Source: Kordiimonas sp. SCSIO 12610
GTDB lineage: Bacteria > Pseudomonadota > Alphaproteobacteria > Sphingomonadales > Kordiimonadaceae
Length of the DNA: 64,000 bases
Assembly (NCBI RefSeq): GCF_024398015.1
Contig: NZ_CP073747.1
Location: forward strand, 1,374,501 to 1,438,500
Direction: 5' to 3'
This document shows positions 1 through 64,000 of the stretch, in pieces. The notes beneath the pieces are model-generated. The model saw only the letters and a list, made by a program, of their open reading frames with translations, made no database searches and was not told where the DNA came from. Made by a program: the position numbers and the translations under genes. Position 1 is the first letter of the stretch. Each line of letters opens with the position of its first letter.

Positions 1-1
1 T

Positions 2-1033
2 GGTAAAAAAGTTGAAGCGCGTAGCGTTTTTACTGAGCAGATTAAACGCTTCAAGGGGGCACCAATTCTGGTGCAGGCGAGCGCGAGGATTATGCAGGGC
101 AAGGCGCCTTTGCAAAACCCAGCGACGCCAAATGGTGCAATGGGCATTGTTTTCACGAGACTTGCCAGGGAGTTCACGCAGGCACAATCGCGCCGCGCCG
201 CGATTATATATCTGCGCTTGGCGTCATACATGACCCCTGATGTTCCTGTATTATATTTTACCTTGGGTGAACTGTTTGAACAGCTTCAAAATCCATTAAG
301 CGCCGCAGAGATTTATGCCTCCATTTCTGGCGGAAGAGGGTTCTCGCTCGCCGCAAAAAACCGAAGGGCGACCGCTCTTGATCGGGGCGGCGAAACCACG
401 CAGGCGGTTGCGCTCATTAATGATTTATTGGAAGAGCAGCCAAATAATCGTCAATTGAAGATGCAGCTCGGTGATATTGCAAGGCGTAATAGCGATTTTG
501 CCTTGGCAGTTCAGCATTACAGCGAAGTTATCGACCGCATTAGAAAACCGAGCCGGAATGACTGGGTTTTATATTTGGCACGTGCCATTAGTTATCAAAA
601 CCTCGGCGACTGGGAACGCGCTGAAGCTGATATGAAATTTGCACTGACGCTTGATCCCAATCAACCTGATCTGCTGAATAATCTGGGGTATTCATGGATT
701 GAACGCGGTGAAAATATTACCGAAGCAAAGGCTATGATTGAAAAGGCGGTTCTAGCACGCCCGAATGATGGTCAAATTACGGATAGCCTTGGATGGGTTC
801 ATTACCTGACGGGCGATTATGAAAGAGCGGTATCCGAGTTGGAAAAAGCTGTGAAGCTTGCCCCAACCGATTCCACAATCAGCGAGCATCTTGGCGACGC
901 CTATTGGCGTGTTGGCAGGCGCGTTGAGGCCCGCTTTCAGTGGCGCCATGCGCTTGATAATGGTCCGGACGCTGACAAGCAGCATGTGATTGAAGATAAG
1001 TTGGCATTTGGCCTCGCTTCCGGCCAGTTATAA
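2..1033 (+). CDS. TPR-repeat protein, 5' end outside the window
   Basis: The frame is open from base 2, so the start lies upstream; the internal GTG at 71 is unlikely to be the real start. The visible 343 or so residues are a run of tetratricopeptide repeats, with characteristic helices such as NNLGYSWIERG, TDSLGWVHYLTGDYERA and ISEHLGDAYWRVGR. TPR solenoids mediate protein-protein contacts; N-terminal signals or anchors cannot be seen here. It ends 20 bases before ispE in the same direction, so the two are probably cotranscribed. The repeat family is clear; the cellular partner is unknown. Confidence 0.85.
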   Translation, partial: GKKVEARSVFTEQIKRFKGAPILVQASARIMQGKAPLQNPATPNGAMGIVFTRLAREFTQAQSRRAAIIYLRLASYMTPDVPVLYFTLGELFEQLQNPLSAAEIYASISGGRGFSLAAKNRRATALDRGGETTQAVALINDLLEEQPNNRQLKMQLGDIARRNSDFALAVQHYSEVIDRIRKPSRNDWVLYLARAISYQNLGDWERAEADMKFALTLDPNQPDLLNNLGYSWIERGENITEAKAMIEKAVLARPNDGQITDSLGWVHYLTGDYERAVSELEKAVKLAPTDSTISEHLGDAYWRVGRRVEARFQWRHALDNGPDADKQHVIEDKLAFGLASGQL

Positions 1034-1053
1034 TATCGGATTGAATTTAGGCC

Positions 1054-1929
1054 ATGGCTGATGTTGGTTCATTGCAAATTATGGCACCAGCCAAAATCAA
1101 CCTCTTTCTGCATGTGGTGGGGAAGCGGTCTGATGGCTATCATTTGCTGCAAAGTATTTTTGCCTTTACAGAAAATGGTGACAAGCTAACGCTTAGCCCC
1201 TCAAACACATTCGAATTTAAGGTTGAGGGACCGTTTGCTGGCGAATTGGATGGGCAGGGCGATGCCACCAATCTGGTCGAAGAGGCTGCGCGGGTATTTG
1301 CAAGTGCCTCTGATCAGGAGTTGGATGTTTCGATTACGCTTGAGAAGAATTTGCCAATTGCTTCGGGGATCGGCGGTGGTTCTGCTGATGCCGCTGCAAC
1401 GCTTAGGCTTTTAAATCGTTATTGGGGATTGGACTGGGAACTGGCGAAGCTTGAGGAAATAGCGATCAAGCTTGGGGCGGATGTGCCAGCGTGCCTTTAT
1501 GGTAAGCCAATATTAGTGCAGGGCATTGGCGAAGATATTTCCTTAGATATCGTCTATGAGGGGCCAGAATATATAACGCTGGTTAATCCGTTGGTTTCAG
1601 TATCAACCCCTCAAGTATTCAAAACCTTTGCAGCCACGTCCGAGTTTGCGGAAACATGTGAAGCTGATGAATTGAAATCGGTTACCACGAGTTTGCTGCA
1701 CGAAACCCACAATGGACTGGAAGAGAGCGCCAAAGCCATTTGCCCAGAAATCAATCTGGTTCTTGATTGTTTGGGCGCTCAGGAGGGTGCTAAAATTGTC
1801 AGAATGGCAGGAAGTGGTGCGACCTGTTTTGCCTTGTTTGAAAGCAGGGCTGCTTCGCTAAAAGCTATAAGGGCGATTAAGTCAGAATATCCAAATTGGT
1901 GGGTTATGGCTGACAAATTACAAAACTGA
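1054..1929 (+). CDS. ispE: 4-diphosphocytidyl-2-C-methyl-D-erythritol kinase
   Basis: GHMP-family kinase that phosphorylates CDP-methylerythritol at the 2-hydroxyl in the MEP pathway to isoprenoids, in the cytoplasm. The N-terminal APAKINLFLHVVGKRSDGYH block carries the substrate-binding Lys and the Asp-Gly-Tyr-His typical of IspE. The ATP-binding loop is LPIASGIGGGSADAAATL (about residues 103-120), and the C-terminal GHMP motif is RMAGSGATCFALF. Its 291 residues are normal for the family. ATG at 1054 gives a natural N-terminus. It follows the TPR gene closely and converges on the epimerase 16 bases downstream. Confidence 0.96.
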   Translation: MADVGSLQIMAPAKINLFLHVVGKRSDGYHLLQSIFAFTENGDKLTLSPSNTFEFKVEGPFAGELDGQGDATNLVEEAARVFASASDQELDVSITLEKNLPIASGIGGGSADAAATLRLLNRYWGLDWELAKLEEIAIKLGADVPACLYGKPILVQGIGEDISLDIVYEGPEYITLVNPLVSVSTPQVFKTFAATSEFAETCEADELKSVTTSLLHETHNGLEESAKAICPEINLVLDCLGAQEGAKIVRMAGSGATCFALFESRAASLKAIRAIKSEYPNWWVMADKLQN

Positions 1930-1945
1930 CCTGTTCTATCAGGCT

Positions 1946-2944
1946 TCAAGAAATCTTGTGATACGTTTTGAACCATTCAACAAAGCTGTTCAAACCATCC
2001 TGCAATTGTGTTTTCGGGGTAAAGCCAGTAAGGGCGTGGATGGCGTCTATGTTAGCGGTCGTTTCTTTAAGGTCGCCGTCCTGTAGGTCTTCAAATACCT
2101 TGATGGCTTTCTTACCAATGGCATTTTCAAGACAGGAAATAAATTTCATCAAGTTTTCTGGCTGGTTATTGCCAATATTATATATTCGGTGAGGGCTAGG
2201 GGAGCCTTCGTAGTTGTTGACGCCTCCTTTCGATGGTGGTGTTTTTACAAGCCCAGTGATCCCGTCAACAATATCATCAATAAAGGTGAAATCGCGCGCC
2301 ATATCTCCGTGATTAAAGACCTTTATTGGCCTTTCGTTGATAATGGCATCTGTGAACAGCCAAGGCGCCATATCAGGGCGCCCCCATGGGCCATATACTG
2401 TGAACAGTCGCAGGCCCGTTTGAGGGATGCCGTATAGATGTGCGTAGCTTTGGCTCATAAGCTCATTCGAGCGTTTGGTGGCTGCGTACAATGATACCGG
2501 TAGGTTAACTGGGTCAGTTTCCGCAAAGGGTTGTTTTGTGTTGGCGCCGTATACGCTACTGGAACTTGCGTAGATAAGGTGTTCAAAACTATCAAGCGAG
2601 CGCGCCAGTTCCAATATATTTGCGTGGCCTATCAGGTTTGAATTTATATAGACGTCAGGGTTTTTGAGCGAATAGCGAACCCCTGCTTGTGCCCCGAGGT
2701 GAATGATCTTTTGTATTTTTTTATTTTGCGTTTGTGCAAACAAGGCTGCTTTGTCGGCGAAATCGGTATGGAAGAAATTGAAATTCTTATGATGTTTTAG
2801 GTTGGAAAGCCGCGCCTGTTTTAGATCCACACTGTAATAATCATTTAAATTATCAATGCCAATAACGTCATAACCATGGGTGCAATACTGTTGCGCAATA
2901 TGGGAACCAATGAAACCGGCAGCACCTGTTATAAGAATTGTCAT
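1946..2944 (-). CDS. UDP-glucuronate 4-epimerase-like NAD-dependent epimerase
   Basis: Extended short-chain dehydrogenase that interconverts nucleotide sugars, most likely UDP-glucuronate and UDP-galacturonate for surface polysaccharide. The NAD motif GAAGFIGS is at residues 7-14, the catalytic Tyr-Lys sits in SLYAATKRSNEL, and TVYGPWGRPDMAPW is the signature of the GAE/LpsL/WbpP-like branch rather than GalE. Length (332) matches. It stands alone, convergent with ispE, with no other sugar genes nearby, so the exact sugar is inferred from the family motif only. The AT-rich stretch upstream (2945-3190) probably holds its promoter. Confidence 0.88.
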   Translation of the reverse strand: MTILITGAAGFIGSHIAQQYCTHGYDVIGIDNLNDYYSVDLKQARLSNLKHHKNFNFFHTDFADKAALFAQTQNKKIQKIIHLGAQAGVRYSLKNPDVYINSNLIGHANILELARSLDSFEHLIYASSSSVYGANTKQPFAETDPVNLPVSLYAATKRSNELMSQSYAHLYGIPQTGLRLFTVYGPWGRPDMAPWLFTDAIINERPIKVFNHGDMARDFTFIDDIVDGITGLVKTPPSKGGVNNYEGSPSPHRIYNIGNNQPENLMKFISCLENAIGKKAIKVFEDLQDGDLKETTANIDAIHALTGFTPKTQLQDGLNSFVEWFKTYHKIS

Positions 2945-3193
2945 GAAAGCCTCCGGTAAGCTGCTGCTGTCGATTTGATTGATCTTTGGTTGGATAATAT
3001 CATTTGATCACTTTATCATATCGAATCTTAATATAGCCTAACCTACATTTTTATCTTTTAAGTTAAAGAAAACAGTAATTTAGGATGAGTGATAAGCCCT
3101 TAATAATAAAGCGCAATCATAAAAATGTAATTTTTTTGAAGAAAGCTCTTTACAGGCTGCATAGCTTTTAATAAAAACGCGCCACACGCCTGC

Positions 3194-3268
3194 TGGGGCG
3201 TCGCCAAGTGGTAAGGCACCGGTTTTTGGTATCGGCATCCGCAGGTTCGAATCCTGCCGCCCCAGCCA
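3194..3268 (+). tRNA. tRNA-Gln (anticodon TTG)
   Basis: A complete cloverleaf can be drawn. Acceptor TGGGGCG (3194-3200) pairs with CGCCCCA (3258-3264), and the D arm is GCC/GGC. The anticodon stem CCGGT/ATCGG has loop TTTTGGT, giving anticodon TTG, and the T arm GCAGG/CCTGC has loop TTCGAAT. The discriminator base is G and CCA is encoded at 3266-3268. It reads CAA glutamine codons. It sits alone between the epimerase promoter region and the MarR gene. Confidence 0.96.
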
Positions 3269-3394
3269 TCATTTCCTTTGAAATTGATATATACGTAATT
3301 GACTTCACGTTGATGCCGTCCGTTTGATCGTGGTCGATGCTACAGCTTTGTTTTCGGCGCCAAAAGCTTTGAATTTCTTTACGTAAATTTGAAC

Positions 3395-3958
3395 TTATGT
3401 GCCTATGTTTTCATCGTGATAAGCACAGATAAGATTTAGGTTTTCTGCACAGAGTGTTTCGTTGGTTAAGCCACATACACCGCCATTTTTACCTGGATTG
3501 AAATGTCGGCATGACGTGCAGGTTCCAAAGCTTCTATTCTTATTCATTTTCTGGAATTGTCGTAAGACGGATTGTAAGCCATACAGTGTCTGTGTGTGTT
3601 CCTCAGGCGCCATTTTACTGCCGACAGCTGACCATACGGCGCGTTGTTTTTCGTAGATCGAAAGTCCCTTCTGGGTCAGGCAAAGATGGGACTTTCGTTT
3701 ATCATGTGGGTCAGCACGTTTTTCCAGATACCCTTTCTCTTGCAGTTTATCGACTGATTTGGAAACGGTCCCCTTCGTTTGGCCCAGATAATCACATAGC
3801 ATCAAGAATGTATCGCTGTAGTGATTGCAGCGGCCCAAATAACCAATGATCTGAATATGGATATGTTGAAGGTTATGATCATTAGCCAAAGGCTTTGCGG
3901 TCATCCTTAACCTGACAGCAAGCGCTTCGAGGTAATTGGCAAGTATTTCATCATTCAT
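3395..3958 (-). CDS. MarR-family regulator with C-terminal cysteine-rich tail
   Basis: Winged-helix repressor-type protein. The recognition region is TKGTVSKSVDKLQEKGYLEK and the wing is RADPHDKRKSHLCLTQKG, as in MarR. After the MarR fold, the last 45 or so residues add five cysteines (C147, C150, C162, C170, C178 counting from ATG 3958) in a CTSCRHF / GGVCGLTN / CAEN / ICAYH arrangement, which suggests metal binding or redox sensing. A GTG at 3967 is an alternative start; neither has a strong ribosome site. It is divergent from the membrane protein at 4080, with a perfect inverted repeat between them, so it probably controls both. The ligand is unknown. Confidence 0.85.
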   Translation of the reverse strand: MNDEILANYLEALAVRLRMTAKPLANDHNLQHIHIQIIGYLGRCNHYSDTFLMLCDYLGQTKGTVSKSVDKLQEKGYLEKRADPHDKRKSHLCLTQKGLSIYEKQRAVWSAVGSKMAPEEHTQTLYGLQSVLRQFQKMNKNRSFGTCTSCRHFNPGKNGGVCGLTNETLCAENLNLICAYHDENIGT

Positions 3959-3996
3959 ATGTTGCACTTAGATAGGCTGCGGCGATTTGTCAATAT

Positions 3997-4060
3997 GTTT
4001 CGATACAAAACTTATTGACAAGATTATATGGTATAATTATTTAGTTTTGTATCGAAACTA
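3997..4060. promoter_or_regulatory. Paired MarR-type operators and promoter
   Basis: GTTTCGATACAAAAC (3997-4011) and its exact reverse complement GTTTTGTATCGAAAC (4044-4058) form a perfect 15-base inverted repeat with centres 47 bases apart. They lie in the divergent space between the MarR gene and the 4080 gene. A TTGACA box at 4015-4020 with TATTTA at 4038-4043 (17-base spacer) would make a promoter for the rightward gene, flanked by both sites. Repression by the adjacent MarR protein is inferred. Confidence 0.75.
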
Positions 4061-4079
4061 AAAAAGAAAGATATGTGTC

Positions 4080-4478
4080 ATGAATATTCGCTTTATTACG
4101 CCCACATTGCATGGGGTTCTGGATTATGGTGCCGCTTTGGGCCTTATTGTATTTCCGTTTTTATTGTCACTTTCTAACCAATCAGAGCTTGTGCATTGGT
4201 TTTCGGTGATCGCTGGTGTTGGCTTGATTACATATAGTTTGCTGACGGATTATAAGTTCAGTGTGAAAGGCGTGTTGTCATACAAAATGCACTTAGTTCT
4301 TGATAGCCTTGCGAGCGCAGCGTTTGTCGCCTTAGCGTTTTTGCATAATGGAACCGCATTCACGTTTGGCTATTGTCTCATTATGGCTGGTGGTGTGATT
4401 GCTGTGATCGGACTGTCAGGTCGCGACGAGGATAGTTCATTTGCGGGTACAACGGTTTCTTCAAATAGCGCCACATAG
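4080..4478 (+). CDS. Small four-helix membrane protein (SPW-repeat-like)
   Basis: 132 residues with four hydrophobic segments (about 12-30, 38-56, 70-92 and 96-114) and short polar loops. The pattern TPTLHGVLDYGAAL, followed by a repeat-like second half (SYKMHLVLDSLASAAF), resembles SPW-type small membrane proteins of unknown function. The two His-x-x-x-Asp segments suggest an internal duplication. It begins just after the right-hand MarR operator, so its expression is probably set by the divergent cysteine-tailed MarR regulator. The biochemical role is unknown. Confidence 0.7.
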   Translation: MNIRFITPTLHGVLDYGAALGLIVFPFLLSLSNQSELVHWFSVIAGVGLITYSLLTDYKFSVKGVLSYKMHLVLDSLASAAFVALAFLHNGTAFTFGYCLIMAGGVIAVIGLSGRDEDSSFAGTTVSSNSAT

Positions 4479-4514
4479 TGCTGAAGCAGATACGATAAAA
4501 AGCGGCTCTAATAC

Positions 4515-4545
4515 CCATCCTGTATATTCCACATGTACAGGATGG
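4515..4545. repeat. Inverted repeat hairpin downstream of the membrane gene
   Basis: CCATCCTGTA (4515-4524) and TACAGGATGG (4536-4545) form a perfect 10-base stem around an 11-base loop. It lies 36 bases after the membrane protein stop. There is no T-run directly after it on the plus strand, so it is either a weak terminator or an mRNA-stabilising hairpin. Confidence 0.5.
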
Positions 4546-4690
4546 TATGCATCAAACCCCTATTACATTGTTTTTTATTTGGCTTTGTTGTTTTGCCTTG
4601 CTTTGCATTATGCTATTGGGAATTGAAATATAGCTTTCGCGCTGGGTTTATAATCACGTAAAGTATTGAGCAACTGATCAAAGCATAAAG

Positions 4691-5740
4691 ATGCCGAATT
4701 TCTCCAAATATTGTTGTTGCATTGTGGTATTATTCGCCACCGGCTTCGCTGCATCAGCTCAGGCAGAAGAAAATTGCTCGTTTAAATTCACAAGTGCACA
4801 AGTTGATCAGGACCTGTTCCTTGAACCATTCCCGGGGGTTAACGAAGACCGCGATTATACAATGGGTCTTTTCGTCCGGTTTAATAGCTGCCGAAAAGGA
4901 TCAAGCTGGTTCTCTGGTCACGAGGTTCAGCATCTCGTTCTCGATGCCTTATCGATAGGGGATGGTGAAACACAGTTTCGCTATAGTACTGCCTTTGAAA
5001 GTCTGACATTCACACCTGACGACTTGACTGCAGAAGACCCTATTTTTGAAGATAGGCCCTATAGTTCCATTCTACAGGTCACGAATAATTTGGTGGCTTT
5101 TAAAAATCCTGAACGATCCGCTACAGAGGTGAGCTTGTCATTGGGGTTTCTTGGGCTCCCCGTAAGTGATTGGGTGCAGTCGGGCCTGCATCAGGTATTC
5201 AGAACTGCGTTTGGTAGCGAGGAACCATTTGACCCCGAGGGATGGGATAATCAGATTTCAGATGGTGGTGAACCAACCGCCAAGCTTTCCCTGACATGGT
5301 TTCACCGTCAGAATGTGAGCGCTGATTGGGTTGATATCATATATTCAGCCGGTGCTAATCTTGGGTATCAAACGGGGGCGAATGTAGGGTTATCTGCGCG
5401 CTTTGGTAGGGTGAACAAAGCAAAACCTGTGTGGCAAACAGACCGTGCCGGTGGCTATTTAACGAAAAAAAGCCTTGAAGACGAATTTTATGCTATCGTT
5501 ACGAACAAGATTAATTTTGTTGGCTACAACGCCCTTTTACAAGGGCAGTTCAGAAGTAACCCTCACGATCTATCCAGTTCACAAATTCAAAGGTTTGTTT
5601 TTGAAAACTCTATCGGAATTGGCTGGCAAAATGACAAGAGTGACTGGTTGTTTTCCTGTACGCGGCGAACATCGGAATTTGATTTGCCAGAGCGTAGAAC
5701 ACATTTCTTCTGTGGCCTGAATTTCGCTCGCTCCCTTTAA
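4691..5740 (+). CDS. LpxR-family lipid A 3'-O-deacylase (DUF2219)
   Basis: Outer-membrane beta-barrel predicted to remove the 3'-acyloxyacyl group of lipid A. A signal peptide ends near ASAQA (residues 20-26). The family blocks are present: an Asp-rich start (DQDLFLE), NEDRDYTMGLFVRF with the conserved Thr, FTPDDL, EDRPYSSIL, the GLHQ block carrying the catalytic-type His, and EGWDNQ. The C-terminus ends in an aromatic-rich strand (FFCGLNFARSL), as outer-membrane barrels do. At 349 residues it is near family length. It stands alone, and whether it remodels this organism's own lipid A is inferred. Confidence 0.8.
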   Translation: MPNFSKYCCCIVVLFATGFAASAQAEENCSFKFTSAQVDQDLFLEPFPGVNEDRDYTMGLFVRFNSCRKGSSWFSGHEVQHLVLDALSIGDGETQFRYSTAFESLTFTPDDLTAEDPIFEDRPYSSILQVTNNLVAFKNPERSATEVSLSLGFLGLPVSDWVQSGLHQVFRTAFGSEEPFDPEGWDNQISDGGEPTAKLSLTWFHRQNVSADWVDIIYSAGANLGYQTGANVGLSARFGRVNKAKPVWQTDRAGGYLTKKSLEDEFYAIVTNKINFVGYNALLQGQFRSNPHDLSSSQIQRFVFENSIGIGWQNDKSDWLFSCTRRTSEFDLPERRTHFFCGLNFARSL

Positions 5741-5994
5741 TGCTCGTATCAGGGTAGCCTGCTTGTATGAATTTCTATTTTGGCCCTGCGGCCACGTCAA
5801 ATTCTGCTGTTGTGTGGTTGCTCTTTAAAATAGTGAAAATATGCGTTGAATCTGTTTATAGTTTATTGGCTAAATTATAGGAGCTACGTTCACTTTTGCT
5901 TACACTAACAAATTGGTTGAACATCAGCTATTGTTGAAAAAATAATACAACCCATTTTGATTGAATATAAACAAAACAGAAAAAGAACAGAGAA

Positions 5995-6648
5995 ATGGCA
6001 CAATCCGCTCTTGTCCTTGGGGGAACGGGCCTCATTGGGACCCACCTTATAAAATATTTAACAGGAAGTGATCATTGGAGTGATATCGCGGTCCTTACGC
6101 GCCGACCATTGAATGTTAAGTATGACGGCGTTACCGAAATTATTGGCGATGCTACTAATGTGTCTCGTGTGCTCGCAGATTGCAAACCCGATGTCGTTTT
6201 TTGTTGTCTTGGCACAACAAGAAAAAAAGCGGGTAGCCGTAAACGGTTTAGAGAAATTGATCATGACTATGTCGTCAAATGTGCGGAAATTTTGAAACGG
6301 CAGGGGGCTCAGCGTTTTCTGTTTGTATCCGCGTTGGGCGCAAAAGTTGGGTCTTTAAGCTATTATTCTCATGTCAAAGGCGAGACCGAGCGTGACCTCA
6401 GTGCAATCGGGTTTGAAGCACTCGATATACTGCGTCCTTCACTATTGTTAGGCGAAAGGCATGAAGCTCGCTTTGCTGAAGATATAGCTGGTACTATTAT
6501 GCCGTTTTTTAGCGGTTTGTTGGTTGGTAGCGCGCGAAAGTACAGGCCTATTGAGGCGATCCAAGTCGCTAAAGCGATGTCTGAAATTGCTTGTAGTGAT
6601 AAACTTGGTGTCACGGTCTATGAGAGTGATAAATTGGCAAGGTTTTAA
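5995..6648 (+). CDS. NAD(P)-binding Rossmann oxidoreductase (HTATIP2/TIP30-like)
   Basis: Short atypical SDR of 217 residues. The N-terminal nucleotide motif is LGGTGLIGTHL (residues 8-18), followed by LTRRPL, which may select the NADP phosphate. The block VVFCCLGTTRKKAGSRKRFR and the later YYSHVKGETERDL (Tyr and Lys spaced as in SDRs) match the bacterial TIP30-like family. LDILRPSLLLGER is also typical. Substrates for bacterial members are not established. The 254-base upstream region is AT-rich and carries no gene. Confidence 0.8.
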   Translation: MAQSALVLGGTGLIGTHLIKYLTGSDHWSDIAVLTRRPLNVKYDGVTEIIGDATNVSRVLADCKPDVVFCCLGTTRKKAGSRKRFREIDHDYVVKCAEILKRQGAQRFLFVSALGAKVGSLSYYSHVKGETERDLSAIGFEALDILRPSLLLGERHEARFAEDIAGTIMPFFSGLLVGSARKYRPIEAIQVAKAMSEIACSDKLGVTVYESDKLARF

Positions 6649-6847
6649 AGGTAATCCCTAGACGCATACAAGACTATCGAATTGCTTACACATTTATTCC
6701 GTATAGCGTTATCGGTGATTTGTATTAGCCATGTACTCAGAACGTATCGTGTAAAATCATATTCGGTGAATAATGTTAAAATATGTTTCGTTACAACAGG
6801 TTGGCTAATCTTCTTAATTGACGGTTCAAATAGTATTCCTATTTTGA

Positions 6848-7393
6848 TCAATGTTTTGATTGAAACTGTGGGTATCTAATCTGAGGCGTTGTGATAGAGA
6901 TAATTTGATCAAGCGATTTCCCATCACTGGATATGGGGAAGATACCGAGCTCTAAGTGGCGAGTATTACCGTTTGGCATCTGAAACTTGCCAGTGAGGAA
7001 TATAGCTTGTTGGAGAGAATATGTTTGAAGCAAGTATTCTTCGTACAATTTTCTAGTGGTTTTCGGGAGGGAGTATCCAAAAAGGCGACCTTTTGGATCT
7101 TCGCCCAAGAGGTTGACTACTTCGGAACCCGCTAAGCGATACTGGAACTCATGGTCAGTATCGCTTGTTCTTTCTAACACGCTGATCCAAGGTAAAAGTT
7201 TTGGAACTGCCATCGGGTTAAAACGACCGCGTTCGATGATACCACTGGGATTGCATTCAAGAAGTTTGTTCCAATAGGTATGAAATTGTATTGCAGGGTG
7301 CGTTGCCTGCAAATCATGAATGTTTAGTTTTTTCAAGCCTTCAAATATTGGCCTGTTTCCTCCCAAAGACAGGCCTGTTGTTAGCATGTTCAT
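6848..7393 (-). CDS. PAS_5-family PAS-like protein (first of three)
   Basis: Single-domain protein of 181 residues. It opens with a HPAIQFHTYWNKL helix, then RGRFNPMAVPKLLPWISVLE, FQYRLAGSEVVNLLGEDPKG and a C-terminal beta region, which is the arrangement of the PAS_5 (formerly DUF1457) family. Two in-frame ATGs (7393 and 7387) could start it. It has no output domain, so it may be a stand-alone sensor or ligand-binding module. Paralogues lie at 29206 and 61761. It sits downstream of the acyl-CoA synthetase on the same strand, but the function is unknown. Confidence 0.78.
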   Translation of the reverse strand: MNMLTTGLSLGGNRPIFEGLKKLNIHDLQATHPAIQFHTYWNKLLECNPSGIIERGRFNPMAVPKLLPWISVLERTSDTDHEFQYRLAGSEVVNLLGEDPKGRLFGYSLPKTTRKLYEEYLLQTYSLQQAIFLTGKFQMPNGNTRHLELGIFPISSDGKSLDQIISITTPQIRYPQFQSKH

Positions 7394-7486
7394 GACATTG
7401 TTTCCTTGTTGTCTGAATACTGGTTGTTCGCGTACTTTCTTGGTTAAGTGGCTAATTTCATTCAGGTTTACTAACAGGCTATTTCA

Positions 7487-9463
7487 TCAATCCTGTATAA
7501 AGTTTGTAGTTACTGCATATTGAGCGAGTGCTTGTTTTAGTGAGCTTGTATCGCCGGGTGCATTTATATTTGCCACAATGCCGAGACGTTTATCCTGCTC
7601 AACAGAAAGCGAAAGCAGGTCAATGTTAAGCGCTTTTGCTTCGCGGTGTATCAAGGACTCTATTTCCCGCATGGTAAGGGGGACCTTGTGAATTTTTCCT
7701 ACAGCCGTAATTGGAAGATTATCGAGGCGAATAAAGTCCTTTGGGATAGCGGCACGCTCTGGGATATGTGAATTAGCAAATTCGAGTAGATCCGTAGCAG
7801 GGATGTCTAATCCATTCAGCGTTTGATAATATAAAATAGGGACCTCGCCCACGCGGGCATCGGGTCTGCCAATAGCCGCTGCAAGCGCGATATTGCCATG
7901 TTTATGCATGGCTTCTTCGATCATTTTGGGGTCAATATTGTGCCCCCCACGAATGATGAGCTCCTTGCGTCGGCCAGTCATCCAGAAGTATCCCTGCGCA
8001 TCCTGACGTGCAAGATCGCCTGTATTAAACCAGCGCTTATCGTCGGCAAAAACCCAGATCCCTTGATTTTGCTCATCAATAAGATAACCATCAAAGACGT
8101 TTGGACCGGAAATGAGGATAGCCCCCGCCTCATCGGTTTCTGCCCATCTGACGAACTGGTCTTCATCATCTATAATTGCAATGGCCATATCTTGATAAGG
8201 GAACCTCAGGCCAATTGAACCGATCTTTGGTGTGTCCGTTTTTACCGGATTCATCGATGATCCGACAGCGCCTTCTGTCATGCCATAAGCTTCAACAATC
8301 GGTATGCCAGTTTTCTCTATGAAACGCTGGAAAGTATCAACGGGCATGGGGGCAGCACCGCAAATTCCGAACTTAATTGAACTAATATCTACATTGGAGC
8401 GCTCAAATTGCATGAGCGCACTATAAATAGTAGGAACCCCGGAGAATGTTGTTATTTTGTAGCGATCAACAAGACGCCAGAATTCAGCAAGAACGCCTTC
8501 ACCTCTATAGCCGCTTGGCCCAGTCAAGAGGACATGCCCTCCAAACATCCACGGAATGAGGCCGGTCACAAGCATTGCATTTGTGTGAAAAAGCGGTAAC
8601 CCGCATAAAGATGTTTGCCCTTGACCAAATGCATCTGGACAGAAACGAGAAGCGGCCCAACAGTTATAGACCTCAGAACGATGTGTCCTGCGGACGATTT
8701 TAGGCAATCCCGTTGTGCCACCTGTGCATAAAAGCGTTGAATAGTCATCTGGGCCTGGAGCATCGAAAGTCAGAGCGTCGTCTGGGCTCTTGTTCAATTC
8801 TTCCCAGAATCTGGATACAGAAATTTTGCTGTCTTGAATTGATGCCGATGTGGGAGGTAAATCTATTTCTCTAGTATGTTGACCATCGCCTTTGATATAT
8901 TCGAGGAAGTTGCAGACCAGAATATGATCTAAGGTTTTAACATTTTTAACCGCGCTGCTTACTTTTTCCCAGATATCCGTCCCGGGGCTGTGTTCCATGG
9001 TTACTAGCAGTTTGACTGAGGCAGTGGCTAGTAATTCACCTATTTGTTCAGCCTCTAAAAGAGGATTTATAGCAAGAACAGAGGCTGCTGCACTGCCTCC
9101 CCAAATAGTGAAATGTGTTTCAGGCAGATTAGGTAGAATGAATGCGATTACGTCACCACGTTCAATTCCAAGCCGATTGAACATATTGGCTGCTTGCGTA
9201 ATCGTACGGAAGAATTCTCCATGGTTCCAGACATAGGGCGTTCCTGCGGTGTGTGGAGATAGGAAGAAACTGAGCGCAGGGCTATTTGGATTAAGTTCAG
9301 ACCCGAACTTTATCGCTTCATATGTTGAATTAGGCAGCCCTCGTGTTTCAAGCGGTACTTCCTCTAGTTTGATAATGTCTTCAACACTTTCTATCGGATC
9401 TGTTGCGTCCATATAAGCCAAAATTCCCTCCCATTCATTAGGTTTTGATAGGTCAAATCCCAT
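7487..9463 (-). CDS. AMP-binding acyl-CoA synthetase
   Basis: ANL-superfamily ligase that activates a carboxylic acid as acyl-AMP and transfers it to CoA. The ATP-binding loop is CTGGTTGLPK (residues 246-255), the A5-type motif is EAYGMTEGAVG (about 391-401), and TGDLARQDAQGYFWMTGRRK followed by ELIIRGGHNID is the A7/A8 hinge. At 658 residues it is longer than typical FadD, with a C-terminal extension of about 80 residues after the usual GKIHKVPL lysine motif. The divergent AraC regulator at 9556 probably controls it. The substrate acid is not evident. Confidence 0.88.
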   Translation of the reverse strand: MGFDLSKPNEWEGILAYMDATDPIESVEDIIKLEEVPLETRGLPNSTYEAIKFGSELNPNSPALSFFLSPHTAGTPYVWNHGEFFRTITQAANMFNRLGIERGDVIAFILPNLPETHFTIWGGSAAASVLAINPLLEAEQIGELLATASVKLLVTMEHSPGTDIWEKVSSAVKNVKTLDHILVCNFLEYIKGDGQHTREIDLPPTSASIQDSKISVSRFWEELNKSPDDALTFDAPGPDDYSTLLCTGGTTGLPKIVRRTHRSEVYNCWAASRFCPDAFGQGQTSLCGLPLFHTNAMLVTGLIPWMFGGHVLLTGPSGYRGEGVLAEFWRLVDRYKITTFSGVPTIYSALMQFERSNVDISSIKFGICGAAPMPVDTFQRFIEKTGIPIVEAYGMTEGAVGSSMNPVKTDTPKIGSIGLRFPYQDMAIAIIDDEDQFVRWAETDEAGAILISGPNVFDGYLIDEQNQGIWVFADDKRWFNTGDLARQDAQGYFWMTGRRKELIIRGGHNIDPKMIEEAMHKHGNIALAAAIGRPDARVGEVPILYYQTLNGLDIPATDLLEFANSHIPERAAIPKDFIRLDNLPITAVGKIHKVPLTMREIESLIHREAKALNIDLLSLSVEQDKRLGIVANINAPGDTSSLKQALAQYAVTTNFIQD

Positions 9464-9555
9464 TCTCGATCATTCTGAACGAGAGGGGCTTATTTTCCCA
9501 TGATCCAAACGGACAATTTCTTGATAATTTCGGCCAATATGATATTTTTTATCTC

Positions 9556-10578
9556 ATGATTAATTTGAATTCGACCCGTCCACCAACCAGTTTGCGTATT
9601 CTCTGTGATGTTGCAGTTGAAATGGGAATGCCGCGTGAGGATTTTTTGAAGGGGACCGGTTTAAGTTTGGATGATTTGTATTCGCCCGATAGGCGAATTA
9701 CGCTGGCTCAAGAGGTTCGCGCGACCGAGAATTTTTTGGAAAGGCAATCGGATAGTTTTGGGATTGGAGTGACGGTTGGTAATCGCTTTCATGTGAACGT
9801 GTTTGGGATATGGGGGTTCGCAATCCTGAGTAGTCCAACCCTGCGTTCTGCGATTCAGACAGCCATCGATTATACAAGTATCTCGTTGATTTTAGCAGAT
9901 ATTGAGGTGGGTGAGTATAATGATACGCCACTGGTAAATTTTAAGATGGATCACTTGCCTGAAAGGGTACAGTTTTACGCATTTGAACGTCATTTGACTG
10001 TTACATTAGGCTTTATGAAAGAGTTGATCCCAAATTTCGACAAGCAACAGTTTAGAATACTGACGTCGGCAAAAGACAAGAGCTATCGTGAAAAATTGTC
10101 TGAGCTACTTGATGTTTCTGTAGGTTTTCACGAACAGTTAAATGCACTCGCCCTTGGGCCCTATAACCTTGACACACCCTTACCGAGGTCTGACCCCGCT
10201 ACACTGGACTATTGCCTCAAGCAGTGTAGCAAATTACTTGAAGAGCAGGGCGGGGTGCTGGCACACTGGTCACGACAGGTTCAGAATAAGCTCATGCAAG
10301 ATATGGGTGCTGGTATCAAATTACGCGATATTGCATGTAAACTTGGAACTACTGAGCGCACACTCAGGCGACGGCTTCAAGAGGAAGGAACCAGCTTTAG
10401 GGCAGTTTACACAGACGCACGGCTTGGAATTGCCCGGGAACTGCTCGAAACTGTTGGTTTGTCGGTAGAGGAAACAGCATGGCGTGTTGGCTACTCTGAA
10501 CCAGCCGCTTTTATAAGGGCTTTTTCTTCCCGGTTCAGTCGAACGCCCGGGAAAATAAAAAAACGCAACTCGCCCTAG
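9556..10578 (+). CDS. AraC-family regulator with OruR/ArgR-type N-terminal domain
   Basis: 340 residues from ATG 9556; an upstream ATG at 9445 would overlap the start of the divergent synthetase and adds an unconserved leader, so I reject it. Residues 10-200 or so fit the AraC arabinose-binding-like domain of the PF12625 type (IRGV-like strand, FGIWGFAILSSPTLRSAIQT). The C-terminal AraC HTH contains MGAGIKLRDIACKLGTTERT, the helix RTLRRRLQEEGTSFR and the second HTH VEETAWRVGYSEPAAFIRAF. Divergent orientation suggests that it activates the acyl-CoA synthetase gene in response to a fatty or aromatic effector. Confidence 0.88.
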   Translation: MINLNSTRPPTSLRILCDVAVEMGMPREDFLKGTGLSLDDLYSPDRRITLAQEVRATENFLERQSDSFGIGVTVGNRFHVNVFGIWGFAILSSPTLRSAIQTAIDYTSISLILADIEVGEYNDTPLVNFKMDHLPERVQFYAFERHLTVTLGFMKELIPNFDKQQFRILTSAKDKSYREKLSELLDVSVGFHEQLNALALGPYNLDTPLPRSDPATLDYCLKQCSKLLEEQGGVLAHWSRQVQNKLMQDMGAGIKLRDIACKLGTTERTLRRRLQEEGTSFRAVYTDARLGIARELLETVGLSVEETAWRVGYSEPAAFIRAFSSRFSRTPGKIKKRNSP

Positions 10579-10594
10579 TAGGCCGAAGCCTACT
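10577..10594. terminator. Short hairpin between convergent genes
   Basis: AGTAGGC (10577-10583) and GCCTACT (10588-10594) form a seven-base stem with a CGAA tetraloop. It lies between the AraC gene, whose stop it overlaps, and the convergent lipid kinase. No clear T-run follows on either strand, so termination is only plausible. Confidence 0.4.
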
Positions 10595-10622
10595 GTGACA
10601 ATCAATGTAATCGTGAGTATAC

Positions 10623-11510
10623 TCAGAATACCACATTAAGGTACCTTGGTTTGACCGCGAAATTGAACACTTTTCCTTTTAGGGGTTCACCGTCCAGGTT
10701 GAAGTATGTTTCCTCATCGAATTTAATGATGAAGGCCTCAAGTTGGTGATAACGAACAATCTGGTTATCGGGGTTTTTTAAGTCATTAATTTCCCGCGCC
10801 AGATCTGTTGGATTTAGGCCATTGTCTGTTCTGATCGTGATGAGGTCAAGAAGGCCATCGTCAAGTTTTGCGTGGCTTCCGACCTCAAAGCCGCCTCCTG
10901 CAAAGCGATTATTGGCGACTGCCATAAATGTAATGCTACCCTCAATGTGAGTATTATTGGGAAGGTGCATTTGGCCCGTATAGGGAGACATCTCGAAAGC
11001 CTTAATAATTCCCATTAGAGAATAGGCGGCACCACCAAGTGCTTTCTTCAGGCCTGTTGGTGTTGTAGCTGTAATTTCTGCACCAAAGCCAGCACTGGCG
11101 ACATTTAAGAAATATCTGTCATTCATAATACCCACGTCACAAGAATGGCTTTTCCCAGTGCAGGCAATTCTTAAGCATTCTTCCAGGTCATCGAGTGGCA
11201 AATTACAGCCTCTGGCGAAATCATTAGCGGTTCCAAGTGGAAATATACCTATTTCCGGAAATTTACCTGGTTTTGCGGTTTCGACGACCGAGTTAACAAC
11301 AGCGTTAATAGTACCGTCACCACCACACGCAATAATTCTCTTGGCGCCTTTCTTAAGCGCATAAGAAACCATCTCTTTATTGGCAGACTTGTTCCAGGGG
11401 ATAAGAACTTTCCGGATCAATCCTTCTTTTTTAAGCTTTTTGATAATCTCGTTAACCGCGTCGATATTCGCAGATTTCCGGTGTAAGATAAGATCAGTTT
11501 TCGTGCCCAT
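10623..11510 (-). CDS. Diacylglycerol/lipid kinase (YegS/DagK family)
   Basis: Catalytic-domain lipid kinase of 295 residues. The nucleotide-binding signature CGGDGTINAVVNSV (about residues 61-74) and the following IFPLGTANDFARG are diagnostic. The C-terminal beta-sandwich includes the conserved DGLLDLITIR and the closing FNLDGEPL. It phosphorylates diacylglycerol or a related lipid at the membrane surface. It is the last gene of a four-gene minus-strand run starting at 13398, and AAGG just upstream of ATG 11510 supports the start. The lipid substrate cannot be read from sequence. Confidence 0.9.
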   Translation of the reverse strand: MGTKTDLILHRKSANIDAVNEIIKKLKKEGLIRKVLIPWNKSANKEMVSYALKKGAKRIIACGGDGTINAVVNSVVETAKPGKFPEIGIFPLGTANDFARGCNLPLDDLEECLRIACTGKSHSCDVGIMNDRYFLNVASAGFGAEITATTPTGLKKALGGAAYSLMGIIKAFEMSPYTGQMHLPNNTHIEGSITFMAVANNRFAGGGFEVGSHAKLDDGLLDLITIRTDNGLNPTDLAREINDLKNPDNQIVRYHQLEAFIIKFDEETYFNLDGEPLKGKVFNFAVKPRYLNVVF

Positions 11511-11518
11511 GATGCCTT

Positions 11519-11983
11519 CTAATCCTTCATGTTTTTAATCACTGATTTAGCAATTGTTCCAGCAATTCCGGGTGCAATACTACCAAGCGGATCACGAGCA
11601 ATTTTTTTCACAGCTTGCGTAGTTGCTTTCGCTTCATCAGTAAAGGCGCGCAATTCTGCTTCAATATCTTCCATTGCCATGTCACGCACCTCTTCAACAG
11701 CGGCGATTTCATCTGTATGTGCTGCGGGTTTTGAGGCAAAAAGTACGAGGGTAATTGTGATTGCAATATTGGCAAGCGCGACCAGAAGAGCAGCTATTGG
11801 CGCTGTAACGCTACTAGAAAGTGCGAGGTAAGCCGAAGCATTTAACATAACGAGAGCAATAGCAGCAGCGATCCCTGCGGCTATCATCATACCAGTCTGG
11901 CGACGTAAAACAGTAAGATGCCTGCGCGCAATTAAACGTTCTGATCGCAGGATAATGGAGATGTTTCTGGTTAGGCGGTTCAT
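11519..11983 (-). CDS. Two-TM membrane protein, phage_holin_3_6-like architecture
   Basis: 154 residues. A basic N-terminus (RSERLIARRHLTVLRRQ) precedes two hydrophobic helices (about residues 31-56 and 60-84), then a charged helix rich in Glu and Ala and a Gly/Ala tail (SIAPGIAGTIAKSVIKN). The layout recalls the phage_holin_3_6 or YqjE-type inner-membrane family; there is no sign of phage context. It lies between the 95-residue coiled-coil protein and the lipid kinase in one operon. The role is unknown, perhaps envelope organisation. Confidence 0.65.
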   Translation of the reverse strand: MNRLTRNISIILRSERLIARRHLTVLRRQTGMMIAAGIAAAIALVMLNASAYLALSSSVTAPIAALLVALANIAITITLVLFASKPAAHTDEIAAVEEVRDMAMEDIEAELRAFTDEAKATTQAVKKIARDPLGSIAPGIAGTIAKSVIKNMKD

Positions 11984-11992
11984 AACTAATTC

Positions 11993-12280
11993 CTATCTTG
12001 ATTTACCTGCAATAAAGCCAAGCGCAAACATACCAAGGCCAACTAAAATTGCCTGTTTTCCAGGCGAGTTTTTAACGTCCTTGATAAGACTAGATATTTC
12101 CTTGTCCCAATCGAAGGGGGCTGATTCTGCGTCTGTGTTTGTATCTTCGGTTGTGGGGGAAATGTTTTCCTCAATCGTTTCATTTTCCCTTGCAGCGTTA
12201 CTTTCATTTTCAGCTTGCATCTTTTTGATTTCAGCTCTCAACTCTGCAAGTTCAGCTTCGAGTTCGGGTTTTGTAGCCAT
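11993..12280 (-). CDS. Coiled-coil protein with C-terminal glycine-zipper TM helix
   Basis: 95 residues. It starts with an acidic heptad-rich helix (LEAELAELRAEIKKMQAE), then a low-complexity acidic linker (about residues 27-60), an amphipathic segment, and a C-terminal membrane helix with small-residue spacing (AILVGLGMFALGFIAGKSR). This resembles ElaB/YqjD-type tail-anchored proteins, although the sequence match is loose. Its ATG shares the A of the preceding stop in a TAATG junction, so translation is coupled to the PerM-like gene. Confidence 0.7.
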   Translation of the reverse strand: MATKPELEAELAELRAEIKKMQAENESNAARENETIEENISPTTEDTNTDAESAPFDWDKEISSLIKDVKNSPGKQAILVGLGMFALGFIAGKSR

Positions 12281-13398
12281 TATTCACTCTCCTCAGCAGT
12301 TGATATGGAGGCTTTGCGACGAACAATTGTTGTTAGGTTGCCATCACCAGAAATTAAAATAGCGATGGATCTCGTGGCTGGAATATGCGCCATAATGATT
12401 AGGGTACATGCTGTGATTGGAACACTCATTAGCGCCCCGGCGATGCCCCAAATGGACGTCCAGAAAGTTAGGGCCAGGATAACGATAAAAGGGGACAGGT
12501 TTAAAGACCTTCCCGTTATCGCTGGCTCAATAACATTGCCGATTGTAAACTGAATAATACCACAGCCAAATAAGATAATCAGGAACGGCGTTGATGTATC
12601 GAACTGCAGGAGCGCGAGCAAGGAAGGAAAGGCTACCCCAAGAATAGAGCCGATGTTTGGAATGAAATTCAAAGCAAATACGATGAACGCCCACGCTTCG
12701 GCAAAATCAAGGCCTATGATTTTGAAAATGATATAGCTTGCCCCCCCGGTCACCATGCTCACTAAGGTTTTTACACCTACATAGCGCTGCAAACTTTCGG
12801 ACATGCTTTCTAATATCGTTCGAACTTTCTCCTGAGTTTCGGTATCTGGTGCAGCCAGGACCAGCTTGCCCCGCATGGGGGTCCATTCTTTCAGCATAAA
12901 GGGTACATATATTAAAACGAGGAATATTCCACTCAGCAGCTTGCCTGTACTTGCGACTGCGCGCTGAGCAAAATCAAATAACTGAAGGTCATTAATACCG
13001 CTCAAAATGAGCTGGTAGTTGTCATCGCCGATGAAGACTACAAGGTGACTTAATATATCGGCAAATCGGGCTTCGTATCTTGGAAATGCGGCTACTACTG
13101 CCTCAGCCTGTTGGGACAATATACCAAGAACCGATAGGATTGTGATCAAAACCGTAGAAAGAGCAACGATATGCGATAACCAAATCGGGATAAGTTTACT
13201 CAGTCGATCAACGATAGCCATGATTAACACCACGGCAAAGAGTGAAATAGTCAACGGAATGAGAACGCTTGCTGCAAGCACGAGCCCATTAATCAAAAAA
13301 AATGTCAAAATGACAAGGTAAGTCCAGAATTGCAGATTAAACGGACTAGATAGTGGCGCTAATGGCGCTTCTTTTTCTTGTTTGCTGTTCATTCTCAA
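12280..13398 (-). CDS. AI-2E/PerM-family membrane permease
   Basis: Polytopic protein of 372 residues with about eight hydrophobic segments. The family marks are the LPxxxxxRL-like region early on, LVSMVTGGASYIIFKIIGLD, FALNFIPNIGSILGVAFP, GNVIEPAITGRSLNLSP and a closing IWGIAGALMSVPITA. These match the AI-2E transporter (PerM/YdiK) family, whose members export varied small solutes; AI-2 itself should not be assumed. It is the first gene of the operon running to 10623 and is coupled by TAATG to the coiled-coil gene. Confidence 0.9.
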   Translation of the reverse strand: MRMNSKQEKEAPLAPLSSPFNLQFWTYLVILTFFLINGLVLAASVLIPLTISLFAVVLIMAIVDRLSKLIPIWLSHIVALSTVLITILSVLGILSQQAEAVVAAFPRYEARFADILSHLVVFIGDDNYQLILSGINDLQLFDFAQRAVASTGKLLSGIFLVLIYVPFMLKEWTPMRGKLVLAAPDTETQEKVRTILESMSESLQRYVGVKTLVSMVTGGASYIIFKIIGLDFAEAWAFIVFALNFIPNIGSILGVAFPSLLALLQFDTSTPFLIILFGCGIIQFTIGNVIEPAITGRSLNLSPFIVILALTFWTSIWGIAGALMSVPITACTLIIMAHIPATRSIAILISGDGNLTTIVRRKASISTAEESE

Positions 13399-13446
13399 CC
13401 CCCGTTATTATCCCTCGCTATCAGCGCCTATAGTCAGTTCAATAAG

Positions 13447-13980
13447 CTATACTGTACGGCCCAGCATTGCCTCTAAAATCTGGCGCATATCTTGTTGGAA
13501 GATGTCTCGACTTTTTGCTTCGAGAAGAAGGCCCTTTCCTGCAGATATCATGACAAACGCTTTACCGCCGCCTTCCTCAGCGGTGGATGCATATCCATTC
13601 CTGTACAGGAAATCAGCCATGCGTGCCCGCAAGCGTATAGGCCAATCTTCATGGGAGCTGTAAGTGATCTCAAGCGTGTCGTCTAAAATCTCAGTGCCGT
13701 GGCCGTTGTTAACAATGTCTATGGCTTCACCAATAAGAATGTCGAATACTTTCGTCAGGGTAAACATTGGTGGCATTTCTTCGTTATTGAGTAATTCGAA
13801 TATTCTTCCATACATGCCTGATAGATAGGTGTTTATGGTCCAGTTATAGCAGTTTTCCTTGTTGCCAAATTTTTTGTATATGGATTGCCTGGAAACTCCA
13901 GCCGCATTTGCAATATCTTGCATGGATGTTTTGCGAAACCCATATTGGGCAAAGGCGGCAAGGATATCTTTGGCGTTCAT
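13447..13980 (-). CDS. TetR-family transcriptional regulator
   Basis: 177 residues from ATG 13980, chosen because AGGAAG lies just upstream; an ATG at 14007 is also in frame but sits inside the candidate operator. The N-terminal TetR HTH is clear: AFAQYGFRKTSMQDIANAAG then VSRQSIYKKFGNKENCYNW. The C-terminal ligand domain is unlike any I recognise. It is followed by the permease operon and preceded by the alcohol dehydrogenase gene, both on the same strand, so its target could be itself or the dehydrogenases. The effector is unknown. Confidence 0.88.
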   Translation of the reverse strand: MNAKDILAAFAQYGFRKTSMQDIANAAGVSRQSIYKKFGNKENCYNWTINTYLSGMYGRIFELLNNEEMPPMFTLTKVFDILIGEAIDIVNNGHGTEILDDTLEITYSSHEDWPIRLRARMADFLYRNGYASTAEEGGGKAFVMISAGKGLLLEAKSRDIFQQDMRQILEAMLGRTV

Positions 13981-14002
13981 TTTACTTCCTGGTATTAATT
14001 CA

Positions 14003-14015
14003 AACATAGTATGTT
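14003..14015. promoter_or_regulatory. Candidate TetR operator palindrome
   Basis: AACATAGTATGTT is a perfect 13-base palindrome (AACATA-G-TATGTT) 22 bases upstream of the preferred TetR start. Placement suggests autoregulation. It is a single site and short for a TetR operator, so chance is possible. Confidence 0.45.
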
Positions 14016-14124
14016 ATTTTCGTTCTTAATTTGGTGTCATTACAGTTGTAAAATGTCAAGTGTTGGCGCGAGCCCCATAGGCGATTGATATTCGCCCATG
14101 GGTGCTAATAGTTGATTTCCTGAA

Positions 14125-15339
14125 TTAACCGAAAGATACATCCCGATTTCCTGATGCCACAGCAGCTAGGACGGAATTGATAGCCTGTCGGTTCATTGAT
14201 TTGGGTACAGCGTAGGAAGATCTGGCTTCTTTTATCGCGCTTTTTGCAATCGCGTCATAGTCTTTTTCATCCAAATCTTTGATGGATGCGGGGATGTTTA
14301 GTTTGTCCCCCAACGCATCAACGCGTGCGATAAATCTGGCTGTTAATTCCTGATCGTCAAGGCCTGCAATATTATCGCTACTTAGCATGCGCTCAAGATC
14401 AGCATAGCGTTTTGCACAGGCGGTTTTATTGTAGCGCAAGACACGGGGTAGAATGACTGCATTTGCTAGGCCATGAGGTGTGCCATAATGCGCACTCACT
14501 TGATGAGAAATGGCATGAACGTAACCAAGGCTCGATTTGGTGAAGGCAAAACCAGCTAGAAAAGACGCGATCGAAACCATTTCTCTTGCATTCAGGTTTT
14601 CGCCGTCTTCAAAAGCGATGGGTAGGTAGTCGAACAATAGTTTTATTGCGAGCGACGCATCTCTATCTGTATCCGTGAAGTTATTAAGGGATGTATAGGC
14701 TTCGATTGCATGTGTGAGTGCATCCATGCCTGTTGCAGCTGTCATCGCAGCAGGCAATGTTTTGAGCATTAATGGATCAAGTGCAGTCGCAATTGGAATA
14801 TATTTAGGATCAACGAAAAACTCTTTCGCGTGCGTTTCTGTATTTGAAATAACCGCAGCTGTCGTTACTTCTGATCCAGTGCCAGAAGTGGTTGGTGCGA
14901 CATAAAAGGGAAGAGGAGCTTTTTTCACTTTAAGAATGCCAACCAGCTTATCAGTTCGGTTGCCATTGGTCATCGCAGCGGCAATCACCTTGGCTGTATC
15001 AATAGCTGATCCGCCCCCTACAGTGAAAACACTGTCACAGTTATTTGCTTGGGCCAAGTCAATGCCCGCCTCAACCACAGCAAAAGTTGGGTTAGGAATA
15101 ATGCCATCAAAGATAGTTACTTCTGACCCTTCGTTCCTTAGAAACTGAAGTAAATCATCAAGCATGCCGTTTTGCAGAAGAAAACTGTCCGTAACGATCA
15201 AAGGGCGTTTGCTTCCGTTTTTGATCATTAACTCGGCTAACTTTTTTGTGGTTCCAGCCCCTGTTAATACCAGTGGTTTTTGGGGTGGAAAGAAGGTCGA
15301 CATGAACCTCAATGCATATGTGATCGGTGATTTAAACAT
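14125..15339 (-). CDS. Iron-containing (type III) alcohol dehydrogenase
   Basis: 404 residues from ATG 15339, which has AGGA at a suitable distance; the longer reading to 15492 would overlap the upstream aldehyde dehydrogenase. The NAD motif GGGSAIDTAK is at 108-117, and TTSGTGSEVT is at 150-159. The metal-binding set is visible as D206 and H210 (GMDALTHAIEAY), H275 (GYVHAISH) and H289 (GTPHGLAN). It should oxidise an alcohol to an aldehyde, or the reverse. It lies 86 bases downstream of an aldehyde dehydrogenase, which would take the product on to the acid. Confidence 0.93.
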   Translation of the reverse strand: MFKSPITYALRFMSTFFPPQKPLVLTGAGTTKKLAELMIKNGSKRPLIVTDSFLLQNGMLDDLLQFLRNEGSEVTIFDGIIPNPTFAVVEAGIDLAQANNCDSVFTVGGGSAIDTAKVIAAAMTNGNRTDKLVGILKVKKAPLPFYVAPTTSGTGSEVTTAAVISNTETHAKEFFVDPKYIPIATALDPLMLKTLPAAMTAATGMDALTHAIEAYTSLNNFTDTDRDASLAIKLLFDYLPIAFEDGENLNAREMVSIASFLAGFAFTKSSLGYVHAISHQVSAHYGTPHGLANAVILPRVLRYNKTACAKRYADLERMLSSDNIAGLDDQELTARFIARVDALGDKLNIPASIKDLDEKDYDAIAKSAIKEARSSYAVPKSMNRQAINSVLAAVASGNRDVSFG

Positions 15340-15425
15340 TGTCTTAATCCTGATTTTAATTTTGTGGCCACCTGCATGTAGGGAGTGGGGAGGAGGAGCC
15401 ATGCAGGCGGCCTGCGTTTTCAGAT

Positions 15426-16880
15426 TTATTTGTGTTTCCGGAAACGCTTGAACTGGAATTTCATATAAAGGTCGTACATACGGTTGCCCCACGGTGCGGC
15501 AATCATTGATGTTGCATTAAACTTACCTTTGCGCACGATACCTTTCGCTTTAGAGAAGTTGAGGAACCCTTCATGGCCGTGATAGTGACCCATGCCAGAT
15601 GGGCCGACACCGCCGAAAGGCATATCGTCTACCATAGTGTGGGTCATGACTTCGTTGATGCACACACCACCTGAATGGGTCTCACGAATAACCTTCTCTG
15701 CGCGGGCTTTATCCCAATCAAAATAATAAAGTGCGAGTGGACGATCGCGGTCGTTTACAAAGGCAATCGCCTCATCAAGCGTGTCATATGGGATTAGAGG
15801 CAATAACGGGCCAAAGATTTCTTCCTGCATAACCCGCATATCTTCGGTGACATTCTTGATTAAAGTCATTGGAAGTTTTCGGCCAGTATCAAACGTTTCC
15901 TGACCTTTATTGATCTCAACGATTTCTGCGCCTTTATCCTTTGCGTCCCGAATATTATCCAAGAGACGGTCGCGCTGGCGTTCAGTAATGATAGATGTGT
16001 AATCACTATTCATAACGTAGGTCGGATAGCTTGAAGATATCTCCTTGGCGAAGGCGCTTGCAAAGGCATCAAGTTTCGCTCGCGGCACCAGGATATAGTC
16101 GGGTGATACACACACCTGACCTGCGTTCAGGCCTTTACCAAAAGCGATCCGGTTAGCGGCCTCTTCGATTGGGAAGCTATCGTGGATGATGGCAGGAGAC
16201 TTCCCTCCAAGTTCAAGTGTTACCGGCGTCAGGTTTTCTGCTGCTGCCTTCATGACAATTTTGCCAACTTGTGTGGAGCCTGTGAAAACCAAATGGTCAA
16301 ACGGTAGTTTGGTGAATTCAGTAGCAACATCAACATCGCCGTTTACAAACACGACTTCATCTTCGCTGAAGTATTCTGCGAGCATGGCTTGAATAACCTC
16401 ACCGGTGCGCGGTGCAAATTCAGACCCTTTAATCATGGCACGGTTACCTGCGGCAAAGGCACCTGCAAGGGGTGAAATGCCAAGAAAGATCGGGAAATTC
16501 CAAGGTACAACGATCCCGACGACGCCGAGTGGTTGGTAATGAACCTTGATGTCACTTCCAAAAAGCATCAGTGGTGCGCTGCGTTTTGACTGTCTCATCC
16601 AGCTCCGCAGATTTTTCTGATTATAATGGATGCCTTCCAATATAGGTAATATCTCAGCAATAAGCGTTTCCGCTTCGGCGCGGCCATTAAAGTCCTGATC
16701 AACCGCTGCAATTAAGCGATCTTTGTAGTCAAGAATTGCGTTGTGCAAACGCTTTAAACGGTCAATGCGTTCATTGGCTGTTGGTGCCGGGTTTGCTTTG
16801 AAAGCGTTTCTAATGCGAGTGAGATGGCTTTTGAGGGCCAGGGCAGTTTCATTTTGAATCATGTTTCCATCTTTTGGCAT
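15426..16880 (-). CDS. Aldehyde dehydrogenase, coniferyl-aldehyde-dehydrogenase-like (copy 1)
   Basis: 484 residues from ATG 16880, which follows a strong AGGAGG; the frame continues upstream to 16943 without support. The NAD-binding region is GIVVPWNFPIFLGISP (122-137), the general base is E223 in TLELGGKSPA, and the nucleophile is C257 in LNAGQVCVSPDY. It falls in the short, membrane-associated ALDH branch annotated as coniferyl aldehyde or fatty aldehyde dehydrogenase. It aligns without gaps to the copy at 24453 over the first 260 residues. It is probably cotranscribed with the iron alcohol dehydrogenase downstream. Confidence 0.93.
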   Translation of the reverse strand: MPKDGNMIQNETALALKSHLTRIRNAFKANPAPTANERIDRLKRLHNAILDYKDRLIAAVDQDFNGRAEAETLIAEILPILEGIHYNQKNLRSWMRQSKRSAPLMLFGSDIKVHYQPLGVVGIVVPWNFPIFLGISPLAGAFAAGNRAMIKGSEFAPRTGEVIQAMLAEYFSEDEVVFVNGDVDVATEFTKLPFDHLVFTGSTQVGKIVMKAAAENLTPVTLELGGKSPAIIHDSFPIEEAANRIAFGKGLNAGQVCVSPDYILVPRAKLDAFASAFAKEISSSYPTYVMNSDYTSIITERQRDRLLDNIRDAKDKGAEIVEINKGQETFDTGRKLPMTLIKNVTEDMRVMQEEIFGPLLPLIPYDTLDEAIAFVNDRDRPLALYYFDWDKARAEKVIRETHSGGVCINEVMTHTMVDDMPFGGVGPSGMGHYHGHEGFLNFSKAKGIVRKGKFNATSMIAAPWGNRMYDLYMKFQFKRFRKHK

Positions 16881-17087
16881 TTCGGCCTCCTTTGTGTTCG
16901 TTGAGGTCGATATATGTTCTGAATGACACGTTGTCAAATACAAAATTTACAAAAAAATAAAAAAATGTAAACTAAAACTGAATTAAAAATCATAATAATG
17001 GTTATAAAGTTAATGAAGACTGGCTGTTTCTGTGGGTTTTTGGTATTTTCATAATTGTCTGCACGGAAATAGATCGGCATTAAATTT

Positions 17088-17711
17088 ATGCAGGAAAAAA
17101 TTAGATATGATGGCGCGAGCCGAAGATTTGAGCGCTTTGTTGATGAATTAGAAACGACTCTAAGGTTTAGGCCTATTGTCCCGGAAGATAGAAGTTTGTT
17201 CGAAGCAGGGATTCGTGGGTTGTCTGACCGTTCTCGTTATCTGCGGTTTTTTACCGGTTTCAAAGAAGCGCCGCCCAGAATACTTGATTTGTTATCTTCT
17301 GTTGATGGAAAAAGGCACGTTGCCTGGTGCGCGCTCAATATAACGAATGAGGCTGAGACTGAGACAGCGGCGGCGGCGGCCCATGCGATAATGGAGCCAT
17401 ATGATAGTGATGAAGCAGACCTCGCATTTGCCGTGATCGATGATTATCAGGGCTACGGAATTGCTCGTATGTTGATCTATTCGGTTGCTAAGGATGCGTT
17501 TAATGTAGGTTTGACAAGATTTAGGGCTACCGTGCTTGCGGAAAATCACCACGCTCAACATTTAATGAAGCATTTAGGGGCGTCAATTAGGGATGCGAGC
17601 GGCACGACATTGGAATATGAAGTGTCAATTTCAACCATGATTGAGAAGATAGAAGAAGCAAAAAATCCAGCGATTTTACTAGACTTTACTAAAGAATTTA
17701 GTCGCTTGTGA
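17088..17711 (+). CDS. GNAT-family N-acetyltransferase
   Basis: 207 residues. The acetyl-CoA-binding core is LAFAVIDDYQGYGIARMLI (about 111-129), with the Q/GxGxA-type loop YQGYGIA, followed by the beta-bulge strand RATVLAENHHAQHLMKHLG. An N-terminal block LRFRPIVPEDRSLFEAGIRG then LSDRSRYLRFF resembles the GNAT domains found fused to acyl-CoA synthetases in protein-lysine acetyltransferases, so a protein-acetylating role is possible. It is divergent from the dehydrogenase pair and convergent with the TonB receptor, with which it shares a terminator. Confidence 0.85.
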   Translation: MQEKIRYDGASRRFERFVDELETTLRFRPIVPEDRSLFEAGIRGLSDRSRYLRFFTGFKEAPPRILDLLSSVDGKRHVAWCALNITNEAETETAAAAAHAIMEPYDSDEADLAFAVIDDYQGYGIARMLIYSVAKDAFNVGLTRFRATVLAENHHAQHLMKHLGASIRDASGTTLEYEVSISTMIEKIEEAKNPAILLDFTKEFSRL

Positions 17712-17730
17712 TTTCTCAGCGCTGAGCTAA

Positions 17731-17756
17731 CGAGGGCCACAAAAATGTGGCCCTTG
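17731..17756. terminator. Bidirectional terminator
   Basis: An 11-base stem (CGAGGGCCACA with TGTGGCCCTTG, one G-T pair) closes on an AAAA loop between the convergent GNAT and TonB receptor genes. Moderately T-rich sequence follows on the plus strand. It probably serves both genes. Confidence 0.75.
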
Positions 17757-17773
17757 TATTATATTTTACTGTA

Positions 17774-20266
17774 TCAAAATTTATATCGAATAGTAGCGCC
17801 ATAAAATCTAGGTTCCTGAAGGAAAGCGCCTACCGATCCAAGGTCACCAGCGGTTGGGCTTGTGAAGCCACGAAGAGGCACGTTAAAAGAAAGCCCTCTT
17901 GTTTGCTGGTCTGTAAGGTTGGTAACCCAGGCCTCAAATGTGATGTTTTCATTAAAGTGGATACCAGCGCGAAGGTTGATTTTTGCGTTTCCTGGCTGGA
18001 AGTCAAAGGCAAAGGGCACATCACTACCGACAACGGTTGGCTGCGTAGCGGTTCTACGACGGGATTCGTACTTAACCGACCCTGTGATGAAAAAGTCCAT
18101 CGTATCACTGAGGGGGGCTTCGTAGGTAAGGCTCGCTAGGCCATTGAAGCGCGACGAGTTTGTCAGTAATGATCCGCAAAGGTTCTGAGTTCTTATAAAT
18201 AGGTCCTCGGAAACCGTGCCTTGAAGGCCGTCGGCGCAATTTTCCGGGTAGCGTGCATTGGCATAAGTCCCAGACAGATTGAAAGAGAAAAATTCGTTTA
18301 AGTTGCCTTGTACCTCAAGTTCCACACCGGTGCTTCTTGCGCGTGGCACGTTAAAGGTTTGGAACTGAGCTCCCGTGAATTCCAAAACCTGAAAATCGCT
18401 TAGGTTCTGATGGAAAAACGCGAAGTTTGCGGTGATGCCATTTGGTAGTGTCGCTTTTAAACCTGCCTCATAGGAATCGATTTCTTCAGAGTTGAATATC
18501 GGGCTGGCACCGCCGGACGCAGCAGTAGGGTCCAGGTTAAAACCACCAGATTTGAAGCCGTGGGTGAAACCTGCAAAAAACAGAACATCATCGGAAACCT
18601 GGTAGCTACCTTTGATGGTATAGACGAGCTCGTCGTCTTCAAACCGATCATTGAAAGTCTGTGGCAGCGGTAAGAATTGAGCAAATGGACTATCGGCAAC
18701 AACAACAAACGGGAAACAGCCAAAACCAACCACTAACGGCGTGAGCGCGTCAGGCACCGGAATAGGGGCGCCAGGCAATACCGCGCCTTGAAGGCCTGCA
18801 AAACAAGCATTTGACTGCGCAGACAGCTGTGTAAACTGTCCGTCCTTACTTTCATCCACATATCTAAGGCCAACGGTTAAGCTGATATCTTCTGTGATAT
18901 CGAGAATGTTGTGGGTGAAGATTGAAAAGGATTTGCCATTCTGGGTGAAAAGGTTGTTGGCAAAATCACCTGTATGATCCACACCACCGGTGAAAAGAGC
19001 GAATGGATTGGTGCCAAATGGAAAGGCCGCTGGAGCGCCTGCAGCACCTAATATGGAAGCGTCGATCGTAGGCTGAAAATCATCCCCGAGAACGAAACTT
19101 TGAACTTCTGAAATGTCTTCGTCTGAATAGTATGCGCCGATGAGCCAGTTTAGGCGTGAATTAAACGCTTCCCCCTGAAGACGAACTTCGTGGGTGAAAT
19201 TTTCGATTGTTGTATCTGAACCAAACCGGAAAATGTCTGCGGCAGTAAAGTCACTATCCTGATCGGAAATAGCATCGAATTCTCGGTAGGCGCCGATATA
19301 AGTGAGGGTCGCAGCACCAAAATCCTTTTGAATTTCAAGCGAGACACCGAACTGATCTGACGGGTTGAAAAACTGATCTGCGTTTGAACGACGGTTATCC
19401 AGCGCCTCTAACCCCACATCGGTGACGCCGCCATTTGCTGGTGTTACGCCTGCAACGTCAAAAAGAGGGGCAAAAGGTGTTTCTGTGAGCAAAACAGCGT
19501 CACAGCATTCATCATCTGTCTCTGCATAATCAAAAATGGCTCTAACCTGCCAACTGTCATCGGGTTCCCATAACAACTGCCCGCGGAGAACATAACGGTC
19601 TCTAGAACCACTTTCTGCACCCGTTGAACTTTGCAGGAAGCCATCACGGCTTCGGTATGCCCCCGAGAGCCTTATGCCAAGTTCGTTAGTTACGAGAGGA
19701 AAGCTGACGCCGCCCTGAAAGTTTACCTGGTCGAAGTTGCCGTAGGTCGCATTGGCAAACCCTTCAAGTTCATCAAGATTCGGTTTTTTTGTGGTGACGT
19801 TAAGAGCGCCAGCGGATGTATTTCGACCAAAAAGGGTTCCTTGTGGGCCCCGTAATACTTCGATTTGGTTGACATCCAAAAGGTCGGTTAAAGCTACACC
19901 GGGTCGGGATAGGAAGACTCCGTCAAGAAATACCCCGACAGAACTTTCAAGGCCGATATTATTACCTGTGGTGCCTACACCCCTGATGCGAAGCGTGGTA
20001 CCCCCGGTTTCAGTTTGGGCACTATTGATATTAAAACTTGTAGACAGGCTTGTAAGTGCGACTATGTCATTTACGCCTTCGCGTTCGAGTGCGCTCTGAC
20101 TGAGGGCAGTGACGGCGATTGGCACGTCTTGAATACTTTCTGCGCGCCTTGTGGCAGTAACGATAATCTCATCTACTGTCGTGTTATCGGTTTCTTGTGC
20201 AGATGCTATCCCACTATTTAGCGATAGTGTAAGCGCGCTCGTTGCAAGCAAAGTCCATTTCGTCAT
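17774..20266 (-). CDS. TonB-dependent outer-membrane receptor (catabolic island)
   Basis: 830 residues from ATG 20266, backed by GGAGGAG; a longer frame reaches 20305. A signal peptide ends near GIASAQ. The plug begins with VDEIIVTATRRAESIQDVPI, and the plug motif GTLFGRNTSAGALNVTTKKP is intact. The C-terminal barrel ends in the outer-membrane signature RFYGATIRYKF with terminal Phe. This is the sub-type common in Sphingomonadales-like catabolic loci, active in uptake of bulky or hydrophobic substrates. Its position beside oxidases, the OYE and the hydratase suggests that it imports the island's substrate. No siderophore genes are nearby. Confidence 0.93.
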   Translation of the reverse strand: MTKWTLLATSALTLSLNSGIASAQETDNTTVDEIIVTATRRAESIQDVPIAVTALSQSALEREGVNDIVALTSLSTSFNINSAQTETGGTTLRIRGVGTTGNNIGLESSVGVFLDGVFLSRPGVALTDLLDVNQIEVLRGPQGTLFGRNTSAGALNVTTKKPNLDELEGFANATYGNFDQVNFQGGVSFPLVTNELGIRLSGAYRSRDGFLQSSTGAESGSRDRYVLRGQLLWEPDDSWQVRAIFDYAETDDECCDAVLLTETPFAPLFDVAGVTPANGGVTDVGLEALDNRRSNADQFFNPSDQFGVSLEIQKDFGAATLTYIGAYREFDAISDQDSDFTAADIFRFGSDTTIENFTHEVRLQGEAFNSRLNWLIGAYYSDEDISEVQSFVLGDDFQPTIDASILGAAGAPAAFPFGTNPFALFTGGVDHTGDFANNLFTQNGKSFSIFTHNILDITEDISLTVGLRYVDESKDGQFTQLSAQSNACFAGLQGAVLPGAPIPVPDALTPLVVGFGCFPFVVVADSPFAQFLPLPQTFNDRFEDDELVYTIKGSYQVSDDVLFFAGFTHGFKSGGFNLDPTAASGGASPIFNSEEIDSYEAGLKATLPNGITANFAFFHQNLSDFQVLEFTGAQFQTFNVPRARSTGVELEVQGNLNEFFSFNLSGTYANARYPENCADGLQGTVSEDLFIRTQNLCGSLLTNSSRFNGLASLTYEAPLSDTMDFFITGSVKYESRRRTATQPTVVGSDVPFAFDFQPGNAKINLRAGIHFNENITFEAWVTNLTDQQTRGLSFNVPLRGFTSPTAGDLGSVGAFLQEPRFYGATIRYKF

Positions 20267-20367
20267 ATAAAGCTCCTCCCCGAACTTAATGTGGGCCATC
20301 ACCACAATGGCCAGTTAAATCACCTAATCAGCGGCTCTCCTTACCGCTGGTAAACAAATTGATCTAT

Positions 20368-21102
20368 TCATGTTATCGAAAACTCGATATTACCCAATGC
20401 GCCGAAATCGGCTCGATAAGAGCCTTTATCTGCCGCAGGAGTGGCTCCGCATGCGCCGGTCATGAACAAGGTATTCTGGGTAACTTTATGACCGCGCTTT
20501 TGCGCTTCCCCTAGCATCCAGGAAACCCCATTCTGTGGGCCTTCAAGCGCCTGAGAAGTCATAGCCTGATTGACAATTTCATCATTTTTGAAAAGGGTTA
20601 TCGAAGACGAATTAAAGTCATCTTCCCATGGTATGAATGTGCCAATAATGAATTTTTCAGTACCCATGTTTGAAATTACAAGATTTGAGGCATTCAAATC
20701 TTCCTGACGTGTGAAGCAAAGGCGTACAAACTCGATGGCAGGCGCAATAGAAACTGGTTTGCCAGTATGATCCGCTCTTACGGCAACTTCACATTCGATA
20801 ATGCGCTTTTCAATGTATGGGATGTTGCAGCTAGAATCCAATTGGGCGTTAGCGTATAAACTACCAATCAACGCATGCTTTAGACCTAGATATTGTTGAA
20901 CAGGTTCTGCTGTGACACCTGCCTTGATACCCCCGACATCAGAAACTTTATTAGTGACTTTGTGCTGTAAATCGTATGCTGTATCCAGGTTGCAGCTCAG
21001 ATTGAATTCAGGCCAATCTGCACCGCTTTTGATCGCGGTCGCTAATGTCTCTGCGATCTGAGCGGGGTCGTTAGCAGTATCGTTTGCCATGCTAATCACC
21101 AT
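20368..21102 (-). CDS. 2-keto-4-pentenoate hydratase-like (FAH superfamily)
   Basis: 244 residues. The MhpD-like layout shows in SGADWPEFNLSCNLDTAYDL at the N-terminus, GGIKAGVTAEPVQQYLGLKH, and YIEKRIIECEVAVRA, which carries metal-binding Glu residues, followed by IAPAIEFVRL. The family hydrates 2-hydroxypentadienoates or decarboxylates oxalocrotonate late in aromatic or steroid ring catabolism. The start is ATG 21102, inside an ATGGTGA overlap with the SDR stop, or ATG 21090. Coupling to the SDR implies joint function. The exact reaction is open. Confidence 0.82.
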   Translation of the reverse strand: MVISMANDTANDPAQIAETLATAIKSGADWPEFNLSCNLDTAYDLQHKVTNKVSDVGGIKAGVTAEPVQQYLGLKHALIGSLYANAQLDSSCNIPYIEKRIIECEVAVRADHTGKPVSIAPAIEFVRLCFTRQEDLNASNLVISNMGTEKFIIGTFIPWEDDFNSSSITLFKNDEIVNQAMTSQALEGPQNGVSWMLGEAQKRGHKVTQNTLFMTGACGATPAADKGSYRADFGALGNIEFSIT

Positions 21103-21821
21103 TTTTCACTGAAGGGGCGCATTTCAATTTCGTGCGTCCATGCGGACTTGGGCTGATTGTGAATATGCCAATAGCTGTCTGCAACTGCGTCTGGAGACAG
21201 GACACCGTTTTCTCCCAAGCTATCCATATATTCACCGTAACGCGAACGGGTACGTTCCGAATTAACGACACCATCAATAATAGCATGTACAACATGAACA
21301 CCTTTTGGTCCGTAATCACGTGCGAGTGCCTGCGCAAGCATTCTGAGGCCTGCTTTCATCGCGGCGAAGTGCGCAAAGTTCGGGCGGCCTCTCAATGATG
21401 CAGATGCGCCTGTGAAGAAGAGGCTTCCCTCGCCTTGTTCTTCAAGAAGGGGTATCGCCCGCTTTGCTGTTAGGAAGGCACCATAAGACCCGATACGCCA
21501 AAACTGTTCATAGGTCTCTGACGTTAATTCTGCGAAAGGGATCACTGCATTGTTGCCTGCATTAAATAGTACCGCCGACAACGGGCCGAGTTTGGCAACA
21601 TGTTCAAACAACGCATCCTGGTCTTTTTCTTGTGTCACATCGACCTGCATCGCTTCAGCTGAATGACCAGCCGTTTTGATTTCGTCTGCAACGCTTTCAA
21701 CTTTTTCAAGCGTACGGCCTGTCACCACAACATGATGGCCTTCGGCTGCAAACTTCCTGGCAAGCGCGCCACCAATTCCTTGGGAAACGCCAGCCCCTAA
21801 AATAACGACAGTTCCATTCAT
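21096..21821 (-). CDS. Short-chain dehydrogenase/reductase family protein lacking the catalytic Tyr
   Basis: 241 residues with an SDR Rossmann start (ILGAGVSQGIGGALARKF) and the NAG motif as LFNAGNNA (85-92). The Ser region is FFTGASASLRG. In the YxxxK position it reads FAAMK, so F152 replaces the catalytic tyrosine while K156 is kept. The codon at 21366-21368 reads TTC on the minus strand. Either the enzyme uses another acid, or it is a non-oxidoreductase SDR. It overlaps the hydratase downstream and follows the tautomerases, so it is part of the same unit. Confidence 0.85.
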   Translation of the reverse strand: MNGTVVILGAGVSQGIGGALARKFAAEGHHVVVTGRTLEKVESVADEIKTAGHSAEAMQVDVTQEKDQDALFEHVAKLGPLSAVLFNAGNNAVIPFAELTSETYEQFWRIGSYGAFLTAKRAIPLLEEQGEGSLFFTGASASLRGRPNFAHFAAMKAGLRMLAQALARDYGPKGVHVVHAIIDGVVNSERTRSRYGEYMDSLGENGVLSPDAVADSYWHIHNQPKSAWTHEIEMRPFSEKW

Positions 21822-21859
21822 TTCGATCTTCCTCTCAGTATTTGCTTTTCTTGAGGGGC

Positions 21860-22264
21860 TTAGCTGCTGGCTAGTTTGGCTTCATGCGCGGCAAGCCATT
21901 CCTCTTCTTCTCCGGGCTCAGGCAACAGGTCGCCACCTTCCATAACCCAACTGGCCGGTGTATCTGTTGTTACGGCAACGATATCATCAAGCTCAATACC
22001 GGTATGGTGATTGATCGAAGCACGCATGCGTTCGACAATTTCAGCTTTCTGTTCATCAGTACGCCCGGCGCGAATTTGGCCTAATAAAAGCGCTTGACTG
22101 TCGCCGATAGGAACATGGGTGGCTTCTTCAAAGAAAAAAGCATGTACGAATGTTGGTGGTGCAGCGGTAACTTCACAATGAATATCTGTTATGTCTTTTG
22201 CGATCGCTGCTTTCGCTTCGTTGGTGATCAGGCCTTTACGGCTGTTACATACATAAAGTGGCAT
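21860..22264 (-). CDS. Tautomerase superfamily protein, cis-CaaD/Cg10062-like
   Basis: 134 residues. After removal of Met the N-terminus is Pro1 (PLYVCNSRKG), the catalytic base of the superfamily. H28 occupies the place of the cis-CaaD active-site His, and R63 and R66 lie in QIRAGRT, matching the Arg pair of that family. VMEGGDLLPEPGEEEEW resembles the cis-CaaD C-terminal region with its catalytic Glu. Such proteins tautomerise or hydrate unsaturated carboxylates, sometimes haloacrylates. It lies 12 bases after a second, Pro-less tautomerase-like gene. A dehalogenase role is possible but unproven. Confidence 0.82.
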   Translation of the reverse strand: MPLYVCNSRKGLITNEAKAAIAKDITDIHCEVTAAPPTFVHAFFFEEATHVPIGDSQALLLGQIRAGRTDEQKAEIVERMRASINHHTGIELDDIVAVTTDTPASWVMEGGDLLPEPGEEEEWLAAHEAKLASS

Positions 22265-22276
22265 CGTCTATTCCCC

Positions 22277-22594
22277 TTAAGCTTGTGGGTCAGCGATTAC
22301 GCCGACAACTTCATTGATTGATAGTCCTGTGCGCTCAAGCCACACATCGCAGAGCTTTTGTAAAAGTGGAACCCGTTCGGATGTCTCTAATTTTTTTGGT
22401 GATTGCATAGACACAAGAATTGATGTTGACGGTACACCTGCTGTAAAGCCACTTTTTTCCGGTACTTCAATCCATACCACCTCGGCAGCTGAGCCAAATG
22501 ATTCTGATGTGAACTGTGTCATATCATCCTTTAGCTGAGCTTCTAATTCTGATGAAACCTGTCCTGCCTGAACAAGGCACATTACTGGTATCAT
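22277..22594 (-). CDS. Small tautomerase-like protein without Pro1
   Basis: 105 residues with a strand-helix-strand pattern and a C-terminal block (ERTGLSINEVVGVIADP) that parallels the tautomerase downstream (HTGIELDDIVAVTTDTP). The start is firm (GGAGGG six bases before ATG 22594) and gives MIPVMC, so the residue after Met is Ile and the catalytic Pro1 is missing. It may be an inactive partner subunit, as in heteromeric tautomerases, or a distinct activity. Family placement rests on weak similarity and gene order. Confidence 0.6.
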   Translation of the reverse strand: MIPVMCLVQAGQVSSELEAQLKDDMTQFTSESFGSAAEVVWIEVPEKSGFTAGVPSTSILVSMQSPKKLETSERVPLLQKLCDVWLERTGLSINEVVGVIADPQA

Positions 22595-22627
22595 GTTTTC
22601 CCTCCTGTTTTCTCAATCCCAATAATT

Positions 22628-23851
22628 CTAAGATGCACGAACTCGCTTTACAGCGCGACCATTTTTCCAGAATTTATATAAAACTTCTGCTGCGGATAGC
22701 GCACCACGGGCTTTTCGCTTGGGCGCTTTTCCTTTTGCAATACGTTGAAGTTGCAATGTGTACCAACTGATTTCCATGATCGCCATGGCATCCAATTTCT
22801 TAATTCCAGATTTGATTGGCTCAACAGTAGAGCGATATCCAGGATCTTGGAGGGCATGGGTGGCAAATTCTGGGTCAACAGCGAATGGGCGAGCAACGCC
22901 CACAATGTCAACAGCGCCGCTTTGAATAGCTTCGTTCATGCCAGCTGCGCTTCGGAAACCGCCCGTTACCATTATTGGTGTATCAATTTTCTTTTTGATT
23001 TTTTCCGCATATTCAAGGAAGTAGGCTTCGCGTTTGCGAGTGCTTTCCTTGATGGCACCTGTTCTATTAATTGGATTTTCCCAACTTCCACCAGATATTT
23101 CTATTAGGTCAAAACCGAGATCATCGAGAACTTCTGCTGTTAGCAGAGATTCTTCTTCGCCGAATCCACCCTTTTGGAAATCAGAAGAGTTAATTTTGAT
23201 TCCGACGTTAAAGTCTTTTCCTGTTTTGTCTCTGACGGATTTATAAAGTTCGCGAACAAACCGTATGCGGTTATCAAAAGAGCCGCCCCACTTGTCAGTC
23301 CGGCGATTGTGATGGGGGGACAGGAATTGTCCGATAAGATACCCATGCGCTCCGTGCAGTTGGATGCCTGAAAACCCCGTGGCTTCACAGCGTTCTGCCG
23401 ACTTGCCGAAACGTTCAATTATATCTTCAATCTCAGGCTCTGTAAGCTCCCTTGGCGAGACGAACATTTCGTTCGGGATCGGCACCACGGACGGTGAGAC
23501 TGGCTCGTCATTCACCATTTTAGGGGATTGCTTACCAGGGTGACTGATTTGCGGCCAAATATGCGTGTCGGTTGAGTTGCCAGTTGCAGCCCATTGAGCA
23601 AGCATATCGCCGTTTGCTTCATGAAGGGCATCGACAACGAGGGGCTCGTTCATATGACGACCATCAACCATCATGTTACCCGTTACCAACAGGCCTGCGC
23701 CGCTTTTGCTCCAAGCCTCATAGAGCGCAATATGATCTTTAGTAATCTTGCCATCAGGGGTGGCCATCGCTTCGTTCATCGCGGCTTTTGAAATTCGGTT
23801 TTTTAGGACCGTTCCTGATTTGAGCTTCAATGGTTCCGCTAGAGTAGCCAT
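22628..23851 (-). CDS. Old yellow enzyme family FMN oxidoreductase
   Basis: 407 residues of TIM-barrel NADH:flavin oxidoreductase. It has an OYE start (PLKLKSGTVLKNRISKAAMN), the HPGKQSP loop and the substrate-binding His pair in GIQLHGAHGYLIGQFLSPHH, then NRRTDKWGGSFDNRIRFVRE, IMVTGGFRSAAGM and GVARPFAVDPE at the phosphate-binding end. No C-terminal FeS/FAD domain is present, so it is the short form. OYEs reduce activated C=C bonds of enones. It is first in the minus-strand set (OYE, tautomerases, SDR, hydratase) and divergent from the HxlR regulator, whose operators adjoin it. Confidence 0.93.
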   Translation of the reverse strand: MATLAEPLKLKSGTVLKNRISKAAMNEAMATPDGKITKDHIALYEAWSKSGAGLLVTGNMMVDGRHMNEPLVVDALHEANGDMLAQWAATGNSTDTHIWPQISHPGKQSPKMVNDEPVSPSVVPIPNEMFVSPRELTEPEIEDIIERFGKSAERCEATGFSGIQLHGAHGYLIGQFLSPHHNRRTDKWGGSFDNRIRFVRELYKSVRDKTGKDFNVGIKINSSDFQKGGFGEEESLLTAEVLDDLGFDLIEISGGSWENPINRTGAIKESTRKREAYFLEYAEKIKKKIDTPIMVTGGFRSAAGMNEAIQSGAVDIVGVARPFAVDPEFATHALQDPGYRSTVEPIKSGIKKLDAMAIMEISWYTLQLQRIAKGKAPKRKARGALSAAEVLYKFWKNGRAVKRVRAS

Positions 23852-23891
23852 GCCAATAGATCCTTTCGCTCTGAGTATTTAGTGATAAATC

Positions 23892-23947
23892 TAGTTTTAT
23901 CATGAAACTACTTGATTAATAACAAAACTAGTTCTATTATGCAACTG
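23892..23947. promoter_or_regulatory. Tandem HxlR-type operators
   Basis: TAGTTTTATCATGAAACTA (23892-23910) has a perfect six-base dyad (TAGTTT/AAACTA). A second copy, TAGTTCTATTATGCAACTG (23929-23947), matches 15 of 19 bases, 37 bases further on. They fill the gap between the divergent OYE and HxlR genes, so the HxlR protein probably controls both directions. Confidence 0.7.
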
Positions 23948-23962
23948 TTTTTGGAGGGTGAA

Positions 23963-24463
23963 ATGAAACAGACGTCTTTTGCTGAGATGAGATGTTCGGT
24001 CGCGAGGGCTTTGGATCAAGTGGGATCATGGTGGTCGTTGCTGATTATTCGTGATGCCATGATGGGCGCCCGTCGCTTTAAAGATTTCGAAAGTTCGCTC
24101 GGAATTGCAAAAAATACCCTGACAAACAGGCTAAAAGAATTGCTGGACAATGGTATCCTGAAGCAAGTGGAGCCAGAGAATGGCAGTAAATATCTCGATT
24201 ATGAATTGACCGAAAAAGGCAGAGATCTGGCGCCAATCATTATGACCTTGGCTCAATGGGGCGATAAATGGTCTGTTCACGAAGATGGTCCATCGTTTGA
24301 ATTAAGAAATAAGCGATCTGATGAAGAAATCAGCCGACTTTGGCCGCGCGATCATGACGGAACTGCCATTGATCTGGCTGATGTCATGCTCTCGCGTGAA
24401 GGGCGGAACGGGCAAGAAACTCGAACGATTGCACCAGAGGCAGGAGGCTTGAATGACGATTGA
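23963..24463 (+). CDS. HxlR-family transcriptional regulator
   Basis: 166 residues from ATG 23963, placed by GGAGGGTGAA directly upstream; the frame extends to 23912 but that part covers the operators. It has the HxlR core: CSVARALDQVGSWWSLLIIR, DAMMGARRFKDFE, the recognition helix GIAKNTLTNRLKELLDNGIL and the wing DYELTEKGRDLAPI. The conserved early Cys (C11) often acts as a redox or electrophile sensor in this family. Its end overlaps the start of the aldehyde dehydrogenase by 11 bases, so the regulator heads the rightward catabolic operon. Confidence 0.9.
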   Translation: MKQTSFAEMRCSVARALDQVGSWWSLLIIRDAMMGARRFKDFESSLGIAKNTLTNRLKELLDNGILKQVEPENGSKYLDYELTEKGRDLAPIIMTLAQWGDKWSVHEDGPSFELRNKRSDEEISRLWPRDHDGTAIDLADVMLSREGRNGQETRTIAPEAGGLNDD

Positions 24464-25916
24464 AGGCGGAAAATTTGAGGCCGATGTAAGGGGTGAATTA
24501 AATCAACTTCTTCTCGCTCAGAAGAATGCATTTCTCAAAGACCCTATGCCGAGTAGGAAAGAGCGCATTAGACGGCTCGATAAAATTCACAATCTTCTTG
24601 TCGATAACCGTGATGCTTTTGCAGAAGCTGTTAATAAAGATTTTTCTGGTCGGCCAAAAGCTGAAACTGACCTCGCCGAAATAATGCCACTGTTGGACGG
24701 TATTGCATACTACCGCAAACGTGTCGGAATATTAATGAAGCCGGAAAGGCGTGGTGTTCCGATAACCGTTATGCCGGCAAAAGTAGAGGTTAGATACCAG
24801 CCTAAAGGTGTGATTGGGATTGTCGTGCCATGGAATTTCCCGATCTTTCTCGCATTGTCGCCGGTTATTGGTGCGATTGCCGCTGGGAACAGGGTCATGA
24901 TGAAGGGGTCCGAGTTTGCACAGAATACGAGCGAACTTCTTAAGGATCTGCTTGCCAAAACATTCTCCCCTGATGAGATCACAATGGTGACAGGTGGGGT
25001 CGATGTGGCGTCAGAATTTACGAGGTTGCCTTTTGATCATATGGTCTTCACAGGCTCCACTACGGTTGGACGTAAGGTAATGCAGGCTGCTGCTGAAAAC
25101 CTTACGCCTGTGACCTTGGAACTTGGGGGCAAATCACCAGCGATTATCCATCCTGATTTCCCAATTGCAGAAGCTGCAAATCGGATTGCCTTTGGCAAAG
25201 GGATAAATGCTGGCCAAGTCTGCGTTTCCCCGGATTATATTCTATGCCCGAAAGAAAAAGTAAATGAGTTTACTGATGCCTTTATCGAGGCAACGAAAAA
25301 GAGCTACCCAACTCTCAGGAACAATGAAGATTTCACCGCAATTATTACCGAGAGGCAAAAAGAGCGATTGGAATCATACATTGATGATGCATTAGCAAAA
25401 GGTGCAGACCTTTTGACGGTTAACCCTGAAGATGAAGACCTCTCTGGCACCAGAAAGCTGCCGACAACGCTTGTTTTGGGGGCGACTGAAGATATGCTTG
25501 TGATGCGCGAAGAAATCTTTGGCCCAATTCTGCCTGTATTGCCTTACGATAAGCTTGAGGATGCGATTGCTTATGTCAATGATCGACCGCGCCCACTTGC
25601 TCTTTACTATTTCGACTGGAACACAAGCCGGGCCGATGAAGTGTTGGGTCAAACCCATTCAGGCGGCGCCTGTATCAACGATACTATGAGCCATGTGATG
25701 TCTGATGATATTCCGTTTGGAGGGGTTGGTCCTTCTGGAATTGGGCACTATCACGGTGAAGAAGGTTTCAAGGCTTTCAGCCACGCAAAAGGTGTTGTCA
25801 GAAAAGGGCGCATAAATGCAGCTGCCTTCATTGGGCCGCCTTGGGATAATATGATGTTTAAGGGTTTGATGGCGCTCCAGGAACTGCGTTTCCGTCGTCG
25901 TCGGATCAAGGACTAA
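24453..25916 (+). CDS. Aldehyde dehydrogenase, coniferyl-aldehyde-dehydrogenase-like (copy 2)
   Basis: 487 residues. The NAD region is GIVVPWNFPIFLALSP (122-137), the general base is E223 in TLELGGKSPA, and the nucleophile is C257 in INAGQVCVSPDY. It is a close paralogue of the protein at 15426. ATG 24453 follows GGAGG and overlaps the HxlR stop, and only four bases separate its stop from the GMC oxidase start, so regulator, ALDH, oxidase and dioxygenase form one operon. It probably oxidises the aldehyde made by the GMC enzyme or the dioxygenase. The C-terminus is basic (RFRRRRIKD). Confidence 0.93.
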   Translation: MTIEGGKFEADVRGELNQLLLAQKNAFLKDPMPSRKERIRRLDKIHNLLVDNRDAFAEAVNKDFSGRPKAETDLAEIMPLLDGIAYYRKRVGILMKPERRGVPITVMPAKVEVRYQPKGVIGIVVPWNFPIFLALSPVIGAIAAGNRVMMKGSEFAQNTSELLKDLLAKTFSPDEITMVTGGVDVASEFTRLPFDHMVFTGSTTVGRKVMQAAAENLTPVTLELGGKSPAIIHPDFPIAEAANRIAFGKGINAGQVCVSPDYILCPKEKVNEFTDAFIEATKKSYPTLRNNEDFTAIITERQKERLESYIDDALAKGADLLTVNPEDEDLSGTRKLPTTLVLGATEDMLVMREEIFGPILPVLPYDKLEDAIAYVNDRPRPLALYYFDWNTSRADEVLGQTHSGGACINDTMSHVMSDDIPFGGVGPSGIGHYHGEEGFKAFSHAKGVVRKGRINAAAFIGPPWDNMMFKGLMALQELRFRRRRIKD

Positions 25917-25920
25917 GCCC

Positions 25921-27513
25921 ATGAGACCAGCCAGTGCATCCTATGATTATGTGATTGTTGGAAGCGGCTTCGGCGGATCTGTTAGCGCACTTAGATTGTC
26001 GCAAAAGGGATACCGGGTCCTGGTTGTTGAAAAAGGACGTCGTTTTGAGACCAAAGATATTTCAAAGGGAACCACACGACCTGGCGCCTGGATATGGGAT
26101 CCGAAAATTGGCCTAAATGGTATAATGAAACTTACCTTTCTCAAGCATGTTGGCGTCATGTCGGGCGTGGGTGTTGGAGGTGGTTCGTTAGTATATGGTG
26201 CAACACTACCGACACCAAAAGATAGCTTCTTTCAAACCGGGTCGTGGGCAGGGCTAAATAATTGGAAAGACGCTCTGGAGCCACATTACCAAACTGCTCT
26301 TTCAATGCTGGGTGCCACTAAAAATCCTCGTCTGACAGCAGCGGATTTTGTGCTTCGCGACTTAGCTCGTGAAGTAGGGCGTGAAGACACATTTGAAGCC
26401 ACGAATGTGGGGATATTTTTCGGCGATGATGGGGAAGCAGGCCAAGAGGTTGCTGATCCATATTTCGACGGCAAGGGTCCAAAACGCACCGGATGTATCC
26501 AGTGCGGTGACTGCATGACGGGCTGTCCATATGGTGCAAAAAACTCACTGGACAAAAACTACCTTTATCTTGCTGAAAAGCTAGGAGCTGAAGTTCTCCC
26601 TGAAACCGAAGTTTTAGACGTTAAACCCGCAGGTGCCCGTGATGGCAGTGAAGGGTATTTCATTAAAGCACAATTTGGTAAAGAAAAGCCGCAAATCGTT
26701 AAAGCTAACGGTGTTATAATGGCCGGCGGTGTTATGGGTACTGTTCCCCTTCTTCTAAAACTTCGCGATGCGGGGTCTCTGCCGCGCCTTTCCGAAAAAC
26801 TTGGTAAGGATGTGCGTACCAATAACGAGTCTCTCACATCAGTTACAGCGGTTGGAAAAGATCCCAAATTTAATGACGGCGTCGCTATTGGATCTATTTT
26901 TCATCCTGATGAACACAGCCATGTCGAGCCTATAAGGCTGGGGGCAAAATCGGGGCTGTGGCGTTTGATGCTATTGCCGATGGCAACGGGGGGATCGCTG
27001 ATCGCTCGTTTGGGGTCATTATTTAAAAATTGGATCACGGACCCGATCCGTGGAACCAAAGCAATATTTACTTCAAGCTTTGGCCCTCGAACTATTTGCC
27101 TTCTTTTCATGCAGCATCTCGACAGTAGTTTGTCGATAGAACGTGGAAGGTTTGGTCGGTTACAATCTAAATTAGAGCCCGGGCAACTGCCGCCGTCTGC
27201 GGATATTCCCTTATCGAATAAATTAGCCCACCTTACCGAGAAGATTATTGGAGGTAAAGCAAGTCGGCTTGGCGTCGAGATATTAAGGGGGGCGCCAGCG
27301 ACCGCGCATATATTAGGCGGCGCAGTCATGGGCAAAGATGAAACTACTGGCGTTATTGATGCTGAAAATCACGTGTTTAATTATCGGAACCTTTTTGTTT
27401 GTGATGGCTCCGCCATTTCGGCAAACCCCGGTGTTAATCCGTCCCTCAGTATTACCGCTATCACCGAGCATGCGATGAGCAAAATCCCGCACAAATCAGT
27501 TGGAAAGGAATAA
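25921..27513 (+). CDS. GMC-type FAD oxidoreductase (cholesterol-oxidase-like) with four-Cys motif
   Basis: 530 residues. The FAD dinucleotide motif VGSGFGGS is at 13-20, with the ADP-ribose acid at VVEKG. GVGVGGGSLVYGA (82-94) is the second flavin block. Residues 192-202 read C-x2-C-x2-C-x3-C (CIQCGDCMTGC, then PYGAK), a motif shared by cholesterol-oxidase-like and related GMC proteins. The C-terminal GMC block AHILGGAVMGKD and NPGVNPSLSITAITEHAM are intact. It should oxidise an alcohol, plausibly a sterol or other bulky one. It is translated between the ALDH and the dioxygenase. Confidence 0.88.
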   Translation: MRPASASYDYVIVGSGFGGSVSALRLSQKGYRVLVVEKGRRFETKDISKGTTRPGAWIWDPKIGLNGIMKLTFLKHVGVMSGVGVGGGSLVYGATLPTPKDSFFQTGSWAGLNNWKDALEPHYQTALSMLGATKNPRLTAADFVLRDLAREVGREDTFEATNVGIFFGDDGEAGQEVADPYFDGKGPKRTGCIQCGDCMTGCPYGAKNSLDKNYLYLAEKLGAEVLPETEVLDVKPAGARDGSEGYFIKAQFGKEKPQIVKANGVIMAGGVMGTVPLLLKLRDAGSLPRLSEKLGKDVRTNNESLTSVTAVGKDPKFNDGVAIGSIFHPDEHSHVEPIRLGAKSGLWRLMLLPMATGGSLIARLGSLFKNWITDPIRGTKAIFTSSFGPRTICLLFMQHLDSSLSIERGRFGRLQSKLEPGQLPPSADIPLSNKLAHLTEKIIGGKASRLGVEILRGAPATAHILGGAVMGKDETTGVIDAENHVFNYRNLFVCDGSAISANPGVNPSLSITAITEHAMSKIPHKSVGKE

Positions 27514-27517
27514 AGAA

Positions 27518-28729
27518 ATGTCGATACAAGTAACACCAAATGGAGAGGCTTGTGGTGCTATTGTGGCTGGTATTGATCTTTCAAACCCAGTTTCAAGCGA
27601 AGAGATTGCTGAAATACGTAAAGCATGGTTGGAGCATCATGTTCTTATATTCCCAAAGCAGGTTTTGACTGATGATGACCTGGAGAGGGTAAGTCTCTAT
27701 TTCGGTGAATTTGGAGTTGATCCCTTTATCAAGCCGATTGAAGGCCACAAGAATATTATCGCAATTCAGCGTGAAGCCGATGAAACCAGCCCTATCTTTG
27801 CGGATATTTGGCACACGGACTGGAGTTTTCAGGAAGTGCCGCCCGCCGGTACCTGCCTTTATTCCGTCGACGTTCCCCCCGAAGGCGGTGATACCCTCTA
27901 TGCCAATCAACATCTGGCGTTAGAGAAAATGCCTGAGGACCTTCGAAAGCGCCTGGAAGGAAAATATGCCTTTCATTCCGCTATGATGGGATATTCCAAG
28001 AAAGGTTCATACGGTGACAAGGATGAAGGCCGAAGCATGGTAATCGAGGCGTCAGATGACGCGCTCGAAAAACAGGCACATCCTATTATCAGGCAGCACC
28101 CGGAAAGCGGAAAAGAGGCCATTTTTGGAACAGCTATTGCCTATATGGTCGGCATTGAAGGTATGCCTCAAAAAGAAGGAATGGACCTTTTGATGGAATT
28201 GCAGCGTTGGCAGGTTCAAGAAGAATTTGTCTATCGTCACAAATGGGAAAATAACATGTTAGTTATTTGGGATAACCGAAGCGTTTTGCATAAGGCAACG
28301 GGTGGTTATGAAGGGTATCGCCGCGAATTACATCGAACCACAGTCGCAGATGATGTGTCCCGCTGGAAAGAAAAACCCGTCATGAGAAATACATCGATTA
28401 GTGAAGACCAGTCAGAGTCTGTTGCAAAAGAGCGTATTTCAATATCAGGCGCTGATGATATTATGGCTCAACTTAAGCCTGCCGTCGATACATTTGGCGG
28501 CTTCCCCAATCCTGTGAAAATGAATTTTGGAACTGCTGGTGTATTCCATATCTCCGGTAAGGACATTGTAAGGGAAGACAGACAAGCCGACTGCACAATT
28601 TCTATGGCACCTGAAGTGTTTGAGTTAGTAATAAACGGCGATATAGACGTAATGGGGGCCGTGATGGAAGGCAAGGTCCAGGTTGAAGGTGACTCTTCAA
28701 TTGCCATCAGTTTGCAGGGATTATTCTGA
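27518..28729 (+). CDS. TauD/TfdA 2-oxoglutarate dioxygenase fused to SCP2 sterol-carrier domain
   Basis: 403 residues from ATG 27518 (AAGGA upstream). Residues 1-285 are a TauD-type Fe(II)/2-oxoglutarate dioxygenase: H99 and D101 in WHTDWSF, distal H258 in VLHKATGGY, and R273 in ELHRTTV for 2-oxoglutarate. From about 303 to 403 there is an SCP2-like lipid-carrier domain (TISMAPEVFELVINGDID, VMGAVMEGKVQVEGD). The fusion suggests hydroxylation of a hydrophobic ligand that the SCP2 domain binds or delivers. It is the last gene of the HxlR operon. Both domains are recognisable; the substrate is inferred. Confidence 0.88.
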   Translation: MSIQVTPNGEACGAIVAGIDLSNPVSSEEIAEIRKAWLEHHVLIFPKQVLTDDDLERVSLYFGEFGVDPFIKPIEGHKNIIAIQREADETSPIFADIWHTDWSFQEVPPAGTCLYSVDVPPEGGDTLYANQHLALEKMPEDLRKRLEGKYAFHSAMMGYSKKGSYGDKDEGRSMVIEASDDALEKQAHPIIRQHPESGKEAIFGTAIAYMVGIEGMPQKEGMDLLMELQRWQVQEEFVYRHKWENNMLVIWDNRSVLHKATGGYEGYRRELHRTTVADDVSRWKEKPVMRNTSISEDQSESVAKERISISGADDIMAQLKPAVDTFGGFPNPVKMNFGTAGVFHISGKDIVREDRQADCTISMAPEVFELVINGDIDVMGAVMEGKVQVEGDSSIAISLQGLF

Positions 28730-28742
28730 AACATTTTCCGAG

Positions 28743-28766
28743 GTGGCCGAGCATCAGTTCGGTCAC
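28743..28766 (+). terminator. Weak hairpin after the dioxygenase operon
   Basis: GTGGCCGA (28743-28750) and TCGGTCAC (28759-28766) form an eight-base stem with one G-T pair, 14 bases after the operon's last stop. An A-run rather than a T-run follows, so it is an imperfect terminator candidate. Confidence 0.4.
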
Positions 28767-29205
28767 TAAAAAAGAAGCTTAACTAATAAAGTAAATCAGT
28801 TCAGAGTTTCTCAATAGAATAATTCGAAAGCGGCGGCTGTTGCTTTCAAACTTCTGTTGAAGCAGACTTGCGTTTGCTGTTGTTGATAGTGTTTAAGTTT
28901 CTCGTTGGAAAAAGGGTAAATGATGGCAATTGGAACCTGTATGCTTTCTACTCAATAGGTGAGTAGTATGTTGGTGTAATTTCTTGGTCCATCAAAACAA
29001 ATGAGCTGAAAATCTTAACTCCAGCGATGATTAAGTATTTAGGGTACTGAACGTTAATAAAAATACATAACGCATATTATTTATGCGAATTTATAACTAT
29101 TCATGCGTCTATTAGTATTTTCGACTATTTTAATATCCGGCGAAGTTTAGTATCGTATTCTAGAAATTTAGTTGTTTGAGAACTATGAAGCGTTAATATT
29201 GAATT
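28767..29205. other. Gene-free AT-rich spacer
   Basis: About 440 bases without a supported gene, RNA or strong repeat. The sequence becomes very AT-rich toward 29205, consistent with a promoter for the PAS_5 gene, but I see no convincing -35/-10 pair. Confidence 0.5.
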
Positions 29206-29688
29206 ATGTTTCACTCTATTGACCTAGATAGTATTCCAGAAGCACATCCGGTTTATGTGTTTAATCGCTTCTGGAGTGATCATTTAAGTGCAGATGGCAT
29301 CATGCGTCGGTCTGAGTTCGATCCGATGGATGTGCCGCAAATTATTCCCTGGATGAATGTTTTTGATTATGATCCTGGCGCAATCGGTAACGAGTTTTCG
29401 TATCGCTTGTCTGGTACAGGTATCGTGAAATTATTTGGGGGAGAGCTTACGGGCCATAAGCTTGGGCATATGATGCAACAACAGGGCCTTAAAGAGCGGC
29501 TCGCTGCAGATATGTTTAGATGCCTTGAAAGCAAAATACCTGCGTTTAGCGAGTCCTATGTGGTATTAGAGGGGGTTGATCCGGTCGATATATACCGCGG
29601 TCTTTTCCCTGTTTCCACAAATGGCACGTCAATCGATCAATTATTTGCAGTGTTGGCGGATAAGAACCTGAAATTGACTGTTGAATAG
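29206..29688 (+). CDS. PAS_5-family PAS-like protein (second of three)
   Basis: 160 residues, a single PAS_5 domain. HPVYVFNRFWSDHL, SEFDPMDVPQIIPWMNVF and FSYRLSGTGIVKLFGGELTG parallel the protein at 6848 almost motif for motif, including the Pro-rich DPMDVP turn and RLSGT strand. There is no output domain or membrane segment. It lies after the dioxygenase operon but is separated from it by an AT-rich spacer, so it is probably expressed on its own. The function is unknown. Confidence 0.78.
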   Translation: MFHSIDLDSIPEAHPVYVFNRFWSDHLSADGIMRRSEFDPMDVPQIIPWMNVFDYDPGAIGNEFSYRLSGTGIVKLFGGELTGHKLGHMMQQQGLKERLAADMFRCLESKIPAFSESYVVLEGVDPVDIYRGLFPVSTNGTSIDQLFAVLADKNLKLTVE

Positions 29689-29981
29689 ATAATTTCGTTG
29701 ATAAACGATGTAGTCGCTTGAATATAAAGAGTGTGTATGGTTCAAAATCCGCCTGTTTCATGAAAGAACGGCATTTATGATTGTCTGGCCAAATTGGCTT
29801 ATTTCCCATAATTCTATGTTCATCTATACAGATATTGGATCGTTTGCTATGAGATGATCTACGATGTCTGCCGTGTGTGGAGCGATTTAGTGCCAGCATT
29901 ACAACGCGGCGGATCAAGGCTTCTGCTCCTTTCTCTGAGGTGTTATAGGTAGAGAAGATTATTGATTTATATAGGTAGGCT

Positions 29982-30416
29982 ATGGTTGCGCAATTAATGA
30001 TTGGGACAGTCCTGATCGCTTTTACCGTTATGTTACAGGCATTCTTTTTCTATATCGCAGAGGTTGTTGCGGATAAGTTTGCACCTTGGCTATATCATAA
30101 GAAACGCCACGCTAAGGCGGCATTGTCGCTTACGATTGTAACATTGTGGGTTATGGCTGCGCACAGTATCAGCGTGTGGATCTGGGCATTTGCCTTCTTG
30201 CAAATAGGTGTTTTTACGGCGCTTGAACCGGCACTGTATTTCTCAGTTGTTAGTCTAACAACCCTCGGGTTCGGTGATGTGTTGTTGCCAACTGAATGGC
30301 GACTTTTGGCCGGCCTTTGTGCGGCTAATGGATTGTTGATTTTCGGCCTCAGTACAGCGTTCCTGGTTGAGTTTTTGAGGAATTTCTCCCAAGCAAGAAC
30401 GCGGAATACTGAATAA
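29982..30416 (+). CDS. Two-pore-domain-type (Ion_trans_2) potassium channel-like protein
   Basis: 144 residues with an N-terminal helix (about 5-30), a second (about 45-78), a pore region and a final helix (about 106-130). The selectivity filter reads SLTTLGFGDVLLP, close to the K+ channel TVGYGD signature with Phe for Tyr. No cytoplasmic RCK or cyclic-nucleotide domain follows, so regulation must come from elsewhere. It is a minimal channel, convergent with the ArsR gene 17 bases away. Confidence 0.82.
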   Translation: MVAQLMIGTVLIAFTVMLQAFFFYIAEVVADKFAPWLYHKKRHAKAALSLTIVTLWVMAAHSISVWIWAFAFLQIGVFTALEPALYFSVVSLTTLGFGDVLLPTEWRLLAGLCAANGLLIFGLSTAFLVEFLRNFSQARTRNTE

Positions 30417-30433
30417 ACCTGAAATCAAATGAT

Positions 30434-30766
30434 TTAGGCCGCGAGTGTTATCAGCGGCTTTTGTGCCATATTTGCTGTGATAAAGCTGCTAGCACCATTA
30501 ACCCAATCAATAAGGCAAGGGTTAAACAGCGAATAATAACGTTTTCGGCCATGTTTTGTGCAGACCAAAAGGCCAGCATAACTTAGCTGCTTCAAAAGGT
30601 TCGATGTTTTTGCTTCGTTTAAACCTGTTGCCATCGAAATTTTGCTGACATTCAATGGGCCATTTTCCAACGCCTTAAGAATTTTTAACCGGGCAGGGTT
30701 TGACAGCGTTTGAAACAAGTGCGCTTTCAAGTCGATATGATCAAGTGTATCCATGTCTGTCTCCAT
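30434..30766 (-). CDS. ArsR-family transcriptional regulator
   Basis: 110 residues of winged helix: HLFQTLSNPARLKILKALEN is the ArsR opening, with LNVSKISMATGLNEAKTSNL then LKQLSYAGLLVCTKHGRKRY as recognition helix and wing. No Cys-x-Cys metal site of the ArsR/SmtB kind is visible in helix 3, so it is probably not a metal sensor of the classical type. It sits between the channel gene and isocitrate dehydrogenase; its target is unclear. Confidence 0.85.
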   Translation of the reverse strand: METDMDTLDHIDLKAHLFQTLSNPARLKILKALENGPLNVSKISMATGLNEAKTSNLLKQLSYAGLLVCTKHGRKRYYSLFNPCLIDWVNGASSFITANMAQKPLITLAA

Positions 30767-30867
30767 TTTTATTTTGCCACCTCATCCCAGTGGAACATTA
30801 ACTGAGGCATATAGGAACCTCGGGCAGGGATGAGGCGGCGATATCAGCCTTTGCTTGCTGGCTGAAT

Positions 30868-30945
30868 AAAAAAGGCTGTCACACACGTTTTGATATCAAT
30901 CAGGGAAGATTTCTTGATACCTATGGGCACACGGGTGTAACAGCC
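30868..30945 (-). terminator. Large structured terminator of icd
   Basis: On the minus strand, nine bases after the icd stop, an outer stem (30874-30884 with 30935-30945, one mismatch) encloses an inner eight-base stem (30892-30899 with 30914-30921). Six Ts follow at 30873-30868. The long two-stem form is unusual for a plain terminator. Confidence 0.65.
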
Positions 30946-30953
30946 CAGGGCAA

Positions 30954-32453
30954 CTATTGTCCTTGTGCTAGCGAGTAGCCAGGTTGTCCGTCAAAATTAT
31001 ATAAATTCTCTGTTTTAATTACGTCGACACCTTCAGCGATAAGCGTTGCCAATAGCTGTGGTATGCAACGAGGGTCGATTGATTTGTCGTTGCTACCCAT
31101 AAATCGGCAGCGCCAATGATCAGAACAAAGTGTTGATGCTTCGCCGTTTGGCCAAACCTTGACCCCGCGATTGGAAATCATTTTTAACGTGACTTCACCA
31201 GAACAGGCGTTGTTCAAAAGGGCTGCCAATTCATCAACATGACCAGCATGATTGGCGAATACGTCAACACCATGAAGTGTTTTTGCACCGCTTTTTTGGT
31301 CTGGATAATTGACGATCGGTAATTTTGTTTGCGTGCGCTTCGGTTTTACAGCTTTAAAACCTCTTGGCTCTTGTCCCAATCGTTCGATCACAGCATCGGC
31401 AAATTCATTGGTGCCAACAACGCGCTCGTTTAAATGGCTAACTTTGAGATCGGCAGTGTGAATACCATCATCCAGTGTTTTGAGCCATGCATTGTGGACT
31501 TTCGCTGCGACATCATGCTGGCCTACATGGTCCATCATCATAACACCCGCGAGCAACAGTCCTGATGGGTTGGCGATATTTTGTCCTGCGATATCGGGTG
31601 CTGAGCCGTGAACGGCCTCGAACATTGCACAGTCATAACCTTTGTTATATGACGCGCCGATGCCAACAGATCCGCTTATCTCTGATGCGATATCTGATAG
31701 AATGTCGCCGTATAGATTACTTGTTACAATAACATCAAAATCACCAGGGCGTGCTGCAAGCCTTGCTGTTCCGATATCGATGATCCAGTGGTCGCTTTCG
31801 ATTTCCGGATATTCCACTTTAACTTCATTAAAGACCTTGTGGAAGATACCATCGGTTAGCTTCATGATATTGTCTTTTGAAAAACAACTAACCTTCTTGC
31901 GGCCGTGAGCCATGGCATATTCAAAAGCATATCTGATAATGCGTTCGCACCCACTTCGGCTAACGAGCTTCAGACACTGGTAAACTTCGTCGGTTTGGCG
32001 ATGCTCTATCCCAGCATACAGGTCTTCTTCGTTTTCACGAATGATGACAACATCCATATTTTTGTGGATCGATGGCACAACCGGAGAAAGCGAATAGGAA
32101 GGACGCACATTTGTAAACATGCTGAAGGCTTTGCGAAGCGTAACATTAAGGCTTTTGTAGCCGCCGCCTTGCGGTGTGGTGATTGGCGCTTTGTAAAGAA
32201 GACCTGTTGAGCGAACAATATCCATTGCGTCTTCAGTAATGCCGGATGTGATACCTTTATTATATTCCTGTTCGCCGATTGCAATGCGTTTGATATCAAG
32301 TTTTGCACCAGCTGCTTCCAGAATACGGAGGCATGCATTCATAATCTCTGGCCCGATACCATCGCCTTCCGCAACAACAACGGGTGCAGGGCTACCATCA
32401 TTAACGATGAGACGCAGGTTAGAGAGGTCTTTCTGGTTCAGCTGTACGTTCAT
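30954..32453 (-). CDS. icd: Isocitrate dehydrogenase, Rickettsia-type
   Basis: TCA-cycle enzyme converting isocitrate to 2-oxoglutarate. The isopropylmalate/isocitrate dehydrogenase core shows in VVVAEGDGIGPEIMNACLRI, the substrate loop SLNVTLRKAFSMFTNVRP, RENEEDLYAGIEH, GDILSDIASEISGSVG and EAVHGSAPDIAGQNIANP. A C-terminal extension of about 140 residues after the core, ending in DVIKTENLYNFDGQPGYSL, marks the long alphaproteobacterial/Rickettsia form (about 480-500 residues). The cofactor, NAD or NADP, is not decided here. It is divergent from a LysR gene, which may regulate it. Confidence 0.88.
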   Translation of the reverse strand: MNVQLNQKDLSNLRLIVNDGSPAPVVVAEGDGIGPEIMNACLRILEAAGAKLDIKRIAIGEQEYNKGITSGITEDAMDIVRSTGLLYKAPITTPQGGGYKSLNVTLRKAFSMFTNVRPSYSLSPVVPSIHKNMDVVIIRENEEDLYAGIEHRQTDEVYQCLKLVSRSGCERIIRYAFEYAMAHGRKKVSCFSKDNIMKLTDGIFHKVFNEVKVEYPEIESDHWIIDIGTARLAARPGDFDVIVTSNLYGDILSDIASEISGSVGIGASYNKGYDCAMFEAVHGSAPDIAGQNIANPSGLLLAGVMMMDHVGQHDVAAKVHNAWLKTLDDGIHTADLKVSHLNERVVGTNEFADAVIERLGQEPRGFKAVKPKRTQTKLPIVNYPDQKSGAKTLHGVDVFANHAGHVDELAALLNNACSGEVTLKMISNRGVKVWPNGEASTLCSDHWRCRFMGSNDKSIDPRCIPQLLATLIAEGVDVIKTENLYNFDGQPGYSLAQGQ

Positions 32454-32545
32454 ACTTACTCGCTCCGAATTAGAATTTACGAGTGATGTATCAGGCTTCT
32501 ATTGATTTTAAAAATTGAAAATACTATATTTAGTTATCAATAAAA

Positions 32546-33421
32546 ATGATGGATAGTGAAATGCAGGTTAACCTCTCGATTGATTTGGTACGAACATTTG
32601 TGACGGTTGTTGATTGTGGGAATATAACTCAAGCGTCTAAGTATTTACTGCGCGGTCAATCAGCGATTTCAATGCAGATTAAACGCCTGGAGGACTTGCT
32701 TGGGAAAAAGCTGTTAACGCGGTCCAAAAGCGGCGTTGTCATGACGGGAGAGGGCGAACGTTTTTTGCCGGATGCTCGTGAACTTCTGAAATTGAACGAT
32801 GATATTTACATGAAATACACGAATGACAGTGTTGCGGGCACTGTTCGAATTGGTGCACCAGAAGATTTCGCAACCAGCCATTTGCCGCAAATCCTTTCGA
32901 GCTTCTCAAATACATATCCAAATGTTGCCCTTGAAGTGACATGCGAGTTAACGATGCAGCTATTGGACGATTTCGGCGCAGGTAAACTGGATTTGGCCTT
33001 GGTGAAACAGGACCCGGATGGATCGCCGCTCGGCATGCAGGTATGGCGCGAACCATTGGTATGGGTTGCATCGGATAGCGCTTCTGTTTCAAGCATGCCA
33101 GTGGTTCCACTTGCGTGTGCACCGAACCCCTGCGTTTACCGCGAAAGGGCGATTACGGGATTGAAACAGCTGGGTCGTGAATGGCGAGAAGCTTATATTT
33201 GTACATCCCTGTCCGGGATACACGCTGCGGTCCGTGCGGGCTTAGGGATTGGTGTGTTACCAAAAGAAATGGTTCCAAGTGATCTTAGGATTGTGAATTC
33301 TGAAAAAGCAGGCCTGCCAATGCTACGGGCGACTGAAATGGCGTTGATCGAGGCTAAAAACCTAAGTAAAGCGGCCGAACGATTGCGGGAATACATTATT
33401 CAGGAACTCGAACATAAGTAG
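32546..33421 (+). CDS. LysR-family transcriptional regulator
   Basis: 291 residues. The N-terminal HTH is VRTFVTVVDCGNITQASKYL then LRGQSAISMQIKRLEDLLGK, and the effector domain begins with GTVRIGAPEDFATSHLPQIL. The C-terminal LysR fold includes HAAVRAGLGIGVLPKEM. Starts at 32546 or at the third ATG (32561) are both possible; neither has a strong ribosome site. It is divergent from icd across 92 bases, the usual arrangement for a LysR protein and its target, so control of icd is a reasonable inference. Confidence 0.9.
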   Translation: MMDSEMQVNLSIDLVRTFVTVVDCGNITQASKYLLRGQSAISMQIKRLEDLLGKKLLTRSKSGVVMTGEGERFLPDARELLKLNDDIYMKYTNDSVAGTVRIGAPEDFATSHLPQILSSFSNTYPNVALEVTCELTMQLLDDFGAGKLDLALVKQDPDGSPLGMQVWREPLVWVASDSASVSSMPVVPLACAPNPCVYRERAITGLKQLGREWREAYICTSLSGIHAAVRAGLGIGVLPKEMVPSDLRIVNSEKAGLPMLRATEMALIEAKNLSKAAERLREYIIQELEHK

Positions 33422-33712
33422 AAATTTGTTTAGGTTTTTGAAACAATAGTTATAATGCGGTAATAAAATTACTCAATTTATGGTTAATTTATGCTGTTAA
33501 TAACTTATTAACATTTTTTCGTTTGCGAAAACACTTCTTTGGTTGACCTCGCTTTAAAAAAGAGTTCAATATGAGCCACCCAGTTATTAACTTTTGTTAT
33601 AGGTTTATGAAATTTTTTGCTTCAGGTGGGATTTTTTGAAGCATAAAAATTTCAGAAAACTGTCAAAAACATGTTGATAATTTGTATTGGGGATTAAGGG
33701 AGAAGTAAAAGT

Positions 33713-35317
33713 ATGAAAAAGTTAAAAGTTCTATTGGCGTCAAGCATTCTCGCGACAAGCGCTATCACTGGCAATGTTGTTGCCCAAGACCCCGAAGACA
33801 TAATCAAGAGTTACCGTGTTGAAACTCGCGACTGTGACGGCGGCGGTTGTGGCTCTATCAGTATGATGGACCGTCAAGGTGTAAGTGATTTTCTTGCACA
33901 GATAACTGCTGAGGGTGAAGCAAGGTCTGCCTCTGGTGCAGCTGGTGGTACACGTATTTCCCGCCGCGACACCCAAGTTGTATATCTTGATTTTGATTCC
34001 AGCCCAGCAACGTTCAATGTTTTGACTTCCACTGGTGATGTTTTCTTCACATTCAATGCTCATGAATACACTCAGGAAGAGCGTGATGCTGTTCAGGCTC
34101 AAATCGCAGCAGACTATGCACAGTTCAATTTCTCATTCACGCAAACTCAGCCAACAGAGGGTAATTTTACAACATTACTGATGAACTGTAACACGAACAA
34201 TCCAGCATTCCCTGGTCCTGTTGGTGGCGCTTGTTTGAACCTTTCAGCAGCTGGCGGATTAAGCATCCTGTTTGGTCAGGCGGAAAGCATTGACTTCCGT
34301 AACCTTGATATGGCGGATGATGCATTTGTCGATGGTAACCTTTGGGAGTTCCTAATTCAGTTCGACCCAGATGGAAGCCTGTTCACAGCGTTTTCTGGAA
34401 TTCCACTACCAACAGAAGTTGATGAAGGCGGTAATACCGTTGTTACAGCTGAAGGTATTGAAATTGTAAATGCTGCGATCGTTAATCAGGTTGCAAACAC
34501 TGCTGCACACGAACTTGGCCACATTCTTGGTCTTCGTCACCATGATAGCTTTGGTGCGCTCGGCGATGGTATCCCAACAACTGGTACACCTAACCCGAAT
34601 GCGTTCATCCCAGTTGTTGACGCTGGTGCAAATGCTGCTGAGACAACACTTCACCTAATGGCTTCTGGCGCGAGTGCTGGCTTGTCATTGAACGGTAGTG
34701 CTGCGGTTGACCGTTTCCTTTCTGAGCGTTCTGCAATCAAGATACAGACATCAGAGCGCGGTCGTTTAACCGAAGAGCAAGCTCTAAACGAAGACCGTAA
34801 GATCAAACTTAAGCGCCTAAATACACCAAACACTATTTTGGAAGGTGAAAATGCTGGCGAACCTCTTATCAGAGTGCGCTCAAACGTTGTTCAGGGCCGC
34901 ATTGATGAAAGCGGTGAAGTTGATCGTTATTTCTTCAAAGCACCACGTGGTTTGACATTCCTGAACGCTGAATTGGTTTCATTCTCAGGGAATACAGCCG
35001 ACCCAATGATCGGCACACTGCGCGTATTCTATGTTGAACGCAATGGTAACCTAACTGAGATTGCAACAAACATTCAGACGTTTGAACCGTTTGATCCACT
35101 GATCCTTGATCTGCAATTGCCAGAGCGTGGTCAATATATGATCGAAGTTGAAGCGCCAGACACAGTATTCTTGGACTTTGACGGTGATGGTATTTTCTCT
35201 GATCCATTCCCACTTGATGCTTCTGGAAACGGCGCGCTTCGCACAGGTGACTACGAGCTTCTAATGTATGTTGCTGGTGGTGCACTTCAGGGCGGCGTTC
35301 GTACTGGACAGCAATAA
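33713..35317 (+). CDS. Secreted zinc metalloprotease with C-terminal PPC-like domain
   Basis: 534 residues. A signal peptide ends near NVVAQD (about 25). The zinc motif HELGHILGLRHH gives ligands H266, H270 and H276 with E267 as base, and LHLMASGAS (M316) is the metzincin Met-turn. Residues 375-520 or so form a PPC-like beta domain (SGEVDRYFFKAPRG; DFDGDGIF, perhaps a calcium site). It has a clear terminator and lies convergent with the type II secretion operon, which could export it. GGGAGAAG-like sequence precedes ATG 33713. Confidence 0.85.
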   Translation: MKKLKVLLASSILATSAITGNVVAQDPEDIIKSYRVETRDCDGGGCGSISMMDRQGVSDFLAQITAEGEARSASGAAGGTRISRRDTQVVYLDFDSSPATFNVLTSTGDVFFTFNAHEYTQEERDAVQAQIAADYAQFNFSFTQTQPTEGNFTTLLMNCNTNNPAFPGPVGGACLNLSAAGGLSILFGQAESIDFRNLDMADDAFVDGNLWEFLIQFDPDGSLFTAFSGIPLPTEVDEGGNTVVTAEGIEIVNAAIVNQVANTAAHELGHILGLRHHDSFGALGDGIPTTGTPNPNAFIPVVDAGANAAETTLHLMASGASAGLSLNGSAAVDRFLSERSAIKIQTSERGRLTEEQALNEDRKIKLKRLNTPNTILEGENAGEPLIRVRSNVVQGRIDESGEVDRYFFKAPRGLTFLNAELVSFSGNTADPMIGTLRVFYVERNGNLTEIATNIQTFEPFDPLILDLQLPERGQYMIEVEAPDTVFLDFDGDGIFSDPFPLDASGNGALRTGDYELLMYVAGGALQGGVRTGQQ

Positions 35318-35342
35318 TCAGCTTAAACTAAGCTTAAACTGT

Positions 35343-35376
35343 AAAACCCCGAGGTTATTGCCTCGGGGTTTTTATT
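35343..35376 (+). terminator. Rho-independent terminator of the metalloprotease
   Basis: AAAACCCCGAGG (35343-35354) pairs with CCTCGGGGTTTT (35361-35372) around a six-base loop and is followed by further Ts, 25 bases after the protease stop. The stem is also T-rich on the minus strand, so it may serve the gsp operon's opposite side. Confidence 0.85.
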
Positions 35377-35429
35377 TTTCGATTAGAAATTATACGTGAG
35401 TAACGGCGTATTTGTTAAGTCTTCAGATA

Positions 35430-36023
35430 TTACGCGTCGTTGCAACCAATCAAGCCAGCAACAGGCATAACAACTTCCCAACCTTCGTTATCTTTTAATC
35501 TGAGTGTCGCTTGTCGTACTATCGCGCCGCCTGTAAACCCTTTAGTTTGCTGGGCAGTGAAGCTAAGCCGGACATTGAGGCCTGATCCGCTGAAAGCTTG
35601 ATCACCGGCAATACCCAGATAGGATAACCCTGAAGCCTGATTATTGGATAGTCGCGTTTGTAAATTATCGAGTGACATTAATGCTGTCTGGTTTTCTGTG
35701 TCGGTATAGAAAACAAGCTTTCGCTCTGGTAGGCTGGCCCATAGGAAGAGGCCACATCCCTTTTCGATTAAGGGCTGGGCAGGTAATTCGCCGATCCTAG
35801 TGATCAGACGAAGATCAGCAGGCACTGCGGGTGCTTCTGGCGCCTGCTCAACAAGGTCGTTGGAGGTGACAATACCTCCGCTTTGGGGTTGTTCCGTGGA
35901 GGTAGGCGGCGTTGTTTGCTGCGAAAATTCAGCGCATGCTGTTGCAAGCAATGTTGCTGACAGAAGAGCAATCATGCTTTTTGATTGGTATTGACGCTGT
36001 GAATTTTTCTGTATTGATTTCAT
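35430..36023 (-). CDS. Lipoprotein translationally coupled to gspN
   Basis: 197 residues from ATG 36023, which overlaps the gspN stop as TAATG. A lipoprotein signal (IALLSATLLATAC) puts the lipidated Cys at about residue 30, followed by a Pro/Thr/Gln-rich linker to about 65 and a beta-rich domain. Two more cysteines (KGCGLF and LIGCND) could form a disulfide. I do not recognise the domain. Its place as the last gene of the gsp operon suggests a secretion-related role, for example assisting the secretin, but it does not look like the known helical GspS pilotins. Confidence 0.7.
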   Translation of the reverse strand: MKSIQKNSQRQYQSKSMIALLSATLLATACAEFSQQTTPPTSTEQPQSGGIVTSNDLVEQAPEAPAVPADLRLITRIGELPAQPLIEKGCGLFLWASLPERKLVFYTDTENQTALMSLDNLQTRLSNNQASGLSYLGIAGDQAFSGSGLNVRLSFTAQQTKGFTGGAIVRQATLRLKDNEGWEVVMPVAGLIGCNDA

Positions 36024-36727
36024 TACCAACGACCATTTCGCGTTAATATATAGCTATTCCCCTGTTGCTCAAACCCTTGATAGGTTAAGGCAAGGGCAAG
36101 GACTGGATTATCGCTATAGACGGTTATTTTATGTTGAAAAAGTCCATTTGTGTGAAGAACACTGTTAATTTGAACACTGTCCTCGTTTTTGACACCGCCC
36201 ATATTGATGCGGAAATTACCATCTTCACAGGTAATGGGCCCCTCTAGCATCGGCCCTTGCCATTTTAGCGCATCCTGTGAGCGAATTAACGCGTCAGTTT
36301 GGGCGTTACCCGTTACATTAACGCATGCGCCGTTCCTGTTTATTTCCAGCTCTTCGATATTGAATATTAAATTGCCAATAATAGCTTCTTGCAAATTAAG
36401 GGGGGCAAGATTGATATTGATCTTGGCATTTGAAATGCGTGGATTTGAAAAGAAGCCAATGTCAGCATGACCACTGCCTCGCAGTGATCGTGAGTTTGCT
36501 TCCCATTCACCGCTGGCAGACATCAGAATGAAGGAAAAGGGATTAGCTTTGAATGACAGAGAAGTGGAGCCAAATGGCGTTTCTATATTGCTTGCGGTGC
36601 CGTTCCAGATTGTGCCTTTGAATTTTCCTTCATTACTTGCGGGCTCTAAAATAGCAAAAGGTAATTTGGTGACCACAAACCCGAAGAAGAAAATGACGAA
36701 TAATAGGGTTAAACGCTTGAATGTCAT
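36023..36727 (-). CDS. gspN: Type II secretion protein GspN
   Basis: 234 residues. One N-terminal membrane helix (RLTLLFVIFFFGFVVTKLPF) precedes a periplasmic beta domain with the GspN block FKGTIWNGTASNIETPFGST near the start and LALTYQGFEQQGNSYILTR near the end. GspN is an accessory inner-membrane/periplasmic component found in some T2SSs. It overlaps gspM by four bases and ends at the coupled lipoprotein. Confidence 0.85.
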   Translation of the reverse strand: MTFKRLTLLFVIFFFGFVVTKLPFAILEPASNEGKFKGTIWNGTASNIETPFGSTSLSFKANPFSFILMSASGEWEANSRSLRGSGHADIGFFSNPRISNAKININLAPLNLQEAIIGNLIFNIEELEINRNGACVNVTGNAQTDALIRSQDALKWQGPMLEGPITCEDGNFRINMGGVKNEDSVQINSVLHTNGLFQHKITVYSDNPVLALALTYQGFEQQGNSYILTRNGRW

Positions 36728-37215
36728 GCCGCTGCCCCGCTTTTGAGCAGTAACTGCACCCGGATCAGGCCATTATTATCATTATTCAAGGACGCGCGCG
36801 CCACATAGATACCGTGTTGTTTTTGAAGCTCCAAAACCCACTGATAAAAGACAGTTGTTTCGACGCTATCAACCCAGACATTCAGGCCACTCGTTTGATC
36901 AGGCTGCAAACGGGTTAACGTTAAACCGAGCTTTTGTGCGCTTTGGCTAATCACTTGCCTGACATCAGCGTCAGTTGTCGCCAATTTCTGTGTATCGTTT
37001 TCTTGAATTCTTGAAGCTTCTAAAATGGCGCTTTCTATAATCGCGGCATCGCTAATCGCAGCCTCATATTGATACTGCAATTGGTTTCTATGCTGTTTGA
37101 GTGGCAGGTACAGTAAAAAATACACCAAAAAGAGAACAATCATTACGGCCATGATCGTCAATAATATACGTTCACGGTCATCCCGGTCATACCACCATTT
37201 CATCAAACTGGTCAT
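36724..37215 (-). CDS. gspM: Type II secretion protein GspM
   Basis: 163 residues. A charged cytoplasmic start (KWWYDRDDRERILL) leads into one membrane helix (MAVMIVLFLVYFLLYLPL) and a periplasmic ferredoxin-like domain (ADVRQVISQSAQKLGLTLTR). GspM pairs with GspL to form the inner-membrane platform. It follows gspL by two bases and overlaps gspN by four. Confidence 0.88.
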   Translation of the reverse strand: MTSLMKWWYDRDDRERILLTIMAVMIVLFLVYFLLYLPLKQHRNQLQYQYEAAISDAAIIESAILEASRIQENDTQKLATTDADVRQVISQSAQKLGLTLTRLQPDQTSGLNVWVDSVETTVFYQWVLELQKQHGIYVARASLNNDNNGLIRVQLLLKSGAAA

Positions 37216-37217
37216 GA

Positions 37218-38411
37218 TTAGCGCTCCCTGATGGTGATATCGGCGATTATTCTACCGTCAACTTGTCTTGATGCGCCTTCCGTAAGGCTGGCACCTTTAC
37301 GTTCCACAGCATTTTTCATAAGCTCAACGTCGTTGAAAGCGCCGGTATTAAGGCTAACCGAAAGTTCACCCCTGTTTTCATCATAGCGTGTGCTAATGAC
37401 AGATACATTGTCATTTTCTTGGACGCTGTTGAAGAGTATTTCAGAGAGTAAAATAAACCGGTCTGTCGCATTGGTTTGGCTTGTCCGTACACGGGCTCGA
37501 ACCTGATTGATCGTACGAACCCCCGGAAATGTTTGTTCCATCGCGGCTCTTGTATCCCGGTCCAACTGAGCAATGGTGCGGGACAACTGCCAAGTCTCAA
37601 CGGCGAAATATCCAACAAAGGCAATCGTCAATGATAATGCCAATATGGCTGGACGCTTCCAGATCATCCAAATTTCTTTGAGTGATTGACGATTTGCGAA
37701 GTCACCCTGCAGTAAATTGATAGAGACGTCTTCAAGGATCGCGCGGTTAAAGGCCTTAAAGAATTCCGCAACGGAAAGGCCTGGGCGCGTATCCTGATTG
37801 TTGAGGCTTATTTTATAGCGGTCCTGGTCCGCATAAACTGTAACTTTATCGCTTGTATCCCCGACAATCTTGGGGCCAACAATTTCGATCATATCGCTGT
37901 CAATGCATCCGGAAAAGTTGCCCGGAATATTCAAAATAAAATCATTCTGTGGCGTCTCGTATATGGATGGAGCGCTGCCAGCTTGCATGCAGTTGCTGTC
38001 CACATATATGCCGTTTAGTTTGATATTATGGGACTGAAAATAGGATACCCAGTGATCCATAATATCTCGGACAACGATAATGACTGGCCTTTGGTTGTTT
38101 GCCTCTTCGCTGCCAAGCGCGAAATGAAGGGCCTCCGGCGCTGAAGCAAGGTCATCCTCTAAGATATACGGTGCTGCGGCCCGTGCTTGCGCTTCTGTTT
38201 TTGCGGGAATTTCAGCATAATGCAATGGTGCTTCGAACCCTGATAGTACCAGCGATAGCTCTGTGTTCTCCAGAGAGCTGCTATTTTCAAGAATAAGGTC
38301 AATCGGAGCCTCACCTTGTTCGATACAGTGATGGGTGACTGTATTAAACAATGCCCAACTCATTGTATCGTTACTGACGCGATCAGCATAGATGATCAGA
38401 TGTTGGCTCAA
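37218..38411 (-). CDS. gspL: Type II secretion protein GspL
   Basis: 397 residues with an N-terminal cytoplasmic actin-like domain (about 1-245; SLVLSGFEAPLHYAEIPAKT is the typical phosphate-loop region), a membrane helix (PAILALSLTIAFVGYFAVE) and a periplasmic domain to the end. It links the GspE ATPase to the membrane platform. It overlaps gspK by four bases. Confidence 0.88.
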   Translation of the reverse strand: MSQHLIIYADRVSNDTMSWALFNTVTHHCIEQGEAPIDLILENSSSLENTELSLVLSGFEAPLHYAEIPAKTEAQARAAAPYILEDDLASAPEALHFALGSEEANNQRPVIIVVRDIMDHWVSYFQSHNIKLNGIYVDSNCMQAGSAPSIYETPQNDFILNIPGNFSGCIDSDMIEIVGPKIVGDTSDKVTVYADQDRYKISLNNQDTRPGLSVAEFFKAFNRAILEDVSINLLQGDFANRQSLKEIWMIWKRPAILALSLTIAFVGYFAVETWQLSRTIAQLDRDTRAAMEQTFPGVRTINQVRARVRTSQTNATDRFILLSEILFNSVQENDNVSVISTRYDENRGELSVSLNTGAFNDVELMKNAVERKGASLTEGASRQVDGRIIADITIRER

Positions 38412-39418
38412 ATTTCTTCTCCAAACTGACGCGATACAATATAAGCATTGCCGTCTCCGCCCGCGCTGATAAGCGATGTCATTGTAACATAGGCATCACC
38501 GTAAATAACAGTTGTTGTCAAGGTAAAGAAAGCAGTTTTTTCTTTTACCTGATCGCGGACTGATTGATCGATATCGATATCTTCAAATTCCTTGGATGAC
38601 CAGAAGGCTTCTAGTGTATCAAACCCAGAAGCCGGTCTGTTTCCAAGAACGGTGGCAACAGTATCAGCCTTCAGGGCTTTGCCTACAATCATTGTAATCA
38701 ATGATGCCTGATCAGGCGTTAGCGTATTGATATTAATTTCACTGAGGTTGGTGTTGGGAAGCGCGCATAATAATGGCTTCAGAACGGTATAGGTCTCAAG
38801 GTCAATGCCTTTGATCGCTCTCAGTTCCGTAATATCGCTGATCAGGTGATTGGGTGGCCTGTAGGCTGGATTTCCTCCAGTATAATCAAAATCCTCAGCA
38901 CCGCGGGGAACAGGGCGGCTATCACTATCGATCCAATCTGTAATTGCGCCTGAAATTGTCTCGCTTTCGCTATCGCTTACACCATTGGCCTCTAGTAACG
39001 TACGAAATTGTTTGCGCGCGTCGACGTTAGCGATGTATTCTGAGCGTTCATTCTTTTCCACCAAACTATTTACATTGAAGCAATTTGAGCCATCAGCAAG
39101 TTGGGTTGCAATTGAACCGCCGTCTATCGGGAAAATACCGCGGTTGGTTGCCCATGGCTGTTCAAGTGTCGTTTTATCCGCGGACAATTGTGATGTTTGA
39201 TCGATAACAGACAGTGCAAGTGCTTCGGAACCAAGGGCGTACCAATTTGCCTGCGTTGTGGAAGAAATATTGGAAGCGCGCCGGATGCCAAACCGAATAT
39301 CATCAACAAGCGCAACAGCAACCGCGGCCATAACGGCGACGATTAACAGCACTGTGATCAAAACTGCTCCGCGGTCAGAGTTGGAGGCCTTTAGCGTTTT
39401 CAGGTTTTGATTGATCAT
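38408..39418 (-). CDS. gspK: Type II secretion minor pseudopilin GspK
   Basis: 336 residues. The prepilin-like start is DRGAVLITVLLIVAVMAAVA; as usual for GspK, the +5 Glu of other pseudopilins is absent. The long helical insertion domain with a Cys pair (NCFNVNSL; LLCALP) and the RAIKGIDLETYTVLKPLL and INTLTPDQASLI segments match GspK. It caps the pseudopilus with GspI and GspJ. Four-base overlaps on both sides show tight coupling. Confidence 0.88.
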   Translation of the reverse strand: MINQNLKTLKASNSDRGAVLITVLLIVAVMAAVAVALVDDIRFGIRRASNISSTTQANWYALGSEALALSVIDQTSQLSADKTTLEQPWATNRGIFPIDGGSIATQLADGSNCFNVNSLVEKNERSEYIANVDARKQFRTLLEANGVSDSESETISGAITDWIDSDSRPVPRGAEDFDYTGGNPAYRPPNHLISDITELRAIKGIDLETYTVLKPLLCALPNTNLSEININTLTPDQASLITMIVGKALKADTVATVLGNRPASGFDTLEAFWSSKEFEDIDIDQSVRDQVKEKTAFFTLTTTVIYGDAYVTMTSLISAGGDGNAYIVSRQFGEEI

Positions 39419-40062
39419 GGCCTGTCACCGCCAACAATGAAAAGTTGCCGAAGAACGCCAAATTCATCGCTATCAATGGTCAAGGCTATAGCAGAGGGTA
39501 ATCTGCTTTCATCATACCCATCGCCAAACCATTCTGCCTGCCAGATACCATTGATTAAAAATTGCACACTAACGCCGTTAACGCCGCTTAAAAGTGTACG
39601 GTCATAAACCGGGGTTTGGGCTGTCGGGTCGGTACGCAGTAAAGTCCGGCGAACCAGGTTTGTCCCGTTTAGATAATATTCGACAGCCTGAATGTTCGCG
39701 CGGGGTCTCGCGCCCGCAGGGTTTAGCCATCCTCGTTTTACAAACTTTAGAAAGGGTTCACCTGATAATTTTAGTGTGCCGTCAAATCCGATATTATTCT
39801 GGCCGCCGAACGCATCTCGTGTGGGGCGTATAACAGTTTGAAGGAAATCAGATTTAAATGTTGCTCGGGCAAGCTGAAGCGATGTTAGGGCCTCAGAGCG
39901 TGCTTCGATTGCACTCTTGCTTTGAAGGGTACTGGAGAGGGCGACTGTGCTGGCGCTTGCAATAAGCGCAAAAATAAAGAGGGCAACAAGGACTTCTACC
40001 AATGTGAAACCAGCACCATTATCATTTGCTACTTCATTTATGGAAGGCTGTGCGCGCATCAA
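39415..40062 (-). CDS. gspJ: Type II secretion minor pseudopilin GspJ
   Basis: 215 residues. The prepilin cleavage region GAGFTLVEVLVALFIFALIA is preceded by a leader of about 17 residues. It has a GspJ-type body (AIEARSEALTSLQLARATFK; VEYYLNGTNLVRRTLLRTD). It overlaps gspI and gspK by four bases each. It forms the pseudopilus tip complex with GspI and GspK. Confidence 0.88.
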   Translation of the reverse strand: MMRAQPSINEVANDNGAGFTLVEVLVALFIFALIASASTVALSSTLQSKSAIEARSEALTSLQLARATFKSDFLQTVIRPTRDAFGGQNNIGFDGTLKLSGEPFLKFVKRGWLNPAGARPRANIQAVEYYLNGTNLVRRTLLRTDPTAQTPVYDRTLLSGVNGVSVQFLINGIWQAEWFGDGYDESRLPSAIALTIDSDEFGVLRQLFIVGGDRP

Positions 40063-40466
40063 TCTGCCTTCCTAAGTGCTGTGAAGCTTTGTAAGGCTTG
40101 TTCACCGCCTTGGTTGTAGATGCTTATGGTAACCCGGTGAACGTTAGGGCTCGACGTTTCAATGACTTGCCTGCGCCAATCAAAAATGCGTTCAGCATAA
40201 GTCACTTGCCCGCTTGTAAAACCTACAGGAATATTCGCGGGTGAGGTAACGGTTTCTACCAGAATATTTTCGAGTGCTATTTCGGCAAAAGCCCGCTCTT
40301 CGAGAATTGTAATCGTCCGTATATTTTCATTTTGGGCTGTGATCATTGCGACAACAGCGATTGAAAAGACCGCGAGTGCAACCATAACTTCAACCAGCGT
40401 AAAGCCTTCATCTGAAGATGCAGATTGTTTAAGCGCTAGATCGTTGTTATGGCCTTGATGTTTCAT
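40059..40466 (-). CDS. gspI: Type II secretion minor pseudopilin GspI
   Basis: 135 residues. The prepilin motif DEGFTLVEVMVALAVFSIAV comes after a 20-residue leader, followed by the typical short GspI body (FAEIALENILVE; VTYAERIFDWRRQV). It sits 16 bases after gspH and overlaps gspJ. Confidence 0.88.
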   Translation of the reverse strand: MKHQGHNNDLALKQSASSDEGFTLVEVMVALAVFSIAVVAMITAQNENIRTITILEERAFAEIALENILVETVTSPANIPVGFTSGQVTYAERIFDWRRQVIETSSPNVHRVTISIYNQGGEQALQSFTALRKAD

Positions 40467-40482
40467 GGTTTAAAAATCATAC

Positions 40483-41040
40483 TTAAAATGCTTCAGCCGA
40501 TTGAAGCGTGATCTGCCCGCTTGCCAGGACCTGAATTGTTTCTTCTTCGCCTGCGCCGCTTAAGGTTAGGCTGAAATTCTGTGTTTCACCGCTCGGTAGG
40601 AAAAATACATTGGGAATTAACGGTGTTGCCTTTGTACTGCTACGGCCAATGGCGACTTTTTCGCCTTCGAATTCGAAAGCAAGCTTGATATTTTCAGGCC
40701 ATAATATGGTGCCTTGTTTCCCGGAAGCTGCATAGGGCAACCACTCGCCGCGCTGACGGCGCATGAACGAATAACCATCGCGGTCAAGCTTCAGGCCGAT
40801 TACACTGCCCGTTAAAATGGCTTCTTGTGACGCTAGGTTTAACCGCGCAACGATTACATCGGTTTCATCGCTCAAGGTTTGGCGATTGGAGGGTAAATTG
40901 AGCACAACAACACTCGCCATCAATCCTATGATAACGATCACAACCAACAGCTCAATCAATGTAAACCCCGCATCGGTGGAATGGCCGGTGCGGGGGGATA
41001 CGATGATTTGCTGACTATTGTGTTTGCCAGTTACCCACAT
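40483..41040 (-). CDS. gspH: Type II secretion minor pseudopilin GspH
   Basis: 185 residues. The prepilin motif is DAGFTLIELLVVIVIIGLMA and the GspH body includes LNLASQEAILTGSVIGLKLD followed by GYSFMRRQRGEW. ATG 41040 with AAGGA upstream overlaps the gspG end by 26 bases, giving a leader of about 24 residues, rather long for a prepilin; a later start is possible but no better codon is seen. Confidence 0.85.
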   Translation of the reverse strand: MWVTGKHNSQQIIVSPRTGHSTDAGFTLIELLVVIVIIGLMASVVVLNLPSNRQTLSDETDVIVARLNLASQEAILTGSVIGLKLDRDGYSFMRRQRGEWLPYAASGKQGTILWPENIKLAFEFEGEKVAIGRSSTKATPLIPNVFFLPSGETQNFSLTLSGAGEEETIQVLASGQITLQSAEAF

Positions 41041-41509
41041 CTGCGTTTAGTCCTTCACCGCCTAATCTGCCGTCTGCACCCAAGGAGAAAATATCAAATG
41101 TACCGTTTTCTCCGGGGTAGCTATACTGGTATGGGTTTCCCCACGGGTCTGGTGGCAGGCGGCGAATATAACCATCAGGACGGTACCGTTCAGGGCGGGC
41201 TAATCCGTCAGGGCGTGTCACCAAAGCATCAAGACCTTGGTCGGTTGATGGATAGACAAGGTTATCAAGTTTATAAAGGTCAACCGCTTGCTCAAGCGTT
41301 GCAATATCACCGCGGGCTTTGGTAATGCTTGCTGTGTCTGTACTTGGTAAAACATTGATAACCACAACCGTTGCAAGCAATCCAATGATGACAATCACAA
41401 CCATCAATTCTACGAGTGTGAACCCGTCTTCATTTTGAATGTCGTCTTTGAGCGCATTCAAACGAGGGTTCTTTTCAAATCTATTTTTCAACCATTTGAT
41501 CATGATCAT
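41015..41509 (-). CDS. gspG: Type II secretion major pseudopilin GspG
   Basis: 164 residues. The prepilin motif is EDGFTLVELMVVIVIIGLLA. The GspG calcium-binding C-terminal loop is present (LPPDPWGNPYQYSYPGENG; FSLGADGRLGGEG). AAGGAG lies before two in-frame ATGs (41509 and 41503); spacing favours the second. The leader of about 28 residues is longer than usual. It forms the pseudopilus shaft. Confidence 0.93.
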   Translation of the reverse strand: MIMIKWLKNRFEKNPRLNALKDDIQNEDGFTLVELMVVIVIIGLLATVVVINVLPSTDTASITKARGDIATLEQAVDLYKLDNLVYPSTDQGLDALVTRPDGLARPERYRPDGYIRRLPPDPWGNPYQYSYPGENGTFDIFSLGADGRLGGEGLNADVGNWQTQ

Positions 41510-41555
41510 ATACTCCTTGGTTGATACTATTCTTTTTCATTTTTGCTATCTTGTT

Positions 41556-42782
41556 TTAAAGGCCTGCAAGCGTATTCAGTTGCAAAATCGGAAGCAGGAT
41601 CGATAAAACAATGACCGCAACTACGCCGCCCATCATAATGATGATCATCGGTTCGAGCAAGGACAGTGCAGCCGAAGTAAAGCTTTCAAATTCATTTTCA
41701 AGATAGTCCGCTGACTTGCCGAGCAATTCCTCCAACTGGCCACTGTTTTCACCTGCTGCTGCCATATAGGCAACCATAGGCGGAAATCCGCTCGTGCGCT
41801 TTAAGGCTGCGGACAGGCTGGCGCCTTCTTCTACCATGATCACGACTTTGTCGATCGCGTCCTGAAGCACTGTGTTGCTGACTGTTTTTTGTGCGGCTCT
41901 TAGACCGCTTAAAACAGGGACACCGCTTGAAATCAGGGTGCTGAGCGTGCGTGCCAGCCGCGCTGCATTGAGGCCGCGGACCAGCTTGCCAATAACTGGC
42001 AGGCTGAGAATAAACTGATCAACTTTTTTCCTGAATGCCCTGGCTTTGAGGGCACGAAAAAAAGCGAAGGTGCCGACAATAAGGAAAAGCAAAATAACAA
42101 GGCCAAAGTTCTGGATGAACTCTGAAATGTTGATCATCAAACGCGTAAGGAAGGGAAGCGTTCTGCCCATGCTATCAAATTGCTCGACAACTTTGGGAAC
42201 AACAAATGTCATAAGGGCAATGATTACCCCAACTGCGACAAACGATAAAGCCGCCGGATAAATCAGGGCGGTTTGAACTTTGGCTCGAACGGCCTGAGAG
42301 CGTTCCATATGATCAGCGAGGCGATTTAGAACCGCTGATAAACTTCCTGAGTTTTCTCCTGCAGCAACCATTGAGCAATAAAGCTGATCAAAGCTTTTGT
42401 TATGCTTCGCCATTGCTTCAGAAAGCTTGTGTCCTTCGATAACGTTTGCACGAACCTCAAGGATGATGCGTTTTAAGGCTGGCTTTTCAGCCTGAAGGGC
42501 AATTGTATTGAGGGCTTCTTCAATTGGCGCGGCTGCCCCCACCATTGTCGCCAATTGTCGGGTAAATAGCGTGACATCCTTATGCGATAATTTACCGCTG
42601 CCACCGTTGCCAAAACTAATTTCCCTTGATAATCCCTTTTTTTCTGCCGCCACATCAAGGCGAATAGGGACCAGCTTTTTGGCGCGCAATTCCCTTCGTG
42701 CGCTTCGGGCATTCTCAGAAGAAATAGTTCCCTTTTTTGTGCGGCCACTTGTATCAAGGGCCTCATATTCAAATGCCGGCAT
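41556..42782 (-). CDS. gspF: Type II secretion inner-membrane protein GspF
   Basis: 408 residues from ATG 42782, giving the canonical MPAFEYEALD start and overlapping the gspE end by 14 bases; the frame runs to 42809 without family support. Two T2SSF domains with three membrane helices are visible: DVTLFTRQLATMVGAAAPIE and the repeat RLARTLSTLISSGVPVLSGL, each followed by GENSGSL or GENSGQL motifs. It is the platform protein that contacts GspE. Confidence 0.93.
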   Translation of the reverse strand: MPAFEYEALDTSGRTKKGTISSENARSARRELRAKKLVPIRLDVAAEKKGLSREISFGNGGSGKLSHKDVTLFTRQLATMVGAAAPIEEALNTIALQAEKPALKRIILEVRANVIEGHKLSEAMAKHNKSFDQLYCSMVAAGENSGSLSAVLNRLADHMERSQAVRAKVQTALIYPAALSFVAVGVIIALMTFVVPKVVEQFDSMGRTLPFLTRLMINISEFIQNFGLVILLFLIVGTFAFFRALKARAFRKKVDQFILSLPVIGKLVRGLNAARLARTLSTLISSGVPVLSGLRAAQKTVSNTVLQDAIDKVVIMVEEGASLSAALKRTSGFPPMVAYMAAAGENSGQLEELLGKSADYLENEFESFTSAALSLLEPMIIIMMGGVVAVIVLSILLPILQLNTLAGL

Positions 42783-44322
42783 GATCTTCTCGCTCGGCTT
42801 TGCAAACACGCAGAACTTCTTCTACGGTTGTTGTCCCTTTCAGGACTTGAGAGAACCCATTTTCAGCAAGCGTATCTGAGGATTTGAAAGCATGGTCTGC
42901 AATCGCTTGCTCGCGGGCGTCATCATGAATAAGTTCCTGAAGCTTGCTATCAACGATAACAAGTTCGTAGAGGCCAACACGCCCCTGATAACCGGTTCCA
43001 TTACACTCAGGGCAACCATTCGCTTTAAAAATCGTTGCAGATTGGTCAGCGGGTAGGTTTAGAAGCTTTTTGGTGCTGCCATCGGCTTCAATAGGTGTCT
43101 TACAGTGCGGACATAGCCTGCGAACAAGGCGCTGCGCCAAAATAGCTTTTACTGTGCTCGCTAAAAGGAAGGGTTCCACCCCCATATCGCGTAGACGTGT
43201 AACGGCACTGACGGCGCTGTTGGTGTGCACAGTGGAGAGAACTAGGTGGCCTGTTAAACTTGCTTGCACCGCGATTTCGGCGGTTTCAACATCCCGTATC
43301 TCGCCGACCATAACCACGTCCGGGTCTTGCCGCAGCATTGCCCGCAATCCAGCTGCGAACGTCATACCGACTTTGGCGTTCACTTGTGTTTGCCCAACGC
43401 CTTCCAACGCATATTCAACAGGGTCCTCTACGGTCAGAATATTTCGGGTTTTGTCGTTCAAAAGCGACAGGCCTGCATAAAGCGTTGTGGTTTTACCAGA
43501 ACCCGTTGGACCCGTTACCAAAATAATTCCGTTCGGTTCTTTGATTACATCTTCAAAGCGTCCGCGTGTTTTCTCTTCCATTCCGAGGTCAGAAATATCG
43601 AAATGGGCTTGATCGCGGTCCAATAGCCGTAAAACAACACGTTCACCGTGGCGCGAGGGCAGGGTCGAGACACGGACATCAATTGCCTTCCCGCCAATCG
43701 TTAGGGAAATACGTCCATCTTGTGGTATACGTTTTTCCGCAATGTCGAGCCGCGCCATAACCTTTATACGGGAAACCAATAAAGGAGCGAGTTTAACGGG
43801 TAAACTCAGCGTTTCCTTTAATACGCCGTCAATGCGCAACCTGACAGAAAGGCCTGTTTCATAAGGCTCTATATGAATGTCGGAACCGCGATTTTTAACG
43901 GCCTCTGCAATCAAGCCATTGATCAAGCGAATAACGGGTGCATCATCGTCGCTATCAAGCAAGTCTGCAGTTTGGGGAATATCATCAACCAAACTATCCA
44001 GATTTTCAGATTGCCCCAGATCATCTGCGAGTTTGCCAGATGCTATGCCATCAACCGCATAGATACTGGATAATTGCTGATCAAATGCTGCCCCGTCCAA
44101 TTCTTGAATTTTGAAAGGTGATCCGGCTGCTCTTCGCACTTCAACAAATAGTAAGGGATCGATTTCCATCGCACCCTTGGTTGCTAAAACAACACCGTCT
44201 TCACCGCGTGTTGCGATCAAACCGTGTGATTTGGCAAAACTATAGCTCAGGATAGGCGAGGTAGAAGATTCCTCGACATGAGCAGTATCTGAATTTTCGC
44301 TGATCTCAGACATCTCTGGCAT
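42769..44322 (-). CDS. gspE: Type II secretion ATPase GspE
   Basis: 517 residues. N1/N2 domains are followed by the secretion-ATPase core: Walker A GPTGSGKTTTLYAG (from 271), the Asp box ILTVEDPVEYALEGVGQTQV, Walker B DVVMVGEIRD and the His box LTGHLVLSTVHTN. The zinc domain has CPHC and CPEC pairs in the 400-450 region (LCPHCKTPI; GCPECNGTGYQG). It powers pseudopilus assembly on the cytoplasmic face. It lies nine bases after gspD. Confidence 0.95.
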   Translation of the reverse strand: MPEMSEISENSDTAHVEESSTSPILSYSFAKSHGLIATRGEDGVVLATKGAMEIDPLLFVEVRRAAGSPFKIQELDGAAFDQQLSSIYAVDGIASGKLADDLGQSENLDSLVDDIPQTADLLDSDDDAPVIRLINGLIAEAVKNRGSDIHIEPYETGLSVRLRIDGVLKETLSLPVKLAPLLVSRIKVMARLDIAEKRIPQDGRISLTIGGKAIDVRVSTLPSRHGERVVLRLLDRDQAHFDISDLGMEEKTRGRFEDVIKEPNGIILVTGPTGSGKTTTLYAGLSLLNDKTRNILTVEDPVEYALEGVGQTQVNAKVGMTFAAGLRAMLRQDPDVVMVGEIRDVETAEIAVQASLTGHLVLSTVHTNSAVSAVTRLRDMGVEPFLLASTVKAILAQRLVRRLCPHCKTPIEADGSTKKLLNLPADQSATIFKANGCPECNGTGYQGRVGLYELVIVDSKLQELIHDDAREQAIADHAFKSSDTLAENGFSQVLKGTTTVEEVLRVCKAEREDHAGI

Positions 44323-44331
44323 AATTCACAA

Positions 44332-46377
44332 TCAATTATCGATCTTTGGTGGTGTTTTGCCGCCGATTACATCGCGCAGGATTACATCAATTCCGGCTTC
44401 CCCGCCGTCTTCTCTCCATTCTAACTGTTGCTGACGGGTGTATTGATATTTGCGGCGGGTTACGTCGCGTACGTCAGCGCCGTCCCTTAGAATGGTCGGG
44501 CGAATGAAGACCATAAGGTTGGTTTTTTCCAGCGATTTGCTCTCACTTTTAAAAAGGTTTCCTAGAACAGGAATATCCCCAAGTAACGGTACCTTATTAA
44601 GCGTGATGCTTTCGTCCTGTTGGATCAGGCCACCTAAAACAATGATTTCACCGTCTTCCGCCATGACTGTAGTTTGGATCTGGCGTTTGTTCGTAATGAA
44701 ATCGGCGCTTGTCGTGATGATCGCTTCTTCAACGCTTGAAACTTCCTGATTGATTTGTAGGCGAATTTGATCACCTTCGTTGATTTGTGGCGTTACATCC
44801 AATTGAATCCCCACTTCCTGACGGGTAACCGTTCTGAAGGGGTTAGAGTTATCGTTACCCAAAACCTCACCGCTGGTGACGGGAATTTCCTGCCCGACAA
44901 TCAGGCTGGCAGGTTGATTGTTTAGCGTCGTTAAAAACGGTGTTGATAGGATGTTAGAGCTAATGTCCTGCTGTAACGCATTTAAGATAACACCAAAAAT
45001 TGTTCCGCCGGATTCTCCTGCAAAGCCACCCAGAAACCCATTTGTCCCCAACAATGAGTTAACTGCTGCTGTCCTGAGGGCATCCCCTTGTCCTGCAAAC
45101 GGGCTATCATCATCGACAAGCAATGCACCCGTCGTCGCGAGAATATTAGGTGCGGTTGCGGCAAAGTTGGTCGCCGTGAACGGAATATTGCTGCCTTCAC
45201 CGCCCGAGAGAACATATTGAACGCCAAGGTCTTTTGCGGCTTGGTCGGAAATTTCGACGATAATGGCCTCAATGATCACCTGTGCTCTTGGAACATCAAG
45301 CTTCCTAATTACATCCGCAAGTGCTTTCTGCATATCTGGGCTCGCGCTGATAATGAGCGCATTCGTTCCGCGGTCATAGGCAATGGTCGCGCGCGCGCCG
45401 CCGCCCGAATTTCCGACAATTGGTTGACTAACTGGCACAACTCCCTGCGGAGCAAGGGTGTTGCCTGCGTTAACAGTACCCGATGAGCTGCTGGCAATAG
45501 ACCTGCTGATTTGCTCGAGCGTTGGAACGATTTCTTCGGCGTCAGCATGTTTCAGATAAATAACTTCAATATCACCTTTGGTGGCACTTCTGCTATCCAG
45601 GTCGGTGATAATTGGCATCAATTCATCAACAACTTCCTGATCACCTTTCAAAATAAGGGTGTTACTGCTGAGAACTGGAATAACTTTGAGCGATGTATTC
45701 CGGTTTTCGTCCCCAGCACCCGACGAACGAAGCGCTGATATTGTTTCTGCCATCTCTTCGGTTGAGGTGTTGACAAGCGAGATAAGTCGTGTTGTTGCGG
45801 TATCTCTATCAATCGATTTTAAGACACTTCTAATACGTTCCATATTGCCAGCGTAATCGACAACAACCAAAAAATTATTTGATCTGTGCGCGATCGCACG
45901 ACCAAGGCGATGAATGATTGGTTTGACCGTATTCAAGGCAGTGATTGCATCAACATAGTTGATACGGAAAACCTCTGTGATCAACTGGTCATCAGGAACA
46001 TCAATTCCGGTTGCTGTACGGTCAGTAACACCCGCTTCGTCCGGAACAATTTTATAGGCGCCGCCTTTAGTTGGGACCGCGGTGAAGCCATAAACGCGAA
46101 GCGCAGATAAAAACATATCAAACACATCGGCGGTAGGGACTGGCTCGCGTGAAATGATAGTGATTTTGCCCTGAACTCGTGGGTCAAGGATGAAGGTTTT
46201 CCCCGTCATCATCGAGATATCATCGATCATAGCGCGAATGTCTGCATCACGGAAATTCAACACTTGATCTTGTGCGATAGCGCTTTCTACAAAATTCACA
46301 TTTCCAAGCGAAGGGATCGTTGAAAAGATACCTGTTAGGGCAATTACTGATAAGCTATATTTTAGCATTTGTTTCAT
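44332..46377 (-). CDS. gspD: Type II secretion secretin GspD
   Basis: 681 residues from ATG 46377; the longer frame to 46440 would run into gspC. A signal peptide ends near SAIAQD. The N0 domain (LNFRDADIRAMIDDISMMTG), N1-N3 KH-like domains (NAGNMERI-type repeats; EVIYLKHADAEEIVPTLEQI) and secretin domain (VGQEIPVTSGEVLGND; EDGEIIVLGGLIQQDE) are in order. It forms the outer-membrane channel. The C-terminal tail beyond the barrel is about 40 residues. Confidence 0.94.
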   Translation of the reverse strand: MKQMLKYSLSVIALTGIFSTIPSLGNVNFVESAIAQDQVLNFRDADIRAMIDDISMMTGKTFILDPRVQGKITIISREPVPTADVFDMFLSALRVYGFTAVPTKGGAYKIVPDEAGVTDRTATGIDVPDDQLITEVFRINYVDAITALNTVKPIIHRLGRAIAHRSNNFLVVVDYAGNMERIRSVLKSIDRDTATTRLISLVNTSTEEMAETISALRSSGAGDENRNTSLKVIPVLSSNTLILKGDQEVVDELMPIITDLDSRSATKGDIEVIYLKHADAEEIVPTLEQISRSIASSSSGTVNAGNTLAPQGVVPVSQPIVGNSGGGARATIAYDRGTNALIISASPDMQKALADVIRKLDVPRAQVIIEAIIVEISDQAAKDLGVQYVLSGGEGSNIPFTATNFAATAPNILATTGALLVDDDSPFAGQGDALRTAAVNSLLGTNGFLGGFAGESGGTIFGVILNALQQDISSNILSTPFLTTLNNQPASLIVGQEIPVTSGEVLGNDNSNPFRTVTRQEVGIQLDVTPQINEGDQIRLQINQEVSSVEEAIITTSADFITNKRQIQTTVMAEDGEIIVLGGLIQQDESITLNKVPLLGDIPVLGNLFKSESKSLEKTNLMVFIRPTILRDGADVRDVTRRKYQYTRQQQLEWREDGGEAGIDVILRDVIGGKTPPKIDN

Positions 46378-46390
46378 AGAAAGCTGCTTT

Positions 46391-47302
46391 TCATTGTGTT
46401 GCTTGGTAATCAAAGGACAATTCCTTGATCTTTCCTTCACGCTCTACCCGAATTGTAAGGGTGGGTGAATTCCCGATTTCCGAGACTAATTCTGTCAAAA
46501 TTTCCAGCGTTGTCACCGGCGTGTCATTAACGGACAAAAATATGTCATTTGGTTTCAATCCAAGCGCAAGTAAATCCACTTGATTGCTATTGGCATTGAT
46601 AACCCAACCGTCAATAAAGCGCCCGTTCCTGCGCGGCTTCATTTGAACTGTTTTTAAAAAGGCATTTATTTGACTTTTACGAACTGTGCCGCCACTTTCC
46701 TTCGTTAAATAGGGCGCATTGGCTTCTGCTGTCGAACCGCGCTGCGCCGCTGTGCGCGTTGTAGTTGGGTCAACGCCGTCAAGATACAAGCTTTCCCTTA
46801 GGCCAGAGCGAGTGATTTCGACATAGGTGGAGTAGATGGCGACAAGTTTTACACCGTCAATGATTTCATCATCGATGGTGAATACATATTCTTTCTGGTC
46901 CGGGGTACGGATAATGGCACTTCCAGCCGAGTTCTCGTCAAGGCTTTGTCGAACACCAAATAATTTCAGGTCCAGGCTTGTCTCTGGTGCAGCGGTTTGC
47001 TCGATTTGTTGTTGTGCGTTGCTGATGGTTCGGTTGAAAGGGTCAAATTGGGTCAGTGTGTCGAAGCTGGTATTTAGGCTGCGGGCTGATTGCGTGTTGG
47101 CAACGATTGGGTTTGATCCGGTTTCCGTTTGATCCGTATTTCCTGACACTAATAACCAAAACAAAGACGCTGCCAGCCATGCAAGCAGAATGATAAAGAT
47201 CACTTCAATAACTGAAATAACCGCCTTAAGCGATACAATCGACTTCAGCGATGTTGATCGAATGCTTTGCATCAAACTATTTTCTTCCACTGAGCCGAGC
47301 AT
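46391..47302 (-). CDS. gspC: Type II secretion protein GspC with PDZ domain
   Basis: 303 residues. One N-terminal membrane helix (VIEVIFIILLAWLAASLFWL), a periplasmic HR domain (LDLKLFGVRQSLDENSAGSA; the family LxGV motif), a linker, and a C-terminal PDZ domain (WVINANSNQVDLLALGLKPN followed by DIFLSVNDTPV). It connects the platform to the secretin. It is first in the gsp operon; starts at 47302 and 47272 are both possible. A terminator of the upstream gene separates it from the TonB receptor. Confidence 0.9.
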   Translation of the reverse strand: MLGSVEENSLMQSIRSTSLKSIVSLKAVISVIEVIFIILLAWLAASLFWLLVSGNTDQTETGSNPIVANTQSARSLNTSFDTLTQFDPFNRTISNAQQQIEQTAAPETSLDLKLFGVRQSLDENSAGSAIIRTPDQKEYVFTIDDEIIDGVKLVAIYSTYVEITRSGLRESLYLDGVDPTTTRTAAQRGSTAEANAPYLTKESGGTVRKSQINAFLKTVQMKPRRNGRFIDGWVINANSNQVDLLALGLKPNDIFLSVNDTPVTTLEILTELVSEIGNSPTLTIRVEREGKIKELSFDYQATQ

Positions 47303-47435
47303 TGCTCACAAATGTTATCATTTGATGCTTGCTCAAAACTTCCAACAATCCCACGGTCTGTTATTCGGCTAAAATCTGAATTTGTCAAGAAACAGGCACA
47401 TATAAGCGGTGATTTTAGGAGCTGATGGATGCGAT

Positions 47436-47472
47436 GTCACAAAAGAAAAGAGGGGCTATGAAAGCCCCTCTT
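47436..47472 (-). terminator. Terminator of the TonB receptor before gspC
   Basis: On the minus strand AAGAGGGGCT pairs with AGCCCCTCTT (47472-47463 with 47457-47448) around a five-base loop and is followed by a T-rich tract. It lies 10 bases after the receptor stop, so the gsp operon needs its own promoter in about 47303-47440. Confidence 0.85.
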
Positions 47473-47481
47473 AGTACTTTT

Positions 47482-50106
47482 TTAGAATGAGTATTTGAAG
47501 CCCAAGCTGAAGCTACGCCCAATATCATACTGAAGCGCAGTGAACTCAGCGTCAGACTGTGTGTCCTCTACTGTCAGTAAGAAATCATCGTTCAAAAGGT
47601 TGCTTGCCGTGAAGGTAACTTCAAGAATATTGCCGCCTACTTCAAATTCGCGGCCATACACAAACCGAAGGTCATAAAAGTCATCTTCGATCACATCAGG
47701 AACGCCTGCAAGGCCAACGTCAAAGATACGGTTGCCTGTGAAAGTAAAGAATAGGCCTGCTTTTTCACCGCGATCAAAGTCTTCGAAACCAAACTGCAAG
47801 TTTGCAAGGAAGTCTGATTGACCCTGTAGACGGCGAATGTTGTTCGTTAACTGATCGCTATTGTTTGGATCAATACTGATTTCAGAATCGATATAGGTTG
47901 CGTTCGCTTTGAAGAAGAAATCACGTGCACCAAGCCAGTTCCAACCGAACCAGTCTTGAAGGAACAGGTCTTTCTCAAACTCACCTTCAACACCAAATAC
48001 TGTTGCAGAGTCCGCATTCACGAACGAACGAAGCGGTGTGTTACCAATAAGTGTGAAAGAACGCTCGATCGGATTTGTCAAATCTTTGTAGAACACACCG
48101 AGGGTCGCGCTCTCACCGCTTTCGAAATAATATTCGATGCGGGCGTCAAAGTTATCGATCGATGTTGGGACAAGGTTTTGGTTACCAACGGTTTGAAGAC
48201 CAGTGATCGTATCAATAAAGTTAGCCGTTGAAAGTTCACGCAGGTCCGGGCGAGCCAGTGTACGTGAGTATGCTAGGCGCAATTGATAGTTTTCAGCAAA
48301 TTCCCATGTCGCAGTTGCGGAAGGTAGGAAGCGGTTGATATTTTGTTCAACAACTACTGGTTCGCCGCTGATACGTGTGAAAGAAGATGTTAGCTGATCA
48401 GAACTTTCATAGCGCGTACCAAACGCGACACGCAGGGTAGGGCTAATTTCAACATCAAACTGGATGTAGGCCTGTAGGTTGTCAAATTCAGCAGAGAATG
48501 TATCCGAAGGATCAGTGAATTCTTCAAGCTCAAACTGACCTGGGCCTACGTTTGCAGGGCCAAAAATAATTTCAGGAATCCTTGCGAGAAGTTCCTGGTT
48601 TACACCGGCTGGTGCATCGAACTGGAAGCGAAGGAATTGAGAATCTCGGGCACGGTCCACATAGGTAAAGCCGGTTTTGATATCGACAGCATTTTCACCA
48701 ATAAAGATTGGTTGAACAATGTTAAAACCAACCTCGTATGTTTCATCGTCCAGTTCGCCGAATGATGTCAGGTTACTGTCCGGCCCGGTTGAAAGTTCGA
48801 ACGCTTGTGCGATATTTTCATCGAAATCGAATGTTGTCTCGTTCCGAAGCGGTGCATCGCGGTCAGCACGCTTATAAGACAGGCGCCAATCAATTTCAGC
48901 CGGCTCGGTGTCACCGCCGAAGAAACCAACAACATGATCACCAGAAAGCTGGTTTGACCAAATCTGGCTTTCGACAAAGTCAAGACGTGTGAAGCTACTG
49001 AGTGTACCCGGGTCAGCACTGAAGGACCCTGTTTCAATCAGAACTTCTTTTACTGATTTTCTAAGAATGATCGATGTGGCTTTGATCGAGTTATCAGGAT
49101 CAAATTCAATACCGCCGGAAAGAATGGCATTCAGGTCAACAGTAAATTCGGTATTGCGTCTACCGCATGTGTCAGCGACAGAATCGAAATCGCTTGATGA
49201 TTGACAGAAATCAGGATTGATTTGGCCGTTGAAGACAACGCCAGCATCGGTTACAGCAAACTCGTTTCTAACACCGTCTTTGTTTGCGAAATCCGCGTCA
49301 TAATCAACAACAAAGATGAAACCAGCATCGAAGCTATCAAATTCATAGCGATCACCAAACGAGACGTTAACGCCCACATTCGGGCCGTTTGGCTCAAGGT
49401 CTGCTGAATAGATAAGAGGAAGGCTTTCACCAGCAGCTTCAAGCTGGCCTGGGGACAATCCTTCAAGAAGCGGGTTGGCTTCTAAAATCCCTGGTAACTG
49501 GCGGAACCCACCAGCAAAACCAAAAACTTCGCCAAAATTACCGTCGTAGCTTAGGCCATTTTGAAGCGAGCTAACGGTATTATATTCGCCCGAAATGCCA
49601 ACATTAAAGAAGGGCTCATCAGGAACCGCTTTGGAGCGAAGGTCAATAACACCGCCCGCAAACTCGCCAGGATACTGCGGTGAGAATGTTTTTTGAACAA
49701 GTACGTTTTCAATGATCGCGGTAGGGAACAGATCTAGCGGAACCGCACGGCGAAGTGGGTCAGGACTAGGAAGCTGTGAGCCATCAAGAAGCGTGCTTGA
49801 ATAACGCTCGTTCAGGCCACGAACAAAAGGAATGCCATCATTACCAAGCGAGATACCTGGGAGGCGTGTCAGGGCCACAGCAACATCGCCGTCGCCTGTG
49901 CGCTGGAACTCCGTTGCATCAAGCACGTTTGAAATTTCAGAGGTTGAGCGTTTTTCATCAGGGATGAAGCGTCCAAGAACCTGAATTTCTTCAATTGGGC
50001 CATCGTCTTCCTGAGCGTCATCTTCTTGCGCGAAAACTTGTGCAGGTAGCACAAGTACAGTTGAGGCAAGAAGCATGCTTTTGAGTGATAATTTCGTTGG
50101 TTTCAT
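47482..50106 (-). CDS. TonB-dependent outer-membrane receptor (next to gsp locus)
   Basis: 874 residues from ATG 50106 (GGTGGT upstream). A signal peptide ends near QVFAQE. The plug (PIEEIQVLGRFIPDEKRSTS, ISLGNDGIPFVRGLNERYSS) has the block RRAVPLDLFPTAIIENVLVQ then KTFSPQYPGEFAGGVIDLRS. The barrel is complete with C-terminal DIGRSFSLGFKYSF. The VPLDLFPT and ATVFGVEGEFEK features put it in a receptor group distinct from the one at 17774. It follows the beta-helix lipoprotein by 83 bases, so the two are probably a pair; the ligand is unknown. Confidence 0.93.
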   Translation of the reverse strand: MKPTKLSLKSMLLASTVLVLPAQVFAQEDDAQEDDGPIEEIQVLGRFIPDEKRSTSEISNVLDATEFQRTGDGDVAVALTRLPGISLGNDGIPFVRGLNERYSSTLLDGSQLPSPDPLRRAVPLDLFPTAIIENVLVQKTFSPQYPGEFAGGVIDLRSKAVPDEPFFNVGISGEYNTVSSLQNGLSYDGNFGEVFGFAGGFRQLPGILEANPLLEGLSPGQLEAAGESLPLIYSADLEPNGPNVGVNVSFGDRYEFDSFDAGFIFVVDYDADFANKDGVRNEFAVTDAGVVFNGQINPDFCQSSSDFDSVADTCGRRNTEFTVDLNAILSGGIEFDPDNSIKATSIILRKSVKEVLIETGSFSADPGTLSSFTRLDFVESQIWSNQLSGDHVVGFFGGDTEPAEIDWRLSYKRADRDAPLRNETTFDFDENIAQAFELSTGPDSNLTSFGELDDETYEVGFNIVQPIFIGENAVDIKTGFTYVDRARDSQFLRFQFDAPAGVNQELLARIPEIIFGPANVGPGQFELEEFTDPSDTFSAEFDNLQAYIQFDVEISPTLRVAFGTRYESSDQLTSSFTRISGEPVVVEQNINRFLPSATATWEFAENYQLRLAYSRTLARPDLRELSTANFIDTITGLQTVGNQNLVPTSIDNFDARIEYYFESGESATLGVFYKDLTNPIERSFTLIGNTPLRSFVNADSATVFGVEGEFEKDLFLQDWFGWNWLGARDFFFKANATYIDSEISIDPNNSDQLTNNIRRLQGQSDFLANLQFGFEDFDRGEKAGLFFTFTGNRIFDVGLAGVPDVIEDDFYDLRFVYGREFEVGGNILEVTFTASNLLNDDFLLTVEDTQSDAEFTALQYDIGRSFSLGFKYSF

Positions 50107-50189
50107 CAGAACCACCATTGTTATTGCAAGTTGATAAGCGGACGCTGCGGCAAGGTTTGTTGTCCTGCCGCAGCGTATGTTTTCAGGGA

Positions 50190-52991
50190 TTAGTTACCCA
50201 GGAAGATTGTCCAGCCAGCTGTCCAGTCTAGGTTTCCATCACCAGGAACCGCGCCGATTGCTGTTACTGGATCAAAGAAGCTGTCGATTGCATTCACGTT
50301 AACAACAGGAACTGCGTTTTCGTTCGCGCCGTTAATGAACGCTACGCCGCCAGTTGAACGTGCCACAAGTGAAGTTGGGCCAGCGTTGTTGTTTGCTTGG
50401 TTGTCAAAGAACACTTGTGTGTCAAATGCATCGCCGTCTTCTACCTCGATCGCATCGTTACAGCCGAATAGTGTAGATTCGATCGTTAGGTTACCAGTGA
50501 GGTCTGTTGCACTAGTACCTGCGTTTGCAAATGTACTTGCATCATCGATGTCATAACATGCATCAGGCCACGCTGTAGCAACCGTATTCCAAAGACGAAG
50601 GCCAGTACCACGGCGTGGTAGAACCGCTGTGTCACCAACGCTTGCACCAATGAGTGTCACATTGGCAATTTGTGGAAGTGCACGTGGGTCAGCGTCTTCA
50701 GCACCTTCACGGTTATCACCTTCGAAACCACGGTCAGAGTTAGACTGGTTTTCGTTCTGTACGATAAGAAGGTGTTGTACACGACCGCGCCATCCAAATG
50801 TCCAGTCAAGACTGTCATCATCAGCACCAGTGATTACAACGTGTTTCGCGTCGACTGTACCACCGAAGAATTCAACACCGTCGTCAGCACCGTTGTGAAC
50901 CTGAAGGAAATCAATCTCTGTGCCACGGCCAACGCCCTGGAATGCGATACCGTTAAGCTCGTCAGTTGATGTGATTGGGTTACCAGCAAATTCAACACGA
51001 GTGAAGAACATCTGACCGCTGTCATCATTGTCGTCGTTACCGCCATAAAGACCACTGTCACCTTCGCCTTCTGCTTCACAGATGCCGCTGTTACAAGTGT
51101 TGATAGTTGCACGACCGTTGATCACAAGACCACCCCAGAGCGATGTATCAGTTGCTACATTGCGGCTTTCAGGGTTGATCGCTGTGAACACAACAGGATT
51201 TTCACGTGTACCGTTTGATTGTAACTGCGAACCACGGCTTACGATTAGAAGTGATTGTTGTGTTTCACCTTCGATTGTCACGCCAGCATCGATTGTAAGT
51301 GTTGCACTTGCAGCACCCGCGACTGGGTTTGCAGCGTCCGGTCCAGCGTCCTGGCCAACGAATACAGGGCCGCGAAGGAAGTAATCAAGGCCAGCAACAA
51401 GGCGTGTATCTTCTGTAATTGTACCTTCAAGGACACAGCCACCTTCAATTGCAGTTGTTGTAGATGGACATACAGGATCGTCGTTGATGCCGAAAGACCA
51501 ACCAAGTGTCCAGTTATCAGATGGATCGTCGCTTGCGATCGCACCAATGTGGTCAACACTATCGAAGAAGCTATCGATTGTGCTTACATCAACCGCTGGA
51601 ACAGCCGCTTCGTTGGTACCGTTGATAAAGTTTGAAAGTGAAGATGGGCCAAATACGTTGTTATCCTGGTTTTGGATAAATGTTTCCAGAAGGAATGGAT
51701 CGCCCGCTTCGTCATCGGTTGGGTCGCTACAGTCAAACAATGTTGATTGAACTGTCAGGTTACCAGTGAGGTTAGTCGCACTTGAACCCGCATTTGTGAA
51801 TGTGCTTGTGTCATCAAGATCGAAACAAGCATCCGGGAAACCAGTAGCAACCACGTTAAAGATGTTTGCACCTGTACCGCGGCGAAGCAGGATACCTGTA
51901 TCGCCAACATCTGTGCCAACGAAAGTTAGGTTAGAGAGAACAGGTTGAGCGCGCGGTGTAGCGTCTTCTGCACCTTCACGGTTATCCGCTTCGATACCAC
52001 GGTCAGAGTTAGACTGGTTGGGGTTTTGAACCACAAGGATAAACTGACCACGGCCGCGCCATCCAAATGTCCAGTCAACGCTGTCGTCATCAGAGCCGGT
52101 TACGATCAGGTGGCGAACATCAACTGTACCACCGAAAAACTCAACGCCGTCATCCGCACCGTTGTGAACCTGAAGGAAGTCGACGCGTGTACCACGGCCA
52201 ACGCCCTGGAAGGCAATACCGTTCAATTCATCTGTTGATGTGATTGGGTTACCTGCGAAAAGAACGCGAACATACTCAAGAACACCGCTATTGTCGTTGT
52301 CGTCGTCACCGCCGTAGGTGCCACTGTCGCCTTCGCCTTCAGCTTCACAGATGCCTGTGTCACAAGTGTTAAGCGTTGCACGACCGTTGATGATCAAGCC
52401 ACCCCATTCTGATGTGAAAGGTTGCTCAAGAATTGGGCCATTGAAAGCAGGGCGTGGGTTAATGCCAAGTTCGTCACCGAAACCAAGATCAAGCGCGGAT
52501 GTGAATGTAATTGGGTTGTTTACGTCACCGTCAGCAACGATCTGTGAACCACGTGCAACAATCAGGACATCCTGTGCTGTCGCGCCGTATAGTGTAACGC
52601 CAGGTTCGATTGTAAGAACAGCGGGATCACCGCCAGCGTTTTGACCAGTTGGGCCAACATCCTGACCAATACGAACACTACCGTTAAGCTGGTAGATGAT
52701 ACCTGATGTTAGTGTAACATCATCAGTGATCGTACCTGAAAGCTGACATTGCTCGCTTGAACCAACAGTGATTGCAGTTGTTCCTGATGGACACGTAACG
52801 CCAGTGCCACCACCGCCGGTGCCACCACCGCCAGTGCCGCCGCCGCCAGTGCCGCCGCCACCAGCGCCAGTACCAGGGTTAGGGCCTACTGTACCAGGGG
52901 AGGCGATTTCTGTTGAGCTATCACCGCAGGCAACAAGTGCAAGTGCAGTTGTTGCAGCGAGTAGTGTGGTTTTGAAAGACGTAAAGGTCAT
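50190..52991 (-). CDS. Large beta-helix lipoprotein with two tandem repeats
   Basis: 933 residues from ATG 52991 (GGGAA upstream). A lipoprotein signal ends at LVAC, with lipidated C22. A Gly/Thr linker (residues 43-64) leads to two copies of a domain of about 430 residues (67-503 and 508-933). Each has TLTIEPGVTL-type turns, WGGLIINGRAT, an acidic GGDDDNDNSG loop, NGADDGVEFFGGTV and DWTFGWRGR, the pattern of right-handed parallel beta-helix proteins otherwise common in Bacteroidetes secreted proteins. It is probably on the cell surface, perhaps exported by the adjacent T2SS, and paired with the TonB receptor downstream. The function is unknown. Confidence 0.8.
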   Translation of the reverse strand: MTFTSFKTTLLAATTALALVACGDSSTEIASPGTVGPNPGTGAGGGGTGGGGTGGGGTGGGGTGVTCPSGTTAITVGSSEQCQLSGTITDDVTLTSGIIYQLNGSVRIGQDVGPTGQNAGGDPAVLTIEPGVTLYGATAQDVLIVARGSQIVADGDVNNPITFTSALDLGFGDELGINPRPAFNGPILEQPFTSEWGGLIINGRATLNTCDTGICEAEGEGDSGTYGGDDDNDNSGVLEYVRVLFAGNPITSTDELNGIAFQGVGRGTRVDFLQVHNGADDGVEFFGGTVDVRHLIVTGSDDDSVDWTFGWRGRGQFILVVQNPNQSNSDRGIEADNREGAEDATPRAQPVLSNLTFVGTDVGDTGILLRRGTGANIFNVVATGFPDACFDLDDTSTFTNAGSSATNLTGNLTVQSTLFDCSDPTDDEAGDPFLLETFIQNQDNNVFGPSSLSNFINGTNEAAVPAVDVSTIDSFFDSVDHIGAIASDDPSDNWTLGWSFGINDDPVCPSTTTAIEGGCVLEGTITEDTRLVAGLDYFLRGPVFVGQDAGPDAANPVAGAASATLTIDAGVTIEGETQQSLLIVSRGSQLQSNGTRENPVVFTAINPESRNVATDTSLWGGLVINGRATINTCNSGICEAEGEGDSGLYGGNDDNDDSGQMFFTRVEFAGNPITSTDELNGIAFQGVGRGTEIDFLQVHNGADDGVEFFGGTVDAKHVVITGADDDSLDWTFGWRGRVQHLLIVQNENQSNSDRGFEGDNREGAEDADPRALPQIANVTLIGASVGDTAVLPRRGTGLRLWNTVATAWPDACYDIDDASTFANAGTSATDLTGNLTIESTLFGCNDAIEVEDGDAFDTQVFFDNQANNNAGPTSLVARSTGGVAFINGANENAVPVVNVNAIDSFFDPVTAIGAVPGDGNLDWTAGWTIFLGN
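50193..52793 (-). repeat. Tandem internal duplication in the beta-helix gene
   Basis: The two halves, 52793-51483 and 51470-50193, encode the same domain. Long identical stretches remain in protein (for example NPITSTDELNGIAFQGVGRG) and in DNA, including the segment around 50930-50990 against 52200-52260. It is a coding repeat, not a CRISPR array. Confidence 0.85.
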
Positions 52992-53198
52992 AACATTTCC
53001 CAATTAAAAGATATCAAATGTCTTTATCGTATTGTGCCAAAGATGACCTCAGGGGTTATCTATGGCGTTCGGGAAAAGCTCGTAAGGAAGAAATGTTACA
53101 GTTTTTTAATACTTAAGTGAGGTCATTTATGTTTAAAGAAAATGTCACAGAAGTGTAATCTTAAGAAGGTGTTAACCTTATTTTATTTCAAAAAGCCT

Positions 53199-53720
53199 TT
53201 AAATCACGACATATTTAGCTGACCAAAGAGTCCAGAATCCAATGCATAGGTAGGGGCCGAAGGGGATTGCTGTCTTTGAGTCGATTTTTCTATTTGTAAG
53301 TGATTGAAATGTTACAATTATAAGTGCACTCACGGATGCGGTTAACAGAATAAAGGGAAGGGTTTGCCACCCGAGCCATGCTCCCGCAGCAGCAAGAAAC
53401 TTTGCGTCGCCCAGGCCGATTGCCTCTATGTTTCGTGTTCGTATATAAACTTCTCTGATGCTCCAGATAAAAAGATACCCTGCAGCAGCGCCGATAATGG
53501 CGTCGGTGGCGGCATCACCTCGAATGAACAGAACATTCCATAGCAGGCCCGCAGCCATCAAGGGAAGTGTCGCATGATTAGGCAGCCGAAATGATTTCAA
53601 ATCCACCAACGTCAGGTAGGTCAGGACATAGAGCAATAAAATACTGGCGATGATAATCGGTAAGGGTGGTTGTGCGATCAGGATAGGCAACAAAAGTATG
53701 AAGGCCACCAGTATATTCAT
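53199..53720 (-). CDS. gspO: Prepilin peptidase (A24, short form without methylase domain)
   Basis: 173 residues from ATG 53720 (AAGGA close by); ATGs at 53735, 53738 and 53780 are alternatives. A six-helix-type aspartic prepilin peptidase: the first catalytic Asp is in LTLVDLKSFRLPN and the second is in the GxGD motif (AIGLGDAKFLAAAGAW). The usual N-terminal four-Cys methyltransferase domain of GspO/PilD is absent. It should cleave GspG-K leaders. It lies upstream of the lipoprotein/receptor pair and divergent from the MBL gene. Confidence 0.85.
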   Translation of the reverse strand: MNILVAFILLLPILIAQPPLPIIIASILLLYVLTYLTLVDLKSFRLPNHATLPLMAAGLLWNVLFIRGDAATDAIIGAAAGYLFIWSIREVYIRTRNIEAIGLGDAKFLAAAGAWLGWQTLPFILLTASVSALIIVTFQSLTNRKIDSKTAIPFGPYLCIGFWTLWSAKYVVI

Positions 53721-53888
53721 TATTCCTTGCTTCATCATACTGATAACTTGCCTTATTATTTTGCCGTGAGTGGCGTACATTATGAATGGGTGCGCGCTGT
53801 AATATTTCTAGCACTTGCACCGACAGGGCTGCAAGGGTAGGTTGGCGCAAACACGACCCTTCGGCCTGTATTTGTATTGGAGACCATG

Positions 53889-54542
53889 ATGCTGAAAGCG
53901 CAAATTGTACCTGTAACCAGTTTTTCGCAGAATTGCAGCATCGTATGGTGCAGCGAAACGATGGAAGGTGCGTTTGTTGACCCGGGTGGGGACGTTAGTA
54001 AACTAACAGAAGCCGCTGATAAGCTTGGTGTCAATATTGTCAAAATTTTCCTGACACACGGGCATTTGGATCACGCTGGCGGTGCGGCTGATTTAAAAGA
54101 CAAGTTTGATTTGCCAATTATCGGCCCCCATGCGGATGATCTTTTCTGGTTAGATGGTATCGAAGAACAGGCTGCACAGTATGGTATGGCAGGTCTTCGT
54201 TGCTGCGTGCCTGATGAGTGGCTTAATGACGGCGATGCCGTTACTTTAGGGAACCTGACAATGGACGTAATTCATTGCCCTGGTCATACGCCCGGCCATG
54301 TTGTCTTCTATGAGAAAAATACCAAAGTCGCTTTCGTCGGTGATGTATTGTTTAAAGGGTCCATTGGTCGAACCGATTTTCCGAAAGGGAATTTTGATGA
54401 TTTGGTTGGCGCGATTACTGGCAAGCTTTGGCCGCTTGGTAATGAAGTTACCTTTGTGCCCGGCCACGGCCCACTTTCCACGTTCGGGGCCGAGCGTCAA
54501 AGCAACCCATTCGTCGGAGACCGCGTATTAAATAAGGCATAA
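53889..54542 (+). CDS. MBL-fold metallohydrolase (GloB/YcbL-like)
   Basis: 217 residues from ATG 53889 (GGAG seven bases before); an ATG at 53886 is adjacent. The zinc motif is LTHGHLDHAGGA (HxHxDH), with further ligands in HCPGHTPGHVVFY, FVGDVLF and VPGHGPLST. It matches the small glyoxalase-II-like hydrolases that cleave thioesters such as S-lactoylglutathione; the substrate is not certain. It is divergent from the prepilin peptidase gene. Confidence 0.9.
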   Translation: MLKAQIVPVTSFSQNCSIVWCSETMEGAFVDPGGDVSKLTEAADKLGVNIVKIFLTHGHLDHAGGAADLKDKFDLPIIGPHADDLFWLDGIEEQAAQYGMAGLRCCVPDEWLNDGDAVTLGNLTMDVIHCPGHTPGHVVFYEKNTKVAFVGDVLFKGSIGRTDFPKGNFDDLVGAITGKLWPLGNEVTFVPGHGPLSTFGAERQSNPFVGDRVLNKA

Positions 54543-54651
54543 AGGGCCATAAATGCAACCCTAAAATAAAACAGGGGTGCAGAGAAAGGTAGGATTAAAA
54601 CCCCTCTCATTGCCCTGCACGCCTTATCCTCTGACGTTGAAAAGTATCCTT

Positions 54652-55257
54652 ATGCATTTTGCTTCCAAAGATATTCCTGCCGCTTCGGCCTATAAGCTGC
54701 TGACTTCCACAGTTGTCCCACGCCCCATTGCATTTGTAACGACAATAAGTGCTGACGGTATCGTCAATGCTGCGCCCTTTAGCTTTTTTAATGCGATGGG
54801 AAGTGAGCCACCAGTAGTGGCATTAGGGTTTGAGCCAAAGGCAGATGGCAGCGATAAGGATACGCCGAACAATATTTTCGATACAGGCGAATTCGTCGTG
54901 AATATCGTTGATGAAAATCTGGCTAGTCAGATGAATATTTGTGCTGGCCCGTATCCCGCAAGCGAGAGCGAAATAGAAGCCGCCGAATTAGCAACTGTTC
55001 AGTCACTTGAGGTAGCGCCGCCGCGCATAAGCCTGTCCCCCGTTAGTTTTGAGTGTAAATTATTTCAGAATGTTCCACTTGGCGGCGGTGGTCATATCGT
55101 CATTGGTGAAATTCTGCACTTTCACGTTCGCGATGATATTATAGAAAGCCTTGATCCCCTTCGTATCAATGTGCGGAAACTGGATGCGATCGCGCGGTTG
55201 ACAGGTGCCGACTATGCGAGAACAACAGACACATTTCAGATCAAACGTCCTACTTAA
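54652..55257 (+). CDS. Flavin reductase-like FMN-binding split-barrel protein
   Basis: 201 residues from ATG 54652; the frame extends to 54577 but gives an unconserved leader. The block ASAYKLLTSTVVPRPIAFVT then SFFNAMGSEPPVVALGFEPK is the flavin reductase-like domain, with a later GGGGHIVIGEILHFHV. Family members reduce or bind flavin, and this sub-type is often annotated only as a flavoprotein. It follows the MBL gene by about 110 bases in the same direction. The substrate is unknown. Confidence 0.82.
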   Translation: MHFASKDIPAASAYKLLTSTVVPRPIAFVTTISADGIVNAAPFSFFNAMGSEPPVVALGFEPKADGSDKDTPNNIFDTGEFVVNIVDENLASQMNICAGPYPASESEIEAAELATVQSLEVAPPRISLSPVSFECKLFQNVPLGGGGHIVIGEILHFHVRDDIIESLDPLRINVRKLDAIARLTGADYARTTDTFQIKRPT

Positions 55258-55367
55258 TCTCAGTTTTCTAAATTTTTTAAAAAAGTAATATGTAAAGCAA
55301 AGGGTTAGTGACTGGAAATAGCGTTTCGCTTGGTGTATACAAGGCTCTAAGCAAGGGGGCTTTGGTA

Positions 55368-57005
55368 ATGAAACGTTTCATCATAAATCTACTGGAACGC
55401 TTGCGGGTCAGGAAATCCAAACGCAATGATGTCGATGTCGCGTTAACGGTCGCTAACAGTGCAACCGAAGATGCAAGCTTCAGCGAGGATACCGTAATTG
55501 ATCAGGCTGGGCGTAAAACAAAGGATGTTGAATTATCGCTTCCCCGTTCCTGTATGAATTGCGGCGAGGTTTTAACGGGGCCATTTTGTTTTGCCTGTGG
55601 TCAAAAGGAAGGGGACATCAGAAGGCCGATTTGGTCTTTGCTTGGGGAACTGCTTGATAATGTTGTCGCTCCCGATAGCAAACTTTTTAAGACATTGCTT
55701 CTGCTTCTTTTTATGCCAGGCAAGCTTACGCATGATTATAATAGCGGTAAACGCGCGCGTTTTATACCGCCACTCCGCCTTTACATTACAATCACATTCG
55801 CTTTCTTCGCGCTGCTTTTGGTCGCAGATGTCCTGATACTCGATATCAAATTTACCTTGAAGGAAGAAAACCGCGACGGCGCAGAACAGTCTGAACAATT
55901 ATCATCTGGGCAAACACAAGGGGGTGAAAATAGTGACGGTAAGGTTGTTAATGATTTTCTGGAGGGTTGGAATTCTTACGAACCAGATGACAAGCAGCCA
56001 AGCGCAGAACCCACAGCAACTCCGGCAACGCCCACCGTTTTAGCTGAAGGTGCAGAAGAAGCGACCGTGCAAAACTCTGAAGCCAGCCAAGGGGGTGAGA
56101 GCGCGATTACTGAAGGCGGCACCGTTGATAATACGGTTCCTGAAAAACAGGGCCTTAGGGATGTTGTAGCGAGGTTGCGGGAAAAATACGGCGAAGATCT
56201 GAAGTTAGGCAGTGATCAGTTAAGCGAGGCAGAGCGTGCGGAAGTATCGGCGGCCCTTGACGAAGACCTTAAAAACCTGCCTGCAATCGCTCGAAATGCC
56301 ATAAAGGATACCGTTTTCTCTGACGAACTTGATGTAGATTTGGACGATTTGATCGATGATATCGGCGAAGATGTCCCTGTTGCAATTAATGAGGATAATA
56401 TCAAAATTAATGCTGACGGTTTCCCTTATGATGTTTCGTTTGATATGTTTGTGAAGCGAACTGACGAAGAACGTGAAGGAATACGTGAAGAAGAATTACA
56501 ACAATGGAAAGCCGATACAGATGATGAAGAATGGACTGTCCAACTTGTGGAAGGTTTTTCGGAGGCTCTCAAGGATCCAAGCAAATTCAATGATGTGTTT
56601 AATGATTGGTTGCCGAGAATACTCTTTATCATGGTGCCTTTCTTTGCGCTGATTTTACGGCTGTTTCATTGGGGCAAGAAGCGATTTTATTTTAATCAAC
56701 TGATTTTCTCGCTGCATTTCCATACATTTCTGTTTTTAATCTTCACTGGTTTTATTTTTATTATTCCGGTTACGGGCGGTGAAATGGCGGGCCCAATATT
56801 TTGGCTGTTATCGTCCATTTATATCATTGTCGCCTTGAAATATGGACAAGGCCAGGGGTGGATAAAAGCAGTTCTAAAAGCAGGGCCTATATGGGTAAGT
56901 TATTCCTTTTTCCTAGTTATCACACTGTTGCTATCAGTTGGTTATGGGCTTTCAGGAAGAAGCTTGGGTGACCTATACAATATGATCTCAAATGGAGGTG
57001 TTTGA
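55368..57005 (+). CDS. DUF3667-type membrane protein with zinc ribbon and acidic insert
   Basis: 545 residues from ATG 55368 (AGGGGG upstream). A four-Cys zinc ribbon (C62, C65, C74, C77; CMNCGEV and CFACGQK) is followed by the DUF3667 region LKLFKTLLLLLFMPGKLTHD-like (residues 104-122) and a membrane helix at 137-158. An acidic, low-complexity insert then runs from about 165 to 410, before four more helices at 415-530. The insert is much larger than I would expect in this family. No enzymatic motif is visible. It is followed by a strong terminator. Confidence 0.75.
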   Translation: MKRFIINLLERLRVRKSKRNDVDVALTVANSATEDASFSEDTVIDQAGRKTKDVELSLPRSCMNCGEVLTGPFCFACGQKEGDIRRPIWSLLGELLDNVVAPDSKLFKTLLLLLFMPGKLTHDYNSGKRARFIPPLRLYITITFAFFALLLVADVLILDIKFTLKEENRDGAEQSEQLSSGQTQGGENSDGKVVNDFLEGWNSYEPDDKQPSAEPTATPATPTVLAEGAEEATVQNSEASQGGESAITEGGTVDNTVPEKQGLRDVVARLREKYGEDLKLGSDQLSEAERAEVSAALDEDLKNLPAIARNAIKDTVFSDELDVDLDDLIDDIGEDVPVAINEDNIKINADGFPYDVSFDMFVKRTDEEREGIREEELQQWKADTDDEEWTVQLVEGFSEALKDPSKFNDVFNDWLPRILFIMVPFFALILRLFHWGKKRFYFNQLIFSLHFHTFLFLIFTGFIFIIPVTGGEMAGPIFWLLSSIYIIVALKYGQGQGWIKAVLKAGPIWVSYSFFLVITLLLSVGYGLSGRSLGDLYNMISNGGV

Positions 57006-57018
57006 CGCAGGTACACGA

Positions 57019-57048
57019 TAAAGTGGCAGCGGTTTTTCTGCCACTTTA
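57019..57048. terminator. Terminator between DUF3667 gene and azoreductase
   Basis: An 11-base stem, TAAAGTGGCAG with CTGCCACTTTA (57019-57029 and 57038-57048), encloses an eight-base T-rich loop between two convergent genes. It probably stops both. Confidence 0.75.
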
Positions 57049-57067
57049 AATGGTTCTTATTGCGCAA

Positions 57068-57673
57068 TCAGGATAGTGCGTTCGCAGCTTCAATCGTTTT
57101 ACCGCGTGCTTTATTTAAACTTTCTTCGCCGTTTGTGGCCATTTGATCAGCCGCAATTATTGTGACGTCGTTGAGGCCAACAAAGCCTAATACATGTTTG
57201 GCGTATGTCGTTGCGAAGTCTATATCGCTGCCCACTTGTGTGCCGCCAGACGCAACAAAAATATAAACCTTCTTGCCCGTCAAAAGGCCAACAGGGCCGT
57301 TTTCAGTATAACGAAATGTTTTTCGGGCGCGGGCGATCAGGTCGATCCATGTTTTAAAGGAAGCAGGGGCCCCAAAGTTATAGATTGGCAGGCCGATGGT
57401 GATGATGTCTGCTTCCTCTAATTCTGCGATCAATGTGTCGGAAAATGCGAGTGCGCTTTTTTGTGCGTCGCTGCGATCTTCCTCTGGTGTGAAGTTTGCC
57501 CCGACCCAGTCTGTATCGATTAAGGGTAATCCCTTTGAAATGTCGCGTTGATTAATTGTGAAGCCGCTGTTTCCCAGTTCTTCAAAGAATAAGTTACTAA
57601 GCGCCTTTGTTGTTGAATTTTCACCTTGAAGGCTGGTTTCAATACGCAGGATATTTTGGATTGTGTCTGTCAT
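57068..57673 (-). CDS. FMN-dependent NADH-azoreductase
   Basis: 201 residues from ATG 57673 (GGAAAG upstream); the longer frame to 57739 lacks support. Flavodoxin-like fold of the AzoR family: LRIETSLQGENSTTKAL at the N-terminal phosphate loop, ITIGLPIYNFGAPASFKTWI with the flavin-binding Pro-x-Tyr-Asn-Phe, and YIFVASGGTQVG. It reduces quinones and azo dyes with two electrons. It stands alone, convergent with the DUF3667 gene. Confidence 0.9.
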   Translation of the reverse strand: MTDTIQNILRIETSLQGENSTTKALSNLFFEELGNSGFTINQRDISKGLPLIDTDWVGANFTPEEDRSDAQKSALAFSDTLIAELEEADIITIGLPIYNFGAPASFKTWIDLIARARKTFRYTENGPVGLLTGKKVYIFVASGGTQVGSDIDFATTYAKHVLGFVGLNDVTIIAADQMATNGEESLNKARGKTIEAANALS

Positions 57674-57737
57674 GGTCTTTCCGTTTCTCTTGGTTGTTGC
57701 GGGGTGTTTATGTTCATGACCATGAATATAGTGTATC

Positions 57738-57760
57738 AAAAAAGGGGCCTGTAGCCCCTT
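57738..57760 (-). terminator. Terminator after msrB
   Basis: On the minus strand AAGGGGC pairs with GCCCCTT (57760-57754 with 57748-57742) around a five-base loop and is followed by six Ts ending at 57738. It lies 32 bases after the msrB stop. Confidence 0.85.
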
Positions 57761-57792
57761 AGATATAAACTCTGTGTTGCATTTTGTGAAAC

Positions 57793-58197
57793 TTAAGTTT
57801 TTGCTTCCAGGTCCAGTGATGCGGAATTAATGCAATAGCGAAGGCCCGTTGGTTTTGGCCCGTCAGGGAATACATGACCAAGGTGGCTATCACATTTGGA
57901 GCAGACCACTTCCACCCGGACCATCCCAAATGATGTATCACGGTGTTCGGTTATGGCGCTGCCATTGATACCATCAATAGGCTCATAAAAGCTTGGCCAC
58001 CCTGATCCGGAATCGTATTTGCTGTTGCTTGAAAACAGTGGGGTTCCACAGCAAATACAATTGTAGGTTCCCGGTGTTTTACAATCCCAATATTTTCCGG
58101 TGAAGGCACGTTCTGTCCCGCCGCATCTGGCAACTTCATATTGTTCAGGCGACAGGCTATCACGCCATTCTGTATCGCTTTTCTGAATATCCGCCAT
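57793..58197 (-). CDS. msrB: Peptide-methionine (R)-S-oxide reductase
   Basis: 134 residues. Zinc is held by two CxxC pairs (CICCGTPLF and [10 protein letters not shown]), and the catalytic Cys is in RYCINSASL. The [10 protein letters not shown] and [13 protein letters not shown] blocks are classic MsrB. It repairs R-sulfoxides of methionine in proteins. It starts two bases after sppA, so the two are one operon. Confidence 0.95.
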
Positions 58198-58199
58198 GA

Positions 58200-60026
58200 T
58201 TATTGCACCTTACATTCTAGGCACAGGATATAATGGTTCATTGGGTCGTTGATTTCCAAAAGCTCGCTAACTTCGCTCTCTAGTTCTAGGGCAGTTTGCA
58301 ACAACGGTGAAAGCTGGCGCGATGGTAGGAAATTGTTGATCTCGTCACCAACAGCTTTGGAATTCATGAGCTGGTTCAGGAACACTTCATACTGGCTAGG
58401 TTTTTCACGGTAGAAAACCGCTTTATAGTTTTCAACTTCACCGAGACGGGCAGCAGCGGCAACCGCGTCACCGAAATTACCCAGATGATCAACAAGGCCA
58501 AGGTCCTTGGCTGTTGAACCGATCCACACACGGCCTTGAGCAATCTTATCGACATCTTCAACGCTCATGTTTCGGCCCTTAGAAACCAACTCTAGGAAGT
58601 CGCTATATCCGTTTTCAATAGAGAGTTGCAATATGCTTTTTGCTGTATCGTTAAGGCCGCCGAGTGGGTTAAAGCCCCCTGCTAGCGGGGTTGTGCCAAC
58701 GCCGTCAGAATGCACACCGATTTTCTCCAATGTTTTCTCGAATGTTGGGACAACAGCAAAAATACCAATTGATCCGGTTATCGTTGTGGGCGACGCCCAA
58801 ATTTCGTCGGCGGTTGCGGAAATCCAATACCCGCCTGACGCCGCAACCGGACCCATCGACGCCACAACAGGAATGCCTGCATCTTGAGCGGCGACAAGTT
58901 CTTCACGAATAAGCTCGGACGCGAAGGCAGACCCACCAGGGCTGTCTACACGAAGGACAATAGCAGCTGTGTTGCTGTTTTTACGAGCCATGCGGATATG
59001 ATTGATAATTGTCTCAGATGCGGCAACCGTAACAGGGCCATTACCCGGAACGATCGTTCCTTGAGCGGTGATCACAGCAATCTGGTTTGGCGCTGTGTTC
59101 TCCGTTGCCGTTGCGGCTAAATACGCCTCATGACTAATTTGCTTGAAACTTGTACGGTCATCGTTTGTGCCATATTCGTTCATGAGGTACTGGCGCCACT
59201 CGTTGCGCGGAGTTAGCTCGTCCACCAAGCCCATAGCGACGGCCAGTTCGCCGAAGTCCCCTGAAACTTTTTCCATTTCGCGAGGGAGGTTATTGATCTG
59301 ATCAACAAGCACAGCGCGGTCAAGACCGCGGGCTTCAACGATACGGTCCAGATACTGATCCCATAATGAATTCAGGAATGCAAGGTTCGCTTCCTTTGCA
59401 GCATCAGACATATTATCGCGAATGCTTGGCTCTACCGCGGACTTATATGTACCAACCTTAAAGACATTAACCGTTGCTTCGATTTTGTCATAAAGGCTTT
59501 TGTAATACAGTGGGTAACTGCCGTAACCATCAAGAAGGACATTGCCTTCGCCGTTCATGTAAATTTTATCGGCCTCTGCTGCTAAAAGATAATCTGATTG
59601 GCTGTAGCTGGTGGAAATTGCGTACACTTTTTTGCCAGAGCTTTTAAAGTCGCGAATGCTAGCCGCAATGTCGTGAATGTGGCTAGGTGAAGCGCCAAGC
59701 ATGCTATCCGTTAAAATAGCGAGTGCTGAAATACGGTCATCATCTTTTGCTTTTTCAAGGGCCTTGATAATACCGTGAAAACTAGTTTCAGGTGTTGATT
59801 GATTGAAGGCCGTTGCAAAGGCATCTGGCAAATCTTTTTGTTCAACAATGGCACCTGACGGCCATAACACCAAAACAGAACCATCCTGTACTGTTGGTTT
59901 TTTCGGGCCACTGGAAGCGCCAACGATGGCAACAAGTAAGAATATGACGAGTATGCCTAAAAAGCCTGTGCCAATACCTTGAATGAATTTCACTAATGAG
60001 TTGATGATTTTCCAAACGCCTTTCAT
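58200..60026 (-). CDS. sppA: Signal peptide peptidase SppA, long (67K) type
   Basis: 608 residues from ATG 60026 (GGAG upstream); GTG 60041 is less likely. One N-terminal membrane helix ([19 protein letters not shown]) anchors it. It has two tandem S49 domains: the N-terminal one carries [20 protein letters not shown]-type sequence with the Lys region, and the C-terminal one has [14 protein letters not shown] and [20 protein letters not shown], which carries the catalytic Ser. The length is near the E. coli 618. It degrades cleaved signal peptides in the inner membrane. Confidence 0.93.
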
Positions 60027-60244
60027 TGGGCGATACTCCACGTCTTGAATTTTAGCAAAAAATTACTTTGTTATAGTAAGTGCTGCTTTAGTGGCCATTC
60101 GTCAAGGCCTGACACATCAAGATTATGAGATTCTCATATTGAGACATATTCTTGTGTTAGAGCCGTAGACCAAACCGCTAAAACATGCATTAATCCCTAT
60201 AAGTAAGGCAAATTTATAACCAAAATCTAAAGCGGAGGTAATTT

Positions 60245-61093
60245 ATGTCAGCGAGTGTTCCATCAGTAGCAGGGCGAAAGCATATTCGAAGTCAGGGTAT
60301 TGCGGATGATATCGACTATGAGATCAAAGGCGCTGAGATGCAGTTTGTAGAAATTGAACTGGATCCTGGCGAATCTGCAATCGCTGAAGCGGGCGCCATG
60401 ATGTTCAAAGGCAAGGACATCACCATGAACGCTGTTTTTGGGGATGGATCAGGTCAGGATGGCGGCTTTATGGGGAAACTGTTGGGTGCTGGTAAGCGAC
60501 TGATTACGGGTGAGAGCTTGTTTACCACCGTTTTTACACATGAAGGTTTCGGTAAAGAACGTGTGGCGTTCGCAGCACCGTATCCCGGAAATATTTTGCC
60601 TGTGAAACTGGACGATTATGGCGGCCGGATCATTTGTCAGAAGGATAGTTTCCTTGCAGCTGCAAGAGGGGTTCAAATTGGAATCCATTTTCAACAGAAA
60701 ATTATGACAGGCCTGTTCGGCGGCGAAGGTTTCATTATGCAACGCCTGGACGGCGACGGTTGGGCGTTCATTCATATTGGGGGAACGGTGATTGAAAAAG
60801 ATCTGAAGCCCGGTGAAGTTTTGCATGTGGACACGGGTTGCCTTGCCGCCATGACCGCGGATGTCGATATGGACATTGAAAGCGTCGGGGGGGTGAAGTC
60901 TATGATTTTTGGCGGGGAAGGTGTTTTCTTCGCAAGGTTGACAGGCCCTGGAAAAGTTTGGCTTCAGAGCCTGCCATTCAGTCGCCTCGCTGGGCGTATG
61001 CTTGCCGCATCACCCGCTGGCAGTGGTGCACGCAAGGGTGAAGGATCGGTCCTCGGTGGGCTTGGTAACATGCTGGACGGCGATGGATTTTAA
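60245..61093 (+). CDS. AIM24-family (TIGR00266) protein
   Basis: 282 residues after a strong GGAGG. The family blocks are DIDYEIKGAEMQFVEIELDP, GESAIAEAGAMMF, and later PVKLDDYGGRIICQKDSFLA and LKPGEVLHVDTGCLAAM. The double-psi/TRAP-like beta fold is known from the bacterial AIM24 family; biochemical roles are unsettled. It stands alone, ending at a clear terminator, and is not linked to neighbouring pathway genes. Confidence 0.88.
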   Translation: MSASVPSVAGRKHIRSQGIADDIDYEIKGAEMQFVEIELDPGESAIAEAGAMMFKGKDITMNAVFGDGSGQDGGFMGKLLGAGKRLITGESLFTTVFTHEGFGKERVAFAAPYPGNILPVKLDDYGGRIICQKDSFLAAARGVQIGIHFQQKIMTGLFGGEGFIMQRLDGDGWAFIHIGGTVIEKDLKPGEVLHVDTGCLAAMTADVDMDIESVGGVKSMIFGGEGVFFARLTGPGKVWLQSLPFSRLAGRMLAASPAGSGARKGEGSVLGGLGNMLDGDGF

Positions 61094-61158
61094 GGTCGGG
61101 TGTAAATAAAGGCTTTTAATGTTTGCCAGTGATTGGCATAAAGCATGAAATTAATCAG

Positions 61159-61184
61159 AGCACGGCAGTTTGCCGTGCTTTTTT
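61159..61184 (+). terminator. Rho-independent terminator after the AIM24-like gene
   Basis: AGCACGGCA (61159-61167) pairs with TGCCGTGCT (61171-61179) around a GTT loop and runs straight into a T-run. It falls 66 bases after the stop and rules out the thioesterase start at 61145 that would cover it. Confidence 0.9.
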
Positions 61185-61207
61185 CAAAGCAAATGATTGA
61201 GGCTATA

Positions 61208-61627
61208 ATGGCAGTAGAAATTCCTGAAGGATACAAGCTTTGGACCGATATGGGTACAGACCCTTTTGAGGATTTGGCCGGGCCATTTCACCTGAAACCT
61301 CAAGAAGATGGCACGCATAAGTGTGCCTTTATCTCTGACCCGAAACACGCCAATATGGGCGGTATGATCCATGGTGGCTTGTTAATGACATTTGCGGATT
61401 ATGCACTTTTTGCGATTGCACGGGATTGCTTGGGCGAAGCAGGCGGGGTTACAATCTCGTTTAATAGTGAATTTGTCTCCGCGGGGCCTATTGGTGCATT
61501 GATTGAAGCGTCTGGTGAAATAGTGAAGGTTACGGGTTCCATGGTCTTTGTTCGCGGTAAGATATACACAGGTGAACAGACAATCCTTAGCTTCTCTGGT
61601 ATCATCAAAAAACTTAGGTCACGCTAA
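61208..61627 (+). CDS. PaaI-type hotdog-fold thioesterase
   Basis: 139 residues from ATG 61208 (GAGG upstream); an earlier ATG at 61145 is inside the terminator. The hotdog helix and active-site region MGGMIHGGLLMTFADYALFA is diagnostic, followed by the strand TISFNSEFVSAGPIGALIEA. It hydrolyses acyl-CoA thioesters, commonly aryl- or medium-chain. Nothing nearby fixes the substrate. Confidence 0.88.
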   Translation: MAVEIPEGYKLWTDMGTDPFEDLAGPFHLKPQEDGTHKCAFISDPKHANMGGMIHGGLLMTFADYALFAIARDCLGEAGGVTISFNSEFVSAGPIGALIEASGEIVKVTGSMVFVRGKIYTGEQTILSFSGIIKKLRSR

Positions 61628-61760
61628 CATTCAAATTTTCATTGTTATATCACATTAAATAACTAAACCCTTGTTTTTAAGTAGATGTTTTTTGTGGTTT
61701 GTTAGTACTTCTGATTGTATAGTTGTTGTGGGGTACAATTGTACGATTGAGTCGAGATTA

Positions 61761-62363
61761 ATGTTTGAAAACCGCCTTTTGTCAGATGATGCATCTGTGC
61801 GTCTGCTGTGTTGTGACGTGTCTGAAGTTAGCGTTCTTCAAGAGTTTGCGCACTATTGCGCCAGTTTATATTTTGATAGTGATGGAAAATCACTACAAAA
61901 AACTGCTTTTTCGCCGACAAAAATTACCGGCGTTCTGCCGTTTATTGTCATCAGCGAAATCATCGACGGTGATGTTTTCTTTCGTCTTGCGGGCACTTTG
62001 ATTGAACCAATTTTTAGCAGCCAATCTGTTACAGGAAAGAAGGTCGCCGATTTTATCCCGCCAGAAAGCAAGGATGCGGTTCAGGAGTTTTTCCAATTTG
62101 GAGGAAACAATAACCTAGTCAGTTTTCAGGAAGAAGACCTTGAGCTGGCGAGCGGTGATGTCATCACATGTATGACCCTGGGTTTTCCCTTTGAAAGGGA
62201 AGACGGTGGCAAGTGTTTTCGAATATCCGCAAGTTATTACACATACCGAAAGCAACATTCTATTTTGCCAGAGGGGATTAATGTGAAGCATTCTAAAATC
62301 CACAATATTCGGTTTGCCCCGCTTGATAAATTCATGGATGCGATCTCAGCCCTGCCGCAATAA
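61761..62363 (+). CDS. PAS_5-family PAS-like protein (third of three)
   Basis: 200 residues from ATG 61761; the frame extends upstream to 61671 but lacks support. It starts with VSEVSVLQEFAHYCASLYFD and carries the central PAS-like strand block VFFRLAGTLIEPIFSSQSVT then GKKVADFIPPESKDAVQEFF. It is more divergent than the copies at 6848 and 29206 and keeps RLAGT. It precedes the ferredoxin reductase by 130 bases. The function is unknown. Confidence 0.7.
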   Translation: MFENRLLSDDASVRLLCCDVSEVSVLQEFAHYCASLYFDSDGKSLQKTAFSPTKITGVLPFIVISEIIDGDVFFRLAGTLIEPIFSSQSVTGKKVADFIPPESKDAVQEFFQFGGNNNLVSFQEEDLELASGDVITCMTLGFPFEREDGGKCFRISASYYTYRKQHSILPEGINVKHSKIHNIRFAPLDKFMDAISALPQ

Positions 62364-62493
62364 ATGGATTCACTGTGCGCCTGGCACTTACGTTATTGCT
62401 CGTAGTCTTCCCATTTTTATTCTTGCCAGCCATTGGAAAATGACCCACTCTTGCGGTATTATATGCGTGTATGCCGCAGAGGGAGGGTGTGTT

Positions 62494-63828
62494 ATGGCTG
62501 ATGATGTTTCGGGGAAAATCGCTGATAAAATCTTATGGGTGGCGGTGATTGGAGCAGGGCCCGCAGGGTATTACACCGCCGAGGCGCTAACCACCGGGCG
62601 GGATGACGTGCGTGTTGATATTATTGATCGCCTACCAACCCCTTTTGGTTTGATCAGGGCAGGGGTCGCGCCTGACCATCAATCAATCAAAAATGTTGCA
62701 AAACGGTATAGTGCCACGAATGACAGGGAAAATGTCCGATTTGTTGGAAATCTCTCCCTCGGGCGCGACATAACCTTAAAGGAACTACAAACGCTTTATG
62801 ATGTTGTAGTTTTGGCAACGGGGGCCGCCAAAGACCGTGAACTGGGCCTCGACGGTGAAAACCTAACTGGTATTATTGGGTCGAGTGCATTCGTTAGCTG
62901 GTACAATAGTCACCCTGATTTCCGTAACCTCGCGCCAGACCTTAAAGTGGCAAGTGTTGCGGTTATCGGTAACGGCAATGTGGCGATTGATGTCGCGCGG
63001 GTGCTTGCCAAAACTGCGGATGAAATGACAAATTCTGACCTTGCCCCCCATGCAGCCGATCAAATCCACGGCTCGCCAATTCGGGATATTTATGTGTTTG
63101 GGCGCCGTGGGCCACTAGAGGCAAGCTTTACACCAAAAGAAATGGGTGAACTCAATGAGTTAGAGAATTGTGTCGCTTTGGTTGATGAGGGTCAACTCCC
63201 CGACGCCTCTGGTGATGACGAACTTGCTGGCGCGCAAAAGAAAAACATGATTGCGCTCAGAAAAATGGCAGAAAACAAGCCTGACGATAAAAACATAAGA
63301 CTGCATTTGATGTTTTACCGAAGGCCTATGGCCATTCTGGGCGACGAGCGCGTTTGTGGTATCCGGTTAGAGAAAACGCGTGTAGAGGCCGATGGAACCT
63401 GCACAGGAACAGGAGAGACTGAAACCTTGCCTGTTGGGTTGATTGTGCCCTGTATCGGCTATAAATCTGCGCCCATCGAGGATGTTCCCTATAACGAACG
63501 GCGCGGCCGTTTTGAAAATGATGAAGGCTTGATCGCTGATCGGCTTTACTGTGTTGGTTGGGCGCGCCGCGGCCCCACGGGCACAATAGGAACCAATAAA
63601 CCGGACGGTGTGGCAATCGCGAAAAAAATCCTTGAAGAGGTCCAGCCAAGTGGGCGCGGTGGCAGAGTAGGCCTTGATAAAATCGTTGAGGAACGTGACC
63701 TGAAAATTGTGACATTCGCTGACTGGAAGAAAATTGATGAAGCCGAAACCAGCGCTGCCACAGACGGCGCGCCACGCGTGAAGTTTGCGAGCGTAGAAGA
63801 CATGATCGAAGCGGTCGATAATCAGTAA
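62494..63828 (+). CDS. Ferredoxin-NADP+ reductase, adrenodoxin-reductase type
   Basis: 444 residues from ATG 62494, with GGAGG nine bases before; the frame upstream to 62314 overlaps the PAS_5 gene and is spurious. FAD motif VIGAGPAGYYTAEAL (12-26 or so), PTPFGLIRAGVAPDHQSIKN, NADP motif VIGNGNVAIDVARVL and the GRRGPLEASFTPKEMGEL block match FprA/adrenodoxin reductases. WARRGPTGTIGTNKPDG near the C-terminus is also typical. It passes electrons between NADPH and ferredoxin. A GNAT gene follows 39 bases later. Confidence 0.93.
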   Translation: MADDVSGKIADKILWVAVIGAGPAGYYTAEALTTGRDDVRVDIIDRLPTPFGLIRAGVAPDHQSIKNVAKRYSATNDRENVRFVGNLSLGRDITLKELQTLYDVVVLATGAAKDRELGLDGENLTGIIGSSAFVSWYNSHPDFRNLAPDLKVASVAVIGNGNVAIDVARVLAKTADEMTNSDLAPHAADQIHGSPIRDIYVFGRRGPLEASFTPKEMGELNELENCVALVDEGQLPDASGDDELAGAQKKNMIALRKMAENKPDDKNIRLHLMFYRRPMAILGDERVCGIRLEKTRVEADGTCTGTGETETLPVGLIVPCIGYKSAPIEDVPYNERRGRFENDEGLIADRLYCVGWARRGPTGTIGTNKPDGVAIAKKILEEVQPSGRGGRVGLDKIVEERDLKIVTFADWKKIDEAETSAATDGAPRVKFASVEDMIEAVDNQ

Positions 63829-63867
63829 AAAGATACTGTCAGGCGAATAGGATAAGAAAGTATAATA

Positions 63868-64000
63868 ATGACCATTACAATGCGTGCGGCGACACCAAGC
63901 GATCATTCGTGCCTTTTCGATATCTGGCAAACGGCCGTTGCTGCAACCCATGATTTCCTTAGTGAAAAGGATGCCGCTGAAATTGCTGACCTTGTGAGGG
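63868..64000 (+). CDS. GNAT acetyltransferase, 3' end outside the window
   Basis: ATG 63868 opens a frame to the window end (44 residues). The start reads TITMRAATPSDHSCLFDIWQ followed by TAVAATHDFLSEKDAAEI, the pattern at the N-terminus of YjaB-like GNAT acetyltransferases. The catalytic core is beyond the edge. It follows the ferredoxin reductase closely and may share its transcript. Confidence 0.7.
   Translation, partial: MTITMRAATPSDHSCLFDIWQTAVAATHDFLSEKDAAEIADLVR

Follow-up and report, generated by a model that had tools for sequence, protein, structure and literature searches.

Fusion of a TauD/TfdA dioxygenase with an SCP2 domain in Kordiimonas sp. SCSIO 12610 and its two-gene counterpart in Sessilibacter corallicola

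The fusion gene and its domains

The window, a 64,000-nucleotide stretch of the Kordiimonas sp. SCSIO 12610 genome (NZ_CP073747.1, positions 1,374,501 to 1,438,500), contained an intact ORF at 27518–28729 on the + strand, which started with an ATG at 27518, ran for 404 codons including the stop, and encoded 403 aa. The ORF, Pfam and PDB sequence matches identified it as a TauD-SCP2 fusion gene. Its parts, all on the + strand, were a TauD/TfdA 2-oxoglutarate dioxygenase domain of residues ~1–281 (27518–28360; Pfam, alignment, model and Foldseek), a linker of residues 282–308 predicted to be disordered in the model (28361–28441), and an SCP2 domain of residues ~311–403 (28448–28726; Pfam, PDB sequences and models).

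Pfam analysis placed TauD/TfdA (PF02668) on residues 7–275 with 196 bits (E 1.5e-57; curated cut-off 27) and SCP2 (PF02036) on residues 353–403 with 34.2 bits (E 3.4e-8; curated cut-off 21.3), the latter match being confined to the C-terminal half of its profile (positions 50–100 of 101). A 94-position SCP2 profile of three rows, namely the window, Sessilibacter and one Hyphomonadaceae SCP2 (A1), aligned over most positions with free alphaproteobacterial SCP2 proteins. The PDB sequence search gave RdpA as the best dioxygenase match (E 2.9e-45), and residues 346–402 matched the SCP2 chains 2c0l, 1qnd and 1c44, the best E value for an SCP2 chain being 4.8e-5 with the whole protein and 4.6e-6 with the domain alone. 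The TauD-SCP2 fusion proposed by the sequence-only reading was thus confirmed, both domains scoring above the Pfam cut-offs and the PDB sequences agreeing. A tail from a family other than SCP2 was ruled out, since the Pfam and PDB sequence matches were both to SCP2. The same reading had placed the SCP2-like part at residues 303–403; the SCP2 identity held, while the start was set slightly too early, and the domain was limited to the boundaries given above because a helix of residues 312–326 opened the SCP2 part in both structure models.

Residues H99, D101, H258, R269 and R273 were invariant in 37 of 37 aligned rows; the numbering that had been claimed for H99, D101, H258 and R273 was correct. 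By analogy with the TauD family, H99, D101 and H258 are taken to be the iron triad (HxD...H), with the 2-oxoglutarate arginine presumably at R269/R273. The score against the NCBIfam taurine dioxygenase profile (NF007104) was 181 bits against a cut-off of 313; therefore, the protein was not considered a taurine dioxygenase proper.

Two AlphaFold2 models were built from different alignments, one of 24 rows rich in SCP2 sequences and one of 35 rows rich in dioxygenases (L012, which is partial, L077 and L080 were left out of the fold and tree alignments, and L050 and L051 also of the 35-row fold). The 35-row model had a mean pLDDT of 84.8, with residues 1–280 mostly above 90, residues 282–308 below 50, and a weaker SCP2 half in which ten-residue blocks from 311 onward averaged 61–83. 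The 24-row model had pLDDT values of 84–95 across residues 311–370, a poor dioxygenase half, and a mean of 65.7. Both models predicted the same order of elements in residues 312–402: a helix, four strands, two helices, a strand and a helix. Foldseek comparison of the dioxygenase half gave TM-scores to target of 0.86–0.93 for RdpA, AAD-1 and TauD chains (RdpA/AAD-1: E 8.5e-31, TM-score to target 0.87–0.93), and the dioxygenase part, as modelled, has the double-stranded beta-helix fold of the TauD/TfdA family. Among the matches listed in the PDB structure searches there were dioxygenases only and no SCP2 chains; the predicted SCP2 fold of the C-terminus is based on the sequence families together with the predicted order of elements. 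The viral structure library returned phage TauD-like models and weak matches.

Among solved structures, the nearest to the dioxygenase part, in both sequence and fold, were those of the (R)-phenoxypropionate 2-oxoglutarate dioxygenases RdpA and AAD-1 (PDB 6d0o, 5bk9). These enzymes differ from the window protein in having no SCP2 domain, and share ~31–33% identity with it, so that their substrate is not transferable to it. The taurine dioxygenase TauD and the alkylsulfate dioxygenase AtsK have the superfamily and the fold in common with the window protein; unlike it, both are without SCP2. The C-terminus belongs with the SCP2 family, which occurs free and fused, as it passed the Pfam cut-off and matched chains 1qnd and 2c0l. 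Known enzyme partners of SCP2, among them the thiolase of SCPx, 17-beta-HSD4/MFE-2 and HSDL2, are not 2-oxoglutarate dioxygenases. The gene is a real, rare and well-bounded domain fusion, in which two known families are newly combined.

Distribution of the fusion and the split gene pair of Sessilibacter

Searches with the dioxygenase part gave matches at E 1e-60 or better in 94 of the 396 genomes of the window's order, its own included. Only one of the 94 matches, that of the window itself, continued into SCP2; the others stopped at or before query residue 302. These relatives without SCP2 were 51–65% identical to the window's dioxygenase, and since they exist without a fused SCP2, the domain is dispensable for the basic reaction. 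Within the family, 5 of 29 genomes matched the dioxygenase at 1e-30, which were the window's own and four at 33–37% identity; the only other genome of the genus had no match at this threshold. A gyrA-like gene (named by eye) adjoined the orthologue without SCP2 in some genomes (L007 5285–8843, L054 9265–12847, L055 9494–13655), with an overlap of ~11 bases at both L007 and L054, and lying one gene apart from it in L055.

No SCP2 was present at 41 other dioxygenase loci (L006–L046), of which L012 and L013 reach contig edges, L014–L017 are only 33–37% identical, and L014–L046 were viewed with flanks of 1.5 kb. A scan of public genomes by short peptide patterns gave nine loci, with SCP2 only at that of Sessilibacter (two of the nine, L012 and L013, are cut off by the ends of their contigs). 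Plasmid records matched at 1e-20 in 374 cases and phages in three, none covering 80% of the protein. A second fusion was thus not found in the 396 genomes of the order, the public genome scan, the plasmids or the phages, and a literature search that excluded most subscription papers found no paper on TauD-SCP2 fusions.

At 1e-14, the three-row SCP2 profile matched 7 of the 341 genomes searched in the Sessilibacter order and 69 of the 385 in the window's class. Scores of 169.7 bits for the window and 167.7 bits for Sessilibacter, both of which are rows of the profile, were followed by at most 97 bits for all others. No dioxygenase was found beside the other SCP2 genes at the six loci examined in the Sessilibacter order and the 29 examined in the window's class. 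The window's genome also encoded a free SCP2 protein of 103 aa (L053 8254–8565), which shared 36% identity over 75 aa with the fused domain.

The nearest relatives of both domains were two adjacent genes of Sessilibacter corallicola (Gammaproteobacteria, Cellvibrionaceae; locus L005). The dioxygenase gene (L005 7989–8849) encodes 286 aa and lies on the same strand as the SCP2 gene (L005 8895–9179), which encodes 94 aa and has a ribosome-binding-like AGAGG ahead of its ATG. The window protein shared 68% identity with the TauD protein over 278 aa, and 61% identity with the SCP2 protein over 90 aa. Maximum-likelihood trees paired the window with Sessilibacter both for TauD (100/99, 44 rows) and for SCP2 (100/100, 37 rows), with Sessilibacter flagged for an unusual make-up in the former and as a long branch in the latter. 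Between the two species, pN was 0.196 and pS 0.837 for TauD, and pN 0.280 and pS 0.667 for SCP2, the synonymous sites being saturated or nearly so; both domains are under constraint at the protein level. Because the two parts are fused here, are neighbours in Sessilibacter, and are mutual nearest relatives in both parts, these comparisons give good support to the view that TauD and SCP2 work together. A Hyphomonadaceae genome held the next nearest SCP2 (44–45%) and a near dioxygenase on different contigs; this was given no weight because the genome is one of only eight examined in this way.

On plasmid QKH54 (AM157767), the related dioxygenase gene of the hcfABC region (L050 7944–11341; 40% identity) overlaps a putative hydratase gene, and a putative dehydrogenase and a regulator are also present. 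There was no SCP2 among the 14 annotated QKH54 features shown, and no paper on hcfABC or QKH54 was found in the literature search.

The Sessilibacter genes share one frame and are separated by a single TAG and 45 bases. Loss of the stop alone would fuse two adjacent genes of the same frame, and the fusion most likely arose by the joining of two neighbouring genes. The window linker exceeds the Sessilibacter spacer in length and does not resemble it, so that more than one step separates the fusion from the exact Sessilibacter state. The linker contains an in-frame ATG at residue 289 (window 28382), placed after a GGAAAG 11 bases upstream; judged from the letters, translation could start there internally and yield SCP2 as a separate product of the one message. 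The joining might then have been neutral, with the products still working separately, perhaps through the start at codon 289. The shared frame and single stop of the Sessilibacter pair, and the motif and ATG in the linker, agree with such an event, while the length and sequence of the linker put it more than a single-base change away from the Sessilibacter spacer, and we regard neutral joining as improbable.

That a sequence or assembly error in the linker masks a stop codon, and that the window really holds two genes, is highly improbable. The restriction of the fusion to one genome, and the presence in the linker of several codons that a single substitution would turn into a stop, would suit an error; the record, however, is a single contig of 3.5 Mb, and the frame stays open for 404 codons.

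The surrounding gene cluster and its genomic setting

The fusion was the last gene of a + strand set in the order HxlR regulator, aldehyde dehydrogenase, GMC oxidase and fusion, with spacings of -11, 4 and 4 bases. The first gene (23912–24463) encodes an HxlR-type transcriptional regulator by Pfam, and the start of the aldehyde dehydrogenase gene (24453–25916) overlaps it. The third (25921–27513) encodes a GMC oxidoreductase that is cholesterol-oxidase-like; its score against the NCBIfam profile of cholesterol oxidase proper (NF058674) was 553 bits against a cut-off of 850, and this assignment was rejected.

Divergent from this set, on the - strand, family profiles identified an old-yellow-enzyme-type FMN oxidoreductase (22628–23851). 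It was followed on the same strand by a small protein with no Pfam match (22277–22594), whose homologue lies beside the Sessilibacter tautomerase gene (32%), by a tautomerase-family protein (21860–22264; 47% to Sessilibacter), a short-chain dehydrogenase (SDR; 21096–21821; 44% to Sessilibacter), and a 2-keto-4-pentenoate hydratase-like protein (20368–21102) that matched weakly, below the cut-off, and had no Pfam match. Also on the - strand were a TonB-dependent receptor found by Pfam (17774–20305), a second aldehyde dehydrogenase (15426–16943; 62% to the single Sessilibacter one), an iron-containing alcohol dehydrogenase (14125–15492), and an acyl-CoA synthetase (CoA ligase; 7487–9463), which scored above the NF005714 cut-off and was 44% identical to that of Sessilibacter. 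An AraC-type regulator was encoded on the + strand (9445–10578; 34% to one in Sessilibacter). PAS_5 domain proteins were present near both edges of the cluster region (6848–7393 and 29206–29688).

Besides the fusion, eight window genes had homologues inside ~19 kb of Sessilibacter. Both window copies of aldehyde dehydrogenase, 60–62% identical to one Sessilibacter gene, were counted among the eight, and the GMC enzyme was 54% identical to its homologue there. The gene order of the cluster differs between the two, and the DUF1302, DUF1329, enoyl-CoA hydratase and GST genes of Sessilibacter had no window homologue at 1e-5. A weak match (22%) between a regulator outside the cluster (32546–33421) and a Sessilibacter regulator was given no weight. 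Literature searches on DUF1302/DUF1329 and on Sessilibacter yielded no substrate.

A GMC search at E 1e-100, which scored at most 3–4 candidates per genome, matched a single genome out of 385 in the window's class, the one that contains the window, and 23 out of 341 in the Sessilibacter order. Among the relatives in the Sessilibacter order, that of Sessilibacter was the nearest (55%), and the next were at most 47% identical. None of 11 other GMC loci, examined with 1.5 kb flanks, contained a homologue of the dioxygenase, of SCP2 or of aldehyde dehydrogenase; an AraC-type regulator related to that of the window was present at three of them.

Comparison with a genome of the same genus showed collinearity over window positions 8–3268, ending at the 3' end of a tRNA-Gln gene (3194–3268), and again from 29855 on. 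Between these flanks there were ~26.6 kb in the window against ~54 kb of other DNA in the same-genus genome, which places the cluster in a variable region that adjoins a tRNA gene. Of the 54 kb, the 14 kb nearest the right junction was read at the protein level and had no match to any cluster protein; the remaining 40 kb was compared at the DNA level only. An LpxR-like gene (4691–5740) had a 74% DNA match on another contig of the same-genus genome, so that at least one gene of the region is present elsewhere in the genus.

The variable region and the distribution of the GMC gene favour lateral gain, and the catabolic cluster was probably acquired in this way. Other features do not help this reading. 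The GC content of the region was unremarkable for the window, no integrase was found among the proteins of 3395–30416 scanned with Pfam (a few short ORFs left out), and no stretch of the tRNA-Gln of at least 13 bases recurred to its right within the window.

Proposed role of the SCP2 domain

The reading preferred here, which we consider evenly poised between right and wrong, is that the protein is an Fe(II)/2-oxoglutarate dioxygenase whose flexibly linked SCP2 domain binds a hydrophobic substrate, in a laterally gained catabolic pathway. The SCP2 domain would bind a compound of long-chain, isoprenoid, sterol-like or acyl-CoA type and raise its local concentration at the iron site. The dioxygenase would then hydroxylate the substrate, possibly at a position adjoining an ether or ester oxygen, by analogy with RdpA or AtsK; the GMC enzyme and aldehyde dehydrogenase would oxidise the alcohol and the aldehyde, and activation of the resulting acid would fall to the CoA ligase.

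The best functional parallel is offered by the type III alkylsulfatases SdsA1, Pisa1 and SdsAP, which have a C-terminal SCP-2-like domain and lipid-like substrates (PMC5426288). They differ from the fusion in their metallo-beta-lactamase catalytic fold and in catalysing hydrolysis rather than oxygenation.

The SCP2 domain may, as the sequence-only reading proposed, present or deliver the substrate to the iron centre. Two points count against a carrier function of this kind: the linker between the domains is predicted to be disordered, and most dioxygenase relatives are without SCP2. The preferred reading is also weakened by the differing gene order of the two clusters, the Sessilibacter genes that lack a window homologue, the flags on Sessilibacter in both trees, and the cholesterol oxidase score below its cut-off. 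The further proposal of a self-loading hydroxylase, in which a 2-oxoglutarate dioxygenase is fed by its own SCP2 domain and opens an aerobic route for a marine lipid or sterol-like compound together with the cholesterol-oxidase-like enzyme, is tentative and rather doubtful. If true, such an enzyme would have no counterpart among the search results obtained here, and the route would be undescribed.

The SCP2 domain might instead serve another step, holding a CoA-ester or alcohol intermediate for the GMC enzyme, the aldehyde dehydrogenase or the CoA ligase, or docking the protein to the membrane, with the fusion fixing the stoichiometry. A dioxygenase family that mostly does without SCP2 and a linker predicted to be flexible fit such a role, as do the CoA-ligase and GMC genes in the clusters and the free SCP2 of Sessilibacter, which could serve any cluster enzyme. 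In both species, however, SCP2 is directly behind the dioxygenase and no other cluster gene, and service at another step is considered unlikely.

The gene cluster is suggestive of an uncharacterised pathway that acts on a hydrophobic compound. Having the two parts fused in one bacterium and adjacent in an unrelated one provides a natural pair of constructs for testing delivery. If SCP2 loads the dioxygenase, it would be a simple route for a soluble 2-oxoglutarate oxygenase to water-insoluble substrates, and ligand hand-over by carrier domains could readily be studied with the fused protein.
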